64,000 nucleotides of DNA from Pseudoramibacter alactolyticus ATCC 23263 (GTDB taxonomy: Bacteria > Bacillota > Clostridia > Eubacteriales > Eubacteriaceae). Below the pieces are notes generated by a model that worked only from the letters and a program-made list of their open reading frames with translations, was not told the DNA's origin and searched no databases. A program made the translations under genes and the position numbers. The stretch spans positions 1,538,505-1,602,504 of the forward strand of contig NZ_GL622359.1 in the NCBI RefSeq assembly GCF_000185505.1. The letters run 5' to 3'. Positions 1 through 64,000 of the stretch are shown one piece after another (position 1 is the first letter of the stretch; each line of letters starts with the position of its first letter).

Positions 1-817
1 GATGGCCGATCAATTGCCGCGGGCAAAGATCGGTGCACATCCGGCACTGAATGCACGCGGCCATCGCCTGTCGTTTCATCTGGCGAATAGAAAGTTGACG
101 ATGCGCCGCCAAAAAATGATTTTTCGGAAGCACCAGCAGGTTGCCCAGCGTTTTGCTTACCACTTCTTCAGCAAGGGCGTCTTCTTGCCAAATCATTCGC
201 CCCATCATCGGGCCGCCGAGAATCACCGCGGCCCCTTTCGGCATCCCGCCGGCAAGGGCCAGACAATCCGTCACCGGTGTTCCGATCGGCACCGTTAAAA
301 TCAGCGGCTTGGGCACTGCGCCGATCACGGACAGCGTCTTTTGGGTGACCGGCGCTCCCGCGGCTGCCTGGGCAATCCCGCAAACAGTCCCCACATTATC
401 GACTACCGCCCCGACAGCTGACGGCAATCCTCTTTCAGGGATGCTTTTTCCCGTTACCGCCTGAACGACAATCTGCTCATCTCCGGCCGGATAAAAGGGC
501 GCCATCTTAAAAAGTTCAATCGACGCGCCGGCTGCATTAATCGCTGCCTGCAAGCTTTCGATTTCTCGCCGATAGGTTTTTTTGAGGGCGATCACAATGT
601 GCTGGGCGTTCACAGCCGCTGCAGCTAAGAGGGTGCCCGCCACGATCTGTTCGCTTTGTTCGCGGCAGCAATATTTATCCACGGCAATAAGGGGCTCGCA
701 TTCGAGTGCGTTGACGATAAAATATTCGGCCGATGCCCCAAGCTTGACATGCGTCGGAAAGCCGGCCCCGCCGGCGCCGATCACGCCGGCCTGTTTAACT
801 TTTTCCAGTAAATCCAT
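1..817 (-). CDS. PduS/RnfC-like electron-transfer flavo/iron-sulfur protein (partial, C-terminus beyond window)
   Basis: The reading frame starts at an ATG at 817 (preceded by GGAAGG) and stays open to the window edge, so the C-terminal part is missing. The N-terminus has the glycine-rich GVIGAGGAGFPTHVK segment typical of RnfC/PduS proteins (NADH- and FMN-binding region), and the last visible residues contain CIQCRMCTDLCP, a CxxCxxCxxxCP ferredoxin motif. PduS-type proteins reduce corrinoids so that an adenosyltransferase can act. A eutT-like gene three genes upstream in the same operon fits that role. The start lies inside the end of eutN (23-nt overlap), suggesting translational coupling. 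The family is clear, but the choice between PduS and another RnfC-like microcompartment protein is inference. Confidence 0.85.
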   Translation of the reverse strand, partial: MDLLEKVKQAGVIGAGGAGFPTHVKLGASAEYFIVNALECEPLIAVDKYCCREQSEQIVAGTLLAAAAVNAQHIVIALKKTYRREIESLQAAINAAGASIELFKMAPFYPAGDEQIVVQAVTGKSIPERGLPSAVGAVVDNVGTVCGIAQAAAGAPVTQKTLSVIGAVPKPLILTVPIGTPVTDCLALAGGMPKGAAVILGGPMMGRMIWQEDALAEEVVSKTLGNLLVLPKNHFLAAHRQLSIRQMKRQAMAACIQCRMCTDLCPRQLIGH

Positions 818-1109
818 GGTTTTTTTCCTTCCAGCAAGCCGCATCCACATCCATATCGTCAATAATGCCCACGACCGACGCGTCCACCGGCGTGCGATTG
901 TCACCAGTCGCGCTTCGCGCCGAGCTGCCGGAAACGACAATCACCCATTCGCCGATGCCGGCGCCCACCATATCGGCGGCTACAAATGGAACCGCCGTCG
1001 GATTTTTTTCTGCCGACAGCATTGGCTGAACGAGCAAAAGCTTTAGCCCGGAGAGCCGCGGCTCTTTTTGCGTGGCCCAAACGCTGCCGATAATCTTGCC
1101 GACCTTCAC
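795..1109 (-). CDS. eutN: EutN/CcmL-type microcompartment vertex protein
   Basis: This 104-residue protein (MKVGKIIGSVWATQK...) has the start and length of EutN/CcmL/PduN pentamers that close the vertices of bacterial microcompartment shells. The recognisable core is GLKLLLVQP, VAADMVGAGIGEWVIVVSGSSAR, then IIDDMDVD. The start is GTG at 1109, with a GGGGGTGAG purine stretch ahead of it and the upstream gene ending four bases away. The C-terminal tail of about 15 residues after the usual end overlaps the start of the PduS-like gene. Context inside a eut operon with eutM and eutL supports a shell role. Confidence 0.9.
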   Translation of the reverse strand: MKVGKIIGSVWATQKEPRLSGLKLLLVQPMLSAEKNPTAVPFVAADMVGAGIGEWVIVVSGSSARSATGDNRTPVDASVVGIIDDMDVDAACWKEKNHGFTGKS

Positions 1110-1113
1110 TGTC

Positions 1114-1911
1114 TCACCCCCGTTTTACGATGGCGATATGATGATCCTCCAGCAATTCTTCGGCCATATCTGTCACGATTGCATTCGGGGCGATGATAAC
1201 AGCGCGGATATCCCGCCGCTCTGTCAACGGAATGACCGCCTGCTCTGTAATAATGCGCCGCGCGATTATAATCTCGCCTTCTGCTGCGGCCTTTGCCGGT
1301 TCGTCGGCCGCCGGCGCTGCTTCTTTCTCCGGTGCCGGCGATACCCGTTTGCCCCGGGAGGCTTGCATCACGTCGCTTTCAAAAGTCGGCTGTTCCCCAC
1401 CGAGTAAAACTGACGGCAAATCCTTCTTCGCACAGACGGTCACGCCGTTTTGCATCAGTCGATGATACGTTTCTTCAAAATGACGATAAAAATTAATCGG
1501 CGCGCTGGCCTGGTAGGTCATAAAGCCCACCCCTTCCTTCAATACGATGACGGGCTTGCCAGACAAAAGCGCATCGATCACCCGATTGGCAAGCGCGCTC
1601 CCGCCAATCCCATCAACAATGCGGCACATATCCGTCGGCGGCAGTTCTGCGACCACCAACCCCTGAGATGCATCCGAGGCTTCGCTAACCAAACGGTATG
1701 CCGCATTCAGTTCGGCATCCCCGGCCAATGCCGCCTGGAGGGATTCCGTCGCCCCGCACAATTCCCAAACGCAACGCGTATCCGACTGCCCGGATGCTTC
1801 AGCGGCCGTCGGCTCTTGAATGTCGACAAGCCTCGCCTGCACGCGTTCGGCAATTTGAGCGATCAGCCTTTCCATCTGCTCTGATTGTGCCGCAGATTTA
1901 TCCTTTGCCAT
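1114..1911 (-). CDS. Ethanolamine-utilisation operon protein, flavoprotein-like (function unknown)
   Basis: A 265-residue protein encoded between eutT and eutN. It resembles the conserved hypothetical family of Firmicutes eut operons that is described as flavoprotein-like. Visible features are a central Rossmann-like part (VVAELPPTDMCRIVDGIGG and IDALLSGKPVIVLKEG), an Ala/Glu-rich linker around residues 175-205, and a C-terminal segment beginning near IIARRIITEQAV that resembles the end of proteins handling microcompartment cargo. The N-terminal MERLIAQIAERVQARL stretch is an amphipathic helix that could act as a shell-targeting peptide. ATG at 1911 follows GAAAGGAAG. No reaction can be assigned from sequence. 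Confidence 0.65.
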   Translation of the reverse strand: MAKDKSAAQSEQMERLIAQIAERVQARLVDIQEPTAAEASGQSDTRCVWELCGATESLQAALAGDAELNAAYRLVSEASDASQGLVVAELPPTDMCRIVDGIGGSALANRVIDALLSGKPVIVLKEGVGFMTYQASAPINFYRHFEETYHRLMQNGVTVCAKKDLPSVLLGGEQPTFESDVMQASRGKRVSPAPEKEAAPAADEPAKAAAEGEIIIARRIITEQAVIPLTERRDIRAVIIAPNAIVTDMAEELLEDHHIAIVKRG

Positions 1912-1926
1912 GCTTTCTTCCTTTCT

Positions 1927-2733
1927 CTAATCCGCCGGCGAATCATTATACCAGCCTGCCAGATAACGGCACATGATGATGTGCAAAACGCTGGACAGCC
2001 GATTAAGCCCTTCCACAATGTCACTTCGATTCATCCCGCCCCCTTCCCGATAGGCCGAGACCGCGGCAATTTCCGTTCGTCGGATCGCCGTCCTCAAATG
2101 ATTGAGCCTGGCATAGTCGGCGCCAAGGCTCTTGTCCGGCAGAACCATCTGCTTAATGTTGTAATGGCGCATCGGATGGTGAGAATGCTCCCGAATCTCG
2201 TCGTGGTTTAACCCCAGGATGGTTTTCTTCTCGAAGGATTCGTCGAGCACGTCACAGCGCATCATCATCCGCAGCGTCTGAAGGACTTCCTCCAACGCCG
2301 AGGCGAGCTTTTCGCTTCCCCTTTTACTAATAATCTCTGTCTGCACCAGAATCACCTCGGCCTGCACCGCATCGAGCATGCCCCGAAATATAATTCTGGG
2401 ATGGTCTTTTGATACCAGTTGATTGCCGAAAAGCTGGGTCATGTGTTCAGGTTTTCGGGTATAGAAAGCGCCGCTTTCAAAATCGATATAAGCGGCTTTT
2501 TCCGTAGCCGCCTCTTCTGCCCTTGGCATCGTCTTTTTTTGTTCATCCGGCGAGACGATCGGCCGCTCTTCTTCAGGCGGTTTGCCGGCCGTACGCTCCT
2601 GAACAATGGCAATTTTCCGATCTGTCAGAAATTCTCTTGCAGCCGGCGACAGGATTTTGTCCTTTTCAAGGACAAACCGGCGCGCATCACTTCGAATGAT
2701 TCTTCGAAGCGATGCTTCCGTAATAACCTTCAT
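1927..2733 (-). CDS. eutT: EutT-like cob(I)alamin adenosyltransferase
   Basis: A 268-residue protein matching EutT, which transfers the adenosyl group of ATP to cob(I)alamin and so supplies the cofactor of ethanolamine ammonia-lyase. The N-terminal half (VITEASLRRIIRSD, ILSPAAREFLTDRKI) resembles the N-terminal domain of EutT. A variable linker follows at about residues 50-85, then a four-helix adenosyltransferase domain (AVQAEVILVQTEI, LGLNHDEIREHSHHPM, LNHLRTAIRRTEIAAVSAY). It lies just downstream of the tandem eutM genes in the same operon. A PduO-type relationship is less likely given the N-terminal domain and the neighbours. Confidence 0.82.
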   Translation of the reverse strand: MKVITEASLRRIIRSDARRFVLEKDKILSPAAREFLTDRKIAIVQERTAGKPPEEERPIVSPDEQKKTMPRAEEAATEKAAYIDFESGAFYTRKPEHMTQLFGNQLVSKDHPRIIFRGMLDAVQAEVILVQTEIISKRGSEKLASALEEVLQTLRMMMRCDVLDESFEKKTILGLNHDEIREHSHHPMRHYNIKQMVLPDKSLGADYARLNHLRTAIRRTEIAAVSAYREGGGMNRSDIVEGLNRLSSVLHIIMCRYLAGWYNDSPAD

Positions 2734-2752
2734 TCCCGTTCACTTCCTGATT

Positions 2753-3040
2753 TTATTTAAGGCTTGGCAGGATTTGCTCGACTTCTTCGTGGGGTCTCGG
2801 AATGACATGAACCGAAACGACATTCCCGACTTTATCCGCTGCTGCCGCGCCGGCATCTACCGCCGCCTTCACCGCCCCCACGTCGCCGCGGACCATCGTG
2901 GTCACCAGCCCGCTGCCGATTTTTTCGACACCGATCAGCGTGACGTTGGCCGCCTTGACCATCGCATCCGACGCTTCCACAGTGCCCACAAATCCTTTGG
3001 TTTCAATCATACCGAGTGCCTGTTTTTCGTTAACTGCCAT
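2753..3040 (-). CDS. eutM: EutM-type microcompartment shell hexamer (copy 2)
   Basis: A 95-residue single BMC-domain protein: [59 protein letters not shown]. It forms the hexameric tiles of the shell facets, and the usual family length is about 95 residues. The ATG overlaps the stop codon of the upstream eutM copy by one base. It differs from that copy at only a few positions in the shared core and lacks the C-terminal extension, so the pair is a tandem duplication. Confidence 0.93.
2883..2980. repeat. 98-bp perfect direct repeat inside eutM copy 2
   Basis: This stretch is identical base for base to 3218-3315 in the adjacent eutM copy. Similarity continues with scattered mismatches on both sides. 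It covers the central part of the BMC domain. Confidence 0.9.
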
Positions 3041-3369
3041 TATTTTGTTCCTCCTTTAGATGCCTGTTTAGGGGCCTGTTCTGCTTTCTTATCAAAGAAT
3101 GGTAAAATTTGTTCAACCTCGGTGTGAGGTCTCGGAATCACGTGGACCGAAACGATTTGCCCGACCTTGTCGGCCGCCGCCGCGCCGGCATCCACCGCCG
3201 CCTTCACCGCCCCCACATCGCCGCGGACCATCGTGGTCACCAGCCCGCTGCCGATTTTTTCGACACCGATCAGCGTGACGTTGGCCGCCTTGACCATCGC
3301 ATCCGACGCTTCCACGGTCCCGACATATCCTTTGGTTTCGATCATGCCCAATGCTTCTGAAGTACTCAT
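3040..3369 (-). CDS. eutM: EutM-type microcompartment shell hexamer (copy 1, extended C-terminus)
   Basis: Starting from the ATG at 3369, which follows AAAGAGGAGATAAAG, the protein has 109 residues. An in-frame ATG at 3390 would add seven residues but has a poorer ribosome-binding context. The BMC core is almost identical to the next gene, and a basic tail ([15 protein letters not shown]) extends past the usual end of the domain. Extended tails on BMC hexamers may face the lumen or the cytosol and can recruit partners. That role here is inference. Confidence 0.92.
3218..3315. repeat. 98-bp perfect direct repeat inside eutM copy 1
   Basis: Partner of the repeat at 2883-2980. Unit-to-unit spacing is 335 bp. 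Identity at third codon positions points to recent duplication or gene conversion rather than protein-level constraint only. Confidence 0.9.
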
Positions 3370-3402
3370 CTTTATCTCCTCTTTCATCATTTCTCATACT
3401 GT

Positions 3403-4873
3403 TTACTGCGCCTTCAGCTGGCGGAGAACGGCCGCCGTGATTTTAGCCACCGTTTCCTGATTGATGTCTTGATCTTTAACGATCCGGCATTTTTGATCTG
3501 CCAGCTTCGCTTCTGCTTTAATCTCCGACAGATCCCTAATGCCGTAGGCCACTTTGCGCACGTTGATGAGATTCTGCGGTCCGACATTTTCCGAGGTGGC
3601 ACTGCCGCCAATGGCCCCGCAGCCCAAGGTCAGCGATGGCATCAGTCCTGTGGTCGCCCCGATGCCCCCTAAGGCGCTGGGCGTATTCACAATAATGCGT
3701 GACGCCGGCACCCGGGCGGCAAAATAATCGACAATGGCATCGTCCTCCGTGTGAATGCTGAAAGTATGCCCGGCGCCCTCGTAATACAGAATTTCCTGGG
3801 CCAGTTTGCAAACCGCACGATAGTCCTTTGCCGTATAAAAGGCGAGAATCGGGCAGAGCTTCTCGTTGGAATAGGGGTGGCCGATGCCGACGCCGTCTTC
3901 TTTAGCCACCAGCACCTTGGTTCCTTCCGGGATGCTCAAGCCGGCAAGTTCCGCGATTTTCTGCGCCGAACGCCCAACTATCATCGGATTCATCGTGCCG
4001 TTAGCCCGGAGAATAAAGCGGCCGAGCTGTTTGTATTCCTGATCGTCCAAAAAGTAAGCGCCTTGTTTGATCATCTCGCGCTGGACTTCCGCTGCTATGT
4101 CGTCGTCGCAGACCACCGATTGTTCCGAAGCGCAAATGGTGCCGTTGTCGAAAGTTTCCGAGGCCATAATTTGTGCTACCGACGCTTGAATATCCGCCGT
4201 TTTCTCGATATAACACGGCCCGTTTCCCGGCCCGACACCGATGGCCGGCGTTCCGGAAGAATACGCCGCACGGACCATCGCCGAGCCCCCCGTTGCCAAA
4301 ATCATGGACACGATGGGATGCTTCATCAGGGTATCTGTCGCCTGCATCGTGGGAATGGAAATGCACGACACCAGGTTTTCGTCACCGCCGGCTTCCGCAA
4401 TGGCCTGGCGAATGACTTTAACCGTTTCTAAAATACAACGCAGGGCGTTGGGATGGGGCGAAAAGACAATCGCGTTCCCCGCTTTGATGGCAATTTCCGA
4501 TTTATAAAGCACGGTAGAGGTCGGATTGGTGGATGGCACCAAACCAGCGATCACGCCGACGGGCACGCACCCGGCGTATCGGATCCCGGTCGATTTCTCC
4601 CATCATTTTGGCATCTTTGATATATTCATAAACGCCTCTGCTGGCGAAGATATTTTTAATAACTTTGTCGTCGACAACGCCAAACTCGGTGTCCTCATGA
4701 GCCATCTGAGCCAAACGGCGCGCGTTGCGCACCCCGGCTTCCGCGATGCTTTTGACAATTTTATCAGCGGTTTGCTGATCCGTCGCCGCAAGCTTTTGCT
4801 GTGCCTGCTTGGCATTTTCTAACAGCTTGCGTACCTCCTGCACCGACAACAGATCTTTATCGTATAATTGCAT
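3403..4873 (-). pseudogene. eutE: EutE-like CoA-acylating acetaldehyde dehydrogenase, apparent frameshift
   Basis: Two overlapping frames together make one acetaldehyde dehydrogenase of about 490 residues, which oxidises acetaldehyde to acetyl-CoA inside the microcompartment. The N-terminal piece (4502-4873) begins MQLYDKDLLSVQEV, a helix of the shell-targeting type, and runs well to MMGEIDRD before becoming arginine-rich nonsense. The downstream frame (3403-4566 and slightly upstream) resumes with IRYAGCVPVGVIAGLVPSTN, carries the catalytic NGTICASEQS cysteine segment and ends normally. Removing one C of the CCC at 4585-4587 on the plus strand restores DR-IRYAGC. Either the gene is inactivated or this is a sequencing/assembly error. 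No slippery programmed-frameshift signal was obvious. Confidence 0.85.
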
Positions 4874-4897
4874 GGATTCTCCCTCGTGTTCTCAAAT

Positions 4898-5548
4898 TTA
4901 ATCAATCGGCCGCTCCGCCACATATTCAACAGCGCGGGCGAAGGCGTCGCACGCGGATTTGCACGCCGATTGGCTGCCGGTGAGCAAAGCCCCGCCAAAG
5001 TTGGTCTCGGACGGCGGCGCATAAAGCTCGCAAAGCGAAACGTCGGCTGCTTTCATGGCCGCATCCACCGCATACATCGCCTCGAGCGGCGGCGCGATCA
5101 AATAGGCCAGGGCTTCTCCTTCCTGGATCCCGGCGCCGGCAGAAAGATAGGAGCCGGTGCGCGAGATGCAGTGGGCATAATAAACGATACTGTCGTCCTC
5201 GTTGGCCGAGATAAAGTGCGCCACATTCTCGATCGTGTCGACGCAAGCGTCGAGTCCGCTTTTTACCTCCGCCGGATTCGGGCCGGCCAGAATGCCGATG
5301 ATTTCTCCAGCCAGTTTGGTATTCGCGTTGTCCGCGCCGCCGTAAAAGCTTTTGGCATAAACCACTTCGACATCGGCCTTTTTCGTCGCTTCATCCAGTG
5401 CCGTATAGGTTACGTCGTCGCAATCCGCCGTGATAAGGGCGATGGCCTTCAGATGCTTCGGCAAGTTTAAAGAAGCCGCGAGGCCCGCGTCTACATTCGG
5501 AATAATTTTGGTAGCCAACACCTTAGTCTGTAAAATATCTCCCTTCAT
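4898..5548 (-). CDS. eutL: EutL microcompartment shell protein
   Basis: A 216-residue protein of the EutL family, a tandem BMC-domain protein forming pseudohexameric trimers with a gated central pore. Recognisable segments are ILQTKVLATKIIPNVDAGLA, KSFYGGADNANTKLAGEIIG, ISRTGSYLSAGAGIQEGEAL and TNFGGALLTGSQSACKSAC. The length equals that of the family. It sits between eutC and eutE with short spacing. The small cysteine-rich end (SACKSACDAF) is also seen in EutL proteins. Confidence 0.93.
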   Translation of the reverse strand: MKGDILQTKVLATKIIPNVDAGLAASLNLPKHLKAIALITADCDDVTYTALDEATKKADVEVVYAKSFYGGADNANTKLAGEIIGILAGPNPAEVKSGLDACVDTIENVAHFISANEDDSIVYYAHCISRTGSYLSAGAGIQEGEALAYLIAPPLEAMYAVDAAMKAADVSLCELYAPPSETNFGGALLTGSQSACKSACDAFARAVEYVAERPID

Positions 5549-5558
5549 CGGGCGCCTC

Positions 5559-6458
5559 CTATAGCTTTAAATCCGTGCCGCTCTTCTTCTGGTCGAGCAT
5601 CATTTTTAAGACGTCCGCAATATGGGCGCCGGCTTCGGCCGGGTTCGTCCCTTCCCTGTGAATATTGGAAACGACATTGCGCCGCGCCTCGGGCATGTTC
5701 TTTTCTGCGTGATAAGCCATATAGGCCGACATGGACTGCGCGGTAATGAGTCCCGGGCGTTCGCCGATGAGCACGCAAATGGCTTCCGGTTCCACGATTT
5801 CGGCAATCTCTTCCATAATGGCGACGCGGCCGTATTTCACGAAGAACGGTGTGCCGACATCAATCCCCTGACTTTCAAGCCCCTGCACAATCGCCGGATA
5901 AACCTCGCCGGCATTCGCTTCGATGGCCGCTGAGCTCAGGCCATCCGCGATAACGATCTGCACTTTGGGATGTTTCTTGCATTTTTCGGCAATGGTTTTT
6001 TTCGCTTCTTCCGAAAGCTGCCGTCCCAGATCCGGCCGGGTCAAATAAACGTCTTTATTTTCACAACGGGACTGCACGGTAAAAAATCCCAGTTGTTTTT
6101 CGATGAAATCCGCGTCGACATCGGTAAAAACGGCATCTTGCGCCGCGGAATGCGCCGCCCTGAACTGCAGTGTCGGTTCGGTTTTGTAGCGCGCGCCGGC
6201 CTTGCCAATGCCCAGCCGGCAGGGTGCTTTGCTTTTAATCGCCAGATAAGCTTCGCCATTATGCGGATTTTCAATCAGGTATTGCTGCCGCAGATCCACA
6301 GCCGCCACATCCGGAATTTCTCCTTCTTCAACCGCTTCACAGCCCGTCGGTTGCACTTCCGTCACTTCCTGCAAAGGCGCTTCGTTTAAAACAGCTCCCA
6401 GATCCATTTCCTGAATAATTTGTTTGACAATATCCTTAACGGCACTTTCTTGAATCAC
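5559..6458 (-). CDS. eutC: Ethanolamine ammonia-lyase small subunit
   Basis: A 299-residue EutC. With EutB it forms the adenosylcobalamin-dependent lyase that splits ethanolamine to acetaldehyde and ammonia. Family segments include LGIGKAGARYKTEPTLQFRA, VQIVIADGLSSAAIEAN, CVLIGERPGLITAQSMSAY and SNIHREGTNPAEAGAHIA. The N-terminal SAVKDIVKQIIQEM helix resembles the EutC encapsulation peptide that takes the enzyme into the microcompartment. It lies 12 bases downstream of eutB. Confidence 0.95.
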   Translation of the reverse strand: MIQESAVKDIVKQIIQEMDLGAVLNEAPLQEVTEVQPTGCEAVEEGEIPDVAAVDLRQQYLIENPHNGEAYLAIKSKAPCRLGIGKAGARYKTEPTLQFRAAHSAAQDAVFTDVDADFIEKQLGFFTVQSRCENKDVYLTRPDLGRQLSEEAKKTIAEKCKKHPKVQIVIADGLSSAAIEANAGEVYPAIVQGLESQGIDVGTPFFVKYGRVAIMEEIAEIVEPEAICVLIGERPGLITAQSMSAYMAYHAEKNMPEARRNVVSNIHREGTNPAEAGAHIADVLKMMLDQKKSGTDLKL

Positions 6459-6470
6459 AATTTCACCCCC

Positions 6471-7838
6471 TTATTCACAAAAGACGGATGCATCGCCGGC
6501 CAGCGCGGTCAGCTTGCCGTCTTTGCTAAAGCCCATCTTTTCCATCCAGGCGTCAAACGCCGGCACCGGCCGCAGCCCAAAGGCTTCGCGCAGCGCCGGC
6601 GTATCGTGATAGCCCGTGCATTGGTACATCAGCATGCAGTCATCCCCCTGGGGAACGCCCATCACGTAATTACAGCCCGCCGCCACGAGCAATGCTGCCA
6701 GGTTTTCAATGTCGTTTTGATCCGCCTTCATATGATTCGTATAGCAGGCGTCGCAGCCCATGGGAATGCCCGAAAGCTTGCCCATAAAATGATCTTCAAG
6801 ACCGGCACGGGTAACCTGCTTTGAATCGTAAAGGTATTCCGGTCCGATGAATCCCACCACCGTATTCACAAGAAATGGGGCATAGTGTCTGGCCAGACCA
6901 TAACAGCGTGCTTCCATCGTCAGCTGATCCCAGCCGTTGTTGGCTTCGGCCGAAAGCTCGGATCCCTGCCCGGTTTCAAAATACATGAAATTGGGGCCGA
7001 CGCTTTCCCCCTGAACGCGCATCAGGTCCCGGCCGTCCTGGAGCATTTGTATCGTTACGCCAAAAGCCTCATTCCCTTTTTGAGAGCCGGCAATGGATTG
7101 GAAAAGCAAATCCACAGGCGCATGCAGCTTTTCAATCGCGCCCATTTGCGTTTGAATATGCGCAAGCACGGAGCATTGGGTCGGAATTTTCCATTTTTCT
7201 TTAAACTCGTGAAACGCCTTCATAATGCGGGCGATATTTTCCATAGAATCATCCACCGGGTTCAGGCCGAGCACCGCATCGCCGACCCCGTAGCTGAAGC
7301 CTTCCATCGTCGACGCCATAATGCCGTCGATGTCGTCCGTGGTGTGGTTGGGCTGCAGTCTTGCCGAAAAGGTTCCCGGCAGCCCGATCGTGGTATTGCA
7401 ATGGGCCGTGATCCGGATCTTCTTCGCAGCGTAAATCAAGTCGAGGTTCCCCATAAGCTTGGTCACCGCCGAAATCATTTCGCTGGTCAGCCCCCGGGAC
7501 GCCCGGCGGATCATGTCTCCTGTCGTGTGCTGATCGAGCAGCCACTCCCGGAATTCCATGACGCTCATGTGCTTGAATTCGCTATAGATGCGCTCGTTGA
7601 TATCATCCTGAATAATGCGCGTCACCTCGTCCTCTTCGTAGGGGACGGCTGGATAATTGCGCAAATCCTCCAGTGTCAAATGGGAAAGCACGACTTTAGC
7701 CGCAACGCGTTCTTCAGCCGAGTCAGCCGCAATCCCTGCCAATTTGTCTCCGGATTTTTCTTCATTGGCCTTGGCCATGACCTCCCGGATGGAACCAAAC
7801 TGATAATGGTGTCCGAATAACTTCGTTTTTAAAATCAT
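6471..7838 (-). CDS. eutB: Ethanolamine ammonia-lyase large subunit
   Basis: A 455-residue EutB, the TIM-barrel catalytic subunit that binds ethanolamine and, with EutC, adenosylcobalamin. Visible family blocks are LFGHHYQFGSIREVMAKANE at the start, ITAHCNTTIGLPGTFSARLQ, FSYGVGDAVLGLNPVDDS, FMYFETGQGSELSAEAN and NYVMGVPQGDDCMLMYQ. The length is as in other EutB proteins. It starts 28 bases downstream of eutA and is the second gene of the structural part of the operon. Confidence 0.97.
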   Translation of the reverse strand: MILKTKLFGHHYQFGSIREVMAKANEEKSGDKLAGIAADSAEERVAAKVVLSHLTLEDLRNYPAVPYEEDEVTRIIQDDINERIYSEFKHMSVMEFREWLLDQHTTGDMIRRASRGLTSEMISAVTKLMGNLDLIYAAKKIRITAHCNTTIGLPGTFSARLQPNHTTDDIDGIMASTMEGFSYGVGDAVLGLNPVDDSMENIARIMKAFHEFKEKWKIPTQCSVLAHIQTQMGAIEKLHAPVDLLFQSIAGSQKGNEAFGVTIQMLQDGRDLMRVQGESVGPNFMYFETGQGSELSAEANNGWDQLTMEARCYGLARHYAPFLVNTVVGFIGPEYLYDSKQVTRAGLEDHFMGKLSGIPMGCDACYTNHMKADQNDIENLAALLVAAGCNYVMGVPQGDDCMLMYQCTGYHDTPALREAFGLRPVPAFDAWMEKMGFSKDGKLTALAGDASVFCE

Positions 7839-7866
7839 TTTTCCTCCTCAAAACATCTCTTTGATT

Positions 7867-9318
7867 TTAAGTATTAAAAATAATGGTTTTGACGATCACC
7901 GGGCAGACCCGTCCCCCAGCCACCGGTTCCCCGATATCGATATAATCGCCGTCCGCGGTATAAATCCCGTCCAACGAGATGATCGGCTTATCGGCCCTGA
8001 CTCGAAGCGCCATCGCATTGCCAAGTGCCTTCCCAATGTCATTTTCCACAATGACAATGAGGGGAGAAGGCCCTTCGATAACGGCTTTCGCGCCATTGAC
8101 AATGGCTTCGGCCAACGTCTGAATCGCGGCGAAGGTCGAAAAGGCCGTCCCCAACAGCCCAATAGCTACAGGGCTTTCACCATCTCCGAACAGCGACAGC
8201 TTGTTACGGATGGTCTCCGTGATCTTTTTGGGGTCTGTTGCTTCCTCCTCTCCAATTTTTAAGACTGGTATATTTTTGATGGGCAGCGTATTTGCTTCGT
8301 AATGAATCGTACTGCCGCTGACATTCACTGTATGGCTGCCGGCGCCGACCACTGTCGCCCGAATCGTCTCCCGGGCTTCACAAACCGGCGTTTCGCTTTT
8401 TTCAAACCGATGCTTCAGTGCCTTTGCCAGCAGGACGCCGATATCTCCATAAAGAAAGGGGTCTAACGCTTCACCGGCATTAAGCCTACGCATGTTCTCC
8501 GCCACGCCTCCCGAAAGGGTCAATGCATCCATGTGGAGCACCTGAGGCAGCGGCGCCCCGTCATTCGTGTAAAGGCTGCCATGATTCGGCGTGCGAGTCT
8601 GACGGTTAATCGCTTGAAACAAGTGATCGGCCATGATTTCGCAAAGCCTTTCGAGCTGCTGCAGATCTGCCGGCTCCCCAACGTGTAAAGGAATGCCCCG
8701 GCGTTCGGCCAACGCGGCAATTTTGGAAAAGACAGCTGTGATTCGGCCGCCTTCAACCCGCACCAAACGCCCACCGATATCCAAACAAGTCGTTCCGATC
8801 AGTTTTCCTCGGTCAAACACGGCGATATTGCTCGTCCCGCCGCCAATGTCGATATTGGCCATCACCTTTCGCTTTTTTCGAGAAAGGTTATCCGTCCCGG
8901 CACCCTTTGCCGAAAGCACGGATTCCAGACTTGGTCCCGCGGTTGCAACCACAAAATTGCCGGCCATATCGCTCAATGCCTGGAGCACGATGTCTGCGTT
9001 CTCCTTGCGCGCCGAATCCCCGGTGATAATGACCGCGCCCGTTTGCAAATCCGCCGGCGCCACGCCCGCTTTCGCATATTCTTTTCGCAGGATTTTTTCG
9101 ATGGCCTCGGTATCGATCAACGCATCCCCTATGAGCGGCGTAAAGTAAATGGGCGACCTATAAACCACCCGCTTGTCGACAATGTGGATGCGCGGCACAA
9201 CATAACTGCCCGCCGTATTGCAAATAGTCAGTTCACTGAAGATCATCTGCGTGGTCGATGTGCCGATATCAATGCCAACACTTTTGATCTTTTCTTCCAT
9301 ACTCATCTTTGTTAACAT
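7867..9318 (-). CDS. eutA: EutA ethanolamine ammonia-lyase reactivating factor
   Basis: A 483-residue EutA, an actin-fold ATPase that exchanges inactivated cofactor on ethanolamine ammonia-lyase. The phosphate-binding loops SVGIDIGTSTTQMIFS (N-terminal), NIDIGGGTSNIAVFDRG (middle) and VVGAGSHTVNVSGS (later) are visible. ATG at 9318 gives the full frame. ATG at 9300 (MEEKIKSVGIDIG) matches the usual family start better, so the true start is uncertain by six residues. The gene follows a terminator-like leader of 159 bp after eutW. Confidence 0.92.
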   Translation of the reverse strand: MLTKMSMEEKIKSVGIDIGTSTTQMIFSELTICNTAGSYVVPRIHIVDKRVVYRSPIYFTPLIGDALIDTEAIEKILRKEYAKAGVAPADLQTGAVIITGDSARKENADIVLQALSDMAGNFVVATAGPSLESVLSAKGAGTDNLSRKKRKVMANIDIGGGTSNIAVFDRGKLIGTTCLDIGGRLVRVEGGRITAVFSKIAALAERRGIPLHVGEPADLQQLERLCEIMADHLFQAINRQTRTPNHGSLYTNDGAPLPQVLHMDALTLSGGVAENMRRLNAGEALDPFLYGDIGVLLAKALKHRFEKSETPVCEARETIRATVVGAGSHTVNVSGSTIHYEANTLPIKNIPVLKIGEEEATDPKKITETIRNKLSLFGDGESPVAIGLLGTAFSTFAAIQTLAEAIVNGAKAVIEGPSPLIVIVENDIGKALGNAMALRVRADKPIISLDGIYTADGDYIDIGEPVAGGRVCPVIVKTIIFNT

Positions 9319-9378
9319 CCCTGCTTTCTTTTTGCTTTGCTATCATGAAACTTCCCTCTGGCAGCGCTGCAAGGCAAC

Positions 9379-9420
9379 AAAAAAATCCGGGATACGAAAA
9401 ATAACCTTTCGTTTCCCGGA
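9379..9420 (-). terminator. Intrinsic terminator in the eutW-eutA leader
   Basis: On the minus strand CCGGGA and ACGAAA pair with TTTCGT and TCCCGG (one A-A mismatch, about 12 pairs), followed by a run of seven T. It stands between the eutW stop and the eutA start, exactly where Firmicutes eut operons use EutV-controlled antitermination. Confidence 0.85.
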
Positions 9421-9461
9421 CTGCATCGTCTCGGATTCTCAGTCGATGCTGCACCGCATCG
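9419..9461 (-). promoter_or_regulatory. Candidate EutV (ANTAR) antitermination hairpins ahead of eutA
   Basis: Read on the minus strand, a CGATGC-GGTGCA-GCATCG hairpin with a six-base loop (9444-9461) is followed by a GACTG...CAGTC pairing (9419-9444) whose 3' arm overlaps the first bases of the terminator stem. A dual-hairpin element with the second hairpin overlapping a terminator is the known layout of ANTAR-protein targets. The family loop rule (A at position 1, G at position 4) is only half met in the first loop, so the exact element is tentative. Confidence 0.45.
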
Positions 9462-9477
9462 GCTGATTTGGTTGTAT

Positions 9478-10896
9478 TTAGATTTTTGTTTCTTCCGTTG
9501 TCTCTATCGGCCAGCAAATAGCGGTTCGCGTTCCCGTTTCATCAGAATCAACCTGCACCTGACCGTGCAATTTATCTGAAATAATTGAACTGACGATGGA
9601 TATGCCAAGACTGTCCTTATGCGGCTGATTGACATCGTAGCCGCATCCATCATCACAAATGTTCAGACCACAAATGGTCTGATCACAGACGATGGTGATT
9701 TTAATTTTCCCGTGACTCCTGCCGACAAAAGCGTGTTTAACCGAATTCTGCAGAATTTCATTAACCACAAGTGCGATATTTGTCGCCTTGTCTGATCTCA
9801 ATTCAAAATCGTCACCTTCAATTTCAATCTTTAGCTCCAACTCCGGATCCACCGCGTTGAGAATATTCTGCCGAATGCTTTGAAGCACCCGTTTGATCTT
9901 AACATCGTTCAAACCACTTTTAGACAAAAGTTCATGGGTCGCCGCAATGGACATGATTCGCAATTCACATTTTTTCAGTGCTTCTCGGGTCTGCGTATTC
10001 CGGCTGCGTCTTCCCTGCAAATGCAAAATGGAGGCGACCATCTGGAGATTGTTTTTAACGCGATGGTGAATCTCCTGCATCGCAAGCGTTTTATAAGCCA
10101 GTTCACGCTCTTGTTCTTTTTCTGTTGTCACGTCTTTAATAAGAACCGCCGCCTCCCCCCCTCTTTCAAGGTTCAAATGAATATGGCGGATAATGAAATA
10201 CTTATTGCTGATCTCTACCTCTTGGCTGGTAACTTTTTCCGATGTCGACGGATCCCAATTCACCAGACAAAAATCGCGATAGCTTTGTCCCGTCAAATGT
10301 TCACCAAATCCAAAACTCCGATAAATATCAGCCGCATATTGATTACAAAAGCGAATTCTTCCCTTTTCATCGACAATGAGCAATCCTTCTTCAATGTATT
10401 TTGTTAGATAAAGGGAATCTTTATAGCCGGCAAATGATGCCGGTTCTGCCTGCGGGATAAATTGATCCAAACCATCAAAGCCTAATACGTTTTCGGATTC
10501 CATTGATTTTTGAAAGCGCTGTTCTTGTATCAGCACCCCGATGAGCCGCGACTGGTTGTAAATCGGTTCGACTGACTGAACCACCGGATTCCCTTCCTGG
10601 GTAACTCCTCTCATCTTGCGCGTCGCCATTCCGGTTTTAAAAGTGAGGTCAACCCCGGGTTCATCCTTCGCCAAAGCATATTGTCCCACTACGGTCGAAG
10701 AATAAGCACTTGGCGCCGTCTCCGGTACCGCCATGGCCACTACTAAAACGCTATGATCTTTCGTTAAACAGTCAATAAAGACGTCGCATTCCGTCATGTT
10801 CGCAATGGACTGCAATAAATTCTCAACGGAAACCAGCAGTTTAATATCATCATTTGTCAATGTCGTATGCCGGCGCAACAGTGATTCCAATTTCAT
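9478..10896 (-). CDS. eutW: EutW sensor histidine kinase
   Basis: A 472-residue soluble kinase that senses ethanolamine and phosphorylates EutV. There is no transmembrane segment. The N-terminal third (to about residue 160) is a GAF-like EutW sensor domain, residues about 165-260 form a PAS-like domain (YIEEGLLIVDEKGRIRFCNQ), and the kinase core starts with the HisKA_2-type phosphoacceptor block EIHHRVKNNLQMVASILHLQ, histidine near residue 277. The ATPase domain follows (VVNEILQNSVKHAF, DDGCGYD, SLGISIVSSI). Its start lies one base past the eutV stop, so the two genes are co-expressed. Confidence 0.92.
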   Translation of the reverse strand: MKLESLLRRHTTLTNDDIKLLVSVENLLQSIANMTECDVFIDCLTKDHSVLVVAMAVPETAPSAYSSTVVGQYALAKDEPGVDLTFKTGMATRKMRGVTQEGNPVVQSVEPIYNQSRLIGVLIQEQRFQKSMESENVLGFDGLDQFIPQAEPASFAGYKDSLYLTKYIEEGLLIVDEKGRIRFCNQYAADIYRSFGFGEHLTGQSYRDFCLVNWDPSTSEKVTSQEVEISNKYFIIRHIHLNLERGGEAAVLIKDVTTEKEQERELAYKTLAMQEIHHRVKNNLQMVASILHLQGRRSRNTQTREALKKCELRIMSIAATHELLSKSGLNDVKIKRVLQSIRQNILNAVDPELELKIEIEGDDFELRSDKATNIALVVNEILQNSVKHAFVGRSHGKIKITIVCDQTICGLNICDDGCGYDVNQPHKDSLGISIVSSIISDKLHGQVQVDSDETGTRTAICWPIETTEETKI

Positions 10897-10897
10897 A

Positions 10898-11485
10898 TCA
10901 GATCGACACCCGCTGCAAAATTACTGAGGCCACCTGTTCCATAGGAACATTCTTTTCGCGACTCAATTGTCTAATGATATGATATGCTTTATCTTCTGAG
11001 CATTTTCCTTTATCCATTAAATATCCTTTGGCTCGTTCAATTTGAATCCGATGTTTCAGACGATTTTCCACCTTCTGAATTTTCCGATTCAACTGTTTAA
11101 TTTCCTGACTTCGTCGCAGGGCAATTTCTATCGCCGGCATCAGATCCCCTTCTGAAATGGGTTTTACCAAATATCCCCAAACACCGTTTTGTTTGGCTTG
11201 CTCTACATAATTAAGCGATGTAAATGCTGTCAGCATAATAATGGCATCGGCAAGGTGCCCTTCATTAATGACCTTGGCCGCCTCCAAGCCGCCTACAATC
11301 GGCATTTTGATATCGAGAAAAACCAAATCTGGATGTGTCTTCCGACAAATTTCAATGGCATCAAAACCGTCCGGCGCTTCACCGACCACTTCGTAGCCCT
11401 GATCCTCCAGCATTTCCCGTAAATCCATCCGTAAAATTGGTTCGTCATCCGCGATAACAAGCGATGCCTTTTTTAATCGATCCAT
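10898..11485 (-). CDS. eutV: EutV response regulator with ANTAR RNA-binding domain
   Basis: A 195-residue protein from the ATG at 11485 (MDRLKKASLVIADDE), which is preceded by AAAGGGGAAAAG. Longer in-frame extension upstream runs through a terminator and is rejected. The receiver domain has the acidic pair DDE, the phosphoacceptor Asp58 (LVFLDIKMP) and the conserved Thr/Lys region (LTAFTS, VKPISEGDL). A coiled linker leads to the ANTAR domain (RIQIERAKGYLMDKGKCSEDKAYHIIRQLSREK). ANTAR proteins of this type bind paired hairpins in nascent eut mRNA and stop terminator formation. Confidence 0.94.
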   Translation of the reverse strand: MDRLKKASLVIADDEPILRMDLREMLEDQGYEVVGEAPDGFDAIEICRKTHPDLVFLDIKMPIVGGLEAAKVINEGHLADAIIMLTAFTSLNYVEQAKQNGVWGYLVKPISEGDLMPAIEIALRRSQEIKQLNRKIQKVENRLKHRIQIERAKGYLMDKGKCSEDKAYHIIRQLSREKNVPMEQVASVILQRVSI

Positions 11486-11543
11486 GACTTTTCCCCTTTT
11501 GTTTTTGCTTTTGTAGCAAGCAAATCCATCTTTAAACTTTAGC

Positions 11544-11601
11544 AAAAAAGCCCTTTCAAGTTGCATTACAGCAGTATCGCTGTAAATCATTTGAAAGGGC
11601 T
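11544..11601 (-). terminator. Terminator-like attenuator in the eutVW leader with nested hairpin
   Basis: On the minus strand AGCCCTTTCAA (11 bases) pairs with TTGAAAGGGCT and is followed by six T. Inside the loop is a second stem, TTACAGC-GATACT-GCTGTAA. The element lies between the strong promoter at 11699-11727 and the eutV start, so it would end transcripts before eutV unless relieved. Confidence 0.85.
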
Positions 11602-11698
11602 ACATCACTCAATCATTTATTTAATTGTCATCTTTCGCAAATCGCCGCAACGTCTGTATTGTTATTTTCATATGTTAGGTCTGTAATTTACATGTAAT

Positions 11699-11727
11699 AG
11701 TTTACCATCTCTCTCTTTTCTTGTCAA
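11699..11727 (-). promoter_or_regulatory. Sigma-A-type promoter for eutVW
   Basis: TTGACA (11722-11727) and TAAACT (11699-11704) on the minus strand are 17 bp apart. The predicted transcript has a leader of about 200 nt that includes the attenuator-like hairpin. Confidence 0.75.
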
Positions 11728-11852
11728 CCATTTTTCTGAAGATTATCAGCGCTTATTTGCAACTTTTTGAGATGCATATCCCTATATCTATGCTAAACTA
11801 AAATCGTTCTTAATTGTACCGACCGCACGCATTCACAATCAAGGAAATTAAC

Positions 11853-12947
11853 ATGTCCACCGTCTCCCGTACTTCTGAAATTTTTGACGCGCCTGAGCGC
11901 GCTTCCATCGCCAAAGCACTCCTTACCTGGTTTGCCGAAAACAAGCGCAACCTGCCCTTCCGCCATGCCGACGGGCAGGGCCGCAAAGATCCTTATGCCA
12001 TCTGGATCTCCGAGATCATGGCCCAGCAAACACAGATTGACACCCTGCTTCCCTATTACGAGCGTTTTATCCATCAATTTCCAGATGTCGCGGCTTTAGC
12101 CGCCGCCGAAGAAGATGCTGTGCTCAAAACCTGGGAGGGCCTGGGCTATTATTCCCGGGCGCGCAACCTGCGCAAGGCTGCCCAGACCATCCAAAGCAAT
12201 TTTAACGGCCGTTTCCCGGCGGCCTACGCCGATATTCTCTCCCTTCCCGGCATCGGGCCCTACACCGCCGGCGCCATCGCGTCCATCGCCTTCGACTTGC
12301 CGGTTGCCGCGGTGGACGGCAACGTTATGCGGGTCATCACCCGACTGGCCGACTGGTCCATCGACATCGCGGGCAGCGACGCCAAAAAGAGAATCGGCGC
12401 CGTCGTCACGGATTTAATGCCCGAAGAAGCCCCCGGCGACTTTAATGAAGCCCTGATGGAGCTCGGCGCGCTGGTGTGCACGCCAAATGCCCCTGCCTGC
12501 CTGCTCTGCCCCTGGCGCGATCATTGCCGGGCACTGGCGGCCGGCCGCACCGAATCCCTGCCCGTTAAAACCAAAAGAGTCCGCCACCGCATCCTCAATG
12601 TGGCCGTAGGCCTCGTCACCGATAGGCGCGGCCGCCTGTTGATTGAAAAACGCCCGGCGAAAGGCCTTCTCGCCGGGCTGTGGGGCCTGCCCATTGTCGA
12701 AGCGAATGACAACGCCGCCCCCCTGGACGCCGCTCTCAGCGCGCAGCTGAACCGGCCGATGCAGGGGCATTATCTCGGCGAGGCCAAGCACGTCTTCACC
12801 CACCGCACCTGGCGCATGCGCGTTTATCGCTACACGGTCGGCGCCTTCCCCGACGGCTGCGTCGCCGCCGACCGCAACGCCTTGCACCGAACCTACGCCC
12901 TGCCCACGGCCTTTTCCAAACTGCTGCCGCTGCTCGAACAATCGTGA
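11853..12947 (+). CDS. mutY: MutY A/G-specific adenine DNA glycosylase
   Basis: A 364-residue glycosylase that removes adenine mispaired with 8-oxoguanine. Family features are EIMAQQTQIDTLLPYYERF (catalytic Glu region absent/altered as usual for this loop), the helix-hairpin-helix LPGIGPYTAGAIAS, the catalytic aspartate in VDGNVMRVITR and the iron-sulfur cluster signature C-x6-C-x2-C-x5-C (CTPNAPACLLCPWRDHC). A C-terminal NUDIX-like domain follows (GRLLIEKRPAKGLLAGLWGLP) that recognises 8-oxoG. ATG at 11853 is chosen over an upstream TTG because AAGGAAATTAAC precedes it. The gene is monocistronic with a terminator directly behind. Confidence 0.95.
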   Translation: MSTVSRTSEIFDAPERASIAKALLTWFAENKRNLPFRHADGQGRKDPYAIWISEIMAQQTQIDTLLPYYERFIHQFPDVAALAAAEEDAVLKTWEGLGYYSRARNLRKAAQTIQSNFNGRFPAAYADILSLPGIGPYTAGAIASIAFDLPVAAVDGNVMRVITRLADWSIDIAGSDAKKRIGAVVTDLMPEEAPGDFNEALMELGALVCTPNAPACLLCPWRDHCRALAAGRTESLPVKTKRVRHRILNVAVGLVTDRRGRLLIEKRPAKGLLAGLWGLPIVEANDNAAPLDAALSAQLNRPMQGHYLGEAKHVFTHRTWRMRVYRYTVGAFPDGCVAADRNALHRTYALPTAFSKLLPLLEQS

Positions 12948-12954
12948 CATCGCG

Positions 12955-12977
12955 CGCCCGCTGAGCGGGCGTTTTTT
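12955..12977 (+). terminator. Intrinsic terminator after mutY
   Basis: CGCCCGC and GCGGGCG form a seven-pair stem with a TGA loop, followed by six or more T. Confidence 0.92.
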
Positions 12978-13030
12978 ATCGCGTCGATTTTGGCGCTTTG
13001 ATTTTGCTTTCAAAACCCCGGGTATTGGCG

Positions 13031-13060
13031 TATAATATTTAAAAATATCGAATTTTAAAT
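13031..13060 (+). promoter_or_regulatory. -10 element and inverted repeat upstream of the UPF0182 gene
   Basis: TATAAT at 13031-13036 is followed at once by ATTTAAAA...TTTTAAAT (13037-13044 and 13053-13060, eight-base arms). No good -35 is seen (TTTCAA 17 bp upstream). The repeat would lie at the transcription start and may be an operator. Confidence 0.45.
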
Positions 13061-13104
13061 GTTCTTTGCGGCCCTGCCGCATATTTGATGAAAAGAGGTC
13101 TCCC

Positions 13105-15873
13105 ATGAAATCCCGTCTATCCCGATTAAACCCCAACCGCAAAATCGCCGGTGCGATTTTGCTCATCATCCTGATCGTCCTCGGCCTGCTGATGGCCGGC
13201 GACCGGTTTTACGTCGACTTTCTCTGGTTCCGCCAAATGGGCTATCTCAATGTTTTTTGGAAGGAACTTTTGACCAAGCTGGCCATCGGCACCCCTGTCT
13301 TTGCGATCCTGCTGGTGATCCTGCATTTCTATCTGCGCTATCTGCGGGCGCTGGCCGACCGGTATACCCGAAGATCGCCTCGGGTGCTCCAGCGTTCCGA
13401 GCGGCTGGGGCTGCGGCTGGTGATGGTCCTGGTCGCGCTTTTCATCGCACAGAAGGTGGCCGCCGGCACCTGGAATGAATGGCTGCTCTCCACCCATTCC
13501 TCCGGCTTTGGCAAGACCGACCCCCTTTACGGGCTGGACCTCTCCTTTTATTTCTTCACGCTGCCGATGCTCAAAGCGCTGCACACCGTTTTGCTGAGCT
13601 GCTTCGCCGTCCTTGCACTTTTCACCCTGCTTTACATCCTCTATGCGCTCTACCGCGACAGCGATCTGGATCCCGGCGCTTGGCGGCCCGGCCCGGCTCT
13701 CGGCGACGCGCTGCAGCGCGCCGGCAAATCCTTCCTGAACCTCGTCGCGGATCAGCTCGGACGCTTTGCGGGCATTTTCTTTTTACTCGCCGCCCTCGGC
13801 CTGCTTATCCGTCTGTTTGAAATGGTTTACGGCGGGACCGGCATGGTCTTCGGCGCCGGCGCTTCCGACATCGCCGTCGGCCGGCCGGTGCTTGTCATCG
13901 GCATCATGCTCTGTCTCTTCTTCGCCGTGTTTTCTGTCATCCACGGCCGAAAGGGGCAGCTGCGCCGCCTGGCAGTCGGCCCCGTCGTGCTCATCGCCGT
14001 GATGATCCTCGGCGGCATCACTCAAAGTGTTTATGAATACGCCGCGGTTGTGCCCAACCAATACAACCGCGAAAAACCCTATATTGAGAAAAATATCCAG
14101 GCCACCCGGGATGCCTACGGCCTTGGCGACGTGACCGTCAAAGAATACGCGCCCACCCAAAAAATCACCGCCGCCGATATTCAGAACAATCGCACCACCA
14201 TCGCCAACATTCCTATCAACGACCAAAAGCCCACCCGGGATATGTACAACTCGCTGCAGGGCATTCGCAATTATTACAAATTCGACGATGTCGATGTGGA
14301 CCGCTATCCCATCGCCGGCAGTCTCACCGAGGTTTTCGTGGGCGAGCGGGAAATGGACACGGGCGCCCTTGCAAGCGACGCCAAGACCTGGGTCAACCAG
14401 CATCTGAAATACACCCACGGCTTCGGTATGGCCGTGTCGCCGGCCAACAAGGTCAACGAAGTCGGCCAGCCGGAGCTCACGGTCAAAAACATCCCGCCCC
14501 AAAGCCGCGCCGCCGCGCTCAAAATCGCCCAGCCGCGGATTTATTTCGGCGAGGGGCACTACGAATACTGCGTGGTGAACGCGGCCTCCAAAGAGTTCGA
14601 CTATCCCAAGGGCGACAACAACGCCGAAACGCGTTACACCGGCCGGGCCGGCATCCGGCTGAACTTCTTTAACCGGCTGGCCTTCGCCCTTTACGAGCGC
14701 TCGCCGGAAATACTCTTTTCTTCTGAAATCTCGGGCAACAGCCGCATTCTGATCCATCGGAACGTCATGGACCGCATCAAAACCATCGCGCCCTTCCTGG
14801 CCTATAACAACGATCCCTATATGACCATCGTGGGCGGCCGCCTGTATTGGATTGCCGACGCCTTTGTGAAAAGCGACCGCTATCCCTACGCCAAGCCCTA
14901 TGACGACGCCGGCCATAATTACCTTAAAAATCCGGTGAAGGTGGTGGTCGATGCTTACAATGGCGACGTGACTTTCTACCAGGTGGCCGACGAACCGGTT
15001 CTGAACACCTATGCCAAAATCTTTCCGGGGCTCGTCAAAAGCATGCATCAGATGCCCCGGGGGCTGCGCGCGCACTTGCGCTATTCCAAAACGGTTTTCG
15101 ACGTGCAGGCCAAAATCTACGCCACCTATCACATGACCAATCCCCAGGTGTTCTACAACAAAGAAGACGCCTGGAGCGCCGCCCATCAATTTTATGGCAC
15201 CAGCAAAACCGAGCAGGCCATCGGCTCCAATTATCAAATCATGAAGCTGCCCGGCCGGAAGACCGAATTCATGCTGACCAAACCCTTCACGCCGCGCAAT
15301 AAAGACAACGCCATCGCCTGGCTCGCCGGTGTCTCCGACGGGGATGACTACGGCCGGCTGCTGCTCTATCAATTCCCCAAATCCAGCCTGGTATACGGCC
15401 CGATGCAGGTGGAGCAGCGCATCGACCAGGACACCACCATCAGCCCGCAGCTCACCCTGCTGGGACAGCAGGGCTCCAATGTGATGCGGGGAAACTTGCT
15501 GATGATCCCCATCGAGCAGGGCCTGATCTATGTCAAGCCCATTTATATCCAGGCGGATTCCGGCGACAACAACCTGCCGGAGGTCAAAGAGGTGATCGTC
15601 TGCTACCAAAACAAAATCGTAATGGCCGGCACCCTCGATGACGCCCTGGCCAAAATATTCGACACAAATGCGGCGGCCGGCACCCCGACGGCCACCGAAA
15701 CGCAAAGCCAGTCCGGCAAACAAAGCCAGAGCATCAAAACGCTGGTGAATCAGGCCAACACCCTGTACGGCGAGGCCATCAAAGCCCAGCAGGCTGGCGA
15801 CTGGGCCACCTACGGCGAAAAAATCAAAGCGCTGAAATCGGTGCTGGCCAAGCTTTCCGAACAAGCCAAATAA
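13105..15873 (+). CDS. UPF0182 family large membrane protein
   Basis: A 922-residue protein from the ATG at 13105, which follows AAAAGAGGTC. It matches the UPF0182 family of bacterial membrane proteins of unknown function, typically 900-1000 residues. The N-terminal third has about seven transmembrane segments (for example IAGAILLIILIVLGLLMAG and LAIGTPVFAILLVILHFYL). The remainder is a large extracytoplasmic domain beginning near QYNREKPYIEKNI, with the conserved TNYHITNP-like region here YATYHMTNPQVFYNKEDAW and YGPMQVEQRIDQDTTIS. The last 80 residues are a Thr/Gln/Ser linker plus a helix. No pathway is known, and the neighbours (mutY, a regulator) give no clue. Confidence 0.9.
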   Translation: MKSRLSRLNPNRKIAGAILLIILIVLGLLMAGDRFYVDFLWFRQMGYLNVFWKELLTKLAIGTPVFAILLVILHFYLRYLRALADRYTRRSPRVLQRSERLGLRLVMVLVALFIAQKVAAGTWNEWLLSTHSSGFGKTDPLYGLDLSFYFFTLPMLKALHTVLLSCFAVLALFTLLYILYALYRDSDLDPGAWRPGPALGDALQRAGKSFLNLVADQLGRFAGIFFLLAALGLLIRLFEMVYGGTGMVFGAGASDIAVGRPVLVIGIMLCLFFAVFSVIHGRKGQLRRLAVGPVVLIAVMILGGITQSVYEYAAVVPNQYNREKPYIEKNIQATRDAYGLGDVTVKEYAPTQKITAADIQNNRTTIANIPINDQKPTRDMYNSLQGIRNYYKFDDVDVDRYPIAGSLTEVFVGEREMDTGALASDAKTWVNQHLKYTHGFGMAVSPANKVNEVGQPELTVKNIPPQSRAAALKIAQPRIYFGEGHYEYCVVNAASKEFDYPKGDNNAETRYTGRAGIRLNFFNRLAFALYERSPEILFSSEISGNSRILIHRNVMDRIKTIAPFLAYNNDPYMTIVGGRLYWIADAFVKSDRYPYAKPYDDAGHNYLKNPVKVVVDAYNGDVTFYQVADEPVLNTYAKIFPGLVKSMHQMPRGLRAHLRYSKTVFDVQAKIYATYHMTNPQVFYNKEDAWSAAHQFYGTSKTEQAIGSNYQIMKLPGRKTEFMLTKPFTPRNKDNAIAWLAGVSDGDDYGRLLLYQFPKSSLVYGPMQVEQRIDQDTTISPQLTLLGQQGSNVMRGNLLMIPIEQGLIYVKPIYIQADSGDNNLPEVKEVIVCYQNKIVMAGTLDDALAKIFDTNAAAGTPTATETQSQSGKQSQSIKTLVNQANTLYGEAIKAQQAGDWATYGEKIKALKSVLAKLSEQAK

Positions 15874-15884
15874 ATCCGGAAAAA

Positions 15885-15929
15885 ATCCCATGCGGCGGCC
15901 ATGTCGCATGGGATCTTTATTTATTTTTT
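15885..15929 (+). terminator. Intrinsic terminator after the UPF0182 gene
   Basis: ATCCCATGCG pairs with CGCATGGGAT over ten bases, followed by a T-rich tail. Its tail reaches the end of the convergent regulator gene. Confidence 0.88.
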
Positions 15930-15941
15930 ATCTATGCAATT

Positions 15942-17691
15942 TCATCCCCATTTTTCGGCGGCAAAAGGATGCGCATGCGCTTCCATCTGATAGGCATAGG
16001 CCTGAAACGCCCGGCACATTGCCGGATGATTGAGCTGAAAAGTCACCAATGGCGGCGACTGACGCATCACCAGCGTCGTGTCCGAGCCGATCACCAGTTT
16101 CACCCGGCGAAAGGGCAACGCCGGCAGGATATACAAATAATAGTTGGCATGGGCCTTGAAGAATGCTTTCAGATGACGCAGATGTGCCTCGTATTGTGAC
16201 GGCGTAATAAACCATCGATTCACCGTTTAACGGCGCCGCCACCCGTATTTGTCCGGCCGCAACCGCCGCATCGGACGGCCAAGGCCAATACTCGCAGACA
16301 TAGCCTGCCTGAAGCCAATGCGCGTAATGCTTTTGCTGCTTTCGCCATGCCGCCATCAACGCCTCCGAGCCAAAGCTTGCGGCCAAATCCTCCGGCATGG
16401 TCGCCAGCGACGGCCCGCTTTGGATCACCGTCACCCCGCTTTCCGGCATCGGACACGCCGCCGTCTCGCCGATGCGCATCAATGGTTTCGCTTGTGCGAA
16501 TAGCCCGCGATAGGCCCGTTCGACGGATACAAGGCTTGACGCCTCCTCGTGATAATGATAGAGACCTGTCGCCTCGCAGCCTGCCACATGGCAAGCCGTG
16601 ACCGCGGCGACGCCCGGACAATAAAAGAAAGTGTGGGAAAAGGCGCCGTCCCCGGAACGGGTGCGGTAATAAGGCTCCATCATCCCGGACATATAAAGGG
16701 GCAGCCAGCTGCGAATGGCGGCCTGCATCTCGTTAAGACCCCGGTCGATGCTGTGGATCATTCGGATACGCGTGCCCCTTTTGACACAGGCCCGCATCAA
16801 CGCGGTCCACTTTGTGTGGAAGGCCGAATCCGACACCAGCCAATCCATCGGCTGATCGGAATACAGCCAAAGCCTTTTAGCGTTTCGGTAAAGGGCCGTC
16901 CTCAAAAAGCAAAGAACCGCCGCCCGAAATCCTGATGCCCCGATATAAAACGTCGGCTGGGCGCCGTCCGCAACAGCGGGCATCACCGCGTCCAGCGGCG
17001 GCATTTGTCCCTCTCCGGCTTCGGAAAGATCCGCATCAAAGGCCGTTAATAACCGGTCTGCCGCCGCCGCCCAATCCGCTTCAAAGGTGTCAAAATCACA
17101 AAGCCAGCGGGAAAAATGGCCTTCGTCCGCCTCCGGCACTGTCACCCCCATCAGCCGAGCCAGGGCGGCTTGCCGGCCCATGGTTATCACCCGGCCGTAA
17201 AGCAGATGACACAGCCGTCCCGCCAGTGCCGAATTGGATTTTGGCGAACGCGCTCCGGAGCGAAACCGACTGATCAGCGACGCATCCACATTCAGTTTCT
17301 GGCTTAGCTTCACATTGGTCATCTCCACCAGCCCCATAATGGCATCCAACTTTTCGCCGAAATGATAAAAGGGGCCTGCCGTTCCAGTGGATGGCACCTG
17401 ATTCCGGGAGATTTCTTCCCCTTCAAGCAGCCAATCCGCAAGACCCTGTTCGAAATCTGCCGCCTCGTCCTGATCTGTTACGGAAACCAACAGTGCCCGC
17501 TTCCCCTGATCTCTGGCCAATTGGCCGATCCCCTGCACCAATTTAGACAAGCTGGCACTCGTAGCTTTTGGCACCCTGGTCCCGCTGCGCATTCGGCTGA
17601 TATTGGTGCGGTCGAATCCCGCGTATCTTGCCAGTTCGGAGTTATTCGTCCCGAGCGCGGCCATAAGTTGATTGAGTCTCTCGCTGAACAT
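15942..17691 (-). pseudogene. Tandem-HTH (XRE-like) regulator with a frameshift near its C-terminus
   Basis: The N-terminus holds two similar helix-turn-helix units: residues about 5-45 (SELARYAGFDRTNISRMRSGTRVPK) and about 115-155 (VKLSQKLNVDASLISRFRSGARSPK). A large unrecognised domain of about 350 residues follows. The frame that starts at 17691 runs on to 15928, but after LNGES at about 16215 it turns compositionally odd. The alternative frame from about 16223 to 15942 continues sensibly (NRWFITPSQYEAHLRHLKAFF ... MEAHAHPF) with aromatic and hydrophobic pattern. Skipping one base near 16205-16222 joins them, giving about 583 residues. Function is unknown, and autoregulation through the inverted repeat upstream is possible. 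Confidence 0.7.
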
Positions 17692-17731
17692 GACTTATCC
17701 TTTCCACGGTTGCTTCCCCGGCGCTGCCGTC

Positions 17732-17794
17732 TGTGCCAAATACTTGTCATTGACAGTCCTTTGGCACATCTTTCTTTTTCACGTTTTCATTATA
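17732..17794 (-). promoter_or_regulatory. -10 element and inverted-repeat operator candidate of the tandem-HTH gene
   Basis: TATAAT lies on the minus strand at 17789-17794 without a clear -35. About 20 bp downstream, TGTGCCAAA (17732-17740) and TTTGGCACA (17760-17768) form a perfect nine-base inverted repeat with a 19-base gap. This fits a dimeric regulator site just after the transcription start of the HTH gene. Confidence 0.5.
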
Positions 17795-17901
17795 CAATAG
17801 AATGAACAGGATCGCTATCTCCGATATGCGGTCGCACAAAAGGTTTGCGTTCCGTCGTTCAAGAAATCCAAATTAAGAAATTAAGAAAGGAATGACCCAC
17901 C

Positions 17902-18525
17902 ATGATGCAAAAGAAAACAACCGCCCCAATAACCTGGCGCGTCCTGGCCGGACTGCTGCTCGCCTTGGTCTTGATCTTCTCTCTAACCGGCTGCGGTCCC
18001 GATCCCGAGGCCGAGGCCAAGGCCTCGCTGGACAAAACTTTGTCGGCTATGAAATCGGCAGATATCAAAAAAATCAGCAAGATCGGCGGCAAAAACAGCT
18101 TTTACGACGATGCCGATAAAATTTTCGGCTCAAAAGATGCCGCTCAGCAAATCATGAAGGCCATGCTTGGCCATTTCGACTACAAAATTCTCTCATCCAA
18201 GAAAGTCGACGACAATAACGTGACCCTCCGTGTCAAGATGACCAATGTGGACATGAATAAGGTTGTTCCCAAATGGTACAAAGATCTTATGAGTTACGCG
18301 GCGGCAAATCCTGCCGTTGCCTCCGACGAGAAGGCCATAATGGCAAAGACCTTCGACATTCTGAAAACCGATGTCGACCAAGCGGCCAAGGATAAAACCT
18401 TCACCAGCAAAACCGTGACGATCAAAATGAAAAAGGTTAAAGACAAATGGAAATTCAACGACGCAGACGATCAAATACTCGATGCGATGCTCGGCGGCTT
18501 CCAAAACGCTGTTAAAAACCTCTGA
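17902..18525 (+). CDS. Small lipoprotein of unknown function
   Basis: A 207-residue exported lipoprotein. A basic N-terminus (MMQKKTTAPITWR) and a hydrophobic stretch lead to the lipobox SLTGC, with Cys33 as the lipidation site. The mature part is Lys/Asp-rich with two similar alpha-beta stretches (YKILSSKKVDDNNVTLRVKM and FTSKTVTIKMKKVKDKWKFND), as in the DUF4878/DUF5105-like lipoproteins of Firmicutes. Two ATG codons in tandem at 17902 and 17905 leave the exact start open by one residue. It is monocistronic, ending in a bidirectional terminator. Confidence 0.8.
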   Translation: MMQKKTTAPITWRVLAGLLLALVLIFSLTGCGPDPEAEAKASLDKTLSAMKSADIKKISKIGGKNSFYDDADKIFGSKDAAQQIMKAMLGHFDYKILSSKKVDDNNVTLRVKMTNVDMNKVVPKWYKDLMSYAAANPAVASDEKAIMAKTFDILKTDVDQAAKDKTFTSKTVTIKMKKVKDKWKFNDADDQILDAMLGGFQNAVKNL

Positions 18526-18564
18526 TTAACTCCGACCGCGGCGACCATCCGAATCGCGACACCT

Positions 18565-18597
18565 AAAAAAGGCTGTGAAGTGACACAGCCTTTTTTG
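18565..18597. terminator. Bidirectional terminator between the lipoprotein and FNT genes
   Basis: AAAAAAGGCTGTG and CACAGCCTTTTTT form a stem around AAGTGA with A and T runs on both sides, so it can serve the plus-strand lipoprotein and the convergent channel gene. Confidence 0.9.
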
Positions 18598-18628
18598 ATT
18601 GCCTTGCTATTTCCCGGGTAATACCGTT

Positions 18629-19390
18629 TTATTTTTTAAAGGATGCCGCAAAATAGGGCACGGCCACCAAAACGATGCCGCCGATCATATTTCCCAGCGT
18701 CACCACGCCCAAATTAAACCAATAACCGGACCAGGTAACCGCCGCGCCGGCCGGATTGAACATCGCGACGCTCAGCAGGGTCATATTGGCCACGCTGTGT
18801 TCAAAGCCGGTGGTGATAAAGGCGAATAAACACCAGAAAATCATGATGAGCTTGCCGGATTCCGACTGACATTTTGTGCCGCACCACACGGCCAGGCAGA
18901 CCAACATATTGCACAAAATGCCCCGCATCAAAAGCGGCACAAAACCGGCGCTCATTTTTGCCAGGGCGCCGCCCGCCATAAAGGCCGCCACGACGCCGGT
19001 TCCCAGGCCTGTCGCGCGATAAATCAGCGCCAACAGAAAGGAGCCTGCCAAATTCCCCGCCCAGCAGATGATCCAAAGGCGAATGACTTCCGCCAAGGTC
19101 ACTTTTTTCTGCAGAAGCCCCGCGGACATCACGAGATTATTCCCGGTGAAAAGTTCTGCGCCAGCAATGACCACCAAACTCAGCGCCACCCCGAAAGCAA
19201 GGCCCATCACCGTTTTTGTATAAGATGCGCCGGCCAGCTGGCTGCCGATGGTAAAACTCAGCAGCACCCCGATCCCGATGTAAATCCCCGCCATCATCGC
19301 CATGATCCAATAGCCCAACGGATTCTTTTTTAAAAACTGGACTTTTCCCGCGGCGGTACGAGCTGTCGCGTCATAGGTCTCCGTAAACAT
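18629..19390 (-). CDS. Formate/nitrite transporter (FNT) family channel
   Basis: A 253-residue membrane protein of the FocA/NirC family, which forms pentameric channels for formate, nitrite or hydrosulfide. Six transmembrane segments are visible. The conserved repeat motifs are present: AGAELFTGNNLVMSAG in the first half and FEHSVANMTLLSVAM in the second, the latter carrying the central conserved His. AGGAGGAACACC precedes ATG at 19390. Formate is a likely end product in this type of organism, so FocA is the favoured reading, but the substrate cannot be fixed from sequence. Confidence 0.9.
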   Translation of the reverse strand: MFTETYDATARTAAGKVQFLKKNPLGYWIMAMMAGIYIGIGVLLSFTIGSQLAGASYTKTVMGLAFGVALSLVVIAGAELFTGNNLVMSAGLLQKKVTLAEVIRLWIICWAGNLAGSFLLALIYRATGLGTGVVAAFMAGGALAKMSAGFVPLLMRGILCNMLVCLAVWCGTKCQSESGKLIMIFWCLFAFITTGFEHSVANMTLLSVAMFNPAGAAVTWSGYWFNLGVVTLGNMIGGIVLVAVPYFAASFKK

Positions 19391-19427
19391 GGTGTTCCTC
19401 CTTCAATTGCTTGCAATGCCCGCCTTT

Positions 19428-20951
19428 TTACGGATGACTGAGCGTCGCCTCATAACCGTTGTCGGCGCTGACTTCGTTGCTCCACGCCGAATAATATCGC
19501 GTGCCGTCAATTTCGATGTAGGCCCGCACCTTTCCTTTAAGCATATAACCGGCATCACTCGTCGTAACGGTCACCGCGGTGCTGTCGGCTTCCCGGTTTT
19601 CGCCCTGGATCACCTTGGATGTACCCGGCTGCAGCAGGGTGATGCTTGTGTCGTAGCCCGTTGCGCCGGAAACTTTGTTCCAGCTGAAGCTCTTGGCATC
19701 CATCCCGTTCACGTCTTCCACATCCTTCCAGGTCTGGGCCTTCGGCGCGGACAGAGCCCGAATGGTATAAACACCTTTGACCGTCCGGCTTTTGCGGCCG
19801 CTGCTATTGTATTCCACCGCACGGATCACCGTCGTATTTTCCGGCGGCAGCATAATGGCCCCGGTGTAGCGCGCGGATGCCTTGGTTGGCGCGTCCCCAT
19901 TGGTCGTGTAATAAATGGTCTCTCCGGATTTCCCGGCTTTGATGCTCAGTTTAAATCCGGCGTTAAAAGTGCCGGACGCGTCTTTAAAGACCGGCTTGCC
20001 CACCAGCAGTGTTTCCCGGCGATCGATATAACTTGTGTCGCCGGTGGCTTTTGCGGCACGATCCAGCAAATCGCTGATGGCGTCATTGCTCTTATTGGCC
20101 GCCACATAAAGATCGATCAAGGTGTCATACAAATATTTTTTATCTTTTTTAGATGTCACGTTTTTCAAGGCCTTATTGACAATCTTGATCCCCGTGTTGT
20201 ATTTCCCCAGGCGTTTGGCCGCGTCTCCGGCAGTCACACCGGCACGTCGGTTGATGTCATCGGCTTCTGCCACCTGATTGAGCTTAGCCACAGCTGCCCG
20301 CTTGCGGTTTGTCCGAGCCTCAAGAGCCGCCCACAGCGCCTTGCCATAGGTGGTGCTTTCGTGTTTGACTGCCGCGTTAAGCTGTTTTTTCGCACTCGGA
20401 TATTGACCCAGACCAATATCTGCCGCGGCCTGTCCTTCATAACCGTCGGGCTTGCGCGCTTTAATCCGGGACGCCTGGGCATAACTTGCTTTCGCGTTTT
20501 TGTATTTGGCCGCATCCAGATAACTGTCACCGGCACGCATCGCATGTGTGTATTGGTTGTTTTGCAACCATAAAAACAAGCCGCCGGCCGCAGCTGCCAC
20601 CAAAATCAGTCCCGCCACCACAGCAATAGCCTTCAGATTCGGCTTTTTCTTTTTAACCGGCGGCACAATCTTTTGCTCAGGCTTTGCTTCCTCGTCGCCG
20701 GACCGGGGCCCCGACACCTGCCGTGCGCTCACCCTTTTTCGCCAGCGACGTTTCCCGGCGGCTGTGTTTCCTTCCCTGGGTGCCGGACGCACAGCCGCTT
20801 CAGCTTCCGACAGATCGAGCGCCTTCCCCTGATCGCGATCCAGATCAGACGGCGCCGACTCGTCGGCATGAAATAATGCGTTGGGACTGCCGCAATGCTT
20901 ACAAAAACGATCAGTTGCGATGATCGGTTTCCCACAATGTCTGCAGAACAT
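19428..20951 (-). CDS. Zinc-ribbon membrane protein with TPR-like and chitobiase-like C-terminal domains
   Basis: A 507-residue protein. Residues 3-20 form a CxxC...CxxC zinc ribbon (FCRHCGK, FCKHCGS). A charged linker follows, then one transmembrane segment at about 108-129 (AIAVVAGLILVAAAAGG), so the rest is outside the cell. Residues about 135-290 are TPR-like helices (AGDSYLDAAKYKNAKASYAQA). Residues about 310-380 contain the CHB_HEX_C_1-like pattern GETIYYTTNGDAPT...YTGAIMLP, seen in many clostridial surface proteins, and a last beta-rich Fn3-like domain follows. Function unknown, though a role as a surface scaffold is plausible. Confidence 0.8.
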   Translation of the reverse strand: MFCRHCGKPIIATDRFCKHCGSPNALFHADESAPSDLDRDQGKALDLSEAEAAVRPAPREGNTAAGKRRWRKRVSARQVSGPRSGDEEAKPEQKIVPPVKKKKPNLKAIAVVAGLILVAAAAGGLFLWLQNNQYTHAMRAGDSYLDAAKYKNAKASYAQASRIKARKPDGYEGQAAADIGLGQYPSAKKQLNAAVKHESTTYGKALWAALEARTNRKRAAVAKLNQVAEADDINRRAGVTAGDAAKRLGKYNTGIKIVNKALKNVTSKKDKKYLYDTLIDLYVAANKSNDAISDLLDRAAKATGDTSYIDRRETLLVGKPVFKDASGTFNAGFKLSIKAGKSGETIYYTTNGDAPTKASARYTGAIMLPPENTTVIRAVEYNSSGRKSRTVKGVYTIRALSAPKAQTWKDVEDVNGMDAKSFSWNKVSGATGYDTSITLLQPGTSKVIQGENREADSTAVTVTTSDAGYMLKGKVRAYIEIDGTRYYSAWSNEVSADNGYEATLSHP

Positions 20952-20983
20952 TTTTTCTCTCCATTCTTGATTTAATTTATTTT

Positions 20984-20992
20984 ATTATAGCA
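20984..20992 (-). promoter_or_regulatory. Extended -10 promoter of the zinc-ribbon protein gene
   Basis: TGCTATAAT on the minus strand is a perfect extended -10 element about 35 bp ahead of the ATG at 20951. The -35 region is poor. Confidence 0.55.
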
Positions 20993-21091
20993 CAAGTTCT
21001 TTTTTGCCATTTAAGAAAGCATTTAAAATCCGTTCGATCTGGCCGTGCCTTTTAACCTTTGTCGTTTTTTGGGACGTTTTTGATTTGACGG

Positions 21092-21120
21092 TTGACAATT
21101 TGATAACCCTATCGTACAAT
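21092..21120 (+). promoter_or_regulatory. Sigma-A promoter of the metal ABC transporter operon
   Basis: TTGACA (21092-21097) and TACAAT (21115-21120) are 17 bp apart, about 50 bp upstream of the first start codon. Confidence 0.8.
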
Positions 21121-21129
21121 CAGAATGAT

Positions 21130-21149
21130 GTTAGTTATTTCTAACTTAA
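21130..21149 (+). promoter_or_regulatory. Candidate DtxR/MntR-family operator
   Basis: GTTAG-TTATTT-CTAAC (21130-21145) is an inverted repeat. The wider TTAGTTATTTCTAACTTAA has the TTAG...CTAA(C) outline of DtxR/IdeR-type boxes. It starts ten bases after the -10 element, at the expected transcription start, which suits metal-dependent repression. Confidence 0.5.
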
Positions 21150-21171
21150 TATTTTTTATTTGGAGGTTTTC

Positions 21172-22107
21172 ATGAAAAAGTTATTAGCCATCTGTGCGAT
21201 CAGCATCACTCTTTTAGCTGTCGCCGCCTGCGGAATATCCGAAAAAAATCATCAACGCAACGAGCATCGGTCGAAAAAGACGGTTACTGTCACGACCTCC
21301 TTTTTGTACGATATGGTTGAACATCTCGCTGGTGAGAATGTCCGCCTCAAGCTTATTATTCCCGCCGGAGAAGATCCGCATCTGTATGTCGCCAAATCGG
21401 AGGACCTTCGGAAAATTCAAAGCGCGGACTTAGTTCTTTACCACGGGCTTCACTTTGAGGGAAAAATGCAGGATGCGCTCAAGGAAAAAGGCTATGCCGT
21501 GAGCAAAACCTTCGACCGCGAAAAAATCGGCAGCATGGAAGAAGGAGGAAAGCGCGTTCAGGATCCCCATTTCTGGTTCGACATTGACCTTTATAAAGAA
21601 GCGACTTCAAACGCCGCCGGCGCCTTGATCAAAACCATGCCAGAAAAGAAGGCGCAAATCGAAAAAAATCGGGATGCCTATCTCAAAACGCTAACGGCCC
21701 TCGACAAGGAAAATAAAGCGAAACTCGCACAAATTCCAAAATCACAGCGTTATCTTATCACGCCGCATGATGCCTTTAATTATTTCTCGAGACGCTATGC
21801 CATTCCTGTTCGCGCGCCCCAGGGCGTCAGCACAGACAGCGAGGTGGCCAACAAAGATATTGAGGACACCGCCGATTTTATCGTTGCCCACCGCATCAAA
21901 GCCATCTTTGCCGAGTCCACCACCGATCCTGCCCGGATGGAAAAGCTCAGAGAAGCCTGCAGGGCCAAAGGTTTTGATGTGAAAATGGCCAAGTCTGAGG
22001 GCGAACAGCTCTTCTCCGATTCTCTGGCCCCCAAGGGACAGGCGGGCGATACTTATGTGAGCATGTACCGCCACAATGTAGATTTAATAGTCCGCTACCT
22101 GAAATAA
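21172..22107 (+). CDS. Mn/Zn ABC transporter substrate-binding lipoprotein
   Basis: A 311-residue cluster A-I (TroA/PsaA-like) metal-binding lipoprotein. ATG at 21172 follows TTTGGAGGTTTTC, and an ATG four codons upstream is less well placed. The signal peptide ends in the lipobox VAAC (Cys17-19 region). Putative metal ligands are His in GEDPHLYV, His in DPHFWFD, Glu in IFAESTTDP and Asp near the C-terminus (YRHNVDLIVRYL), the two-His/Glu/Asp set usual in manganese-type proteins. There is no His-rich zinc loop, which also favours Mn. It is the first gene of a four-gene importer. Confidence 0.9.
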   Translation: MKKLLAICAISITLLAVAACGISEKNHQRNEHRSKKTVTVTTSFLYDMVEHLAGENVRLKLIIPAGEDPHLYVAKSEDLRKIQSADLVLYHGLHFEGKMQDALKEKGYAVSKTFDREKIGSMEEGGKRVQDPHFWFDIDLYKEATSNAAGALIKTMPEKKAQIEKNRDAYLKTLTALDKENKAKLAQIPKSQRYLITPHDAFNYFSRRYAIPVRAPQGVSTDSEVANKDIEDTADFIVAHRIKAIFAESTTDPARMEKLREACRAKGFDVKMAKSEGEQLFSDSLAPKGQAGDTYVSMYRHNVDLIVRYLK

Positions 22108-22152
22108 CCGGCGGCTTTGAACGGCCTTGACTTGATAATGAAAGGAAATGCG

Positions 22153-22884
22153 ATGAACAACAGCATCGTCACCATTGAAGATATGACCATGGCCTACCAC
22201 GATGCGCCGGTCCTCTGGGATGTGGACATTCAGATTCCGGCCGGATCTCGGACGGCCATCATCGGGCCTAACGGCGCCGGAAAGTCCACCTTGCTCAGGG
22301 GCATTTTGGGACTTCAGCGTCCTTTATCGGGCAAGGTGTTGATCGACGGTCTGCCAGTCAAAAAAGCATTGAAAAAAATCGCCTATATCCCGCAGACCGG
22401 CACAGTCAACTGGCATTTCCCCACCAATGTTTTGGACGTCGTTTTGATGGGACGCTACAACCGCATCGGCTGGATCCGAAGGCCCGGCCGCCGGGACCGA
22501 CAGGCCGCCTCCCGGGCCATTGAAATAATGGGCCTCACGGATCTTCGGCATCGACAAATTGCGCAGCTCAGCGGCGGCCAGCGGCAGCGCGTGTTTATCG
22601 CCCGGGCCATCGCCCAGGATGCCGGCATTTATTTAATGGATGAGCCCCTGGCCGGCGTCGACAAAAAAACCGAGGGTATCATCATTGATTTCATTAAAAC
22701 CCTGCAAAAGGAGGGACGCACCACCATTGTCGTTCATCATGATTTAAACACCCTGGCGGATTATTTTGACCACGTCGTCATTCTTAACCGAAACGTTATC
22801 GCCCAAGGGCCTGTGAGCGATGTCTTGACGCCGGCCAACCTCGAGCGGGCGATGATGGTGGGAGGATCCTGTGCTCAACGTTAA
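22153..22884 (+). CDS. Mn/Zn ABC transporter ATP-binding protein
   Basis: A 243-residue ABC ATPase, with ATG at 22153 after AAAGGAAATGCG. It shows Walker A GPNGAGKST, a Q-loop in IAYIPQTGTVNWHFP, the signature LSGGQRQRV, Walker B IYLMDEPL and the H-loop VVHHD. The PQ...NWHFP variant is common in the MntB/TroB/ZnuC group. It lies 45 bp after the binding protein and overlaps the next gene by 14 bases. Confidence 0.93.
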   Translation: MNNSIVTIEDMTMAYHDAPVLWDVDIQIPAGSRTAIIGPNGAGKSTLLRGILGLQRPLSGKVLIDGLPVKKALKKIAYIPQTGTVNWHFPTNVLDVVLMGRYNRIGWIRRPGRRDRQAASRAIEIMGLTDLRHRQIAQLSGGQRQRVFIARAIAQDAGIYLMDEPLAGVDKKTEGIIIDFIKTLQKEGRTTIVVHHDLNTLADYFDHVVILNRNVIAQGPVSDVLTPANLERAMMVGGSCAQR

Positions 22885-23752
22885 TGTTTTAACCAGTTAT
22901 GCCTTTATCGTCGTGGCCCTGGGAACCTCTCTGCTCGCGGCGGCCGCCGGTGCCGTTGGCTGCATCAATGTTCTCAAGGGCGAATCTCTCATCGGGGATG
23001 CCATCGGCCATGCCACCTTTCCCGGTGTGGTTTTCGCTTTTATGCTGGCGTTGCAGCGCAGTCCCGCCGTGCTGCTCCTGGGCGCCCTCTTTACCGGTGC
23101 CGTCGCATACTTGCTTATTCAATTGCTGAACACACATTCCAAGCTTGATCTCGATGCGATTCTGGCCGTCGTGCTTTCCGCCTTTTTTGGCATGGGCATG
23201 GTTCTCAAAAGCTATATCCAGGGCAATTCCCGTTATGGCCGGGCTTCCCAGGCAGGACTTCAAAATTATATTTTCGGGCAGGCCGCATTCATCATGCGCG
23301 GCGATATCAAAGTCATCTTTGCCGTTGCTGCGGGAATCTTGCTGCTATTGCTCCTGTTTTATAAAGAAATAAAGGTTTCTATTTTCGACCGCGAATATGC
23401 TGCCGTCATCGGCCTGCCTTCCGGAATTATCTCAGGGATAACCGTGCTGATGACCCTGAGCGTGATCGCCACGGGATTAAAACTGATCGGCGCAATCTTG
23501 ATTGCTTCGCTGCTTGTCATTCCGGCCATCATCGCCCTGCAGTGGAGCAGCCGCTTCGACCGCGTGATGATCATCGCCGCCCTTTCGGGCGGGATTTCTT
23601 CGCTCATCGGCACTTATATATCGACGATATGCAATGGCATGTCCACCGGACCCGTGATTATCGTGGTGATGAGCCTGATGGCGTTGATCTCTTTGGTCTT
23701 CGGGCCCCGGGGCGGCCTTGCCCGATTCAGAATCAGGAGGCGCTACCGATGA
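22871..23752 (+). CDS. Mn/Zn ABC transporter permease 1
   Basis: A 293-residue permease of the ZnuB/TroC type with about eight to nine transmembrane helices. The start is GTG at 22871 within the ATPase end, after GGGAGGATCCT. The family loops GESLIGDAIGHATFPGVVFAF and SIFDREYAAVIGLPSG are visible. The stop overlaps the start of the second permease (ATGA), so the two subunits are translationally coupled and probably form a heterodimer. Confidence 0.92.
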   Translation: MLNVNVLTSYAFIVVALGTSLLAAAAGAVGCINVLKGESLIGDAIGHATFPGVVFAFMLALQRSPAVLLLGALFTGAVAYLLIQLLNTHSKLDLDAILAVVLSAFFGMGMVLKSYIQGNSRYGRASQAGLQNYIFGQAAFIMRGDIKVIFAVAAGILLLLLLFYKEIKVSIFDREYAAVIGLPSGIISGITVLMTLSVIATGLKLIGAILIASLLVIPAIIALQWSSRFDRVMIIAALSGGISSLIGTYISTICNGMSTGPVIIVVMSLMALISLVFGPRGGLARFRIRRRYR

Positions 23753-24882
23753 TGACCGCCATCACCCTATTAAAAGATTTTTTGATGGCCAACGAAGCCC
23801 TGTGGGTTCTCTGGCTCACTGCCGTCACCTGTGCACTCATTGGCTCTTTTTTGGTCCTCAGGCACCTCTCGATGGTATCCGACGCCATCTCTCATTCGGT
23901 CCTGCTGGGCATTGTGCTGGCTTTTTTTGCGGTGCACGATCTGCGCTCGCCGTGGCTTGTCATCGGGGCCGCCGTTTTCGGCGTGTTAACCGTGATGGCC
24001 GTGGAGCAGCTTTCCAAAACCGGCCTGATCCGCAATCACGACGCCGTAGGCATCGTCTTCCCTTTGTTCTTTGCGTTCGCAGTAATCCTCATCACAAAAT
24101 ATGCCCGCAACGTCCACCTCGACACGGACATGGTGCTCATGGGGGAGGTCATCATGGCACCCCTGTACCGAATAACCGTGCTGGGCTATTCACTGCCCAA
24201 ATCGCTGATCGCCATGGGGCTGATTTTTTGTGTCAACCTGGCCTTTATCCTGATCTTTTTTAAAGAGCTCAAGCTAACGGCCTTTGACCGGGAGTTTGCC
24301 ATCACCCTCGGCTTTTCCTCTCCCTTTTTATTTTATGCCTTGATGACCCTCTCTTCCCTGACGGCCGTCATCGCCTTTGACGCGGTTGGGGCCATCCTGG
24401 TCGTCAGCTTTTTGATCGCGCCCAATGCCAGCGCCTACATGCTCAGCAAGGATCTCCGGCAGATGCTTCTCATCAGCGTGCTTTATGCCTCAGCCAATAC
24501 GATCATCGGTTATCTGCTGGCCCTCGCGGCGAATGTATCTGTCTCCGGCATGACCGCCGCCGTGGCCGGCGGCACCACCCTGCTGACCTTCTTCCTCCAC
24601 AAGGACGGTCTGGTCACCACCCTGCTTCGCAGGCGAAAACAGCGCCGCCGCTTTTATCTTGATTTATTGACGATACACATCGGCAATCATATGGGCACCC
24701 CCGACGCCTTCCGCGAAAACGGGGTCCTGACGATCAAACATCATTTGCATTGGCAGCCGTCGATGATCGAACGCCACGCCGGCATCCTCGCGGCCGACGG
24801 TCTGCTGACTGTCCAGAACCAGCAATATCTGCTGACGCCAAAGGGACTCTGCCGATACCGCAGGCTCCGGCAGAATCTCTGA
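23749..24882 (+). CDS. Mn/Zn ABC transporter permease 2 with C-terminal winged-helix-like extension
   Basis: A 377-residue protein from ATG at 23749. Residues 1-285 are a second cluster A-I permease (SMVSDAISHSVLLGIVLAFF, LTAFDREFAITLGF). After KDGLVTTLLRRRKQRRR the chain continues for about 85 residues as a soluble domain (LDLLTIHIGNH ... HLHWQPSMIERHAGILAADGLL ... LLTPKGLCRYRRL) with the helix-helix-helix-wing pattern of DtxR/MarR-like folds. Some metal permeases carry such tails. It may sense metal or close the transporter rather than bind DNA, which is inference. Confidence 0.88.
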   Translation: MMTAITLLKDFLMANEALWVLWLTAVTCALIGSFLVLRHLSMVSDAISHSVLLGIVLAFFAVHDLRSPWLVIGAAVFGVLTVMAVEQLSKTGLIRNHDAVGIVFPLFFAFAVILITKYARNVHLDTDMVLMGEVIMAPLYRITVLGYSLPKSLIAMGLIFCVNLAFILIFFKELKLTAFDREFAITLGFSSPFLFYALMTLSSLTAVIAFDAVGAILVVSFLIAPNASAYMLSKDLRQMLLISVLYASANTIIGYLLALAANVSVSGMTAAVAGGTTLLTFFLHKDGLVTTLLRRRKQRRRFYLDLLTIHIGNHMGTPDAFRENGVLTIKHHLHWQPSMIERHAGILAADGLLTVQNQQYLLTPKGLCRYRRLRQNL

Positions 24883-25246
24883 TCCCTTCAAAAGGCAAAT
24901 CGCCGCTTTTCAATAACCGTTAATGCGTTTATTTTTTTCTTAACCTAAAATATATGTGCGCATTTTCATTATGAAACTGCTTGAAAAGCTTTCAGGTCTG
25001 TCGTAAAATTTAAATTGAAGTATGAATTGAATGTTGCTGATTTATTACTTCCGCCGGTGCGCCTACACTGGCATTTTTTATTGCCGTTTTTTCGTGCGCC
25101 TGCGCTCCGCCCGACGCGCTTTTCCCTTTTGCTATTTTTTCTCTGAATGCGGTTAAAAAATGCTCTTTCGTTTTCGTCTGCCGTCTCTCCCGTCAAATTC
25201 AAATCCGGAATTTCCACTTTTTCTAAAAACAGCGCATAATTTGACA
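24883..25246. other. Intergenic stretch without a supported gene
   Basis: Between the metal transporter and the bza promoter, AT-rich sequence with scattered T runs is seen. Two minus-strand open frames of 90-96 codons cross it and the riboswitch, but they lack ribosome-binding sites and recognisable composition. A weak GGC-AAATC-GCC hairpin with a TTTT tail at about 24890-24912 may end the transporter transcript. Confidence 0.5.
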
Positions 25247-25275
25247 TTGTTTCCGCCACGCGCTTGTTCTATAAT
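25247..25275 (+). promoter_or_regulatory. Promoter of the bza operon
   Basis: TTGTTT (25247-25252) and TATAAT (25270-25275) are 17 bp apart and directly precede the cobalamin riboswitch. A TTGACA at 25241 is 23 bp from the -10 and therefore probably not the -35. Confidence 0.7.
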
Positions 25276-25284
25276 GAAAAAAGC

Positions 25285-25456
25285 ATTGAAGGTGCCCCGG
25301 CAACGGGGAGAATAGGGAATCGGGTGTGAATCCCGAGCGAACCCATCACTGTGATCAGTTGAGATCCGCTGCGAACCACTGCCGACAGCACATCGCCGGC
25401 GGGAAGGGGCGGACCTGGCGTGCATAGCGCCGGCTGTCAGTCAGGAGACCTGCCTT
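25285..25456 (+). ncRNA. Cobalamin riboswitch (class I, adenosylcobalamin type)
   Basis: The conserved blocks occur in order: AAGGTGCC at the start, GGGAATCGGGTGTGAATCCC, AACCACTG and the B12 box AGTCAGGAGACCTGCC at 25439-25454. A terminator follows. Bound cobalamin would therefore switch off transcription of the bza genes, matching the known regulation of corrinoid synthesis genes. Confidence 0.95.
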
Positions 25457-25482
25457 GAATGATGATGCATGGATGACGGTAA

Positions 25483-25521
25483 AGTCCATAGTCGAACCTT
25501 TTTTCGGCTATGGGCTTTTTT
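25483..25521 (+). terminator. Riboswitch-controlled terminator upstream of bzaA
   Basis: GTCCATAGTCGAA pairs with TTCGGCTATGGGC (two G-U pairs) and is followed by six T. It serves as the expression platform of the cobalamin riboswitch. Confidence 0.9.
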
Positions 25522-25586
25522 AATGTCACGAAAGCCCGGCACTGGCCGAAACGGCACCAGCACTTCACAAATCAAAGGAGAAGCAG

Positions 25587-26900
25587 ATGACATTACTTGA
25601 AAAAGCACGCGCCGGCGAAATCACCGACGAAATGCGCTTTTGTGCGGCGCACGAAGGCGTCGATCCCGAAGTGATCCGCCAGGGCATGGTCGATGGCACC
25701 ATCGTCATTCTTCACAGTTCCAGAGAAAACATCCGCCCCGTCGCCGTGGGCAAGGGGCTGTTCACCAAGGTCTCGGCCTCGGTGGGCCTGTATGAGGCCG
25801 GCGACACCGTCGACGGCGAAATGGCCAAGGTCGCCGCCGCCGTTAAAGCCCATACCGACACCATTATGGATCTGTCTGTCCGCGGTCCCATCGAAGCCAT
25901 GCGCAAAAAAGTCCTCGCCGCCGTGGACTGCCCCGTCGGCACCCTGCCGATGTATGAAACCCTGGCCGAAGCCGCCGACAAACACGGCACCGCCATGGCC
26001 ATGACCGAAGACGACATATTCGAAATGATCGAACGCCAGGCCAGCCAAGGCGTGGCCTTTCTCGCCATGCATCCGGCGACCACCCGCGACGTCATCCGCC
26101 GCGCCAAAGAGGAAGGCCGCATCGACCCGCTGGTGTCCTATGGGGGCTCCCACCTCATCGGCTGGATGATTCATCATCAGAAAGAAAACCCGATGTACAC
26201 CTATTTCGACCGGATCATCGACATCTGTCACCGCTACGACGTCGTGCTCAGCTTCGCCGACGGGATGCGTCCGGGCTGTGTCGCCGATTCCCTCGACGCT
26301 GCCCAGGTGGAAGAGCTCGTGCTCATCGGCACCCTGGTCCGCCGCGCCCGTGAAGCCGGCGTCCAGGTGATGGTCAAAGGGCCGGGCCACGTGGCGATGG
26401 ACGAGATCGCCTGCACGGTGCAGCTTGAAAAGAAACTCTGCCACGGCGCACCCTACTTTATCTTCGGCATGCTGCCCACGGATACCGCCGCCGGCTTTGA
26501 CCATATCACTTCGGCCATCGGCGGGGCCGTCGCCGCCTGGCAGGGCGCCGATTTCCTGTGCTATGTCACCCCGGCGGAGCACATCGGCATGCCCTCCGCC
26601 GACGACGTTTACCAGGGCGTTATCGCTTCGCGCATTGCCGGCCACGCAGGCGACGTGGCCAAGGGACACCCCGCCGCACTCGAATGGGACAAAAAAATGT
26701 CCGAAGCCCGGGTCGCCATGGATTTCTCGAAGCAATTCAAGCTGGCCATGGATCCGGAAACCGCCGAACGCATGTGGCGGGAACGCTCCGACGATTTTGC
26801 CAGCGAATGCACCATGTGCGGCAAACTTTGCGCCGCCCGCATCGTCGAAAAAGTGATGAACGGCGAAGACGCCGTGACCGTCAAATCCCAGGAGGCATAA
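25587..26900 (+). CDS. bzaA: BzaA, ThiC-like 5-hydroxybenzimidazole synthase component
   Basis: A 437-residue ThiC paralogue. With BzaB it converts aminoimidazole ribotide to 5-hydroxybenzimidazole in oxygen-sensitive radical SAM chemistry. Family blocks are RENIRPVAVGKGLFTKVSAS, MDLSVRGPIEAMR, SFADGMRPGCVADSLDAAQ, MVKGPGHVAMDEI and the C-terminal cluster motif ECTMCGKLCAAR. That motif is CxxCxxxC, one residue shorter between the last two cysteines than in ThiC. Start after AAAGGAG. It is the first gene after the cobalamin riboswitch, two bases ahead of bzaB. A thiamin role is unlikely given the duplication and neighbours. Confidence 0.9.
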   Translation: MTLLEKARAGEITDEMRFCAAHEGVDPEVIRQGMVDGTIVILHSSRENIRPVAVGKGLFTKVSASVGLYEAGDTVDGEMAKVAAAVKAHTDTIMDLSVRGPIEAMRKKVLAAVDCPVGTLPMYETLAEAADKHGTAMAMTEDDIFEMIERQASQGVAFLAMHPATTRDVIRRAKEEGRIDPLVSYGGSHLIGWMIHHQKENPMYTYFDRIIDICHRYDVVLSFADGMRPGCVADSLDAAQVEELVLIGTLVRRAREAGVQVMVKGPGHVAMDEIACTVQLEKKLCHGAPYFIFGMLPTDTAAGFDHITSAIGGAVAAWQGADFLCYVTPAEHIGMPSADDVYQGVIASRIAGHAGDVAKGHPAALEWDKKMSEARVAMDFSKQFKLAMDPETAERMWRERSDDFASECTMCGKLCAARIVEKVMNGEDAVTVKSQEA

Positions 26901-26901
26901 A

Positions 26902-28194
26902 ATGAGCACACAAATGTTAGAAGCCCGCGCCGGGCGCATCACCGAAGAAATGGAACGGGTCGCTCTCCAGGAAGGCGTGACGCCGGAATATATCCGAGAA
27001 CGGGTGGCCGACAGCCGCATTGTCATCCCGAAAAATACCCGCCGCAGCCGCAGCAAGATCTGCGGCATCGGCGAAGGCCTCGACATCAAGGTCAACTCGC
27101 TGATGGGCACCTCCTCCGACCGCAACGACAAAGCCATGGAAAAGCGCAAGCTCCAGCTGATCGAAGAGGCCGGCGCCGACGCCTTCATGGATCTGTCCAC
27201 CGGCGACGACATCGACGGCATGCGCCGCCAGTCCATCGCAAGCTCCAACATCGCGGCCGGCTGCGTGCCGGTTTATCAAGCGGCCAACGAAGCCATCGAA
27301 AAACACGGCTCCATGGTGGCCATGACCGGCCGGGACCTGCTGGACGTGATCGAAAAGGAATGCGAAGACGGCATGGATTTCATGGCGGTTCACAGCGCCT
27401 ACAACCGGCAGCTGTTCGACATTTTGCGAAAGACCGGCCGGCTGGCCAATATCGTCTCCCGCGGCGGCTCGATCCTGACCGCCTGGATGCACTACAACCA
27501 AAAAGACAATCCCCTCTACGCCGAATTCGACAAAGTGCTCGAAATCCTCAAATCCACCGATACCGTGCTCTCCATCGGCGACGCCATCCGTCCGGGCTGC
27601 AATTTCGATTCCCTCGACGCAGCCCAGATGGCTGGGCTGATGGTCGCCGGGGATCTCGCCAAGCGCGCCATCGAAGCCGGCGTGCAGGTGATGATCGAAG
27701 GGCCGGGCCACGTGCCGCTCAACCACATCGCCACCACGATGCAGATGCAAAAGCGCCTCTGCCACAACGTGCCCTATTACATCCTCGGTTTCCTGGCGAC
27801 GGACGTCGCGCCGGGCTACGACAACATCACCGGGGCCATCGGCGGCGCCTTTGCCGGAATGCACGGCGCGGATTTCCTGTGCAACCTTACCCCGGCCGAA
27901 CACCTCGGCCTGCCGACGGAAGAAGACGTGGTGATGGGCGTGCGCACGGCCCGCATCGCCGCCGACTGTGCCAACGTGCTGCGCCGGGGCGGCCGCGCCT
28001 GGAACCGTTCGCTGGCCATGGCCAAAGCCAGAGTGAATAACGACGTTCAGGCGCAGATCGACAACGCCTTGATGCCGGAAGTCCTCCGCGAGCGCCTGGC
28101 CCGCGAGCCGAAACACGATCACTGCGCGGCCTGCTCGGACGGGCTGTGTCCGGCCGATGTGGCCTACGATTATTTCTTCGGCGATAACGCCTGA
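26902..28194 (+). CDS. bzaB: BzaB, ThiC-like 5-hydroxybenzimidazole synthase component
   Basis: A 430-residue second ThiC paralogue, partner of BzaA. It shows ADSRIVIPKNTRRSRSKICG, MDLSTGDDIDGMRRQ, SIGDAIRPGCNFDSLDAAQ, MIEGPGHVPLNHI and the terminal cluster motif CAACSDGLCPAD (CxxCxxxxC, the spacing of canonical ThiC). ATG at 26902 follows GGAGGCATAAA at the end of bzaA. The pair bzaA-bzaB replaces the single bzaF found in other anaerobes. Confidence 0.9.
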   Translation: MSTQMLEARAGRITEEMERVALQEGVTPEYIRERVADSRIVIPKNTRRSRSKICGIGEGLDIKVNSLMGTSSDRNDKAMEKRKLQLIEEAGADAFMDLSTGDDIDGMRRQSIASSNIAAGCVPVYQAANEAIEKHGSMVAMTGRDLLDVIEKECEDGMDFMAVHSAYNRQLFDILRKTGRLANIVSRGGSILTAWMHYNQKDNPLYAEFDKVLEILKSTDTVLSIGDAIRPGCNFDSLDAAQMAGLMVAGDLAKRAIEAGVQVMIEGPGHVPLNHIATTMQMQKRLCHNVPYYILGFLATDVAPGYDNITGAIGGAFAGMHGADFLCNLTPAEHLGLPTEEDVVMGVRTARIAADCANVLRRGGRAWNRSLAMAKARVNNDVQAQIDNALMPEVLRERLAREPKHDHCAACSDGLCPADVAYDYFFGDNA

Positions 28195-28275
28195 CCATCC
28201 ATTGCCGAACAGGCGGCGGCAAGGCCTTCTGCCTGTCCACGTTTTATCAAGCATAAAGCATAAAGGAGCAAAATC

Positions 28276-29349
28276 ATGTCAAAATTATCCCTGAACGCCG
28301 TTCTCGCCGGCATCGAACCTTCCGACAAAAGCTGGGAAGCCCAAGCGAAACAACACGTGGAAGCACTGGCCGTACCGCCCTGGAGCCTCGGCCGCCTGTC
28401 CGAAATCGGCGTGCGGCTTTGCGGCATGCAGCGCACCCTCTCGCCGGACGTCTCGAAGAAGCTGGTCATCACCTGCGGCGCGGACGAAGGCGTCGCCGAC
28501 GAGGGCGTCTCGGCCTTTCCCCAACAGGTCACCCAGGAAATGCTCGCCAATATCGCTGCCGGCGGCGCGTCCATCAACGTTCTCGCAGGTGCGGCCGGCG
28601 CTGATGTGCGTCTGGTCGATCTGGGCGTGAAGGGTGACTTCCCGGATCTCATCGAAAAGGGTGTGCTGGTCGACCATAAAATCGCCTACGGCTCGAGCAA
28701 CATGCGCCGCGGCCCGGCCATGACCCGCGAGCAGGCCGTCGCCTCCCTGGAAGCCGGCATCAACGAAGCCAGTCAGGCCATCGCCACAGAAGGGGTGAGG
28801 CTTTTGGCCACCGGCGATCTGGGCATCGGCAACACCACCCCTTCCGCCGCCATTCTCGCCGTGATCGGCGGCTTTCCCGTCGCCGATGTCACCGGCCGGG
28901 GCACCGGTCTGGACGATCCCGGCCTGCAAAACAAAATCCGAGTGATCGAAGACGCCATTGCCCTCAACCGCCCCGACGCCACCGACGGCCTGGACGTATT
29001 GGCCAAGGTCGGCGGTTTGGATATCGGCGGCATCGCAGGGACCATCCTCGGTGCGGCCTATCACCGCACGCCGGTGCTGGTCGACGGCTTTATCTCCACC
29101 GCCGGTGCTCTCATTGCCAAAGCCCTGTGTCCCGCGGCGGCCGACTACATGATCGCCGCCCACAAATCCCAGGAGCCGGGCCACACGCTGATGTGGCAAA
29201 CCCTGGGCATCCGGCCGCTGCTCGATCTCGACATGCGTCTGGGCGAAGGCACCGGGGCCGCGGTCGCCATGCACCTCGTGGAATGCGCCGCCCGCTCGAT
29301 GACCGATATCCTCACCTTTGAGGAAGCGGCCGTGACCGAAAAGCACTGA
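28276..29349 (+). CDS. cobT: CobT nicotinate-nucleotide:dimethylbenzimidazole phosphoribosyltransferase
   Basis: A 357-residue CobT. It attaches ribose phosphate to the benzimidazole made by the Bza enzymes, giving the alpha-ribazole phosphate incorporated as the lower ligand of cobamides. Visible features are VITCGADEGVADEGVSAFPQ, LATGDLGIGNTTPSAAI, VDGFISTAGALIAKALCP, HKSQEPGH and the C-terminal DLDMRLGEGTGAAVAM. TAAAGGAGCAAAATC precedes the ATG. The location between bzaB and bzaC matches the described Eubacterium limosum order. Confidence 0.95.
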   Translation: MSKLSLNAVLAGIEPSDKSWEAQAKQHVEALAVPPWSLGRLSEIGVRLCGMQRTLSPDVSKKLVITCGADEGVADEGVSAFPQQVTQEMLANIAAGGASINVLAGAAGADVRLVDLGVKGDFPDLIEKGVLVDHKIAYGSSNMRRGPAMTREQAVASLEAGINEASQAIATEGVRLLATGDLGIGNTTPSAAILAVIGGFPVADVTGRGTGLDDPGLQNKIRVIEDAIALNRPDATDGLDVLAKVGGLDIGGIAGTILGAAYHRTPVLVDGFISTAGALIAKALCPAAADYMIAAHKSQEPGHTLMWQTLGIRPLLDLDMRLGEGTGAAVAMHLVECAARSMTDILTFEEAAVTEKH

Positions 29350-29353
29350 CGCC

Positions 29354-30904
29354 ATGATGCATTACGATCCCCACGAAGACGCAGGCCAATACCTCGAAGA
29401 CCTGGCGACCGCTTATTGGGCGTCCGAATCCCTGTTCGCCGCTTTGGGAGCAGGGCTTTTCACCTTTTTAGCCGACGCCGAATCCGCCGATGCCGGGGAT
29501 ATCGCCGCCCATTTCGGCTGGAAGCCGGACGCGGCCGAGCGTTTTCTTTGGCTTTTGCGGGAACTGGGCCTGGTCGATCATTACGACGGGCAGTGGTTTA
29601 ACACCGTGCTCAGCCGCGACCACCTCATTGCCGGCGCACCGGCCGATCAGCGTGCCAACATCCACTGGCGCGAAGCCCTCAAAGCTGAATGGGCCACCCT
29701 GCCCGCCGTGCTCGCTGCCGGCACCCGCACCCATTTCCCCGAACCTGCCGTGAGCGACGCCGTCATGGATGTTCGCCGCCGGGACTATCTGCAGGCAATG
29801 GACGCCGTGATCGCCGGCAAGCTTCCGGAAATTCTGCCCATGGCGCTGCCCGCCCTGCCGAAAAACACCCGCATCCTCGACGTGGGCGCCGGCAGCGGGG
29901 CCTTCGGCTGCGCTTTTCTCAAGGCGCTGCCCGAGGCCCGTGCCGAGCTCATGGATATTCGGCAGATGCTGCCCATCACGGCCGCGATCAATGCCGGGCG
30001 CCCGAAAGCCCTTGCCCGCCGCGTGACCCTGCGGGAACAAAATATTCTGGATCGCCCCTGGGATGTCGGCCGCTACGATCTGATCATCCTCTCCAATATC
30101 GTTCACGCCACCGGCCGAGCCGAATCGGCAGCCGTCCTCGCAGAGGCGGCCCGCCACCTCACCCCCGGCGGGCTCCTCCTCGTTCACGACTTTTTCACCG
30201 AGCACCGCCCCCTCAAAAGCCGGCTCTCCGACATCAATATGATGGTCAACACCTATAACGGCCGGGCCTACAGCGCCGCCTGGGTCAAAGAACAGTGTGA
30301 AGCCGCAAGGCTTGCGGCCACTGCCCCCGTCCCGCTGTCCACCGATACGGCCGTGGTTTTCGCGGCGACAGATCCAAAAGTCCTTGCGCGGCTTGCCGTC
30401 GACCGTGCCGCCCAGCTCATCGCCCCCGTCAAAAGCTGCGGCTTTCTGGACGCAATCCCCTTCGATCCAAAGGATGTGGTCTTCGCCGATTTCGCCCGAC
30501 ACAAATGCGCTTTTGGCTGCAGTTCTGCCGGGGCAAAGACCTGCGCGGTCAACGACGCCATGAGCACCGCCGAGACGATGCGCCTGGTGCGTTCCTACCA
30601 AAAAGCGCTGCTGCTGCGCGGCGAGCCGCCCACCGGCGATTTTCAGCGCAGATGTCTTCAGGCCGAGGCCCTGGCTTTCAAGGCCGGCTTTTATAAAGCC
30701 TTTGTCTTCTGGGCCGGCCCCTGCAGCATCTGCCCCGACTGCGACCCCGACGCGCCCTGCGCCAACCCAAAACACCACCGCCCTTCGATGGAGGGCAGCG
30801 GCATCGATGTGTACGCCACGACGGCCAAGGCCGGCGAGGCCCTGCACACCCTCCGACAAAAGGGCGAGGTCGTCAAGTATTACGCTTTGCTTTTACTCGA
30901 ATAA
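29354..30904 (+). CDS. bzaC: BzaC-type methyltransferase fused to a DUF2284-like metal-binding domain
   Basis: A 516-residue protein. Residues 1-345 are an O-methyltransferase of the hydroxyneurosporene/plant type with an N-terminal winged helix (FGWKPDAAERFLWLLRELGL) and the SAM motif ILDVGAGSGAFG near residue 175. In the bza pathway BzaC methylates 5-hydroxybenzimidazole to 5-methoxybenzimidazole. From about residue 350 a second domain begins (FDPKDVVFADFARHKCAFGCSS, AGPCSICPDCDPDAPCANPKHHRPSMEG), rich in cysteine and resembling DUF2284 predicted metal-binding proteins. Whether this fusion is standard for BzaC is not known to me. It begins 4 bases after cobT. Confidence 0.87.
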   Translation: MMHYDPHEDAGQYLEDLATAYWASESLFAALGAGLFTFLADAESADAGDIAAHFGWKPDAAERFLWLLRELGLVDHYDGQWFNTVLSRDHLIAGAPADQRANIHWREALKAEWATLPAVLAAGTRTHFPEPAVSDAVMDVRRRDYLQAMDAVIAGKLPEILPMALPALPKNTRILDVGAGSGAFGCAFLKALPEARAELMDIRQMLPITAAINAGRPKALARRVTLREQNILDRPWDVGRYDLIILSNIVHATGRAESAAVLAEAARHLTPGGLLLVHDFFTEHRPLKSRLSDINMMVNTYNGRAYSAAWVKEQCEAARLAATAPVPLSTDTAVVFAATDPKVLARLAVDRAAQLIAPVKSCGFLDAIPFDPKDVVFADFARHKCAFGCSSAGAKTCAVNDAMSTAETMRLVRSYQKALLLRGEPPTGDFQRRCLQAEALAFKAGFYKAFVFWAGPCSICPDCDPDAPCANPKHHRPSMEGSGIDVYATTAKAGEALHTLRQKGEVVKYYALLLLE

Positions 30905-30927
30905 TCCAAAAGAATTGGAAAAAAACC

Positions 30928-32286
30928 ATGACCAACCTGACCCCCCGCAAAAAAATCCTGCTGATTCAGGCCATCTCGATGGAAGGGATGGATATTGAAC
31001 GGGTGTATCCCATCGGCATCACCACCCTCGGCACCATCATCCGCCGCAGCGGCCGCTACGCTGTGCGCATCTTCGACATGAACATGGCGTTAAGTCCCTA
31101 CGCCGAGCTTAGGCGCCTGATCGCCGAGTGGCAGCCCGACGTCCTCGGCATCTCCCTGCGCAACCTCGATCCGTTGGGCAACCGCACCACCTCCCTGATC
31201 GTCCCTTTTGCGCTGACCCTGCACTTTTTGCGGCAGTTCGCGCCCGACCTGCCGCTGATGGCCGGCGGCACCGCCTTCACCCTCTTCCCCGAGCGGCTGA
31301 TGCGCGACTTTCCCGCCATCACCTGCGGCATCGTTGGCGAGGCGGAACACAACGCCGTCGCCGTGGTCGACGCCCTGGCGGAAGGCGCCGCCCCGCCGGA
31401 TATCCCCGGCGTTATCCGCCGCACGGAAGCCGGGCTGCATCTCAACCCGCCCGCCAATGACTTCGACATGGGCGATTATCAAATGATCGACCGTGACCTC
31501 AACGATCCGATCCCCTATCTTGCGGTGAATAAATATGTGGAGAGCATCGGCGTCGAAACCAAGCGCGGCTGCTGCTACCGCTGCGGCTACTGCGCCTATC
31601 CCAAGCTTTCCGGCCGCTGCGTGCGCCTGCGGGATCCAAAGGACGTTGTCGACGAGATCATCATGTTAAAAAAGCGCTACGGCGTCACCCGCATCCATTT
31701 CACGGATTCCATCGTCAATTTCCCAACAAGCCATCTCGACGCCATCTGCGAAGAGCTGCTCCGTCGGAATGCGGGCATCCATTGGTCCGGCTTCTTCCGG
31801 GAGGACCTTTTCACCCCGGAGAACGCCCGACTTTATGCCGCCTCGGGCTGCGAATCCTTTTCCCTCTCGCCGGACGGCCTGTGCCAGCAGCATCTGGATC
31901 TGTTGGACAAGCACATCCGCGTCGAGCAGATTCTCACGACGGCGGAAATTCTCTCGCGGGTCGGCATCACTACCGTCTATCACTACCTGGTAAATCTGCC
32001 GGGGGAATCGCCCCGGACCATCCGCGAATCCAAGCAGATGATCGACGCGATTTACGACATCCACCGCGGCACCAAAAGTCTGGGGACCATCGTGCTCAAT
32101 CTGGTGCGCATCATGCCGGATACCAAAATCGAACGCCTGGCCCTGGCCGGCGGAGAAATCACCCCGGATACCGATCTGCTCTACCCGGTGTATCACGATC
32201 CGGCGGCCTACCGCACCCTGCGCTACGAGCTCGAAATCTATCATCAGCAGAAAAACATCGCCATGTGGCACGGCTTTGCCCCGTAA
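30928..32286 (+). CDS. bzaD: BzaD, cobalamin-binding radical SAM enzyme
   Basis: A 452-residue protein with an N-terminal B12-binding-like Rossmann domain (residues about 8-150, IRRSGRYAVRIFDMNMALS, LMAGGTAFTLFPERLM) and a radical SAM core whose cluster motif reads CCYRCGYC (CxxxCxxC) at about residue 213. BzaD acts after BzaC in methylating the benzimidazole ring at C6, giving 5-methoxy-6-methylbenzimidazole. Lacking a DxHxxG motif in the B12 domain, the cobalamin would bind base-on or without His. The gene is 23 bp after bzaC and 23 bp before bzaE. Confidence 0.88.
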   Translation: MTNLTPRKKILLIQAISMEGMDIERVYPIGITTLGTIIRRSGRYAVRIFDMNMALSPYAELRRLIAEWQPDVLGISLRNLDPLGNRTTSLIVPFALTLHFLRQFAPDLPLMAGGTAFTLFPERLMRDFPAITCGIVGEAEHNAVAVVDALAEGAAPPDIPGVIRRTEAGLHLNPPANDFDMGDYQMIDRDLNDPIPYLAVNKYVESIGVETKRGCCYRCGYCAYPKLSGRCVRLRDPKDVVDEIIMLKKRYGVTRIHFTDSIVNFPTSHLDAICEELLRRNAGIHWSGFFREDLFTPENARLYAASGCESFSLSPDGLCQQHLDLLDKHIRVEQILTTAEILSRVGITTVYHYLVNLPGESPRTIRESKQMIDAIYDIHRGTKSLGTIVLNLVRIMPDTKIERLALAGGEITPDTDLLYPVYHDPAAYRTLRYELEIYHQQKNIAMWHGFAP

Positions 32287-32309
32287 TCACGACCGTCAAG
32301 GAAGGAATC

Positions 32310-33797
32310 ATGATGAAAATTTTATTACTCGAACATCCCCGCGTGCCCTCGAAGGAGCGCCGCAACGACATCGCCAACACCACCCTGGCCTCCTGCCTGA
32401 ACTCCGGCTACATGGCGGCCGCTCTGCTCGCGCACGGCCACCAGGTGGAATTGGTCGAGGGTTATATGGAAAACCTGAGCTTCAAGGCCATTGAGGCCAA
32501 AATCGCCGCCTTTCGCCCGCAGCTGCTCGCCGTTCATCTGGTCTATAACTGGGAGGACAAACGCCGGCTTTTTGATTTCCTGACGCGGCTTAAGGCGCAA
32601 TACGCCATCACCCATTTGAGCGCCTACGGCTATTACCCCACCTTTGCCTACGCGGAGGTGCTCACCCGCTGCCCGGCCATCGATTCGGCGATGCTCGGCG
32701 AAAACGAAATAACCGTCGTCGCCCTGGCCGAGCATCTGAACGACTGGCGCCCGCTGACCGGCCTCGCCTTCCGCGAAACCGACGGAAGCTTCGCCGCTTC
32801 CTTCGGCGAGCCGGTGCAGGATCTGGACGCCCTGCCCTTCCCCATTCGCAAAGCCACGGCTTATCCCGGCGGCGAGGTAAACATCTTCGGCAGCCGCGGG
32901 TGCTACAACAACTGCACCTTTTGCTATATCAATCCCTTTTACGGCGAAACGGCCGGCTGCCCGCGCTGGCGCGGCCGCTCTCCGGAAAACATCGCCGCCG
33001 AGATCGATATGATCATCGCCCAGACCGATCACCGCTATTTTTATTTTACCGATCCCAATTTCTTCGGCCCGGGGAAAGCCGGCCGGGACCGGGTGCTGCG
33101 CCTGGCGGCCCTTCTGGCCGAACGCCCCATCACCTTCGGCATTGAGGCCCGCGTCAACGATATTGACGATGCCGTGATCGCCGCTTTGGTGGATGCCGGC
33201 CTCACGGATATCCTCGTCGGGCTCGAGAGCGGCCGCCAGGCGGCCCTCGACCGGCTGAACAAACACACCACCGTCTCCCAGAACGAAGCCGCTCTGGCCG
33301 TTTTGCGCCGCCACGGCATCGAACCCAATGTCGGCTTTATCATGTTCGAGCCCGACTCCAGCTTCGACGATCTGCGGGAAAATTTTGCCTTCCTCAAACG
33401 CAACCGCCTGCTTGACCGGCTGGAAGTCGCCGTCAACGTGCTTTATCACCACCAGATCATCCTCGCCGGCAGCGCGGCCTATGCCGAGCTCGCCGCCCAA
33501 GGCCGGCTTAAAATCTCCGATCATTCGGTCTACGAAGCTGAAACGGAATACCTCAATCCGCAGGTCAGCCATTTCGCCGCCTTTATGCGAAACCTCACGG
33601 GTCACATCTTCGACCAGATGATGGACACCTGGCAGGCTTCCGCCCAAGGCGATCCCGCCGTACGCCGCCGCTACACCGAGATGAACCGAATTCTGGTGGC
33701 AAGCTTCGATGCCGTCTTGAACGATCCCGCGCTGCTGACGCCGGCCGACGCCCTGCTGGTCCGCCAGACGGCAGCCATCGACGCGGTCATGGCTTGA
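32310..33797 (+). CDS. bzaE: BzaE, cobalamin-binding radical SAM enzyme
   Basis: A 495-residue B12-binding radical SAM protein: start MMKILLLEHPRVPSKERR (ATG at 32310 after AAGGAAGGAATC), N-terminal B12-like domain to about residue 150, then the cluster motif CYNNCTFC (CxxxCxxC) near residue 203 and the TIM-barrel segments YFYFTDPNFFGPGKAGRDR and LVGLESGRQAALDRLNKHT. In the known pathway BzaE converts 5-methoxy-6-methylbenzimidazole to 5,6-dimethylbenzimidazole, so its presence predicts DMB as the final ligand. Last gene of the operon. No clear terminator follows. Confidence 0.88.
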   Translation: MMKILLLEHPRVPSKERRNDIANTTLASCLNSGYMAAALLAHGHQVELVEGYMENLSFKAIEAKIAAFRPQLLAVHLVYNWEDKRRLFDFLTRLKAQYAITHLSAYGYYPTFAYAEVLTRCPAIDSAMLGENEITVVALAEHLNDWRPLTGLAFRETDGSFAASFGEPVQDLDALPFPIRKATAYPGGEVNIFGSRGCYNNCTFCYINPFYGETAGCPRWRGRSPENIAAEIDMIIAQTDHRYFYFTDPNFFGPGKAGRDRVLRLAALLAERPITFGIEARVNDIDDAVIAALVDAGLTDILVGLESGRQAALDRLNKHTTVSQNEAALAVLRRHGIEPNVGFIMFEPDSSFDDLRENFAFLKRNRLLDRLEVAVNVLYHHQIILAGSAAYAELAAQGRLKISDHSVYEAETEYLNPQVSHFAAFMRNLTGHIFDQMMDTWQASAQGDPAVRRRYTEMNRILVASFDAVLNDPALLTPADALLVRQTAAIDAVMA

Positions 33798-33879
33798 GCG
33801 ATGCGGCCGGGACCGGACACGTTTTTGAAACATCTTGCGATTTTTTTATCTGCCGAAAGTCTTTTCAACGCCGGTAAAA

Positions 33880-33908
33880 TTGACGGAACCGCCAAAATTC
33901 AATATAAT
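33880..33908 (+). promoter_or_regulatory. Promoter of the symporter gene
   Basis: TTGACG (33880-33885) and TATAAT (33903-33908) are 17 bp apart. Confidence 0.8.
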
Positions 33909-33966
33909 AAAGAAGATTGAGCGATTGATCTGCTCATGCATTTCGCCATTTGAAGGAGGCTTTCAT

Positions 33967-35214
33967 TTGAATAAATCCACCACGCCCGCCCAAAAGCGCC
34001 GGCGGCTCGGTCTGCTGCCCCGCCTGCTTATCGGCATTGTCGCTGGGATACTCATCGGCGGTGTCGGCGGCCTTTTCGGCATCGCCAAAACCGCGCCTTA
34101 TATCAGTTTTATCCGCTTTATCGCAACGCTGACCGCCCTGTTTTCGACCTTCCTCAATTTTATCATCCCATTGCTCATCCTGGCCTTTGTGGCCGTCGGC
34201 CTCGCAGAACTGGGTAAAAAAGCCAACAAACTTTTCGGCATCACCCTTGCCCTGGCCTACCTGTCGACGATCGCCGCCGGTTTTATCTCGTTTATCCTCG
34301 GCAAGGCGCTGCTTCCGTCCCTCATCGCCCACATCACCGGCGGCGTGGTGAAAGGCACGGAATTTAAAGTGCTCTTTGCCGTCACGGTGGATCCGGTTTT
34401 TCCGATTATGACAGCCCTGATTTTCGCTTTTGTGCTCGGGCTAGCCATGGCCAACACCAACACCCCCACGATGATGAACCTGATGCAGGATTTTAAGGCC
34501 ATCATCATCAAGGTACTCGAAGGCGTGATTATCCCGCTGATCCCCTATTACATCGCCGGCACCTTTGCCAAGATTGCCGCTTCCGGCGAATTGGTGCCCA
34601 CCATCATCATGTTTGCAAAGCTTTATGCCATGATCCTCGCGCTGCAATGGGCCTATATCCTCGTGCAGTTCACCGCGGCGAGCCTCTACAACAAGGAAAA
34701 CCGCTGGCGCGATCTGAAAAACATCATGCCGGCCTATTTCACCGCGCTGGGCACCCAATCCTCGGCGGCGACCATTCCCGTCAACCTCGAGAGCGCCAGG
34801 AACAACGGCATCGGCGGCGATGTGCGCAACTTTGTGATCCCGCTGTGCGCCACCATTCACCTGGCCGGCGACACCATTTGCCTGGTGCTCGGCTCCATGG
34901 GCATCCTCATCGCCACCGGCACCGCGCCCACCCTTGCGATGTATGCCCCGTTCATTTTCATGCTGGGCATCACGATGGTCGCCGCTCCCGGCGTCCCCGG
35001 CGGCGGCGTTATGGCGGCCCTCGGCATCATCAAATCCATGCTCGGCTTCACTTCCGGCATGGGGGAGCTCATCATCGCACTGCACCTGTCGCAGGATAGT
35101 TTCGGCACCGCCTGCAACATCACCGGCGATCAGGCCATCGCAGCGATCGTCAACCGCATCGATCAGCGTGACCGTCAAAAAACCCCTCGCCTTTCCGAGA
35201 CGCCCGATGCCTGA
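33967..35214 (+). CDS. Dicarboxylate/amino acid:cation symporter (DAACS family)
   Basis: A 415-residue membrane protein of the GltP/DctA/SstT superfamily, which imports dicarboxylates, glutamate/aspartate or serine/threonine with H+ or Na+. About eight transmembrane helices are followed by two re-entrant loops. The hallmark serine-rich motif appears as LGTQSSAATIPV, and the later blocks are IPLCATIHLAGDTICLVLG, MVAAPGVPGGGVMAALG and FGTACNITGDQAIAAIV (conserved NITGD). The start is TTG at 33967, set by GAAGGAGGC nine bases upstream. The substrate cannot be fixed from sequence. Confidence 0.88.
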   Translation: MNKSTTPAQKRRRLGLLPRLLIGIVAGILIGGVGGLFGIAKTAPYISFIRFIATLTALFSTFLNFIIPLLILAFVAVGLAELGKKANKLFGITLALAYLSTIAAGFISFILGKALLPSLIAHITGGVVKGTEFKVLFAVTVDPVFPIMTALIFAFVLGLAMANTNTPTMMNLMQDFKAIIIKVLEGVIIPLIPYYIAGTFAKIAASGELVPTIIMFAKLYAMILALQWAYILVQFTAASLYNKENRWRDLKNIMPAYFTALGTQSSAATIPVNLESARNNGIGGDVRNFVIPLCATIHLAGDTICLVLGSMGILIATGTAPTLAMYAPFIFMLGITMVAAPGVPGGGVMAALGIIKSMLGFTSGMGELIIALHLSQDSFGTACNITGDQAIAAIVNRIDQRDRQKTPRLSETPDA

Positions 35215-35223
35215 TCCGCACAC

Positions 35224-35274
35224 AAAAACCGGCGCCCATTCGTTTTGAATGAGCGCCGGTTTTTGATTGCCTGC
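35224..35274. terminator. Bidirectional terminator between symporter and surface protein genes
   Basis: AAAAACCGGCGC...CATTC and GAATG...GCGCCGGTTTTT form a long stem around GTTTT, with A and T runs on both flanks serving both convergent genes. Confidence 0.9.
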
Positions 35275-35282
35275 ATTTTTGT

Positions 35283-37196
35283 TTAGAATTTTCGGCCGCG
35301 CCAGTAATTCTGCGATTGCTTTCGGCCGCCCCGCCGTCTGGCTGTCGCGATGAGGGCGATGATCACCGCCGCCAAAATCACCGCCAATGCGACGGCGCCA
35401 TAGGTGAGCCAGCCGATGCGCGAGGGATTCCCCAGATAGCGCCGCACATTTGTCCCGGAATCCGCAATTTTCCCTTTGCGCACCTGATTGTAGGCCGCGG
35501 GCACCACCGGCTTGCCGGAAGCGTCCGGCGCCTGCGCCTTCAGATAAATCACAAGGCACTGCCAGTCTTTTACTTCCCGACCTTCCCGATCCGTCAGGAC
35601 GGCATCCCGCAGCGACCGAATTTCCTTGCCCGTCTTGGTTTCAAAGGAAACGCTCACCAAACTTTTTGATTTGGCGGCCAGTCGGCTCAGCCGTTTGGCC
35701 AGCGTCCAGTTCATCGTCACGGCATAGCGCTTATGACCGCCCGCCGCCTGCCATCGGCCCGACGCGGTCTGCACCTGCACCCGCGTCACCTGATTCATCG
35801 GGGTGCGATTGCGGTCATAAGTATAACGCAAGCCGGAGAAGAAAAGCTGATGAGCCCCGCCGTTTTTCCCCTGGGTCAAGTCGAGTTCGCAGAGGTTGCG
35901 CAAATCTTCTCCGGTGAGATAGGCCACAATCATCGACGCGCCGACGCTGTGATCGCTGCCTTCTCCCGGCGCCGTGACCTGATACAGATCCGCCGCGGTG
36001 AGATCCCCCGCCGAAAGACTGCCGCGGGTCCCGCCGGCCTCCGCAATACCGATAACGTTCCGCCTTTTACCATTCTGCGCCTGATGGCGATAGGCATCCG
36101 TCAGCAGATTTTCGATATCTGCATCGCCGAATTGCCGCTTCATCCTGGCGACCGACGTGAAGCTTTTATTGCTCCGGGCGATCGCCGTGTCAAAATTCAA
36201 CTGATGCGCGTCGAGCACCCGCTTTTGAACGGTCTTTTGATAATCGGCAATTTGCCCAGCCACTGTCTCGTCCGCTTTGATTTTTTCGGTCACCGGCACC
36301 AGCCCGTAAGCCTTGACGGCGCCGCTTTTTGCATTCAGATCCAGCACGCCGAGTTTTTCACCCCGGGTGCCCGCCGCAACGATGGCCGTGTTGTTTGCCG
36401 TCAGCGGATCCGCCAGCAATCGGCCTGTTCCGCCGAGCAAAATAGCATTGATGCCGTCGACCTTGTCGGCCAGCATTTCGGCTTCAGCTGTCGTGCTGCC
36501 GCCCTGAAACAGGCAGATAATGCAATCCACATTCTGTTTTTTCAAAGCAGCCACACAGCTTTTCGCGGTTTTAACCGGATCGGCAAAGCTCAGATCGCCG
36601 CTGTCGGCAATCTGGGCCGCGGCATTTTTGCCCATCAGCCCAAAGACGCCCACCTTTATTTTACCGGCATGGATCACTTTGGTCCTCTGCCCCACCGAAG
36701 CGTAGGCCTTTTTCAGCGCGCGGCTGCTCTTGCTTTTGCCAAAGGTTAAATTGGAAACCAGCACCGTCGGCGCGTGCGCAGTCGTGAGCCCTGGCGCCGT
36801 CCAGGCCTTTGCCAATGCCGAAACGCCCTGCGCCAATTCGTCGCCGCCCAGCGTTGTCGCGTCATAGCCCATCGTGCCCATCAGCTTAAGACCCGGATTA
36901 TCCGTCGCGCCAATCGTGGCAAATAACGACCCCTGGGAATAATTCCCCGTGTCCAGCACGACGGCGCTGTCTGTTTTATTGGCCGCGATCAGGCTGGCCA
37001 GCCGGCTGTAGCCTCCAACACCGCCTCTGGCCTTGGCCGTTGACGTCAGCTGCGCCTGCAGATCCGTGGTAAAAATCACCCGCAGCGTTGCGGTCTCGGT
37101 TTTTGCCGCCGCCCAAACCGGCGCACCGCTGCCCCAACAAAGCATCAACGCCACCAAAATGCCAAGCCACCGTTTGATTCTTCGATCTTTCCCCAT
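35283..37196 (-). CDS. 5'-nucleotidase-like surface protein with eroded catalytic motifs
   Basis: A 637-residue exported protein. It begins with a signal peptide (ALMLCWGSGAPVWAAA) and ends in a transmembrane anchor (GAVALAVILAAVIIALIA) followed by a basic tail. Residues 35-290 align by eye to the metallophosphatase half of UshA-type enzymes and residues about 340-560 to their C-terminal domain (AEAGGTRGSLSAGDLTAADLY). But the metal and catalytic motifs are changed: the usual D-x-H-G reads TTDLQAQ, GNHEFD reads GGDELAQ, and GHTH reads GGTGR. It therefore probably lacks nucleotidase activity and may act as a binding or adhesion protein. Ends cleanly, with no internal stop. Confidence 0.8.
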   Translation of the reverse strand: MGKDRRIKRWLGILVALMLCWGSGAPVWAAAKTETATLRVIFTTDLQAQLTSTAKARGGVGGYSRLASLIAANKTDSAVVLDTGNYSQGSLFATIGATDNPGLKLMGTMGYDATTLGGDELAQGVSALAKAWTAPGLTTAHAPTVLVSNLTFGKSKSSRALKKAYASVGQRTKVIHAGKIKVGVFGLMGKNAAAQIADSGDLSFADPVKTAKSCVAALKKQNVDCIICLFQGGSTTAEAEMLADKVDGINAILLGGTGRLLADPLTANNTAIVAAGTRGEKLGVLDLNAKSGAVKAYGLVPVTEKIKADETVAGQIADYQKTVQKRVLDAHQLNFDTAIARSNKSFTSVARMKRQFGDADIENLLTDAYRHQAQNGKRRNVIGIAEAGGTRGSLSAGDLTAADLYQVTAPGEGSDHSVGASMIVAYLTGEDLRNLCELDLTQGKNGGAHQLFFSGLRYTYDRNRTPMNQVTRVQVQTASGRWQAAGGHKRYAVTMNWTLAKRLSRLAAKSKSLVSVSFETKTGKEIRSLRDAVLTDREGREVKDWQCLVIYLKAQAPDASGKPVVPAAYNQVRKGKIADSGTNVRRYLGNPSRIGWLTYGAVALAVILAAVIIALIATARRRGGRKQSQNYWRGRKF

Positions 37197-37244
37197 TGCA
37201 CACCTCTCGTCCGCGGCTCGCTACCGCCGCTGTTCATGTCAAAT

Positions 37245-37253
37245 ATTATAGCA
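37245..37253 (-). promoter_or_regulatory. Extended -10 promoter of the nucleotidase-like gene
   Basis: TGCTATAAT on the minus strand lies just past the 5S terminator and 49 bp before the ATG at 37196. There is no convincing -35. Confidence 0.5.
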
Positions 37254-37263
37254 AAATCCGAAC

Positions 37264-37274
37264 AATAAAAAAAG
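37264..37274 (-). terminator. T-rich end of the 5S transcript
   Basis: Directly after the 3' end of the 5S gene the minus strand reads a run of T interrupted by ATTG. The closing helix of the 5S RNA itself may act as the terminator stem. Confidence 0.5.
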
Positions 37275-37392
37275 ATCCCGCAACGTTCTATCCTCCCGGG
37301 CAGCTGCCCGCCAAGTACTTTCAACGCTAAAGAGCTTAACTGCTGTGTTCGGGATGGGAACAGGTGTGACCTCTTTGCCGTTGTCACGGAAT
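37275..37392 (-). rRNA. rrf: 5S ribosomal RNA (isolated gene)
   Basis: The minus strand reads GGCAAAGAGGTCACACC, TTCCCATCCCGAACACAG, AGTTAAGCTCTTTAGCG, TACTTGGCGGGCAGCTGCCC and GGGAGGATAGAACG in order, the conserved backbone of bacterial 5S rRNA. The first and last ten bases pair as helix I (A-T, T-A, T-G, C-G, C-G, G-C, T-G, G-T, A-T, C-G), fixing the ends at 118 nt. No 16S, 23S or tRNA gene lies beside it. Confidence 0.95.
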
Positions 37393-37401
37393 CTGATATT
37401 T

Positions 37402-37430
37402 ATATTAGCAAATAATTATTGCAAATGCAA
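37402..37430 (-). promoter_or_regulatory. Promoter of the 5S rRNA gene
   Basis: TTGCAT (37425-37430) and TAATAT (37402-37407) on the minus strand are 17 bp apart, and the predicted start is within a few bases of the 5' end of the 5S sequence. Confidence 0.75.
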
Positions 37431-37460
37431 GTTTTTTTAATCGTGAAAAAAATTTTTGCT

Positions 37461-38492
37461 TCATCGGCGCCAGCAATCGGAAGGAACGTCTCCAATATAC
37501 CGATACCTGTCAAGCCTTGCGTTCCGGCGATATTCCAATGGCGTCACACCATAAGTATCCTTAAAGCGTTTGCCAAACTTTGCCTGACTCACATAGCCCA
37601 CCGCAGTTGAAATCTCTGAAACTTTCTGGCTGGTTGTCACAAGCAGTCTCGCCGCCTGCTTCATGCGCTGGTTATGCTGATACGCTGCATAGCCGCACCC
37701 ATAGACATGCCTGAAATACGTTTTGAGACTTGTCTCGCTCACTTTAAACCGCTGGGCGAGCTCCCGGGCCGTGTGGCGCTTGCTCAGATCCGCCATGATA
37801 ATCTTTTGCGTGCCCTTCGCAATGGTCACCTGGGACTGCGTATAAACGGTTTTCTTTATCTTTATCAGATGTTTCTGGTGTTTTGCCAACATCATCAGCC
37901 ATTCCGCTGCCTTCACTGCCACAATGTGACGGTCTTCATGGCGATCCATATAGGTCCGCAGGTCCCGCATCATCTTGACCATCGGCGAATCCACCTGGTA
38001 AGCGCAGGGCGGATTCCCATCCTTCACTTCGTCATAAAGCATCGTCGGGGCGCGAAAGTCTTCGCCCAGCAATCGAAAATCCGTGTCCCAATCCGCATCC
38101 ATCTGAATCATCAGCCCCAGCCCTTCGTATTCCGAATACGGATAGTAAAAATCCGTTTTGACCGGACCAATATCGATGGATAACTCACCGTCGGAAAGAT
38201 AGGTATAGCTGCCGTCCGTCAAGGGCACTTCGCAGCGGCCGCGAAAGCAATAGTTAATGATCAGTGCCCGGTCCCATGCCAAACTTGCGGCGATTTGAGG
38301 GATCTGCTCACTGCGGATATCAATATTCATGAGGTAAAAACCATCGGCCAGAAGATACGTCTGGATCCAGCCGTCCCGATCTTCGTCTCCCGGAATCGGA
38401 ATCGTCACCGCCTTGCTTTTTGCATGCTGGCACGCGCCTGTTGTCTTTAATAAAGTTTGTTCATCACGAATATCAATTCTTTGATCACTCAT
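37461..38492 (-). CDS. AraC-family transcriptional regulator
   Basis: A 343-residue regulator from ATG at 38492. An in-frame ATG six codons earlier is possible. The C-terminal ~100 residues are the two-HTH AraC domain (HTARELAQRFKVSETSLKTYFRHVYGCGYAAY and ISTAVGYVSQAKFGKRFKDTYGVTPLEYRR). The N-terminal ~230 residues resemble the sensor half of clostridial AraC proteins (DGSYTYLSDGELSID, FYYPYSEYEGLGLMIQMD). It lies just downstream of the pilus operon on the same strand and next to the lone 5S gene. Control of the pilus genes is possible but not shown. Confidence 0.9.
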   Translation of the reverse strand: MSDQRIDIRDEQTLLKTTGACQHAKSKAVTIPIPGDEDRDGWIQTYLLADGFYLMNIDIRSEQIPQIAASLAWDRALIINYCFRGRCEVPLTDGSYTYLSDGELSIDIGPVKTDFYYPYSEYEGLGLMIQMDADWDTDFRLLGEDFRAPTMLYDEVKDGNPPCAYQVDSPMVKMMRDLRTYMDRHEDRHIVAVKAAEWLMMLAKHQKHLIKIKKTVYTQSQVTIAKGTQKIIMADLSKRHTARELAQRFKVSETSLKTYFRHVYGCGYAAYQHNQRMKQAARLLVTTSQKVSEISTAVGYVSQAKFGKRFKDTYGVTPLEYRRNARLDRYRYIGDVPSDCWRR

Positions 38493-38680
38493 TGCTTTTC
38501 TTTCTATCATCCGACACTACTATTCCCAATATTTTAAATGGTTTTTATTCTGCCGATGATCCGCCCGGCCGTTTATATCCGTTTGGTTTTTCATGCTTCT
38601 TGGCTTCGCGGGCCGCCACGTTAAAAGCCGCTGGTCTCTCGACGCAACAGCTTTAGTTCTCCGATTTCTCATCCATCTAT

Positions 38681-39445
38681 TCAATTGTCGGCTGTTCTTC
38701 TTTGGTCAATCGCTTTTTGACGGCGCCAATCAACCGCCATAAGCGCCGCGGCCGCCGCCATCAGCAGGGTGCCCACCCACAGCGACGTGCGGGCAGCGTC
38801 CCCCGTTTTAACCCGGTGGGATTTCGGCGGACGGTGAGGTTTCGGCGGATTGACCGGCGGCGCCGTCTTGGGCACCACATCCGGTTTGGGAAGGCTCACC
38901 ACCTGATATTGCCAGCTGTTGCCGCTATCTGTTTGAACCACTGCCGGCGCCATGATCAAATACGGCGCCAGCATTTCATAACCTCGGGCCGCGCCCTCGG
39001 CTCCCGTTTGCATCACCAAATAGATGCCCGGATCAAGGCCGGTAAACCGCGCCTGACCACCGGCATCCGTGGATGCCGCTGCCCGGGGGCTTTGCTTTTT
39101 CGCCAGTACCGCCAGTTTGGCCGCCGCCCTGTTCGAGGCTGCCGCGGTCATCCCTTCAAATTGAATGCCTGCCGAGGCATAAGCCGGTGTCGCCGTATAA
39201 ACCGCGCCGCCCCCGCGTACCTGCAGACTTGCCACCTGATAAATCGCCATCTGCGCGCCGGCGATGGGCACGCTGCGGCTCCCGTCGACATAGCAAAACT
39301 TCACGGTGACGCTGCTCTTTTCGCCGGAAAGCGCCGGCACGCGGTTATCGGCCGCCGAGACGGGCGCTATCAGAAGCAGTGCACCCAGCACAAGGCTCAC
39401 GATGGCTGCCGTTGCCATTTTAATAGAGATTGTCTTTTCGCGCAT
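38681..39445 (-). CDS. Basal/minor pilin-like surface protein
   Basis: A 254-residue wall protein. A signal peptide (IVSLVLGALLLIAPVSAA) is followed by a Cna-B-like domain (VTVKFCYVDGSRSVPIAGAQMAIYQV ... GGQARFTGLDPGIYLVMQ). A proline-rich stalk comes next (KTAPPVNPPKPHRPPKSH), then a non-canonical sorting signal RVKTGD, a membrane helix and a basic tail. A short protein with a Pro-rich stalk at the end of a pilus operon fits a basal pilin joining the fibre to the cell wall. AGGAGTAGAAGC precedes ATG at 39445. The reader should treat the sorting motif as VKTGD rather than LPXTG. Confidence 0.78.
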   Translation of the reverse strand: MREKTISIKMATAAIVSLVLGALLLIAPVSAADNRVPALSGEKSSVTVKFCYVDGSRSVPIAGAQMAIYQVASLQVRGGGAVYTATPAYASAGIQFEGMTAAASNRAAAKLAVLAKKQSPRAAASTDAGGQARFTGLDPGIYLVMQTGAEGAARGYEMLAPYLIMAPAVVQTDSGNSWQYQVVSLPKPDVVPKTAPPVNPPKPHRPPKSHRVKTGDAARTSLWVGTLLMAAAAALMAVDWRRQKAIDQRRTADN

Positions 39446-39449
39446 GCTT

Positions 39450-40334
39450 CTACTCCTTTGTTTCCCTTTTGTTTAGCGCCTGGCGATCGGCCATGCGCCG
39501 CTTCATGATGGTTGAAATCACCGCTGCACTCACCAACCCCACCAACAGCAATTTCCATGCCAGGCTGCGATCGATGAACGGGCCCTTTTCTGCCGCTTTG
39601 GTTTTAGGCACATAGGGCACGCGATGCCCCCGCACGAGCAGCCGCTCGGTGTTCACGCCATAGGGTGTGCATGTGAGCAGCGTTACCAGATCCCGCCCCG
39701 GTTCAATGGCCAGGGCATCCAGCGCATTCGGCTTCACCACGGAAATTTTGTCCACCCGGTAGGCCAGGGTCTGCCCCATGATCACCAGATAAAAATGATT
39801 GCCTTTTTTGATTTGATCCAAATCCGTAAACAATTTGGCGCTGGGCAACCCCCGATGGGCCGCGAGCACCGCATGGGTACCGCTGCTGCCGACCGGCAGG
39901 CTGGTGCCCTGCACATGGCCGACACCCTTTTCGAGCACGGCCGCCGAGGTGCCATGATAAATGGCCAGCCGCAGCCGAATCTTCGGAATCTCCAGCGAGC
40001 CCATGATGCCGTTGCGGGACGGATCGAGCACGGCGTTGTATCTTTCGTCCTTTGCCATCGACGATTTTTTTTGGGAAAAAACGTCCGTGACGGTATTCGT
40101 CGAATGATCCGCATTGTACTGCCAGGCTGCTTCCCAGATGTTCTTTCTTTGCTCTGAAGTCAACTGTTCTGCCTTTTCCTGATATTGATGAATGTTCTGC
40201 GTGTTAAATTGGCGATTCCACAAATCGCTGATTGTCGGATAAAACAACACGCCAATACCAACCACCGCCAGCAATAATGCAACAGCATTAATGCCGCGTC
40301 CCCTTCCGCCGCCCTTCGTTTTATTACTTGTCAT
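39450..40334 (-). CDS. Class C sortase (pilus polymerase) 1
   Basis: A 294-residue sortase with an N-terminal (AVALLLAVVGIGVLFYPTI) and a C-terminal (LAWKLLLVGLVSAAVIS) membrane segment, the class C layout. The catalytic His lies in AAHRGLPSAKLF, Cys in LLTCTPYGVNT and Arg in RLLVRGHRV. The lid region before the core reads LDPSRNG rather than the usual DP(F/W/Y), so lid control may differ. The gene is 4 bp ahead of the basal pilin gene. Confidence 0.94.
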   Translation of the reverse strand: MTSNKTKGGGRGRGINAVALLLAVVGIGVLFYPTISDLWNRQFNTQNIHQYQEKAEQLTSEQRKNIWEAAWQYNADHSTNTVTDVFSQKKSSMAKDERYNAVLDPSRNGIMGSLEIPKIRLRLAIYHGTSAAVLEKGVGHVQGTSLPVGSSGTHAVLAAHRGLPSAKLFTDLDQIKKGNHFYLVIMGQTLAYRVDKISVVKPNALDALAIEPGRDLVTLLTCTPYGVNTERLLVRGHRVPYVPKTKAAEKGPFIDRSLAWKLLLVGLVSAAVISTIMKRRMADRQALNKRETKE

Positions 40335-40419
40335 CTATTATTATCATTTCCCTTTTTGCTTGACCTCATATGGAATTCGCAATTTTTTATTTTGATTCTT
40401 CTCCGGTATCTCTTTTCTG

Positions 40420-41259
40420 TCATTTATTCTGTATCTTTCGGTACAATTTAAACAAGAACCATGCGCCAATCATTCCCGCTGCGGCACTGAGCGCTTCCAG
40501 AATCCCGTGGCCGAATCCGAATTTTCTATTTCGATTCTCCCGATGTTCGAGCTTCGGCGAATAGGCCACCCGATGTCCCCGGACCAACAGCCGATGGGTG
40601 TTAACCCCGTAAGGCGTGCAGGTTACCAGTGTCGCATAATCCTTCCCTTTAACGGGCGCCAGAGATTTCACTTCCTCGGGCTTCACGGTCACGATACGGT
40701 CGACTTTGTAGGCCAGCACGCGGTCGAGGATATGCAGAAAGAAGTGATCTCCCTTTTTCAGAATATTCAAATCCGTGAACATCTTCGCAGAAGGCAGACC
40801 TCTGTGCGCGGATATCACGGCGTGCGTCCCTTTGCCGCCGACCGGCAGTGAGGAGCCCAGCAAATGCCCCGCGCCTTTCAGCATCACGGCCTTCGTCGTG
40901 TAATGATAAACCGGCAGTTTAACATGGATAGACGGAATGCTGATGTATCCCATAATGCCGTCGCGGTTGATGTTCAGTAATTTTTCATAGTAGGGATCCC
41001 GAATGCCGTCACGAATCGAAAAGGCATCCGGCACCGAGGGCTCATTCAAAGTGCCGTTATAGGCCTTGGCCTGTTCCCAGGCACGATCCAGATCCTTATG
41101 GTCCATCTTTTGAACACCGTGATTATAGGCCCCGATGGTCTGCTCGCTGATATAGGCATTCCAGCGGTTGCTGACGGTGGGATACAACAATATGGACAAC
41201 CCTATCAAAAAAAGCAACAGCACCAGAAGATTGCTAAAATTGATTTGTCGCTTCTTCAT
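40420..41259 (-). CDS. Class C sortase (pilus polymerase) 2
   Basis: A 279-residue sortase from ATG at 41259, chosen for the GGAGAGACCT ahead of it. It has two membrane segments (LLVLLLFLIGLSILLYPTV and the C-terminal LSAAAGMIGAWFLFKLY), a lid motif RDPYYEKLL, catalytic His in SAHRGLPSAKMF, Cys in LVTCTPYGVNT and Arg in RLLVRGHRVAY. The two adjacent class C enzymes are similar but clearly diverged, so one may polymerise the shaft and the other add a minor pilin. Confidence 0.94.
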   Translation of the reverse strand: MKKRQINFSNLLVLLLFLIGLSILLYPTVSNRWNAYISEQTIGAYNHGVQKMDHKDLDRAWEQAKAYNGTLNEPSVPDAFSIRDGIRDPYYEKLLNINRDGIMGYISIPSIHVKLPVYHYTTKAVMLKGAGHLLGSSLPVGGKGTHAVISAHRGLPSAKMFTDLNILKKGDHFFLHILDRVLAYKVDRIVTVKPEEVKSLAPVKGKDYATLVTCTPYGVNTHRLLVRGHRVAYSPKLEHRENRNRKFGFGHGILEALSAAAGMIGAWFLFKLYRKIQNK

Positions 41260-41342
41260 AGGTCTCTCCATAATATTGTACCGGTGGCCGATCTTTCGGT
41301 CGGCCACCAAATTCTATTTGCCGTTTTAAAGTTCAATTTTAA

Positions 41343-42932
41343 TTATTCAGACTGATGGTTTTTTCTTTTTTTCGAAAAGTACAAGCCTGCAGCGATCGCG
41401 ATGATGGCGACACCAATAGCTGTGAAGATATAGGTCCCCATGGCCCCGGTGTTCGGCAGTGTGCCGATGGTCTTATTTTCGATCAATGTCGTCTTGTTTT
41501 CAGTCCCTTTGTCAATGGTCGTAACGGTCGTCCCCGTATAAGTGGCTGTGTATTCCGATGCATTCCCGTTAATGGTCACCTTGTAGGATTTCAGCAAGCC
41601 GGTTGCCGCATCGATATCCGCCGTGATTTCAGCCGGAATTTCCGTTTCATTCAGCGCGTAGCCGTCGGGAGCCTTTGTTTCAACAATCACATACTTGCCG
41701 GCATCCAAACCTTTAAAGCCGATCAGCCGCCCGGTGCTGTCTGATGTGGCGGTCATCAGGGCATTGCCTGTTTTATGGCCGTCAGCGCCTTGTTTGTAGA
41801 TGGCAAATTGAGCGCCTGCCAGCGCATTGGCATCCCCGTATTTGGTTTCCGAGGTGATTTCGCTGGTGCTGATGACCGTCTTGTTGCCCTTGTCGTCAAC
41901 CTTGATCACTTCCTGCGTGCGTTTTTCGTTCCAGGGTTCTTTTCCGCTTAACTTCCCGTTGATTTCAAAGGTATAGTGATGGGTAATGACTTCGTCAGAA
42001 TCCTTTGTCGTGCTCGGAGAGTTGGAATAGGTCACTTTTGCCGTATTGTCGTTGGGATCGAAATTCACCACCGCATTATTGCCCAATTTGGCGTTATAAG
42101 TGATTGTGATCGCCTGATTGCCGTGGGCAGAAATATAATCCGCTTTAAAGTCAACAGTAAAACTGGTCCCGTTATTGGTTAACGTGTAGTCCGTATCTTT
42201 GGTCAACGTATCGCTGCCCGCCTTAACCACAACATCGTCAATGCCTTCCAGACCCTCTTTGACCGTATCGGATACGGTGAATTTCGGATTGGTATAGTTT
42301 CCTGCATAAGAAGGAATGGTCGTCCCGATTTCAAACTTCACGGTGTCGCCGATAGCGGCCGTATCGCCCTTGTCTTCCTTGCTGCTGTCGACGATCTTTT
42401 TGGTGATGGACGGTTCGGATTTCTTTGCATAGGCGTTTGCATCCCCGTAAAGATGCTCATCCTTGCCGGCTGTGACGGTGCCGTCGTGGCTATCGCCCTT
42501 CACGTTGACGCTGACCAGCATCGGATTGTAAACCGCAACCGGACTGCCGCTGCCGACGCCCTTCACCAATACCAGGTATTCCCCTGCATCCACACCGGAT
42601 TTGGAATAGTCCGAACCGGAAGCGGTCAAATCGATCGGCGTGCCAAGATCGCCTGCATTGGCCGCAGCAACCAGGTCTTTAATTTCCGCTGCCGTCGGCT
42701 TGAAGGTTGTCTTATCGGCAATGGAGCCAGCCTTTACTTCTGAATATTTGACAAATTCCCCATTGCTGTATTCCGCTTTGACAATTTTATACGCCTGGAC
42801 GGTCACGCCGGATTCCACGCCTTTAACGGTGATGGTGCCGGTAACTTCCGCCGCGAACGCCGGAACGGCCATCGCCAGCATCATGACCAGCGCGATCAAG
42901 ATGGCACTGGTGTTCCTTTTGATATTCTGCAT
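41343..42932 (-). CDS. Major pilin (SpaA-type, isopeptide-forming)
   Basis: A 529-residue shaft pilin. Signal peptide to about residue 28 (VMMLAMAVPAFAAE), then Cna-B type domains with the E-box VIVETKAPDGYALNE near residue 430. A lysine that could take part in intermolecular bonding occurs in NAYAKKSEPSITKK. It ends with the sorting signal LPNTG, a hydrophobic helix and KKRKNHQSE. GAAAAGGAGAACAAGT precedes the ATG. Expected substrate of the two sortases next door. Confidence 0.92.
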   Translation of the reverse strand: MQNIKRNTSAILIALVMMLAMAVPAFAAEVTGTITVKGVESGVTVQAYKIVKAEYSNGEFVKYSEVKAGSIADKTTFKPTAAEIKDLVAAANAGDLGTPIDLTASGSDYSKSGVDAGEYLVLVKGVGSGSPVAVYNPMLVSVNVKGDSHDGTVTAGKDEHLYGDANAYAKKSEPSITKKIVDSSKEDKGDTAAIGDTVKFEIGTTIPSYAGNYTNPKFTVSDTVKEGLEGIDDVVVKAGSDTLTKDTDYTLTNNGTSFTVDFKADYISAHGNQAITITYNAKLGNNAVVNFDPNDNTAKVTYSNSPSTTKDSDEVITHHYTFEINGKLSGKEPWNEKRTQEVIKVDDKGNKTVISTSEITSETKYGDANALAGAQFAIYKQGADGHKTGNALMTATSDSTGRLIGFKGLDAGKYVIVETKAPDGYALNETEIPAEITADIDAATGLLKSYKVTINGNASEYTATYTGTTVTTIDKGTENKTTLIENKTIGTLPNTGAMGTYIFTAIGVAIIAIAAGLYFSKKRKNHQSE

Positions 42933-43046
42933 ACTTGTTCTCCTTTTCGTTTGTTTTTCAGGTTCTGTCTTTTATATCTCATTCCTCTTTTTGTTCCCGT
43001 CTGTCCATCACGTCCCTTCTGTATTTATATTCTCTGAATGATTAAG

Positions 43047-46000
43047 TCATCGCTGACGCCCCGGCTGCCGCTTCTTTTTACTGTAAAGCATCAGCGCGCC
43101 GATGGTCATCATCATACTACCAAGCAGCGTCAGCACGTGGGTGCCGATGCCGCCGGCGTTCGGCAGTTCATAAATGGGGTTATTCCGCACGAAAACTTCG
43201 CCGTTGCTGGCATTCATCACAATATTGGCGTTGTCGGACGCGGGAATCACATGACCGTTGTCGTCGATCGTGATCATCATGGGTTTTTCAATCAGATAAT
43301 AATCCTTCGGCGCCTTGGTCTCTTTCAGATAATAGACACCCGGCTTCAGGCCAAATACCTTCACATTTCCCTGTTGATCCGACGAAAAAGTGGTTACCTT
43401 GTCCCCCTGCATCTCTTTTGTGAGATACACTCCGACAATATCCTGACATGCTTCGTCTTTATAGAGCGAGAATTCTGCCCCCGCCAAATACTTATTGTCA
43501 TCGGTGCTGTCCACCTTTGTAAATCCAAGCGGGAAATAATCCTTCACATTTTTAATGGTTACATTGCCGCTGGTGCCATCATTGCCTTCATAGGTCGTGG
43601 TGAAACCGGACGGACCGTCCACTTCCTTCACGTAATAGAAATAATAATAGGTTTTGCCATTATTTCCCGTCTCCTGCACCGGCAGATCACCAAATGTGTG
43701 TGACCAGCCGTTGGCTGTCAGTGTGGCTTCCCCGTTCGGATATGCCTTCAGATTCTCAGTATCCTGAATATCCGACATTTTTTTCGGCGGTGTCGGTTTG
43801 GTTGTAATGGTCGTCGTCCCCCCCGACGAAGATCCGGCGGTGGAGATCTCAATATAATCCATGCTGGCTTTCAGTGACGGCGTTCCCGAGACCCATTGCA
43901 ACCAGCCGATCATATCCGTTTCAACGGTCGTCGCATTGCTGACATTGGAAAGCGTATAGGTCGCCTGCACGCGCATATTTTTCCATTGTCCCCCATCATA
44001 GTACCGATTGGTTATATCCGTATCCACCGGATTTGTCGCAGAAAGCGTCTGCCCGCCTGCTTTTACCTGATGGACACCAAATCCGGTTGATCGGCTCCAG
44101 ACAGTAAAGGTAATGCTGCCGCCCTTTGGCACCTGATAAGTAAAATCGCCCAAGTCACCGCCCGTTAGGCCTAAGCTGGTGCTGTTGCCGCCGTTGCTTC
44201 CGACCGCGCCATGATATCTGGTCGTAAAGGTCACCGGCACCGTTTCCGTCGACGGCGGATTGGGGACCGTCGTCGTTTTCTCGGCCATTTTGTATTGGTA
44301 AAGCTGAACTTTTACCCTATCTGGCGGATTCTCCAAGGGCGATCCGTCGGCCTGCTGCCATTTCTTTTCCACCTTTACCTTGGTTTTCATCTCGTTTTTA
44401 ATGGTTAGCGTGGTGCCCGATTGGCCGGTGCTTTCTGAATAGCTCACCACATAACCGTTTGGCACGGAAATTTCTTCCACTTCATAGGTATAACTATCCG
44501 TTCCGCTTTTGGCGATCAGCCCTTCAAAGGTTTTGCGCCAATTGCCTGCATTCAAGGTGAAAATCGTGTTGCCCTGGGCATCCCGATACGGCTCTTTGTG
44601 TTCGGTATCGCCGTTTTTAATCCGGTACAGCCGGAACCGGATGTTCGCCGGTCGATTGCTCTCGCTGTCGCCTTCCCACTTCTTCTCAACGGTAATGTTT
44701 TTCTTTTCTTCCCGGATCTTGTTCTTGAAATTCAGCACGTTGTCGCCGGTGCTGGCACTCACGCCGGCGCTGCTGGCCTCCAAATTACTGTGCCCGTCGG
44801 AAAGGGCGAGCGACTGCGTATCGCTGCCGCTGATGTCCACGCCGGAAAAATGACTGCCGTCCAGTCCCAGCTCGACGATTTTATATTTCCAGTTGGACTT
44901 CATATCCAGCAGTTTGGCGTTCTGGGTGGGCTTCAATTTGAATTTGCCGTCGGTCACATGCGTGGTAACCCCGTAAATTTCAACGTTGCCTTCGTAAGGC
45001 ACATAGTTGCCGTTGCCCTTATCCACCAGCGCCTGGAACTGGAAGTCCTTGTTCAGATAATCCGCGCTTTGTTCACCCTCCACCGATTTGTTCACCGTCA
45101 CGGTTTTGGTGATGGGAATATTCAGGGTGAGGGCCAGATTGGAATACTGACCGCCCCGTTCCAGGTAGAACATGTCGAATTGGTGGTTGGTGTCGTTGCG
45201 CCAGGTGATACCCTGTTCGGCAAAAATTTCCCGCAGGGTCGTCGTCTTCACATTGCCGGGATTGTTCTGCGGCCAGGTCTTCACCTCGCCGGTCGCAAAG
45301 TTGATGGTCCCGTGCACCGGCTCGTGGATGCCGCCGATATCCAGCACCAGCACCCCGTCGATATAAAGCCACATATCGTCATCGCCGCTGTACTCAAAGA
45401 CCATGTCCTTTCCGTTAGGCAGCTTGCCGTTATGAGGCAGCGAAAAGTTCGCCTTCATCGTCATCCCGAAATGGTGGTTGTAGTATTGGTGATTGATAGG
45501 ATTTCCATTCTGATTCGGCGTGTTATTATCAATGTACGTTTGGCTGTCGTTATAATCGGTAAACGGGAAAAATCCAATTTTATAGCTGCTGTTGTTCGAT
45601 GTGCTGTATGTCCCGTTATAGACCTTAAAATTGCCGCCGCCACCTTGACTGGAATTGTAGTACGCATAATTTTTATTGCTGTCGTATTGATAGGTCCCCT
45701 GGTCGTCCCGGGTCATCAGATGATTGACATTGGCATAGGTATTCTTGGCATTAGGAATATTTTGGGTGTCAAACAGATATTTAAGACTCTCGCTCCCGCC
45801 GGCAAGCACCGGGTAACCGTCGTTTCCCAGCGTTTTCTTCACAATCCCTGTTCTGGCGGGATTATTCGCCCCGGTAAAGTTGTTAATGCCCGAGCCTTCC
45901 ACGCCATAGGAAGTGAATTTTAAAGAATGATTTTGATTAATGCCCACATTAAAGGGATTCGGCGGGATATTGGCCCCATCGTCTAAAGTTTTTCCCTGAT

Positions 46001-46193
46001 AATCTCTTCCCCAATAATCGAAGAGATTCATCGTGATGCCGTCTGCCTGGCTGTCGGCGGTGGTAATCTCTCCCGGGGCCGCCTCCACCCATAAGCTCTT
46101 GCTTCCCAGCAAAATGCAGAGCACCAGCGCGCAGACAAAGCCGGCCAGGGCCCAGCTTTTTTTATTCTTAATTGTGACAAGGTTCAATTTCAT
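43047..46193 (-). CDS. Large pilus tip / adhesin protein with fibro-slime domain
   Basis: A 1048-residue surface protein. After the signal peptide (LAGFVCALVLCILLGSKSL) residues about 50-330 contain a fibro-slime/PA14-like region (GDDDMWLYIDGVLVLDIGGIHEP, ERGGQYSNLALTLNIP). Cna-B domains follow, with E-box-like YEVEEISVPNGYV and YYLKETKAPKDYYL. It ends in a sorting signal LPNAG (not LPXTG), a helix and KKKRQPGRQR. First gene of the pilus operon, start after GAAGGAGAC. Position and size suit a tip adhesin. Base composition in this operon looks lower in GC than in the flanking metabolic operons. Confidence 0.88.
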   Translation of the reverse strand: MKLNLVTIKNKKSWALAGFVCALVLCILLGSKSLWVEAAPGEITTADSQADGITMNLFDYWGRDYQGKTLDDGANIPPNPFNVGINQNHSLKFTSYGVEGSGINNFTGANNPARTGIVKKTLGNDGYPVLAGGSESLKYLFDTQNIPNAKNTYANVNHLMTRDDQGTYQYDSNKNYAYYNSSQGGGGNFKVYNGTYSTSNNSSYKIGFFPFTDYNDSQTYIDNNTPNQNGNPINHQYYNHHFGMTMKANFSLPHNGKLPNGKDMVFEYSGDDDMWLYIDGVLVLDIGGIHEPVHGTINFATGEVKTWPQNNPGNVKTTTLREIFAEQGITWRNDTNHQFDMFYLERGGQYSNLALTLNIPITKTVTVNKSVEGEQSADYLNKDFQFQALVDKGNGNYVPYEGNVEIYGVTTHVTDGKFKLKPTQNAKLLDMKSNWKYKIVELGLDGSHFSGVDISGSDTQSLALSDGHSNLEASSAGVSASTGDNVLNFKNKIREEKKNITVEKKWEGDSESNRPANIRFRLYRIKNGDTEHKEPYRDAQGNTIFTLNAGNWRKTFEGLIAKSGTDSYTYEVEEISVPNGYVVSYSESTGQSGTTLTIKNEMKTKVKVEKKWQQADGSPLENPPDRVKVQLYQYKMAEKTTTVPNPPSTETVPVTFTTRYHGAVGSNGGNSTSLGLTGGDLGDFTYQVPKGGSITFTVWSRSTGFGVHQVKAGGQTLSATNPVDTDITNRYYDGGQWKNMRVQATYTLSNVSNATTVETDMIGWLQWVSGTPSLKASMDYIEISTAGSSSGGTTTITTKPTPPKKMSDIQDTENLKAYPNGEATLTANGWSHTFGDLPVQETGNNGKTYYYFYYVKEVDGPSGFTTTYEGNDGTSGNVTIKNVKDYFPLGFTKVDSTDDNKYLAGAEFSLYKDEACQDIVGVYLTKEMQGDKVTTFSSDQQGNVKVFGLKPGVYYLKETKAPKDYYLIEKPMMITIDDNGHVIPASDNANIVMNASNGEVFVRNNPIYELPNAGGIGTHVLTLLGSMMMTIGALMLYSKKKRQPGRQR

Positions 46194-46641
46194 CCCATGT
46201 CTCCTTCGACAAACGTTCTGAATTTCCGATAACTTTTTTTCTAAACTTCATGGGTAAATTAACAGATCCTGAAAAGAATAGCAACCCTTACTCAAAAAAC
46301 TTAATGAAGTTCCCTGAATCATATAACCCGAAATGAGGTTTTTTATCCATTTAGCGGTTGAAACTTGATGAAAGCAATCTTCCGATCGCCATCAACTGTC
46401 ATGGTTCGTGCCCAAACTGTCATAATTTTCATCACTTTGACCTTTTTCTCTCCCATTTCTTCGACATTTCATTCAATGATGACCGTTTCTGATTGTATCG
46501 TTTTCAATCCTTGCCTTTAATCGCCGCTTTTTATTCCAGATAGCTTTTTCACCGCGCCCGTCTAAAATTAAAGTTTTTATTAAGATAAACTTGTCCGTCA
46601 CGCGCCTTTGCCGTGACGATCCCCGCCGAAGGCGATTTTTG
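46194..46641. other. Intergenic region upstream of the pilus operon
   Basis: About 450 bp of AT-rich sequence with no supported gene. It holds a pair of direct repeats AACTGTCAT at 46394-46402 and 46415-46423 (21-bp period) and a GTCACG...CGTGAC hairpin at 46597-46617. A TATGAT at about 46318-46323 on the minus strand could be a -10 element, but without a good -35. Confidence 0.5.
46394..46423 (-). promoter_or_regulatory. 21-bp-spaced direct repeat upstream of the pilus operon
   Basis: On the minus strand ATGACAGTT occurs twice with starts 21 bp apart, two helical turns, about 200 bp ahead of the tip gene. This suits a regulator binding in tandem on one DNA face, for example an AraC- or response-regulator-type activator. 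Confidence 0.45.
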
Positions 46642-46645
46642 CCAA

Positions 46646-46671
46646 TAAAAAATCCCCGTCATGCAACAGGG
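46646..46671 (-). terminator. Terminator after the gpsA-like gene
   Basis: On the minus strand CCCTGT and ACGGGG pair (one T-G pair) around TGCATG, followed by seven T with one A. Confidence 0.7.
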
Positions 46672-46690
46672 ACCGATATTTGACTGGCTG

Positions 46691-47650
46691 CTATTCTGTT
46701 TTGGTTGCACGCAAAAATAATTTTTCCAGCTCCTGCCGGGGATCGGCGTCTTCCGCCACAATGGCCTGTATCGCCCGGGTGATAGGCAGCTCCACGCCCA
46801 CTTGCGCCGACAGATCGAGCAGGGCCTTTGTCGTGTAAACCCCTTCCGCCAGCTTGTCAAAGGCTCTGCCCAAAATAAAATCCTCGCCGAAGCGTCGGTT
46901 ATGGCTGTGTGCCGAAAACAGCGTCGCCTCGTAATCCCCCAGGTGGCTCAGTCCGTACACCGTCTGGGCATCGCCTCCCAGGGCTGCGATCAACACTGAA
47001 AGCTCGTGAGTCCCCCGCGCCATCAACGACCCCTTCAGACTCGACAAATGCAGGCCGTCCAGCATCCCCGCCGCGATCCCCATGACATTTTTGGCCGCCG
47101 CACCGACTTCAATTCCCAGAAGGTCCCGGCCGTAATAAAACCGAATGAGCGGGCCATCCAGCGCCGCCACCAGCTGACGCGTCAACGTCCCGTCTTCCGA
47201 TGCCATCAGCATGCAGTTGGGCATCCCCTGCACAAAATCCTGCACGTGTCCCGGCCCAACCCAGACCGCCACACGGACCCGCGGCCCCAGCACCTCGCGC
47301 ATGACTGTGGTCAGACGTTTGCCGCTGCCGATTTCCAGCCCCTTCATGCACAAAACAAAAGGCATCGCCAGCGAAACGCCGGTGCGCTTCAAATCCCCCG
47401 CGAAGGCGCGCAGCTGCTGCGCGCTGATGGCGATGATGCACAGGTCGCATCCCGACAGGGCCGTTGTCAGATCATCTGTCAACGTTACCGAAGGGGGCAG
47501 ATCCAGATAATCGTTGTGCCGGGTGGCCCGCAATGCTTCAAGCCGCGCCGATCCCGGCCGCCCCCAGAGCAACGTCTCGTGTCCAAGGCGATCCGCATAC
47601 CAGGCATGAAAGCTCCCCCATCGTCCACATCCTAAAACACTGATCTTCAT
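46691..47650 (-). CDS. Glycerol-3-phosphate dehydrogenase-like protein (GpsA family)
   Basis: A 319-residue protein of the NAD(P)+-dependent GpsA family, which reduces dihydroxyacetone phosphate to sn-glycerol 3-phosphate for lipid synthesis. The dinucleotide motif is ISVLGCGRWGSFHAWYADRL, an unusual form of GAGSWGTALA. The conserved Lys is in AAAKNVMGIAAGM, and the C-terminal domain reads GLSHLGDYEATLFSAHSHNRRFGEDFI. The length is as usual for the family. ATG at 47650 follows AGAGAGGAG. Divergence at the nucleotide site makes the substrate less certain than in canonical GpsA. Confidence 0.82.
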   Translation of the reverse strand: MKISVLGCGRWGSFHAWYADRLGHETLLWGRPGSARLEALRATRHNDYLDLPPSVTLTDDLTTALSGCDLCIIAISAQQLRAFAGDLKRTGVSLAMPFVLCMKGLEIGSGKRLTTVMREVLGPRVRVAVWVGPGHVQDFVQGMPNCMLMASEDGTLTRQLVAALDGPLIRFYYGRDLLGIEVGAAAKNVMGIAAGMLDGLHLSSLKGSLMARGTHELSVLIAALGGDAQTVYGLSHLGDYEATLFSAHSHNRRFGEDFILGRAFDKLAEGVYTTKALLDLSAQVGVELPITRAIQAIVAEDADPRQELEKLFLRATKTE

Positions 47651-47789
47651 TATTTAACACACTCCTCTCTCGTGTCTTCTCACTTGCTCCCATTATAACC
47701 GCGAATACCTGATCACATCACGCCGCGGCCATTTTTTCTGCCCGCGATTCAGATATTGGCCGGTCGTTCTTCACAGGTGACCACGCACG

Positions 47790-47828
47790 AAAAAACACCC
47801 GCCTTCCATCCGGAAAGCAGGTGTTTTT
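47790..47828 (-). terminator. Terminator after hbd
   Basis: On the minus strand AAACACCTGCTTTCC pairs with GGAAGGCGGGTGTTT around GGAT-like loop bases and is followed by T residues. Confidence 0.88.
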
Positions 47829-47844
47829 AGAAGACCGAATGGTC

Positions 47845-48690
47845 TTATTTGGTATAGTCGTAGAAACCGTGGCCTGTCTTAACGCCAAGCGCACCGGCGC
47901 GCACCATCTTGCGCAGTAACGGAGCCGGCGCGTATTTATCGGAGCCGGTTTCAGCCTGGAGCACCTCCATAACGGCCAACACAATGTCGAGGCCAACCAA
48001 ATCGCCCAGAGCCAGCGGCCCCATCGGATGGTTTGCGCCAAGTTTCATCGCAGTGTCGATATCTTCCGCAGAAGCGGTTCCCGCCGCGTAGATTTCAATT
48101 CCTTCATTGATCATCGGCACCAGAATGCGGTTGACGACAAAGCCGGCCGCTTCCTGAACCTGAACCGGCACCTTGCCGATTTCTTCCGAAATCTTTTTGA
48201 TTTTTTCGACGGTTTCGTCGGTCGTATTGTAACCGGCGATCACTTCGATCAGCTTCATAACCGGAGCCGGATTGAAGAAGTGCATGCCAATCACGTCGCG
48301 TTCGACGCCCTGACCGATTTCCGTGATGGAAAGCGAAGAGGTGTTGGATGCGAAAACACATTCCGGTTTGCAGATCTTATCCAGATTCTGGAACATTTCG
48401 TGTTTCAGATCCATCTTTTCGAGAATGGCTTCGACAATGAGGTCGCAGTCACCAACCAGATCCTTTTCAACCAGACCTGTGACGATCTTGCCCATGATTT
48501 CATCTTTTTTTGCCTGTTCCATGCGGCCTTTGGCGACGCTTCTGCTCAGGTTTTTGTCAATTTTGGCTTTTCCGCCATCGGCAAATTCCTGTTTGATATC
48601 GCAAAGAACAACTTCGTAACCATCTGTCTGGGCAAATGCCTGGGCAATGCCAGCTCCCATGGTGCCTGCACCAATAACGCCAACTTTCAT
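47845..48690 (-). CDS. hbd: 3-hydroxybutyryl-CoA dehydrogenase
   Basis: A 281-residue enzyme that reduces acetoacetyl-CoA to 3-hydroxybutyryl-CoA. The NAD(H) motif is GVIGAGTMGAGIAQAF, the catalytic His lies in GMHFFNPAPVMKLIEVI with the following Glu, and the substrate domain shows NRILVPMINEGIEIY and KLGANHPMGPLALGDLVGLD. The length fits clostridial Hbd. Third gene of thl-crt-hbd, 77 bp after crt, ahead of a strong terminator. bcd and etfAB are not part of this cluster. Confidence 0.96.
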   Translation of the reverse strand: MKVGVIGAGTMGAGIAQAFAQTDGYEVVLCDIKQEFADGGKAKIDKNLSRSVAKGRMEQAKKDEIMGKIVTGLVEKDLVGDCDLIVEAILEKMDLKHEMFQNLDKICKPECVFASNTSSLSITEIGQGVERDVIGMHFFNPAPVMKLIEVIAGYNTTDETVEKIKKISEEIGKVPVQVQEAAGFVVNRILVPMINEGIEIYAAGTASAEDIDTAMKLGANHPMGPLALGDLVGLDIVLAVMEVLQAETGSDKYAPAPLLRKMVRAGALGVKTGHGFYDYTK

Positions 48691-48766
48691 TAACTTACCT
48701 CCAAATTCAAAATACCAAAGGCGAGGAAATCATTGTGATTTCCCCGCATTTTATCGTCGTGACGGA

Positions 48767-49543
48767 TTACTTATTCTGGAACGGTTCGTGCTTTCTCTTT
48801 TCGAGGAATGCGGTCATGCCTTCCTTCTGGTCGGCTGTTTCAAAGCATTCGGAGAAACGATCGCATTCGATGCCGATCGCCTGATCCATATCCACTTCGA
48901 TGCCTTCGTTCATAGCCGCTTTGGACATGCGGACGGCGATCGGAGCGTTCTTGGCGATTTTGCCAGCCAGTTTTTCAGCGGCGGGCATCAGTTCTTCCTG
49001 CGGATAAACCGCATTGACCAGTCCCCACTTCAAAGCGTCTTGCGCCTTGATATTGTTGCAGGCATAGATCATTTCCTTGGCCATGCCCACCGGGATGCGG
49101 CGCATTAAGCGCTGTGTGCCGCCAAAACCCGGCGTGATGCCGAGGCCGGTTTCCGGCTGCCCGAAAACGGCATTGTCCGCTGCCAGGCGAATATCGCAGG
49201 CCATCGAAAGTTCACAGCCGCCGCCCAGCGCAAAACCGTTGATCGCCGCGATCACCGGGATCGGCAGGGTTTCGATCTTCCGGAATAATTTGTTGCCGTG
49301 TTCGGCAAAGGCTCTGCCTTCGGCCTTATTATCGTCGGCCATTTCGGCAATGTCCGCCCCGGCGACAAAGGATTTGCTGCCAGCGCCGGTAATAATCAGG
49401 CAGCGGATGGCATCATAGTCGACCGCGTCCACCACGGCTTCCAGATCGTCCAGCACCTGAGAATTCAACGCGTTTAAAGCTTTTTCACGATCGATGGTGA
49501 TAATCCCGATCAGATCCTTCGCTTCGTATTTAACAAAACTCAT
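48767..49543 (-). CDS. crt: Crotonase (3-hydroxybutyryl-CoA dehydratase)
   Basis: A 258-residue enoyl-CoA hydratase family protein that dehydrates 3-hydroxybutyryl-CoA to crotonyl-CoA. It shows the oxyanion-hole segments FVAGADIAEMA and NGFALGGGCELSMACD (with catalytic Glu) plus GQPETGLGITPGFGGTQRL (second catalytic Glu). It lies between thl and hbd in the reaction order expected for butyrate or medium-chain formation. Confidence 0.95.
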   Translation of the reverse strand: MSFVKYEAKDLIGIITIDREKALNALNSQVLDDLEAVVDAVDYDAIRCLIITGAGSKSFVAGADIAEMADDNKAEGRAFAEHGNKLFRKIETLPIPVIAAINGFALGGGCELSMACDIRLAADNAVFGQPETGLGITPGFGGTQRLMRRIPVGMAKEMIYACNNIKAQDALKWGLVNAVYPQEELMPAAEKLAGKIAKNAPIAVRMSKAAMNEGIEVDMDQAIGIECDRFSECFETADQKEGMTAFLEKRKHEPFQNK

Positions 49544-49572
49544 GATTCGCTTCTTTCCTGGTTAAAATGTGA

Positions 49573-50757
49573 TTACTGTAGGTTTTCCCAAACAGAGGCA
49601 ACGCCCATGCCGCCGCCGACACAGAGGGAAGCCAAGCCCTTCTTAGAGCTTCTCTTCGCCATTTCATACATCAGGGAGACAACGATTCTCGCGCCGGTGC
49701 AGCCTACCGGGTGACCCAGAGCAATCCCGGAACCATTGACGTTGCATTTATCCATCGGGACATTCAGATCGCGGATGCAGGCCAACGCCTGAGCGGAGAA
49801 CGCTTCGTTCAGTTCGATCAGATCCATATCGTCCATGGAAAGACCGGTGCGTTCCCAAAGTTTGCGAACGGCATAGATCGGGCCTAAGCCCATGACTTCC
49901 GGTTCGCAGCCGGCAGATGTCCCGCCGATCCATTTCATCAGCGGTTTCACACCGAGTTCTTCCGCTTTTTCTGCAGACATGATGACCAAAGCCGCAGCCC
50001 CGTCGTTGATCCCGGAAGCGTTAGCCGCGGTGATCACACCGTCTTTTTTGAAAGCCGGACGCAAGCCGCTGATGCCTTCCAAAGTCACGCCGCGGCGCGG
50101 ATGTTCGTCGGTATCGAAGACCACTTCTTTTCTCTTCTGTTTGATGGTAACCGGGACAATTTCATCTTTAAATCTGCCGGCGTCGATGGCGGCCACAGCT
50201 CTTTCCTGAGACATCACGGCGATTTCATCACATTCCTGACGGGTCAGGTTATATCTTTCAGCAATGTTTTCAGCTGTCATACCCATGTGATAGTGGTTGA
50301 AAGTGTCTTCCAAACCATCGCAAATCATGGTATCCAGGAATTCACCAGGTCCCATTCTGTAACCATAACGGCCATTCGGAACCACATAGGGCGCTCTGGT
50401 CATGTTTTCCATCCCGCCGACAACCAGGACATCGGCATCGCCGGCCATAATCATATCAGCAGCGAGATTGACGCACTTCATCCCGGAACCGCAAAGGTTA
50501 TTCAGGGTCAAAGCCGGTTTTTCGACCGGAATGCCGGCGTAAACCGCTGCCTGACGCCCAACAGACTGCCCTTGGGCCGCCTGAAGAACACACCCCATCA
50601 GCACTTCATCGACATCTTCCGGCTTGATACCCGCGCGTTTGATCGCTTCTTTGATGACCGTCGATCCCAATTCGACAACCGGTGTGTTCTTTAAAGAACC
50701 GCCCATGGAACCAATCGCTGTACGGCAACCGCTAACAACAACAACTTCTTTAGCCAT
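49573..50757 (-). CDS. thl: Acetyl-CoA C-acetyltransferase (thiolase)
   Basis: A 394-residue thiolase from ATG at 50757 (GGAGGGAAATTTT ahead). An upstream in-frame extension of 14 residues is rejected. It condenses two acetyl-CoA to acetoacetyl-CoA. The three catalytic parts are [12 protein letters not shown] (nucleophile Cys), [11 protein letters not shown] (His) and [11 protein letters not shown] (second Cys). First gene behind a promoter that overlaps a Rex-type operator, which suits control by the NADH/NAD+ ratio. Confidence 0.96.
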
Positions 50758-50821
50758 AAAATTTCCCTCCATCACTATTTTTGTGAATGCTAAAACCAAT
50801 TAACAGGGCTGTGTTGATAAC

Positions 50822-50839
50822 CTGTTAAATATATAACAA
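50822..50839 (-). promoter_or_regulatory. Rex-type redox operator of the thl operon
   Basis: The minus strand reads TTGTTATATATTTAACAG, one arm matching the Rex consensus TTGTTAA-N4-TTAACAA with two end deviations. It covers the expected transcription start. Rex sites upstream of thl/crt clusters are known in clostridia. Confidence 0.7.
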
Positions 50840-50866
50840 TCATATCACATTTTTCTTTCTTGTCAA
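50839..50866 (-). promoter_or_regulatory. Promoter of thl-crt-hbd
   Basis: TTGACA (50861-50866) and TATGAT (50839-50844) on the minus strand, spaced 16 bp. A further 15-bp palindrome GATAACAATATTATC lies directly upstream at 50870-50884. Confidence 0.8.
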
Positions 50867-50887
50867 GAAGATAACAATATTATCCCC

Positions 50888-51097
50888 CTATCTGAATGGT
50901 CCTTTAAGGATTTTTTCAAAATTGGTCGGACCAACTTCACGCACACATTCCTCCTTTCGCCATTTCGATATGCTTTGCATCATAATTTGAAATAATTCAA
51001 CAATATTGTGATAGTTTACATAATATCGTACTTTTATTTTATCATGTTTTCGCTGATTGTCTATCCGATTTTTGTTTTTTAAAACACTCAAGGCCAT
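50888..51097 (-). CDS. Possible small protein upstream of thl (uncertain)
   Basis: A 69-codon frame in the minus direction with GGAGGAG 10 bases ahead of its ATG, ending just before the thl promoter. The product (ending in NFEKILKGPFR) has a basic N-terminus and a central hydrophobic part (VELFQIMMQSI). No family is recognised, and the frame contains the TGGTCCGACCA palindrome. It may be a chance frame in regulatory DNA. Confidence 0.2.
   Translation of the reverse strand: MALSVLKNKNRIDNQRKHDKIKVRYYVNYHNIVELFQIMMQSISKWRKEECVREVGPTNFEKILKGPFR
50922..50934. promoter_or_regulatory. GntR/FadR-type palindrome upstream of thl
   Basis: TTGGTC-G-GACCAA is a perfect 13-bp palindrome and fits the TNGTNNNACNA form of FadR/LldR-subfamily operators. 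It lies about 60-70 bp upstream of the thl -35. Confidence 0.5.
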
Positions 51098-51359
51098 TCC
51101 CTTATACTCCTCCGCCGCCTTTTACTGCACGCATTGCCTTGAAACATAACATTATTAAAATAATTTTAAATTTTAATAGTTTTTTACTCTAAAACGCGAT
51201 ATAATTTAGCTGTTTGATTTGATCAATTGCATATTGAATCACGATGCAAGCTCTACTGCCATCGCTGATGAAAATCATTTTTTATATTGCTTTCATTTTT
51301 CGTTTGCCAAAGGCATAATAATTTATGAAAGGGTTAAAATTGCCACCAATAATTGCTGC
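51098..51359. other. AT-rich intergenic region before the acc-fab operon
   Basis: No gene is seen. Long A/T stretches with inverted arms (ATTAAAAT...ATTTTAAT near 51150-51175) and TTTGATTTGATCAA at about 51217-51232 occur. These could be upstream regulatory DNA for either divergent operon. Confidence 0.45.
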
Positions 51360-51404
51360 TTGTGAAAATTTTTCACCAGTGATATAATGACTAAAAATTT
51401 TTAG
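51360..51404 (+). promoter_or_regulatory. Promoter and palindromic operators of the acc-fab operon
   Basis: TTGTGA (51360-51365) and TATAAT (51383-51388) are 17 bp apart. GTGAAAA-T-TTTTCAC (51362-51376) lies between the two elements, and the perfect 14-bp palindrome CTAAAAATTTTTAG (51391-51404) covers the expected start. Both positions would repress if bound. The operon's own FabT-like MarR protein is the obvious candidate. Confidence 0.65.
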
Positions 51405-51462
51405 CTAAGCTTTTCTGTCAGAGTAACGTGATGAGAAAGTGCACCTACATTTCGGAGGTTCT

Positions 51463-51924
51463 ATGGAGTTAAAGGATATTTTAAATTTGATTGATCGTTT
51501 TGAGCAAAGTGCATCGGTATCAATGACGATCAAGCTGGGCGACGACGAATTGTCGCTCAAAAAGGCCGAAGCCTACGCGCCCAAAACTGAAACCATCGTC
51601 GCTCCGCAGCCGGCCCCCGCCGCTGCGGCACCGGCTGTCCAAAGTGCAGTACCGGCCGACGATCAAACATCCACTCCCGTGCGGGGCGACACCATCAACG
51701 CGCCACTAGTCGGCACTTTTTATCATGCCGCTTCTCCCGATGATCCGCCGTATGTCACCGTCGGCCAGTCGGTAAAAAAGAACGAAACCATCGGCCTGAT
51801 TGAAGCGATGAAGATGATGAGCGAAGTTCCGGCCCCCTTTGACTGCGTAATCGAAGAAATCCTCGTGGATAACGGGCAGCTCGCCGCCTACGACGAACCC
51901 TTGATGCGTGTTAGAAAGCTGTAA
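51463..51924 (+). CDS. accB: Biotin carboxyl carrier protein of acetyl-CoA carboxylase
   Basis: A 153-residue AccB from ATG at 51463 after TTCGGAGGTTCT. The N-terminal ELKDILNLIDRFEQS helix is followed by an Ala/Pro-rich linker (PQPAPAAAAPA) and the biotinyl domain with the modified lysine in LIEAMKMMSEV. First gene of the operon. It carries CO2 between the biotin carboxylase and carboxyltransferase subunits encoded next. Confidence 0.95.
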   Translation: MELKDILNLIDRFEQSASVSMTIKLGDDELSLKKAEAYAPKTETIVAPQPAPAAAAPAVQSAVPADDQTSTPVRGDTINAPLVGTFYHAASPDDPPYVTVGQSVKKNETIGLIEAMKMMSEVPAPFDCVIEEILVDNGQLAAYDEPLMRVRKL

Positions 51925-51927
51925 TCC

Positions 51928-53322
51928 ATGTTTCGAAGAATTTTAATCGCCAACCGGGGAGAGATTGCCGTCCGCGTGATCCGCGCCTGCCGGGAAATGG
52001 AAATCGAAACCGTCGCGGTTTATTCCAGCGCCGACGCCGACGCGCTTCACGTGCAGCTGGCCACCCGCTCGGTTTGCATCGGCCCGCCCCAGGCCGGCCA
52101 AAGCTACCTTAATATGGACGCTATTTTGCAAGTGGCCATCGCCACCCGCTGCGACGCCATCCATCCGGGCTACGGCTTCCTGTCGGAAAACGACGTCTTC
52201 TCGGATCGCTGCGCGGCGGAAGGGATCAAGTTTATCGGGCCCACCGGCGACGTTATCCGCCAGATGGGCAACAAATCGGCAGCCCGCAGCCTGATGCAAA
52301 AAAGCGGCGTGCCGGTGGTTCCCGGCAGCGACGGCAATGTAGATATTGAAACCGGCGCGGTCATCGCGGCAAAAATCGGTTACCCCGTGCTCGTCAAAGC
52401 CAGTGCCGGCGGCGGCGGCCGGGGCATGCGCCGGGTCGACAAACCGGAGGATTTCGCCGCGCTCTTCGCCGAAGCCCAATCCGAAACCATGACCAACTTT
52501 GGCGACGACAAAATGTACGTCGAAAAGCTCATCGTTAATCCCCACCACATCGAATTTCAGGTGATGGCCGACAGCAAAGGCAACGTCGTTCATTTTGGCG
52601 AGCGCGAATGCTCCATTCAGCGCAAGAACCAAAAACTCATGGAAGAAAGCCCCTCTCATCTGCTGACGCCGGAAGTGCGCGCCGCCATGGGAGACGCCGC
52701 CGTGACAGCCGCCAGGGCCGCCGGCTACGAAGGCGCGGGCACCATCGAATTCGTGATGGACGATGACCTTCATTATTATTTCATCGAAATGAACACCCGG
52801 ATTCAGGTGGAACACCCCGTGACCGAAATGGTCTGCGATGTCGATTTGGTGCGCGAGCAGATTCGCGTGGCCGCCGGGCTGACCCTTGCCTACAAGCAGG
52901 CGGATATCTGCCAGCGGGGCTGGGCCATCGAGTGCCGCATCAATGCCGAAGACCCGATGAACGGCTTTCGCCCCTCCCCGGGGAAAACCAACTTTCTGCA
53001 CTTTCCCGGCGGCTGCGGCATCCGCGTCGAATCGGCGCTTTATGTGGGCTACAATCCCAGCCCTTTTTACGACAGCATGGTCGCCAAGGTCATCGCCCAC
53101 GGGGCCAACCGCCTCGAGGCCATTCAGCGCATGCGCCGCGCCCTGGAAGAGATTGTCATCGACGGTTACCCCACCACGGTCGAGCTGTGCTATCTGATTC
53201 TGCACGATCCGGTTTTTGTGCGCGGCAATTACAACACCGGCTTTCTCGAAAGCGAAATGGATGAATTGATGAAATGGAACCGCGTCGGTGCCGGACTCGA
53301 TCCCATCGAGGTGAATCAATGA
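51928..53322 (+). CDS. accC: Biotin carboxylase of acetyl-CoA carboxylase
   Basis: A 464-residue ATP-grasp enzyme that carboxylates the AccB biotin. It begins RRILIANRGEIAVRVIRACR, has the glycine-rich loop VLVKASAGGGGRGMR, the bicarbonate/biotin-site segment FGERECSIQRKNQK and FIEMNTRIQVEHPVTEM. It starts 4 bp after accB, and its stop overlaps the accD start (ATGA). Confidence 0.96.
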   Translation: MFRRILIANRGEIAVRVIRACREMEIETVAVYSSADADALHVQLATRSVCIGPPQAGQSYLNMDAILQVAIATRCDAIHPGYGFLSENDVFSDRCAAEGIKFIGPTGDVIRQMGNKSAARSLMQKSGVPVVPGSDGNVDIETGAVIAAKIGYPVLVKASAGGGGRGMRRVDKPEDFAALFAEAQSETMTNFGDDKMYVEKLIVNPHHIEFQVMADSKGNVVHFGERECSIQRKNQKLMEESPSHLLTPEVRAAMGDAAVTAARAAGYEGAGTIEFVMDDDLHYYFIEMNTRIQVEHPVTEMVCDVDLVREQIRVAAGLTLAYKQADICQRGWAIECRINAEDPMNGFRPSPGKTNFLHFPGGCGIRVESALYVGYNPSPFYDSMVAKVIAHGANRLEAIQRMRRALEEIVIDGYPTTVELCYLILHDPVFVRGNYNTGFLESEMDELMKWNRVGAGLDPIEVNQ

Positions 53323-54188
53323 GCAAGAATCCTTTCCAAAAACGCAAACAGGAAATCTTCAATCTAAAAGCGATGCGGGAACGCCGCAGCATCACCACGA
53401 TGCCCGACGCCATCCCCGTCCAGCAGCAAACCACCCTCTGTCCCCAGTGCGGTCACGCCCTGACCCTCGACGAATTGGAAAAGAATCTGCACGTTTGCCG
53501 TTGCGGTTACCATTTTCCCATCGGCTCCCATTATCGGCTCCAGCTCGTGCTCGACCCCGGAACCATCCGGGAGTTCGGCCGCAGCATCAAGCCTTTTGAC
53601 TGGCTGCACTTCCCCGGTTATCCGGATAAGCTCAAGGCGCAGCGCCAAAAATCCGGCTCCACCGAGGCCGTTGCCACGGCCCAGGGCAAAATCGACGGCG
53701 TCAGCGTCGTCGTCGCGGTGATGGATACCCGCTTTTTTATGGGGAGCATGGGCTCCGCCGTCGGCGAGCGCATCACCCAGGCCATCGAGTACGCCACGAA
53801 AAAGAAATGGCCGCTGATTCTCTTTTGCGCCAGCGGCGGCGCCCGCATGCAGGAGGGAATCATCTCGCTGATGCAGATGGCCAAAACCTCGGCGGCGATG
53901 GAACGCTTTTCCCAAAAAGGCGGTCTGACTATCGTCTGCCTCACCCATCCGACCACCGGCGGCGTCACGGCGAGTTTTGCCATGCTCGGCGACATCACCC
54001 TGGCGGAGCCCGGCGCCCTCATCGGCTTTGCCGGCCCCCAGGTGATCGAGCAGACCATCGGCGAACAGCTGCCGGAAGGTTTTCAGCGCGCGGAATTTCA
54101 GCAGGCGCACGGTTTTGTGGATCAGATCGTTCCTCGGGATGCCATGCGCGACACGTTAAGCCAGCTGCTGGGATTGCATAAAACCTGA
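53319..54188 (+). CDS. accD: Acetyl-CoA carboxylase carboxyltransferase subunit beta
   Basis: A 289-residue AccD from ATG at 53319. The four-cysteine zinc finger reads CPQCGHALTLDELEKNLHVCRCGYHF. The crotonase-fold core includes FMGSMGSAVGERITQAIEYA, ILFCASGGARMQEGIISLMQ and HPTTGGVTASFAMLGDI. It pairs with AccA, encoded 14 bp downstream, to form the transferase. Confidence 0.96.
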   Translation: MSKNPFQKRKQEIFNLKAMRERRSITTMPDAIPVQQQTTLCPQCGHALTLDELEKNLHVCRCGYHFPIGSHYRLQLVLDPGTIREFGRSIKPFDWLHFPGYPDKLKAQRQKSGSTEAVATAQGKIDGVSVVVAVMDTRFFMGSMGSAVGERITQAIEYATKKKWPLILFCASGGARMQEGIISLMQMAKTSAAMERFSQKGGLTIVCLTHPTTGGVTASFAMLGDITLAEPGALIGFAGPQVIEQTIGEQLPEGFQRAEFQQAHGFVDQIVPRDAMRDTLSQLLGLHKT

Positions 54189-54201
54189 GGAGGAATCACG
54201 G

Positions 54202-55197
54202 TTGAAATCAACAAGCACGGATAAATCCAAAATCAGCCTGCGGGAGCTGGAAAGCCGCATCGATCACCTCGATCAGCGCCTCGCCGACATTGGCGACCCC
54301 ATCACGCCGGCTCAGGTCATCCAGCGCCGGCAGTTTGAACGGGATCGCGCCGAGCTTCTCCACCTCTGCGCCCATCCCGATCCCGCCGATCGGGTTTTCC
54401 TCGCGCGTCACACCGGGCGTCCCGGCGTCGTGGACTACGTCGATCATCTGTTCACCGATTTTTTTGAACAGCGCGGCGACCGCCTCTTTCGGGAAGATCC
54501 GAGCATCTACGGCGGCATCGCCCGCTTTCACGGGCAACCGGTTACCGTCATCGGCACCCGCAAGGGTAAAACCCTCGACGAAAACCTGGCCTGCCATTTC
54601 GGCATGCCTTGCCCCGAGGGCTATCGCAAGGCCCTGCGTTTGATGCGCCAGGCCGCCAAATTTAAGCGGCCGATCATCACTTTCATCGACACGGCAGGGG
54701 CCTATCCCGGCAAAGAAGCCGAGGAAAACGGACAAGGCGAGGCCATCGCGAAAAACCTGGCCGTCATGAGCCGATTGCCGGTGCCCATCATCGCCGTCTT
54801 CACCGGTGAGGGCGGCAGCGGCGGTGCCCTGGCTCTCGGCGTGGGCAATCGCGTCATCATGCTCGAAAACGCCATCTACTCCATCCTGAGTCCCGAGGGC
54901 TTCGCCAGCATCCTGTGGAAGGATCCCGACCGCAGTGACGAGGCGTGCTCGGTAATGAAGCTCACCGCCCGGGATCTGAAGGATCTCAAGGTGGCCGACC
55001 GCATTATCCGCGAACCTTTGGGCGGCGCCCACCGCAACCCCGGCGCGGTTTATACCGCCCTCGACAGGGTATTAGCCGAAGAACTGAAGGGACTGAATAA
55101 AATGAGCGCTTCGGAATTAATAAACAAACGCTACGCCCGGTTTCGCGCCTACGGAGCAACGACGCCCAAAACGGCATCCAAGAAAGGAGACGCATGA
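54202..55197 (+). CDS. accA: Acetyl-CoA carboxylase carboxyltransferase subunit alpha
   Basis: A 331-residue AccA. The start is TTG at 54202 after GAGGAGGAATCACGG. Family blocks are RPGVVDYVDHLFTDFFEQRGDR, NLACHFGMPCPEGYRKALRL, PIITFIDTAGAYPGKEAEE and GEGGSGGALALGVGNRV. The last bases overlap fabH by four, so the operon continues directly into the fab genes. Confidence 0.96.
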   Translation: MKSTSTDKSKISLRELESRIDHLDQRLADIGDPITPAQVIQRRQFERDRAELLHLCAHPDPADRVFLARHTGRPGVVDYVDHLFTDFFEQRGDRLFREDPSIYGGIARFHGQPVTVIGTRKGKTLDENLACHFGMPCPEGYRKALRLMRQAAKFKRPIITFIDTAGAYPGKEAEENGQGEAIAKNLAVMSRLPVPIIAVFTGEGGSGGALALGVGNRVIMLENAIYSILSPEGFASILWKDPDRSDEACSVMKLTARDLKDLKVADRIIREPLGGAHRNPGAVYTALDRVLAEELKGLNKMSASELINKRYARFRAYGATTPKTASKKGDA

Positions 55198-56150
55198 ACG
55201 GCATCAACATCATTGCGACCGGCTCGGCCACCCCAGTGAAGGTGGTCACCAACGACGACATGGCCCGGTTGGTCGACACCAGCGACGAGTGGATCACCGA
55301 ACGCACCGGCATCCGCCGCCGCCGCTTCATCTCCGGAGACGAAAGCACCACCAGCCTGTCCATCACGGCCGGCTGGCGTGCCCTTCAGGCTTCGGGCATC
55401 CCGCCGGATCAAATCGGGGCCTGCATCGTCGCCACCATCACCCCGGACACCATGACCCCGAGCACGGCCAACAAAGTCGCCGCGGCGCTGGAACTGCCGA
55501 CGGACATGCCCAGCCTCGATATCGGTGCGGCCTGTACCGGATTTATTTATGCCCTGCGCGTGGCCCAGGGGCTCGTCACCGCCGGCAGCGACCGACCTTA
55601 CGCTCTGGTGATCGGCGCAGAATCGCTCTCGCGCTCCGCGGACATGACCGACCGCACCACCTGCGTGCTCTTTGCCGACGGGGCCGGCGCGGCGATCGTT
55701 AAAGCCGATCCCGACGCGGTTTTTCATAGCTGGCTCGGCGCCGAATACGCAGAGGCCATCGGCGTGCCCGGCGCGGGCAATCCCGACGGCCACATCACGA
55801 TGGACGGCCGGCCGGTATTCCGTTTTGCCGTGCGCATCATTCCGAGGATCATCCGCCACATGCTCGCCATGAGCGGTCAGACGCTGGACGATATCGACCA
55901 GGTGATCTGCCACCAGGCCAACAGCCGGATCATCAATCACGCGGTGAAAAAACTCAAGGCCGATCCCGCAAAGTTTTATCAGAATCTGGACCATTTCGGC
56001 AACACCAGCGGTGCGAGCATTCCGCTGGCGCTGGACGAATTGGTCCAGATAGGGCGCATTGCACCCGGCGCGAGGCTGCTGCTCGCCGGCTTCGGCGGCG
56101 GCCTGACCTACGGCGGCACCGCCATCACCTACCGCGGCCCGGAAGGATGA
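55194..56150 (+). CDS. fabH: Beta-ketoacyl-ACP synthase III
   Basis: A 318-residue FabH that starts fatty-acid synthesis by condensing acetyl-CoA with malonyl-ACP. The catalytic triad is visible: Cys in DIGAACTGFIYAL, His in ICHQANSRII and Asn in LDHFGNTSGASIPLAL. The ATG at 55194 overlaps the accA stop. Confidence 0.96.
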   Translation: MNGINIIATGSATPVKVVTNDDMARLVDTSDEWITERTGIRRRRFISGDESTTSLSITAGWRALQASGIPPDQIGACIVATITPDTMTPSTANKVAAALELPTDMPSLDIGAACTGFIYALRVAQGLVTAGSDRPYALVIGAESLSRSADMTDRTTCVLFADGAGAAIVKADPDAVFHSWLGAEYAEAIGVPGAGNPDGHITMDGRPVFRFAVRIIPRIIRHMLAMSGQTLDDIDQVICHQANSRIINHAVKKLKADPAKFYQNLDHFGNTSGASIPLALDELVQIGRIAPGARLLLAGFGGGLTYGGTAITYRGPEG

Positions 56151-56215
56151 CCGCCAAACCCTCGCTTTTCGCATCACACACATGATGCCCATCGACTGCA
56201 CTTGAAAGGAATTTT

Positions 56216-57151
56216 ATGGAACGAATCAATACGCTGCTGCACACGCGCTATCCCTTTATTCAAGGGGGCATGGCCAATATCGCCACCGGGCGCTTTGCCG
56301 CTGCATCCTCCAATGCGGGAGGGCTCGGCCTTATCGCTTCCGGCGGGCTCGACGCCGAAACCATCCGCAAAGAAGTCCGGAAATGCCGCTCTCTGACGGA
56401 TAATCCCTTCGGTCTGAACCTGATGCTCATGAACCCTGACGCGGACAACATCGCCCGCATGGCCATCGAGGAAAAAATTCCCGTCATTACCACCGGCGCC
56501 GGCAACCCCGGCAAATACATGGCCGATTGGAAAGCCGCCGGCATTCTGGTGGTCCCGGTGGTGGCCTCCGCCACGCTGGCCCGCCGCCTTGTTGCCGAAG
56601 GCGCAGACGCCGTCGTCGCCGAAGGCACCGAAAGCGGCGGTCACGTCGGCGACATCACCACGATGGCCCTGGTGCCCCAGGTGGCTGACGCGGTGGATGT
56701 CCCGGTGATCGCCGCCGGCGGCATTGCCGACGGCCGGGGCGTTGCCGCGGCCTATGCGCTGGGCGCGGCCGGGGTGCAGTTGGGCACCGTTCTGCTCGCC
56801 TCCGAGGAATGCCCGATTCACGAGCATTACAAACAGGCCGTGCTCAAGGCCAAGGATCGCAGCACCGTCGTCACCGGGCGAAGCTCCGGCGCCCCGGTGC
56901 GCGTTCTCAAAAATCAGATGACCAAGGCCTATCTGAAGGAAGAAGCCGCCGGCGCTGATTTGATAGCGCTGGAAAAATTTACCCTGGGCAGCCTGCGCAG
57001 GGCCGTGCGCGACGGCGACGTGAAAAACGGCAGCTTGATGGCCGGGCAGATCGCCGGCCTGGTGCACGAAATCCGCCCGCTGGCCGACATCTTCGAATCC
57101 TTAGACCGCGAGTCCCGGGATGTGATCGCCCGGCTGCAAACCCTTGTTTAA
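56216..57151 (+). CDS. fabK: FMN-dependent enoyl-ACP reductase II
   Basis: A 311-residue FabK (nitronate monooxygenase superfamily TIM barrel) that makes the last reduction of each elongation cycle in place of FabI. It shows PFIQGGMANIATGRFAAASSN, GGLGLIASGGLDAETIR, GADAVVAEGTESGGHVG (catalytic His region) and PVIAAGGIADGRGVAAAYAL. It lies 65 bp after fabH and 24 bp before fabD. Organisms with FabK tend to be insensitive to FabI inhibitors, which is family knowledge. Confidence 0.95.
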   Translation: MERINTLLHTRYPFIQGGMANIATGRFAAASSNAGGLGLIASGGLDAETIRKEVRKCRSLTDNPFGLNLMLMNPDADNIARMAIEEKIPVITTGAGNPGKYMADWKAAGILVVPVVASATLARRLVAEGADAVVAEGTESGGHVGDITTMALVPQVADAVDVPVIAAGGIADGRGVAAAYALGAAGVQLGTVLLASEECPIHEHYKQAVLKAKDRSTVVTGRSSGAPVRVLKNQMTKAYLKEEAAGADLIALEKFTLGSLRRAVRDGDVKNGSLMAGQIAGLVHEIRPLADIFESLDRESRDVIARLQTLV

Positions 57152-57175
57152 ATCGTTAAATCCCAAGGAGAACTT

Positions 57176-58099
57176 ATGACCATCGCATTTTTATACGCCG
57201 GCCAAGGCGCACAGCACGTCGGCATGGGCGCCGATCTTTACGAACGCTATCCGGCTTTTGCCAAAGTTTTTGATGAAGCGAAACTGCCCTTCGACTTGAA
57301 GGCCCTCTGCTTTAACGGCCCGGCCGAAAAGCTCAATCAAACGGCCTATACCCAGCCCGCCATGGTCGCCTTTGCCATCGGTGTAACCAATGTGCTGCGG
57401 GAAGTCGGCATTGTGCCCGACATGGCTGCAGGGCTTTCCCTCGGCGAATACTCGGCGCTCTACGCCGCCGGCGTCTGGGACGCCGCCACCACCCTCGACC
57501 TCATTGCCTTCCGCGGACAGGCCATGGCCAAGGCTTCTGAAGGGCTCGATGTGGGCATGGCCGCCGTGATGAATCTCGACCGCGATGCCCTCGCCGCTGT
57601 CTGCGCCGAAGCCGCCTCGGCCGGCGTGGTGGAAATGGCCAATTTCAACTGTCCGGGGCAGGTCGTCATCTCCGGCGACAAAGCTGCCGTCGACCGCGCC
57701 TGCGAACTCGCCAAGGCCGCCGGCGCGCGCCGCTGTGTGCCGCTGGCCGTATCCGGCCCCTTCCACACGAGCTTTATGAAGCCGGCCGGCGACGCCTTGG
57801 CCCAGAAATTCCGGGCGATCCCCTTTAACGAACCCCGCATCCCGGTGCTCTTCAACACCCTCGGCGACGTCAAACCCGAGGGTGTGAGCATCCCCGAGCT
57901 GCTCGAAAAACAAGTGCAAAGCCCGGTCTATCTGGAAGAGACCATCCGCAAGATGGCCGACCTGGGCGTCGATACTTTTGTGGAGATCGGTCCGGGCAAA
58001 GCCCTTTCTGGCTTTGTCAAGAAAACCCTGCGCGGCACCAAGCCCCTGCGGGTGGAAACCGCGGATGATATCGAAGCGTTGAAAACTGTTTTAGCTTAA
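57176..58099 (+). CDS. fabD: Malonyl-CoA:ACP transacylase
   Basis: A 307-residue FabD transferring malonyl from CoA to ACP. The nucleophile Ser is in AAGLSLGEYSALYAAG, the Arg in FRGQAM, and the catalytic His in SGPFHTSFM. N-terminal FLYAGQGAQHVGMG is typical. AAGGAGAACTT precedes the ATG. Confidence 0.96.
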   Translation: MTIAFLYAGQGAQHVGMGADLYERYPAFAKVFDEAKLPFDLKALCFNGPAEKLNQTAYTQPAMVAFAIGVTNVLREVGIVPDMAAGLSLGEYSALYAAGVWDAATTLDLIAFRGQAMAKASEGLDVGMAAVMNLDRDALAAVCAEAASAGVVEMANFNCPGQVVISGDKAAVDRACELAKAAGARRCVPLAVSGPFHTSFMKPAGDALAQKFRAIPFNEPRIPVLFNTLGDVKPEGVSIPELLEKQVQSPVYLEETIRKMADLGVDTFVEIGPGKALSGFVKKTLRGTKPLRVETADDIEALKTVLA

Positions 58100-58124
58100 T
58101 CGGCCGCTGGCCAAAGGAGAATTT

Positions 58125-58883
58125 ATGAGCGAACATCAAACAGAAATCCGCACGGCCCTGGTGACCGGCGGCAGCCGGGGCATCGGCCGAGCCGTTTGCC
58201 TGGCGCTGGCCGCCAAAGGACTCAACGTCGTCGTCAACTACGCCGGCAACGAAACCGCCGCCGCCGAAACCGTCATCGCCTGCCGGGACACCAACCCCGG
58301 CGTTGTAGCAATAGCCATTCAGGCCGATGTCGCCGACGCGGATGCCGTCACCGCTATGGTGGCCCGCATCAAGAAAGAATTCGGCCGCATCGATGTGCTG
58401 GTCAACAACGCGGGCATCACCCGGGACAACCTCATCATGATGACGAAGCCCGAGGATTTTGACGCCGTGATCACCACCAATCTGCGCGGGGCCTTTTTAT
58501 GCACCAAAGCGGTTTCCCGCCTGATGATGAAGCAGCGCTACGGGCGCATCGTCAATCTGAGCTCCGTCGTCGGGCTGCGGGGCAATGCCGGCCAGACGGC
58601 TTATGCCGCCTCAAAAGCCGGCATCATCGGCCTGACCAAATCCGTCGCCAAAGAACTGGCCAGCCGGGGCATCACCGCCAACGCCGTGGCACCGGGCTTT
58701 ATCGAGACGGACATGACCGACGCCTTAAACGACGAACAAAAGGCCGACGCCGCTGGGGACATCCCCCTGAAGCGCCTGGGTGCCCCGGAGGACGTGGCCC
58801 ACGCGGTAGCCTTCCTCGCAGACGAGGACAGCGGTTATATCACCGGTCAGATTTTGGCGGTGGACGGCGGCATGGCCGTTTAA
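58125..58883 (+). CDS. fabG: 3-oxoacyl-ACP reductase
   Basis: A 252-residue short-chain dehydrogenase. The NADPH motif is TGGSRGIGRAVCLAL, NNAG lies in VLVNNAGITRDN, the catalytic Ser in NLSSVVGLRGN and the Tyr-x-x-x-Lys in AYAASKAGI. C-terminal YITGQILAVDGGMAV is the standard end of FabG. Confidence 0.95.
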   Translation: MSEHQTEIRTALVTGGSRGIGRAVCLALAAKGLNVVVNYAGNETAAAETVIACRDTNPGVVAIAIQADVADADAVTAMVARIKKEFGRIDVLVNNAGITRDNLIMMTKPEDFDAVITTNLRGAFLCTKAVSRLMMKQRYGRIVNLSSVVGLRGNAGQTAYAASKAGIIGLTKSVAKELASRGITANAVAPGFIETDMTDALNDEQKADAAGDIPLKRLGAPEDVAHAVAFLADEDSGYITGQILAVDGGMAV

Positions 58884-58907
58884 GCATTCAAGACGAAAGG
58901 ACTTTTT

Positions 58908-60152
58908 ATGAATCAAAGACGTGTTGTCATCACCGGGATGGGGACGGTCAACCCGCTGGGCAATGACACGGCGGCCAGCTGGGCCGCGGCCAAAGCCGGA
59001 CAAAACGGCATCGCCCCCATCACCCAATTCAACGCCGGCGATTTGAAGGTGCAGATTGCCGGTGAAGTGAAAGACCTGGACATCAATCCGGTTATCAGCC
59101 GCAAGGATGCCCGTCACATGGATCGCTTCACCCAGTTTGCCATGGTAGCCGCCCACGAAGCCATGACAGCTGCCGGACTCGATATGGCCCGCGAGGCCGA
59201 TCCCACCCGCTGCGGGGTGATTTTTTCCAGCGGCATCGGCGGCATCGGCACCATCGCCGACTCCCAGGACCGAGGGCGCGACAAAGGCTTCGACCGGGTT
59301 TCCCCCTTCTTCGTACCGTCGAGCATCGCCAATATGGCCGCCGGACAAATCGCCATCGCCTACGGCTTTCAGGGCTACAGCACCTGCGTCGTCACCGCCT
59401 GCGCCTCGAGCAACAACGCCATCGGCGACGCCTTCCGCCAGATCCGCGACGGCTATGCCGACGTGATGATGGCCGGCGGGGCAGAGGCCAGCGTCACACC
59501 GCTGTGCATCGGGGGCTTCACCAGCATGAAGGCCCTGTGCACCACCAACGATCCGGACCGCGCCTCCATGCCCTTTGACGCCGATCGCTCGGGCTTCGTT
59601 ATGGGCGAGGGCGCCGGCGCGCTGATCCTCGAATCCCTGGAACATGCCGAAGCCCGGGGCGCCGCCATCCTCGGCGAGGTTGTGGGCTACGGCACATCCA
59701 CCGACGCCTACCACATCACCGCTCCCCAGCCGGAAGGCCGCGGCGCCATCGTCGCCATGCAAAAGGCCCTGAGCGATGCGGACATCGCACCGGACGCCAT
59801 CGACTACATCAACGCCCATGGCACCAGCACCAGCATGAACGATGCCATTGAAACCAAAGCCGTCAAAGGCGTCTTCGGCGATCATGCCAAGGCCCTGGCC
59901 ATAAGCTCCACCAAAAGCATGACAGGCCATTTGCTGGGGGCCACCGGCGCGATTGAAGCGATCTTTACCCTTTGCGCGCTGCGCGACGGCTTTATCCCGC
60001 CGACCATCGGCTACCGCACGCCGGATCCCGAATGCGATCTCGATATCGTGCCGAACAAAGGCCGCGCGGCCGATCTGCGCTACGCCCTGTCCAACGGGCT
60101 GGGCTTCGGCGGACACAACGCCGTCGTCGTTATGAAAAAATGGGGGGACTGA
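58908..60152 (+). CDS. fabF: Beta-ketoacyl-ACP synthase II
   Basis: A 414-residue FabF. Catalytic residues are Cys in [16 protein letters not shown] and the two His in [13 protein letters not shown] and [17 protein letters not shown]. Start [20 protein letters not shown]. One base separates its stop codon from the fabZ start, so the genes are coupled. Confidence 0.96.
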
Positions 60153-60153
60153 C

Positions 60154-60600
60154 ATGACCGAACCCCGTCCGTTAACCATCGACGAAATCATGCAGATCCT
60201 GCCCCACCGCTATCCCTTTCTGCTGGTGGACCGCATCACCGATCACATCCCCGGCGAGCGGGCCTGCGGCATCAAGTGCGTCTCCGCCAATGAAATGCAG
60301 TTTCTCGGCCACTTCCCGGGTTATCCGGTGATGCCCGGCGTGCTCATCGTGGAGGCGATGGCTCAGGTCGGTGCCATCGCCCTGCTTTCGATGCCGGAGA
60401 ACCGCGGCAAACTCGCCTTCTTCGGCGGTATTAAGAACGCCCGCTTCAAAAAACAAGTGACGCCCGGCGACGTGATGACCATCGAAACCGAAATCACCGG
60501 CATGCGCGGGTCGGTCGGCACCGGTCAGGGCACCGTGCGCGTCGACGGCAAACTCGCCTGCCGCGCCGAAATTACCTTCGCCCTTTCCGATCCGGCCTAA
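60154..60600 (+). CDS. fabZ: 3-hydroxyacyl-ACP dehydratase
   Basis: A 148-residue hot-dog fold dehydratase. The catalytic His lies in [18 protein letters not shown] (H of LGHFPG and Glu of VEAMAQ). The N-terminal [16 protein letters not shown] is the family signature. Last enzyme of the elongation cycle in this operon. Confidence 0.96.
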
Positions 60601-60656
60601 TCGACACATTTTTTCTGCACTTTTTTTCTTTTACAATTTTTAGAGGTAGCACGACA

Positions 60657-61103
60657 ATGAACGCATTTGAAAAACCTTTGGATGAAATTTACCGCAAACT
60701 CAAATTGTATTTTTACCGGGAAATGGCCCTGCACACCAACCGCGAGGACAATGGTCTGTCCATCACCGAATCCTTTTGCATGGAGTCCATCTATACGCTG
60801 GATCATCCCACCATTGCCCAGTTTGCCAATTTCATGAATATCTCTTCCCCCAACGCGACCTATAAAATCCATCACCTGATCGCCAAGGGCTATCTCGAGA
60901 AAATTCAATCCCCCAGGGATAAACGGGAATACTATCTGCAGCCCACCGAAAAATACATGCGCTATCACGCGATGAACAGGAGCGGCTATGACGAAACCAT
61001 GAAGCGCATCGGCGAGCATTTCCCGACCCACGAACTCGAAAAGCTCAACGAGCTTTTAACCACGATCAACGAAGAATTGGTCAAGCCTTTTCCCGCCAAA
61101 TAA
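60657..61103 (+). CDS. fabT: MarR-family regulator, FabT-like
   Basis: A 148-residue winged-helix regulator of the MarR family at the end of the fatty-acid operon. The DNA-binding region is IAQFANFMNISSPNATYKIHHLIAKGYLEKIQSPRDKREYYLQP. In streptococci and lactococci FabT represses the fab genes in complex with acyl-ACP. The position here, after fabZ rather than first, and the palindromes at the operon promoter make autogenous control likely (inference). GAGGTAGC is an RBS ahead of ATG at 60657. Confidence 0.82.
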   Translation: MNAFEKPLDEIYRKLKLYFYREMALHTNREDNGLSITESFCMESIYTLDHPTIAQFANFMNISSPNATYKIHHLIAKGYLEKIQSPRDKREYYLQPTEKYMRYHAMNRSGYDETMKRIGEHFPTHELEKLNELLTTINEELVKPFPAK

Positions 61104-61109
61104 TTCACT

Positions 61110-61145
61110 AAAAAACGGCGCTGAGCGAATCAGCGCTGTTTTTTA
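61110..61145. terminator. Bidirectional terminator after the acc-fab operon
   Basis: AAAAAACGGCGCTGA and TCAGCGCTGTTTTTT form a stem around GCGAA with A and T runs on the flanks. It also ends the convergent SorC-type gene. Confidence 0.9.
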
Positions 61146-62162
61146 GTTTTCCGAAGACTTATTTTTCGCCGCATCAAGCCGCAAAATTTCCGCCGCCAGG
61201 GACTTGTCGATATACAGATAATCAGCCATCCCGCCGTGCAGGCAGGCCAGCACTGCGGCGGCCTTTTCCGTTCCGGCTGCCACCACCAGCTTGCTCGGGA
61301 CACGCCGGATCGTCGCCAGCGGCGTTGCGACCACCCGAGCGTCCAGCGCCCGATCCGCCACTTGGCCGGCCGCATCCACAAAATGAGAGCAAATATCGCC
61401 AACCGCGCGCCTGCACAGGCGATCGTAGGCCGCAGGCGCAAAATAGCCCATCTGATAGAGCGCCGTGCCCTGCCCCATCGCCCCCACCGAATACACCGCC
61501 ACATCACAGCGAGCCGCCAGCGTTAGGATACGGTTGACCGACGAATCGCTTTTAATCGCGCCAGCGATGGCCGGGGTATCCACCAGCGCCGGTGCCGGCA
61601 GCAAATATCCCTCGGCGTTTAAGGCGTCCACAAAATCCCGGACCACCGCCGCCGTCCCGGTTTCATAAAGCGCCTTCGATAAGCCGCCGTTGAGCTGGAT
61701 CACCGAGACGCCTTGGTGGTCCGTCTTAGACAGCACCTTCCCCAAAGTCGACATCGTGTTGCCCCAGGCAACCCCCACCACCGAGCCGTTTGCCACCACG
61801 CGGCCCAGATCCTCCGCTAACGCCGCACAAATATCCCGGCGCAGAATATCCCGATTGCCCACCACATCGGGGAGCACCGTCGCTTTTTTAAGCCCAAAAC
61901 GCGCAGTCAGGGCATCCTCGATGGCCGTGAAGCTGTGCTTCGGCTCCACAATCGCAATCTGCACCATCCCCCTGTCTGACGCGGCCTTAATCAACCGGCT
62001 CACCGTCGACTTGGACAAATGCTCCCGCCGGGCGATTTCAATCTGGCTCAAATGCAGTTCGTAATGCAGTTTGGCCACCCGCAGAATTTGATTCGCCCGA
62101 TATTGATCTTTCCTGTCGGCATCTTCCACCTCTCGTTTATCCCTGCAAAATAATCCGCGCAT
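61143..62162 (-). CDS. SorC/DeoR-type sugar-binding transcriptional regulator
   Basis: A 339-residue regulator. An N-terminal HTH (YRANQILRVAKLHYELHLSQIEIARREHLSKSTVSRLIKA) is followed by the SorC sugar-phosphate-binding domain (GNTMSTLGKVL, VIQLNGGLSKA, GALYQMGYFAPAAY...). SorC proteins act on operons for sugar or sugar-alcohol use in response to a phosphorylated ligand. It is divergent from the second gpsA-like gene, with repeats in the intergenic region. Control of that gene is inferred, and the ligand is unknown. Confidence 0.9.
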   Translation of the reverse strand: MRGLFCRDKREVEDADRKDQYRANQILRVAKLHYELHLSQIEIARREHLSKSTVSRLIKAASDRGMVQIAIVEPKHSFTAIEDALTARFGLKKATVLPDVVGNRDILRRDICAALAEDLGRVVANGSVVGVAWGNTMSTLGKVLSKTDHQGVSVIQLNGGLSKALYETGTAAVVRDFVDALNAEGYLLPAPALVDTPAIAGAIKSDSSVNRILTLAARCDVAVYSVGAMGQGTALYQMGYFAPAAYDRLCRRAVGDICSHFVDAAGQVADRALDARVVATPLATIRRVPSKLVVAAGTEKAAAVLACLHGGMADYLYIDKSLAAEILRLDAAKNKSSEN

Positions 62163-62222
62163 CGTGATTTCACTGAACCAAAATTCATCGTTTTGGGATT
62201 TCTCCCATAATATGAAATTTAT

Positions 62223-62251
62223 TTGACACCGTTCACCGCGCCTCCTATAAT
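62223..62251 (+). promoter_or_regulatory. Consensus promoter of the second gpsA-like gene
   Basis: TTGACA (62223-62228), 17-bp spacer, TATAAT (62246-62251): an exact match to both hexamers and spacing, so strong unless repressed. Confidence 0.88.
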
Positions 62252-62262
62252 ACCATTAACGG

Positions 62263-62278
62263 CGATCGCAAACGATCG
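62263..62278 (+). promoter_or_regulatory. Candidate SorC operator
   Basis: CGATCG-CAAA-CGATCG lies 12 bp downstream of the -10, at about +5 to +20. Paired CGATCG units at the start of a strong promoter would suit repression by the divergent SorC protein. A second inverted repeat, TGGGA-TTTC-TCCCA, lies upstream near 62195-62208. Confidence 0.5.
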
Positions 62279-62327
62279 ACAAACCGCACCCCTTTTTTGA
62301 TTTCAAATGCTTTCAGGAGGCAAATTT

Positions 62328-63368
62328 ATGGCAACCATCACTTTTATCGGCGCCGGTCAAATGGCATCTGCCCTCACGTTTCCCGCTTTCGAAAACGGCC
62401 ATGAAGTCCGGCTTGTCGGCACGCCCCTCGACCGCGACATCATCGACGGCCTGCGGCGCGACAATTTCCACATCACCTTAAAGCGCACCCTGCACAACGG
62501 CATCCACTATTATCAGGTTGAAGAAATGCGCGACGCCATCGACGGCGCCGACGCGATTCTCGGCGGCGTCTCGAGCTTCGGCGTCGACTGGTTCGCCGAA
62601 GAAGTGCTCCCCAACATCCCGCAGAACGTGCCGCTGATCTCCGTGACCAAGGGCATGATCGACCAGGAAGACGGCTCCATGCAGACCTATCCCGAATTCT
62701 GGGAAAGCACCGAAGCCGGCAGCAAGCTGAACATCAACGCCATCGGCGGCCCCTGCACCAGCTACGAGCTGGCCGATAAGGACGACTCCGCCGTGACCTT
62801 CTGCGGCCGCGACATCGAAACCCTGCGCTACCTGAAAGGCCTGTTCACCACCGATTATTATCACGTCAGCCTCTCCACAGACGTCGTCGGCGTGGAGTGT
62901 GCCGTCGCTCTGAAAAACGCCTATGCGCTGGGCGTCTCCCTGGCTGTCGGCCTGGCCGAAAAACGCGAGGGCATCGGCGTTCTGCACTACAACTCCCAGG
63001 CGGCCCTCTTTGGCCAGGGCGTGCGCGAAATGCGCAAACTCCTGAACCTGGTCGGCGGCGGGGACGACAATATCGTTTTGGGCGCCGGCGACCTTTACGT
63101 CACCGTCTTCGGCGGGCGCACCCGTAAAATCGGCACCCTGCTCGGCCAGGGCCTGAGCTTTGAAGACGCCATGGCCGAACTGGCCGGAGTCACCCTCGAA
63201 TCCATCGTCATCGCTACCCGCACGGCCCGTGCCGTGAAAAAGCTGGTGACCGCCGGCAAGGTGAACGCGGCCGACTTCCCCCTGCTTCTCCACGTCGACG
63301 CCATCATCAACGGCGGCGAACCCGTCAACATCCCGTGGAAGGCCTTCGAAACGGAAACCGTGCTTTAA
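62328..63368 (+). CDS. Second GpsA-like dehydrogenase, likely SorC-controlled
   Basis: A 346-residue protein, ATG at 62328 after TCAGGAGGCAAATTT. The nucleotide-binding motif is TFIGAGQMASALTFPAFENGHEVRLVG, the conserved Lys of the family lies in AVALKNAYALGVSLAVGL and the C-terminal domain has GAGDLYVTVFGGRTRKIGTLLG. It differs from canonical GpsA in the N-terminal loop (GQMAS) and substrate region (GGPCTSYELADKDDS). It may reduce another phosphorylated ketose/ketone or be a catabolic form induced with SorC. Activity on glycerol 3-phosphate is inference only. Confidence 0.78.
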   Translation: MATITFIGAGQMASALTFPAFENGHEVRLVGTPLDRDIIDGLRRDNFHITLKRTLHNGIHYYQVEEMRDAIDGADAILGGVSSFGVDWFAEEVLPNIPQNVPLISVTKGMIDQEDGSMQTYPEFWESTEAGSKLNINAIGGPCTSYELADKDDSAVTFCGRDIETLRYLKGLFTTDYYHVSLSTDVVGVECAVALKNAYALGVSLAVGLAEKREGIGVLHYNSQAALFGQGVREMRKLLNLVGGGDDNIVLGAGDLYVTVFGGRTRKIGTLLGQGLSFEDAMAELAGVTLESIVIATRTARAVKKLVTAGKVNAADFPLLLHVDAIINGGEPVNIPWKAFETETVL

Positions 63369-63383
63369 GCCTAAACCGCTTAT

Positions 63384-63414
63384 AAAAAAAGCAGCTCGTG
63401 AGAGCTGCTTTTTT
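63384..63414. terminator. Bidirectional terminator between the gpsA-like gene and the OB-fold gene
   Basis: AAAAAAAGCAGCTC-GTGA-GAGCTGCTTTTTT, with A and T runs on both sides. Confidence 0.92.
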
Positions 63415-63429
63415 GCGCCCAATCGGCCA

Positions 63430-64000
63430 TCACGGACCGATGGTAAAGCTGTCCACCGTTTTCATATCATAACCAAACCCCGAACCGACATCATCAACCG
63501 TCCCCTTCACAGTAATGGGCTTCCCGACCTGACTTTTCGCGATCGCGTCGCGGTCTTCCCGCTTGGTCAGCCAGCAGGTAATGTCCGCCCCGTATTGGAA
63601 ATCACTGGCCGTCACCTTGAAATTGGACCCGTAGGGATCGATGGATTTGATCACCCCGGTAATCTCGAGGGGCTTGCCTTCGTATTGTTTTTCAGCAGCG
63701 GTCGCATCGTTCAGCCATTGTTTAAGCAAATCACCGGCCGTCACCTTGGTGTAGGTTGGTTCCGTTTGGGTGACTTTCTTTTTCTTGGGCGTCGCCGCTT
63801 TTTTCTGCCCCAGAACACCGTCGAGCAGACCGATCTGCCAGGCCGCAAACGCGGCGGCGGCGATCACCACCAATACGATCAGCGGGTAGATCCAGTTATG
63901 AGAACGTTTGGGCTGATCGCCTGCACCCGACACCGGCTTTAGTTTTTCCGCCGTTACCCGGGCTTTATCCTCCACCACCACTTCTTTGGGCGGGGCTGCC
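63430..64000 (-). CDS. Membrane-anchored OB-fold (tRNA_anti-like) protein, N-terminus beyond window
   Basis: The frame is open to the window edge, so the N-terminus is missing. The visible part has a transmembrane segment (WIYPLIVLVVIAAAAFAAWQIG) after a charged linker, a Lys/Thr spacer (KKAATPKKKKVTQTEPTY), and an extracytoplasmic OB-fold-like domain (TAGDLLKQWLNDATAAEKQYEGKPLEITGVI and KPITVKGTVDDVGSG), as in the tRNA_anti-like family PF12869. Zinc-ribbon N-termini are frequent in such proteins, but cannot be checked here. Function unknown. Confidence 0.75.
   Translation of the reverse strand, partial: AAPPKEVVVEDKARVTAEKLKPVSGAGDQPKRSHNWIYPLIVLVVIAAAAFAAWQIGLLDGVLGQKKAATPKKKKVTQTEPTYTKVTAGDLLKQWLNDATAAEKQYEGKPLEITGVIKSIDPYGSNFKVTASDFQYGADITCWLTKREDRDAIAKSQVGKPITVKGTVDDVGSGFGYDMKTVDSFTIGP

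Follow-up and report, generated by a model that had tools for sequence, protein, structure and literature searches.

A probable retained pseudo-5'-nucleotidase, secreted and membrane-tethered, in the genus Pseudoramibacter

The window, meaning the whole 64-kb stretch of Pseudoramibacter alactolyticus DNA analyzed here, encodes a protein that, judging from comparison with its relatives, is probably a retained pseudo-5'-nucleotidase, extracellular and membrane-tethered. By descent it is, from its sequence, a member of the TM-anchored branch of the UshA/CD73 family, but it lacks the feature that defines that family as enzymes. The only protein of this family in the genus is now without an active site, yet is kept by selection. 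A preliminary description of this DNA proposed a pseudoenzyme kept for another purpose. This proposal has good support from the loss of the motifs in all four near-complete genomes of the genus, from the grouping of the eroded proteins in one clade, and from the conserved locus, purifying selection, and intact export and anchor signals. The gene and its altered motifs are as follows.

35283..37196, minus strand: pseudo-5'-nucleotidase gene, 637 aa, ATG start
37050..37070, minus strand: motif I, TTDLQAQ, residues 43–49 (DxH in relatives; D45 kept, H47 replaced by Q)
36942..36953, minus strand: motif II, DTGN, residues 82–85 (GD in relatives; D85N)
36828..36848, minus strand: motif III, GGDELAQ, residues 117–123 (GNHEFD in relatives)
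36498..36512, minus strand: motif IV, LFQGG, residues 229–233 (LSHSG in relatives; H231Q)
36420..36434, minus strand: motif V, GGTGR, residues 255–259 (GHTHT in relatives)

The open reading frame has no internal stops and encodes, in order, a Sec-type signal peptide (MGKDRRIKRWLGILVALMLCWGSGAPVWA, residues ~1–30), a degenerate metallophosphatase domain (~36–310), a 5_nucleotid_C domain (~346–500), a tail (501–585), a TM helix (~593–620), and a basic C-terminal tail, which agrees with the preserved fold order and absence of stop codons noted previously. LPXTG is absent from the protein, whose C-terminus consists of the TM helix and basic tail. Among Pfam profiles, PF02872 (5_nucleotid_C) matches with 63.5 bits against a cut-off of 23.6, and PF00149 (Metallophos) has no match at E<=1 in this protein, nor at E<=0.01 in its three eroded congeners; both profiles score in intact relatives. 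Scores against the NCBIfam nucleotidase models fall far below their cut-offs (21.4 bits against 1050 for Nt5e_LPXTG, NF040549). Sequence comparison with solved structures leads to the 5'-nucleotidases of Thermus and E. coli and to human CD73.

The preliminary description read TTDLQAQ, GGDELAQ, and GGTGR in place of the metal-binding motifs, and these are indeed the residues found; five motifs are altered in all, against the three it gave. Only D45 remains of the nine ligand and catalytic positions, which in the window protein read D-Q-N-G-D-A-Q-G-G (DxH to DLQ, D to N85, N to G118, H to D119, D to A122, H to Q231, H to G256, and H to G258). In the three congeners the nine positions begin with R-D, an Arg replacing D45, and end with K-G, K-G, or A-G, so that the motif V His becomes Gly, Lys, or Ala across the eroded proteins. 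The missing di-metal ligands speak strongly against hydrolysis of phosphoesters by the mechanism of this family. A 5'-nucleotidase annotation of the window gene would probably be mistaken.

Orthologues were collected from genomes of the same family, and further relatives came from a collection scan (80 loci from many phyla) and a class-wide search (17). The patterns chosen for the collection scan were peptides that adjoin two of the motifs and lie off the ligands, and a few rows are partial proteins; a scan of genome contigs with the single window protein found no relatives. Six orthologues from other genera (G007, G008, G011, G012, G015, and G018) have every motif intact where sequence is present. 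When fitted to one profile, the 104 rows from outside the genus, about 99 of them distinct, have at most one of the nine positions changed, compared with eight of nine in the window protein and seven to eight of those scored in the three congeners, so the motif loss is not a matter of chance. The 17 matches within the class that scored best against the eroded profile included no separate loss, though low-scoring cases could escape such a sample. Five Pseudomonas-type homologues (L071, L073, L082, L087, and L099) have DWQ for DxH at motif I, with the rest intact.

Within the window's GTDB genus (Pseudoramibacter, Eubacteriaceae), all four near-complete genomes carry an eroded copy; a fifth, which is just 65% complete, gave no match. 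The preliminary description had envisaged orthologues with the same replaced motifs, and this holds in part: the motifs are lost in the congeners (G002, G003, and G004) as well, more deeply than in the window protein, but the replacing residues differ between species. Each near-complete genus genome encodes one PF02872 protein, the eroded one, with no second copy, and other PF00149 proteins are present there. A metallophosphatase of about 700 aa with intact-looking motifs (L125, L127) occurs in the four other genomes of the genus and was not found in the window's genome.

Maximum-likelihood trees place the four eroded proteins in one clade, with support of 99/92 from all columns and 98/95 when the motif columns are removed. 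The catalytic residues are therefore lost in a clade nested among intact relatives, the pattern by which a pseudoenzyme is recognized. Independent losses were considered and rejected: without the motif columns the eroded proteins still fall on one side of a branch, and trees that join the window protein to intact L003 and/or L028 are 8–13 log units worse (AU p 0.047–0.071), which disfavors two separate losses without strongly excluding them. A single origin of the loss is thus favored by the sequences.

The setting of the gene gives this history an anchor, through the features listed next.

37196..37255, minus strand: promoter-like element and RBS, with an extended -10 (TGCTATAAT) and AGAGGTG ahead of the ATG, read by eye
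37275..37391, minus strand: 5S rRNA gene (Rfam RF00001, 85.7 bits), directly upstream of the pseudo-nucleotidase
33835..35214, plus strand: sodium:dicarboxylate symporter, convergent with the pseudo-nucleotidase

The pseudo-nucleotidase starts about 80 bases past the 5S rRNA gene. In G004 it lies behind the 5S of a complete 16S-23S-5S operon, and in G002 the contig opens inside a 5S gene just ahead of the eroded gene. In G003 the contig that carries the nucleotidase has a 5S at its start, and about 8–10 kb of other genes lie between the two. In G007, from a sister genus, the intact orthologue likewise lies behind a 5S and is convergent with a homologue of the window's symporter that is 65% identical to it; a CobT gene lies beyond. 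This common 5S and symporter setting indicates that this is most likely one gene at one conserved place, with intact motifs in G007 and eroded ones in Pseudoramibacter, and it makes this a locus-anchored case of an ecto-enzyme turning into a non-catalytic surface protein. Two irregularities were seen around the 5S. Three large ORFs (695, 332, and 1750 aa; L109:71-8412) separate it from the pseudo-nucleotidase in G003 and are probably an insertion. No 16S or 23S gene occurs within the 64-kb window, and its lone 5S, set against the full rrn operon of G004, may be what remains of a lost operon or may result from assembly collapse.

A gene that had lost its activity might simply be drifting under relaxed selection on its way to decay, without a function. 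The branches of the eroded clade are long (the L009–L011 stem amounts to 2.35 changes per column), and the ligand positions hold different residues in different species; part of this change may reflect relaxed constraint, and the length of the stem hints at an episode of rapid evolution, either as the site was lost or afterwards. However, the gene is open and complete in all four near-complete genomes, with no stops and with every length change in frame. The eroded gene is under purifying selection in the one pair for which dN/dS is reliable, wider comparisons being saturated: G004 and G002 (76% identical, 543 codons, pN 0.142, pS 0.55) give a dN/dS of 0.16, compared with 0.05–0.17 in intact pairs, and both domains are constrained, with values of 0.18 for the former catalytic domain and 0.12 for the C-terminal domain. 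A similar extended -10 and RBS, also read by eye, precede the eroded genes of the congeners, and the signal peptide and TM anchor are kept in the eroded proteins. These features do not fit a dying gene, and we consider decay unlikely; the best reading is that one conversion in the ancestor gave a pseudoenzyme that was then retained.

An AlphaFold2 model of the window protein built on an alignment of 45 relatives (pLDDT 90, pTM 0.85) has the two-domain 5'-nucleotidase fold across residues ~33–582, a fold that is in part inherited from the alignment, as this consists of intact relatives. With VIA-align, the closest solved fold is 3IVD (Z 36.0, 462 residues, 3.4 Å); CD73 superposes with Z about 34 and rmsd 3.0–3.6 Å to many closed forms, and 2Z1A is also among the closest folds. 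Structure prediction and superposition on UshA, as earlier proposed, thus recover a predicted two-domain fold, with Z about 32.

The substrate pocket has diverged as well. Its base-stacking Phe, which lies in the LPFG of CD73, and its Asn are already missing in most of the intact subfamily, where the stacking position is Leu or another residue. The window protein retains the Arg of the pocket (R391), but the congeners have Lys or Asn there, so three of the four eroded proteins are without it. Divergence of the pocket weakens the case for canonical nucleotide binding, one of the purposes suggested in the preliminary description, and, taken with that of the metal site, makes a canonical nucleotide less likely as the ligand.

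We propose that the ancestor was a normal secreted, TM-anchored nucleotidase adjoining an rRNA operon, and that its two-metal site would have been lost once in the ancestor of the genus, after which the gene was kept. With phosphate-ester hydrolysis presumably gone, the two-domain clamshell, presented outside the membrane on a single TM helix, most likely serves as a surface-displayed binding or scaffold module. At the weakest step of this proposal, its partner would more likely be a protein, a polymer, or another surface partner than a canonical nucleotide.

A more specific role, as a metal-free receptor or decoy in which a cationic residue at the former metal place could hold an anionic ligand without hydrolyzing it, seems improbable to us. 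A cationic side chain does occupy the former metal site in three of the four species, where the motif I Asp is replaced by Arg, and two of these also have Lys in motif V; the window protein itself keeps the Asp. If this role were true, the only 5'-nucleotidase-C protein of the genus would have given way to a sensor or binder.

Somewhat less probable again is that the proteins are still enzymes with a rebuilt site, using a different metal (one Mg or Ca) or a mechanism that needs none, perhaps with a different substrate. The window protein does have oxygen donors that might in principle coordinate a metal (D45, Q47, N85, D119, and Q231), and a Gln at position 47 is also seen in otherwise intact Pseudomonas homologues. 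Yet no alternative ligand set common to the four eroded proteins was found in the nine aligned positions, which in the congeners depart from those of the window protein at both ends of the series, with Arg at the D45 position and Lys, Ala, or Gly for the motif V His. The alternative metal-ligand set against which the preliminary description wished its reading judged, in a structural model, does not appear among the aligned residues as a feature common to the four. An artefact of sequencing, frame, or assembly, or a mis-assignment of the family, can be dismissed, since the erosion is seen in four separate genomes and the fold and C-terminal domain assignments are strong.

Among known systems, the retained pseudo-5'-nucleotidase is most like the TM-anchored Firmicutes subfamily of the UshA/5'-nucleotidase family (PF00149 + PF02872), exemplified by the Eubacterium callanderi and E. 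aggregans orthologues (L029, L030), with which it shares domain order, signal peptide, TM anchor, and fold; the eroded proteins differ in having at least seven of nine metal and catalytic residues replaced and in lacking a Metallophos match. Human CD73 and E. coli UshA have the same fold (Z 32–36), but the window protein lacks their di-metal ligand set, adenine-stacking Phe, and pocket Asn. Gram-positive surface nucleotidases have been studied as adenosine-making virulence enzymes. Nt5e, from a Gram-positive bacterium, has a similar two-domain, surface-displayed architecture; it is active on ATP and, by its NCBIfam name, LPXTG-anchored, in contrast to the TM-anchored window protein. Inactivated calcineurin-like phosphoesterases in which the fold is kept as a binding or scaffold module include VPS29 and the B-subunits of eukaryotic DNA polymerases, which unlike the window protein are not extracellular, lack a 5_nucleotid_C domain, and stem from an unrelated lineage event. 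A literature search of partial coverage found no pseudoenzyme in the bacterial 5'-nucleotidase family.

The gene lies close to a sortase-dependent pilus locus (38681-46193, minus strand), which contains paired sortases, a backbone pilin, a large Cna_B tip-like protein, and a small pilin-like protein, with an adjoining AraC regulator. The preliminary description pointed to this proximity, and we rejected it as evidence of an association: the window gene is preceded by a promoter-like element of its own behind the 5S, and no pilus genes were recognized near the nucleotidase in the congeners or beside the intact orthologue. On present evidence the proximity is coincidental.

On the other side of the pseudo-nucleotidase, the plus strand at 25273-33797 carries a cobalamin riboswitch and, behind it, two ThiC-like genes, CobT, a methyltransferase, and radical-SAM/B12-type genes. 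This arrangement resembles an anaerobic benzimidazole (bza) operon for the lower ligand of cobamides.
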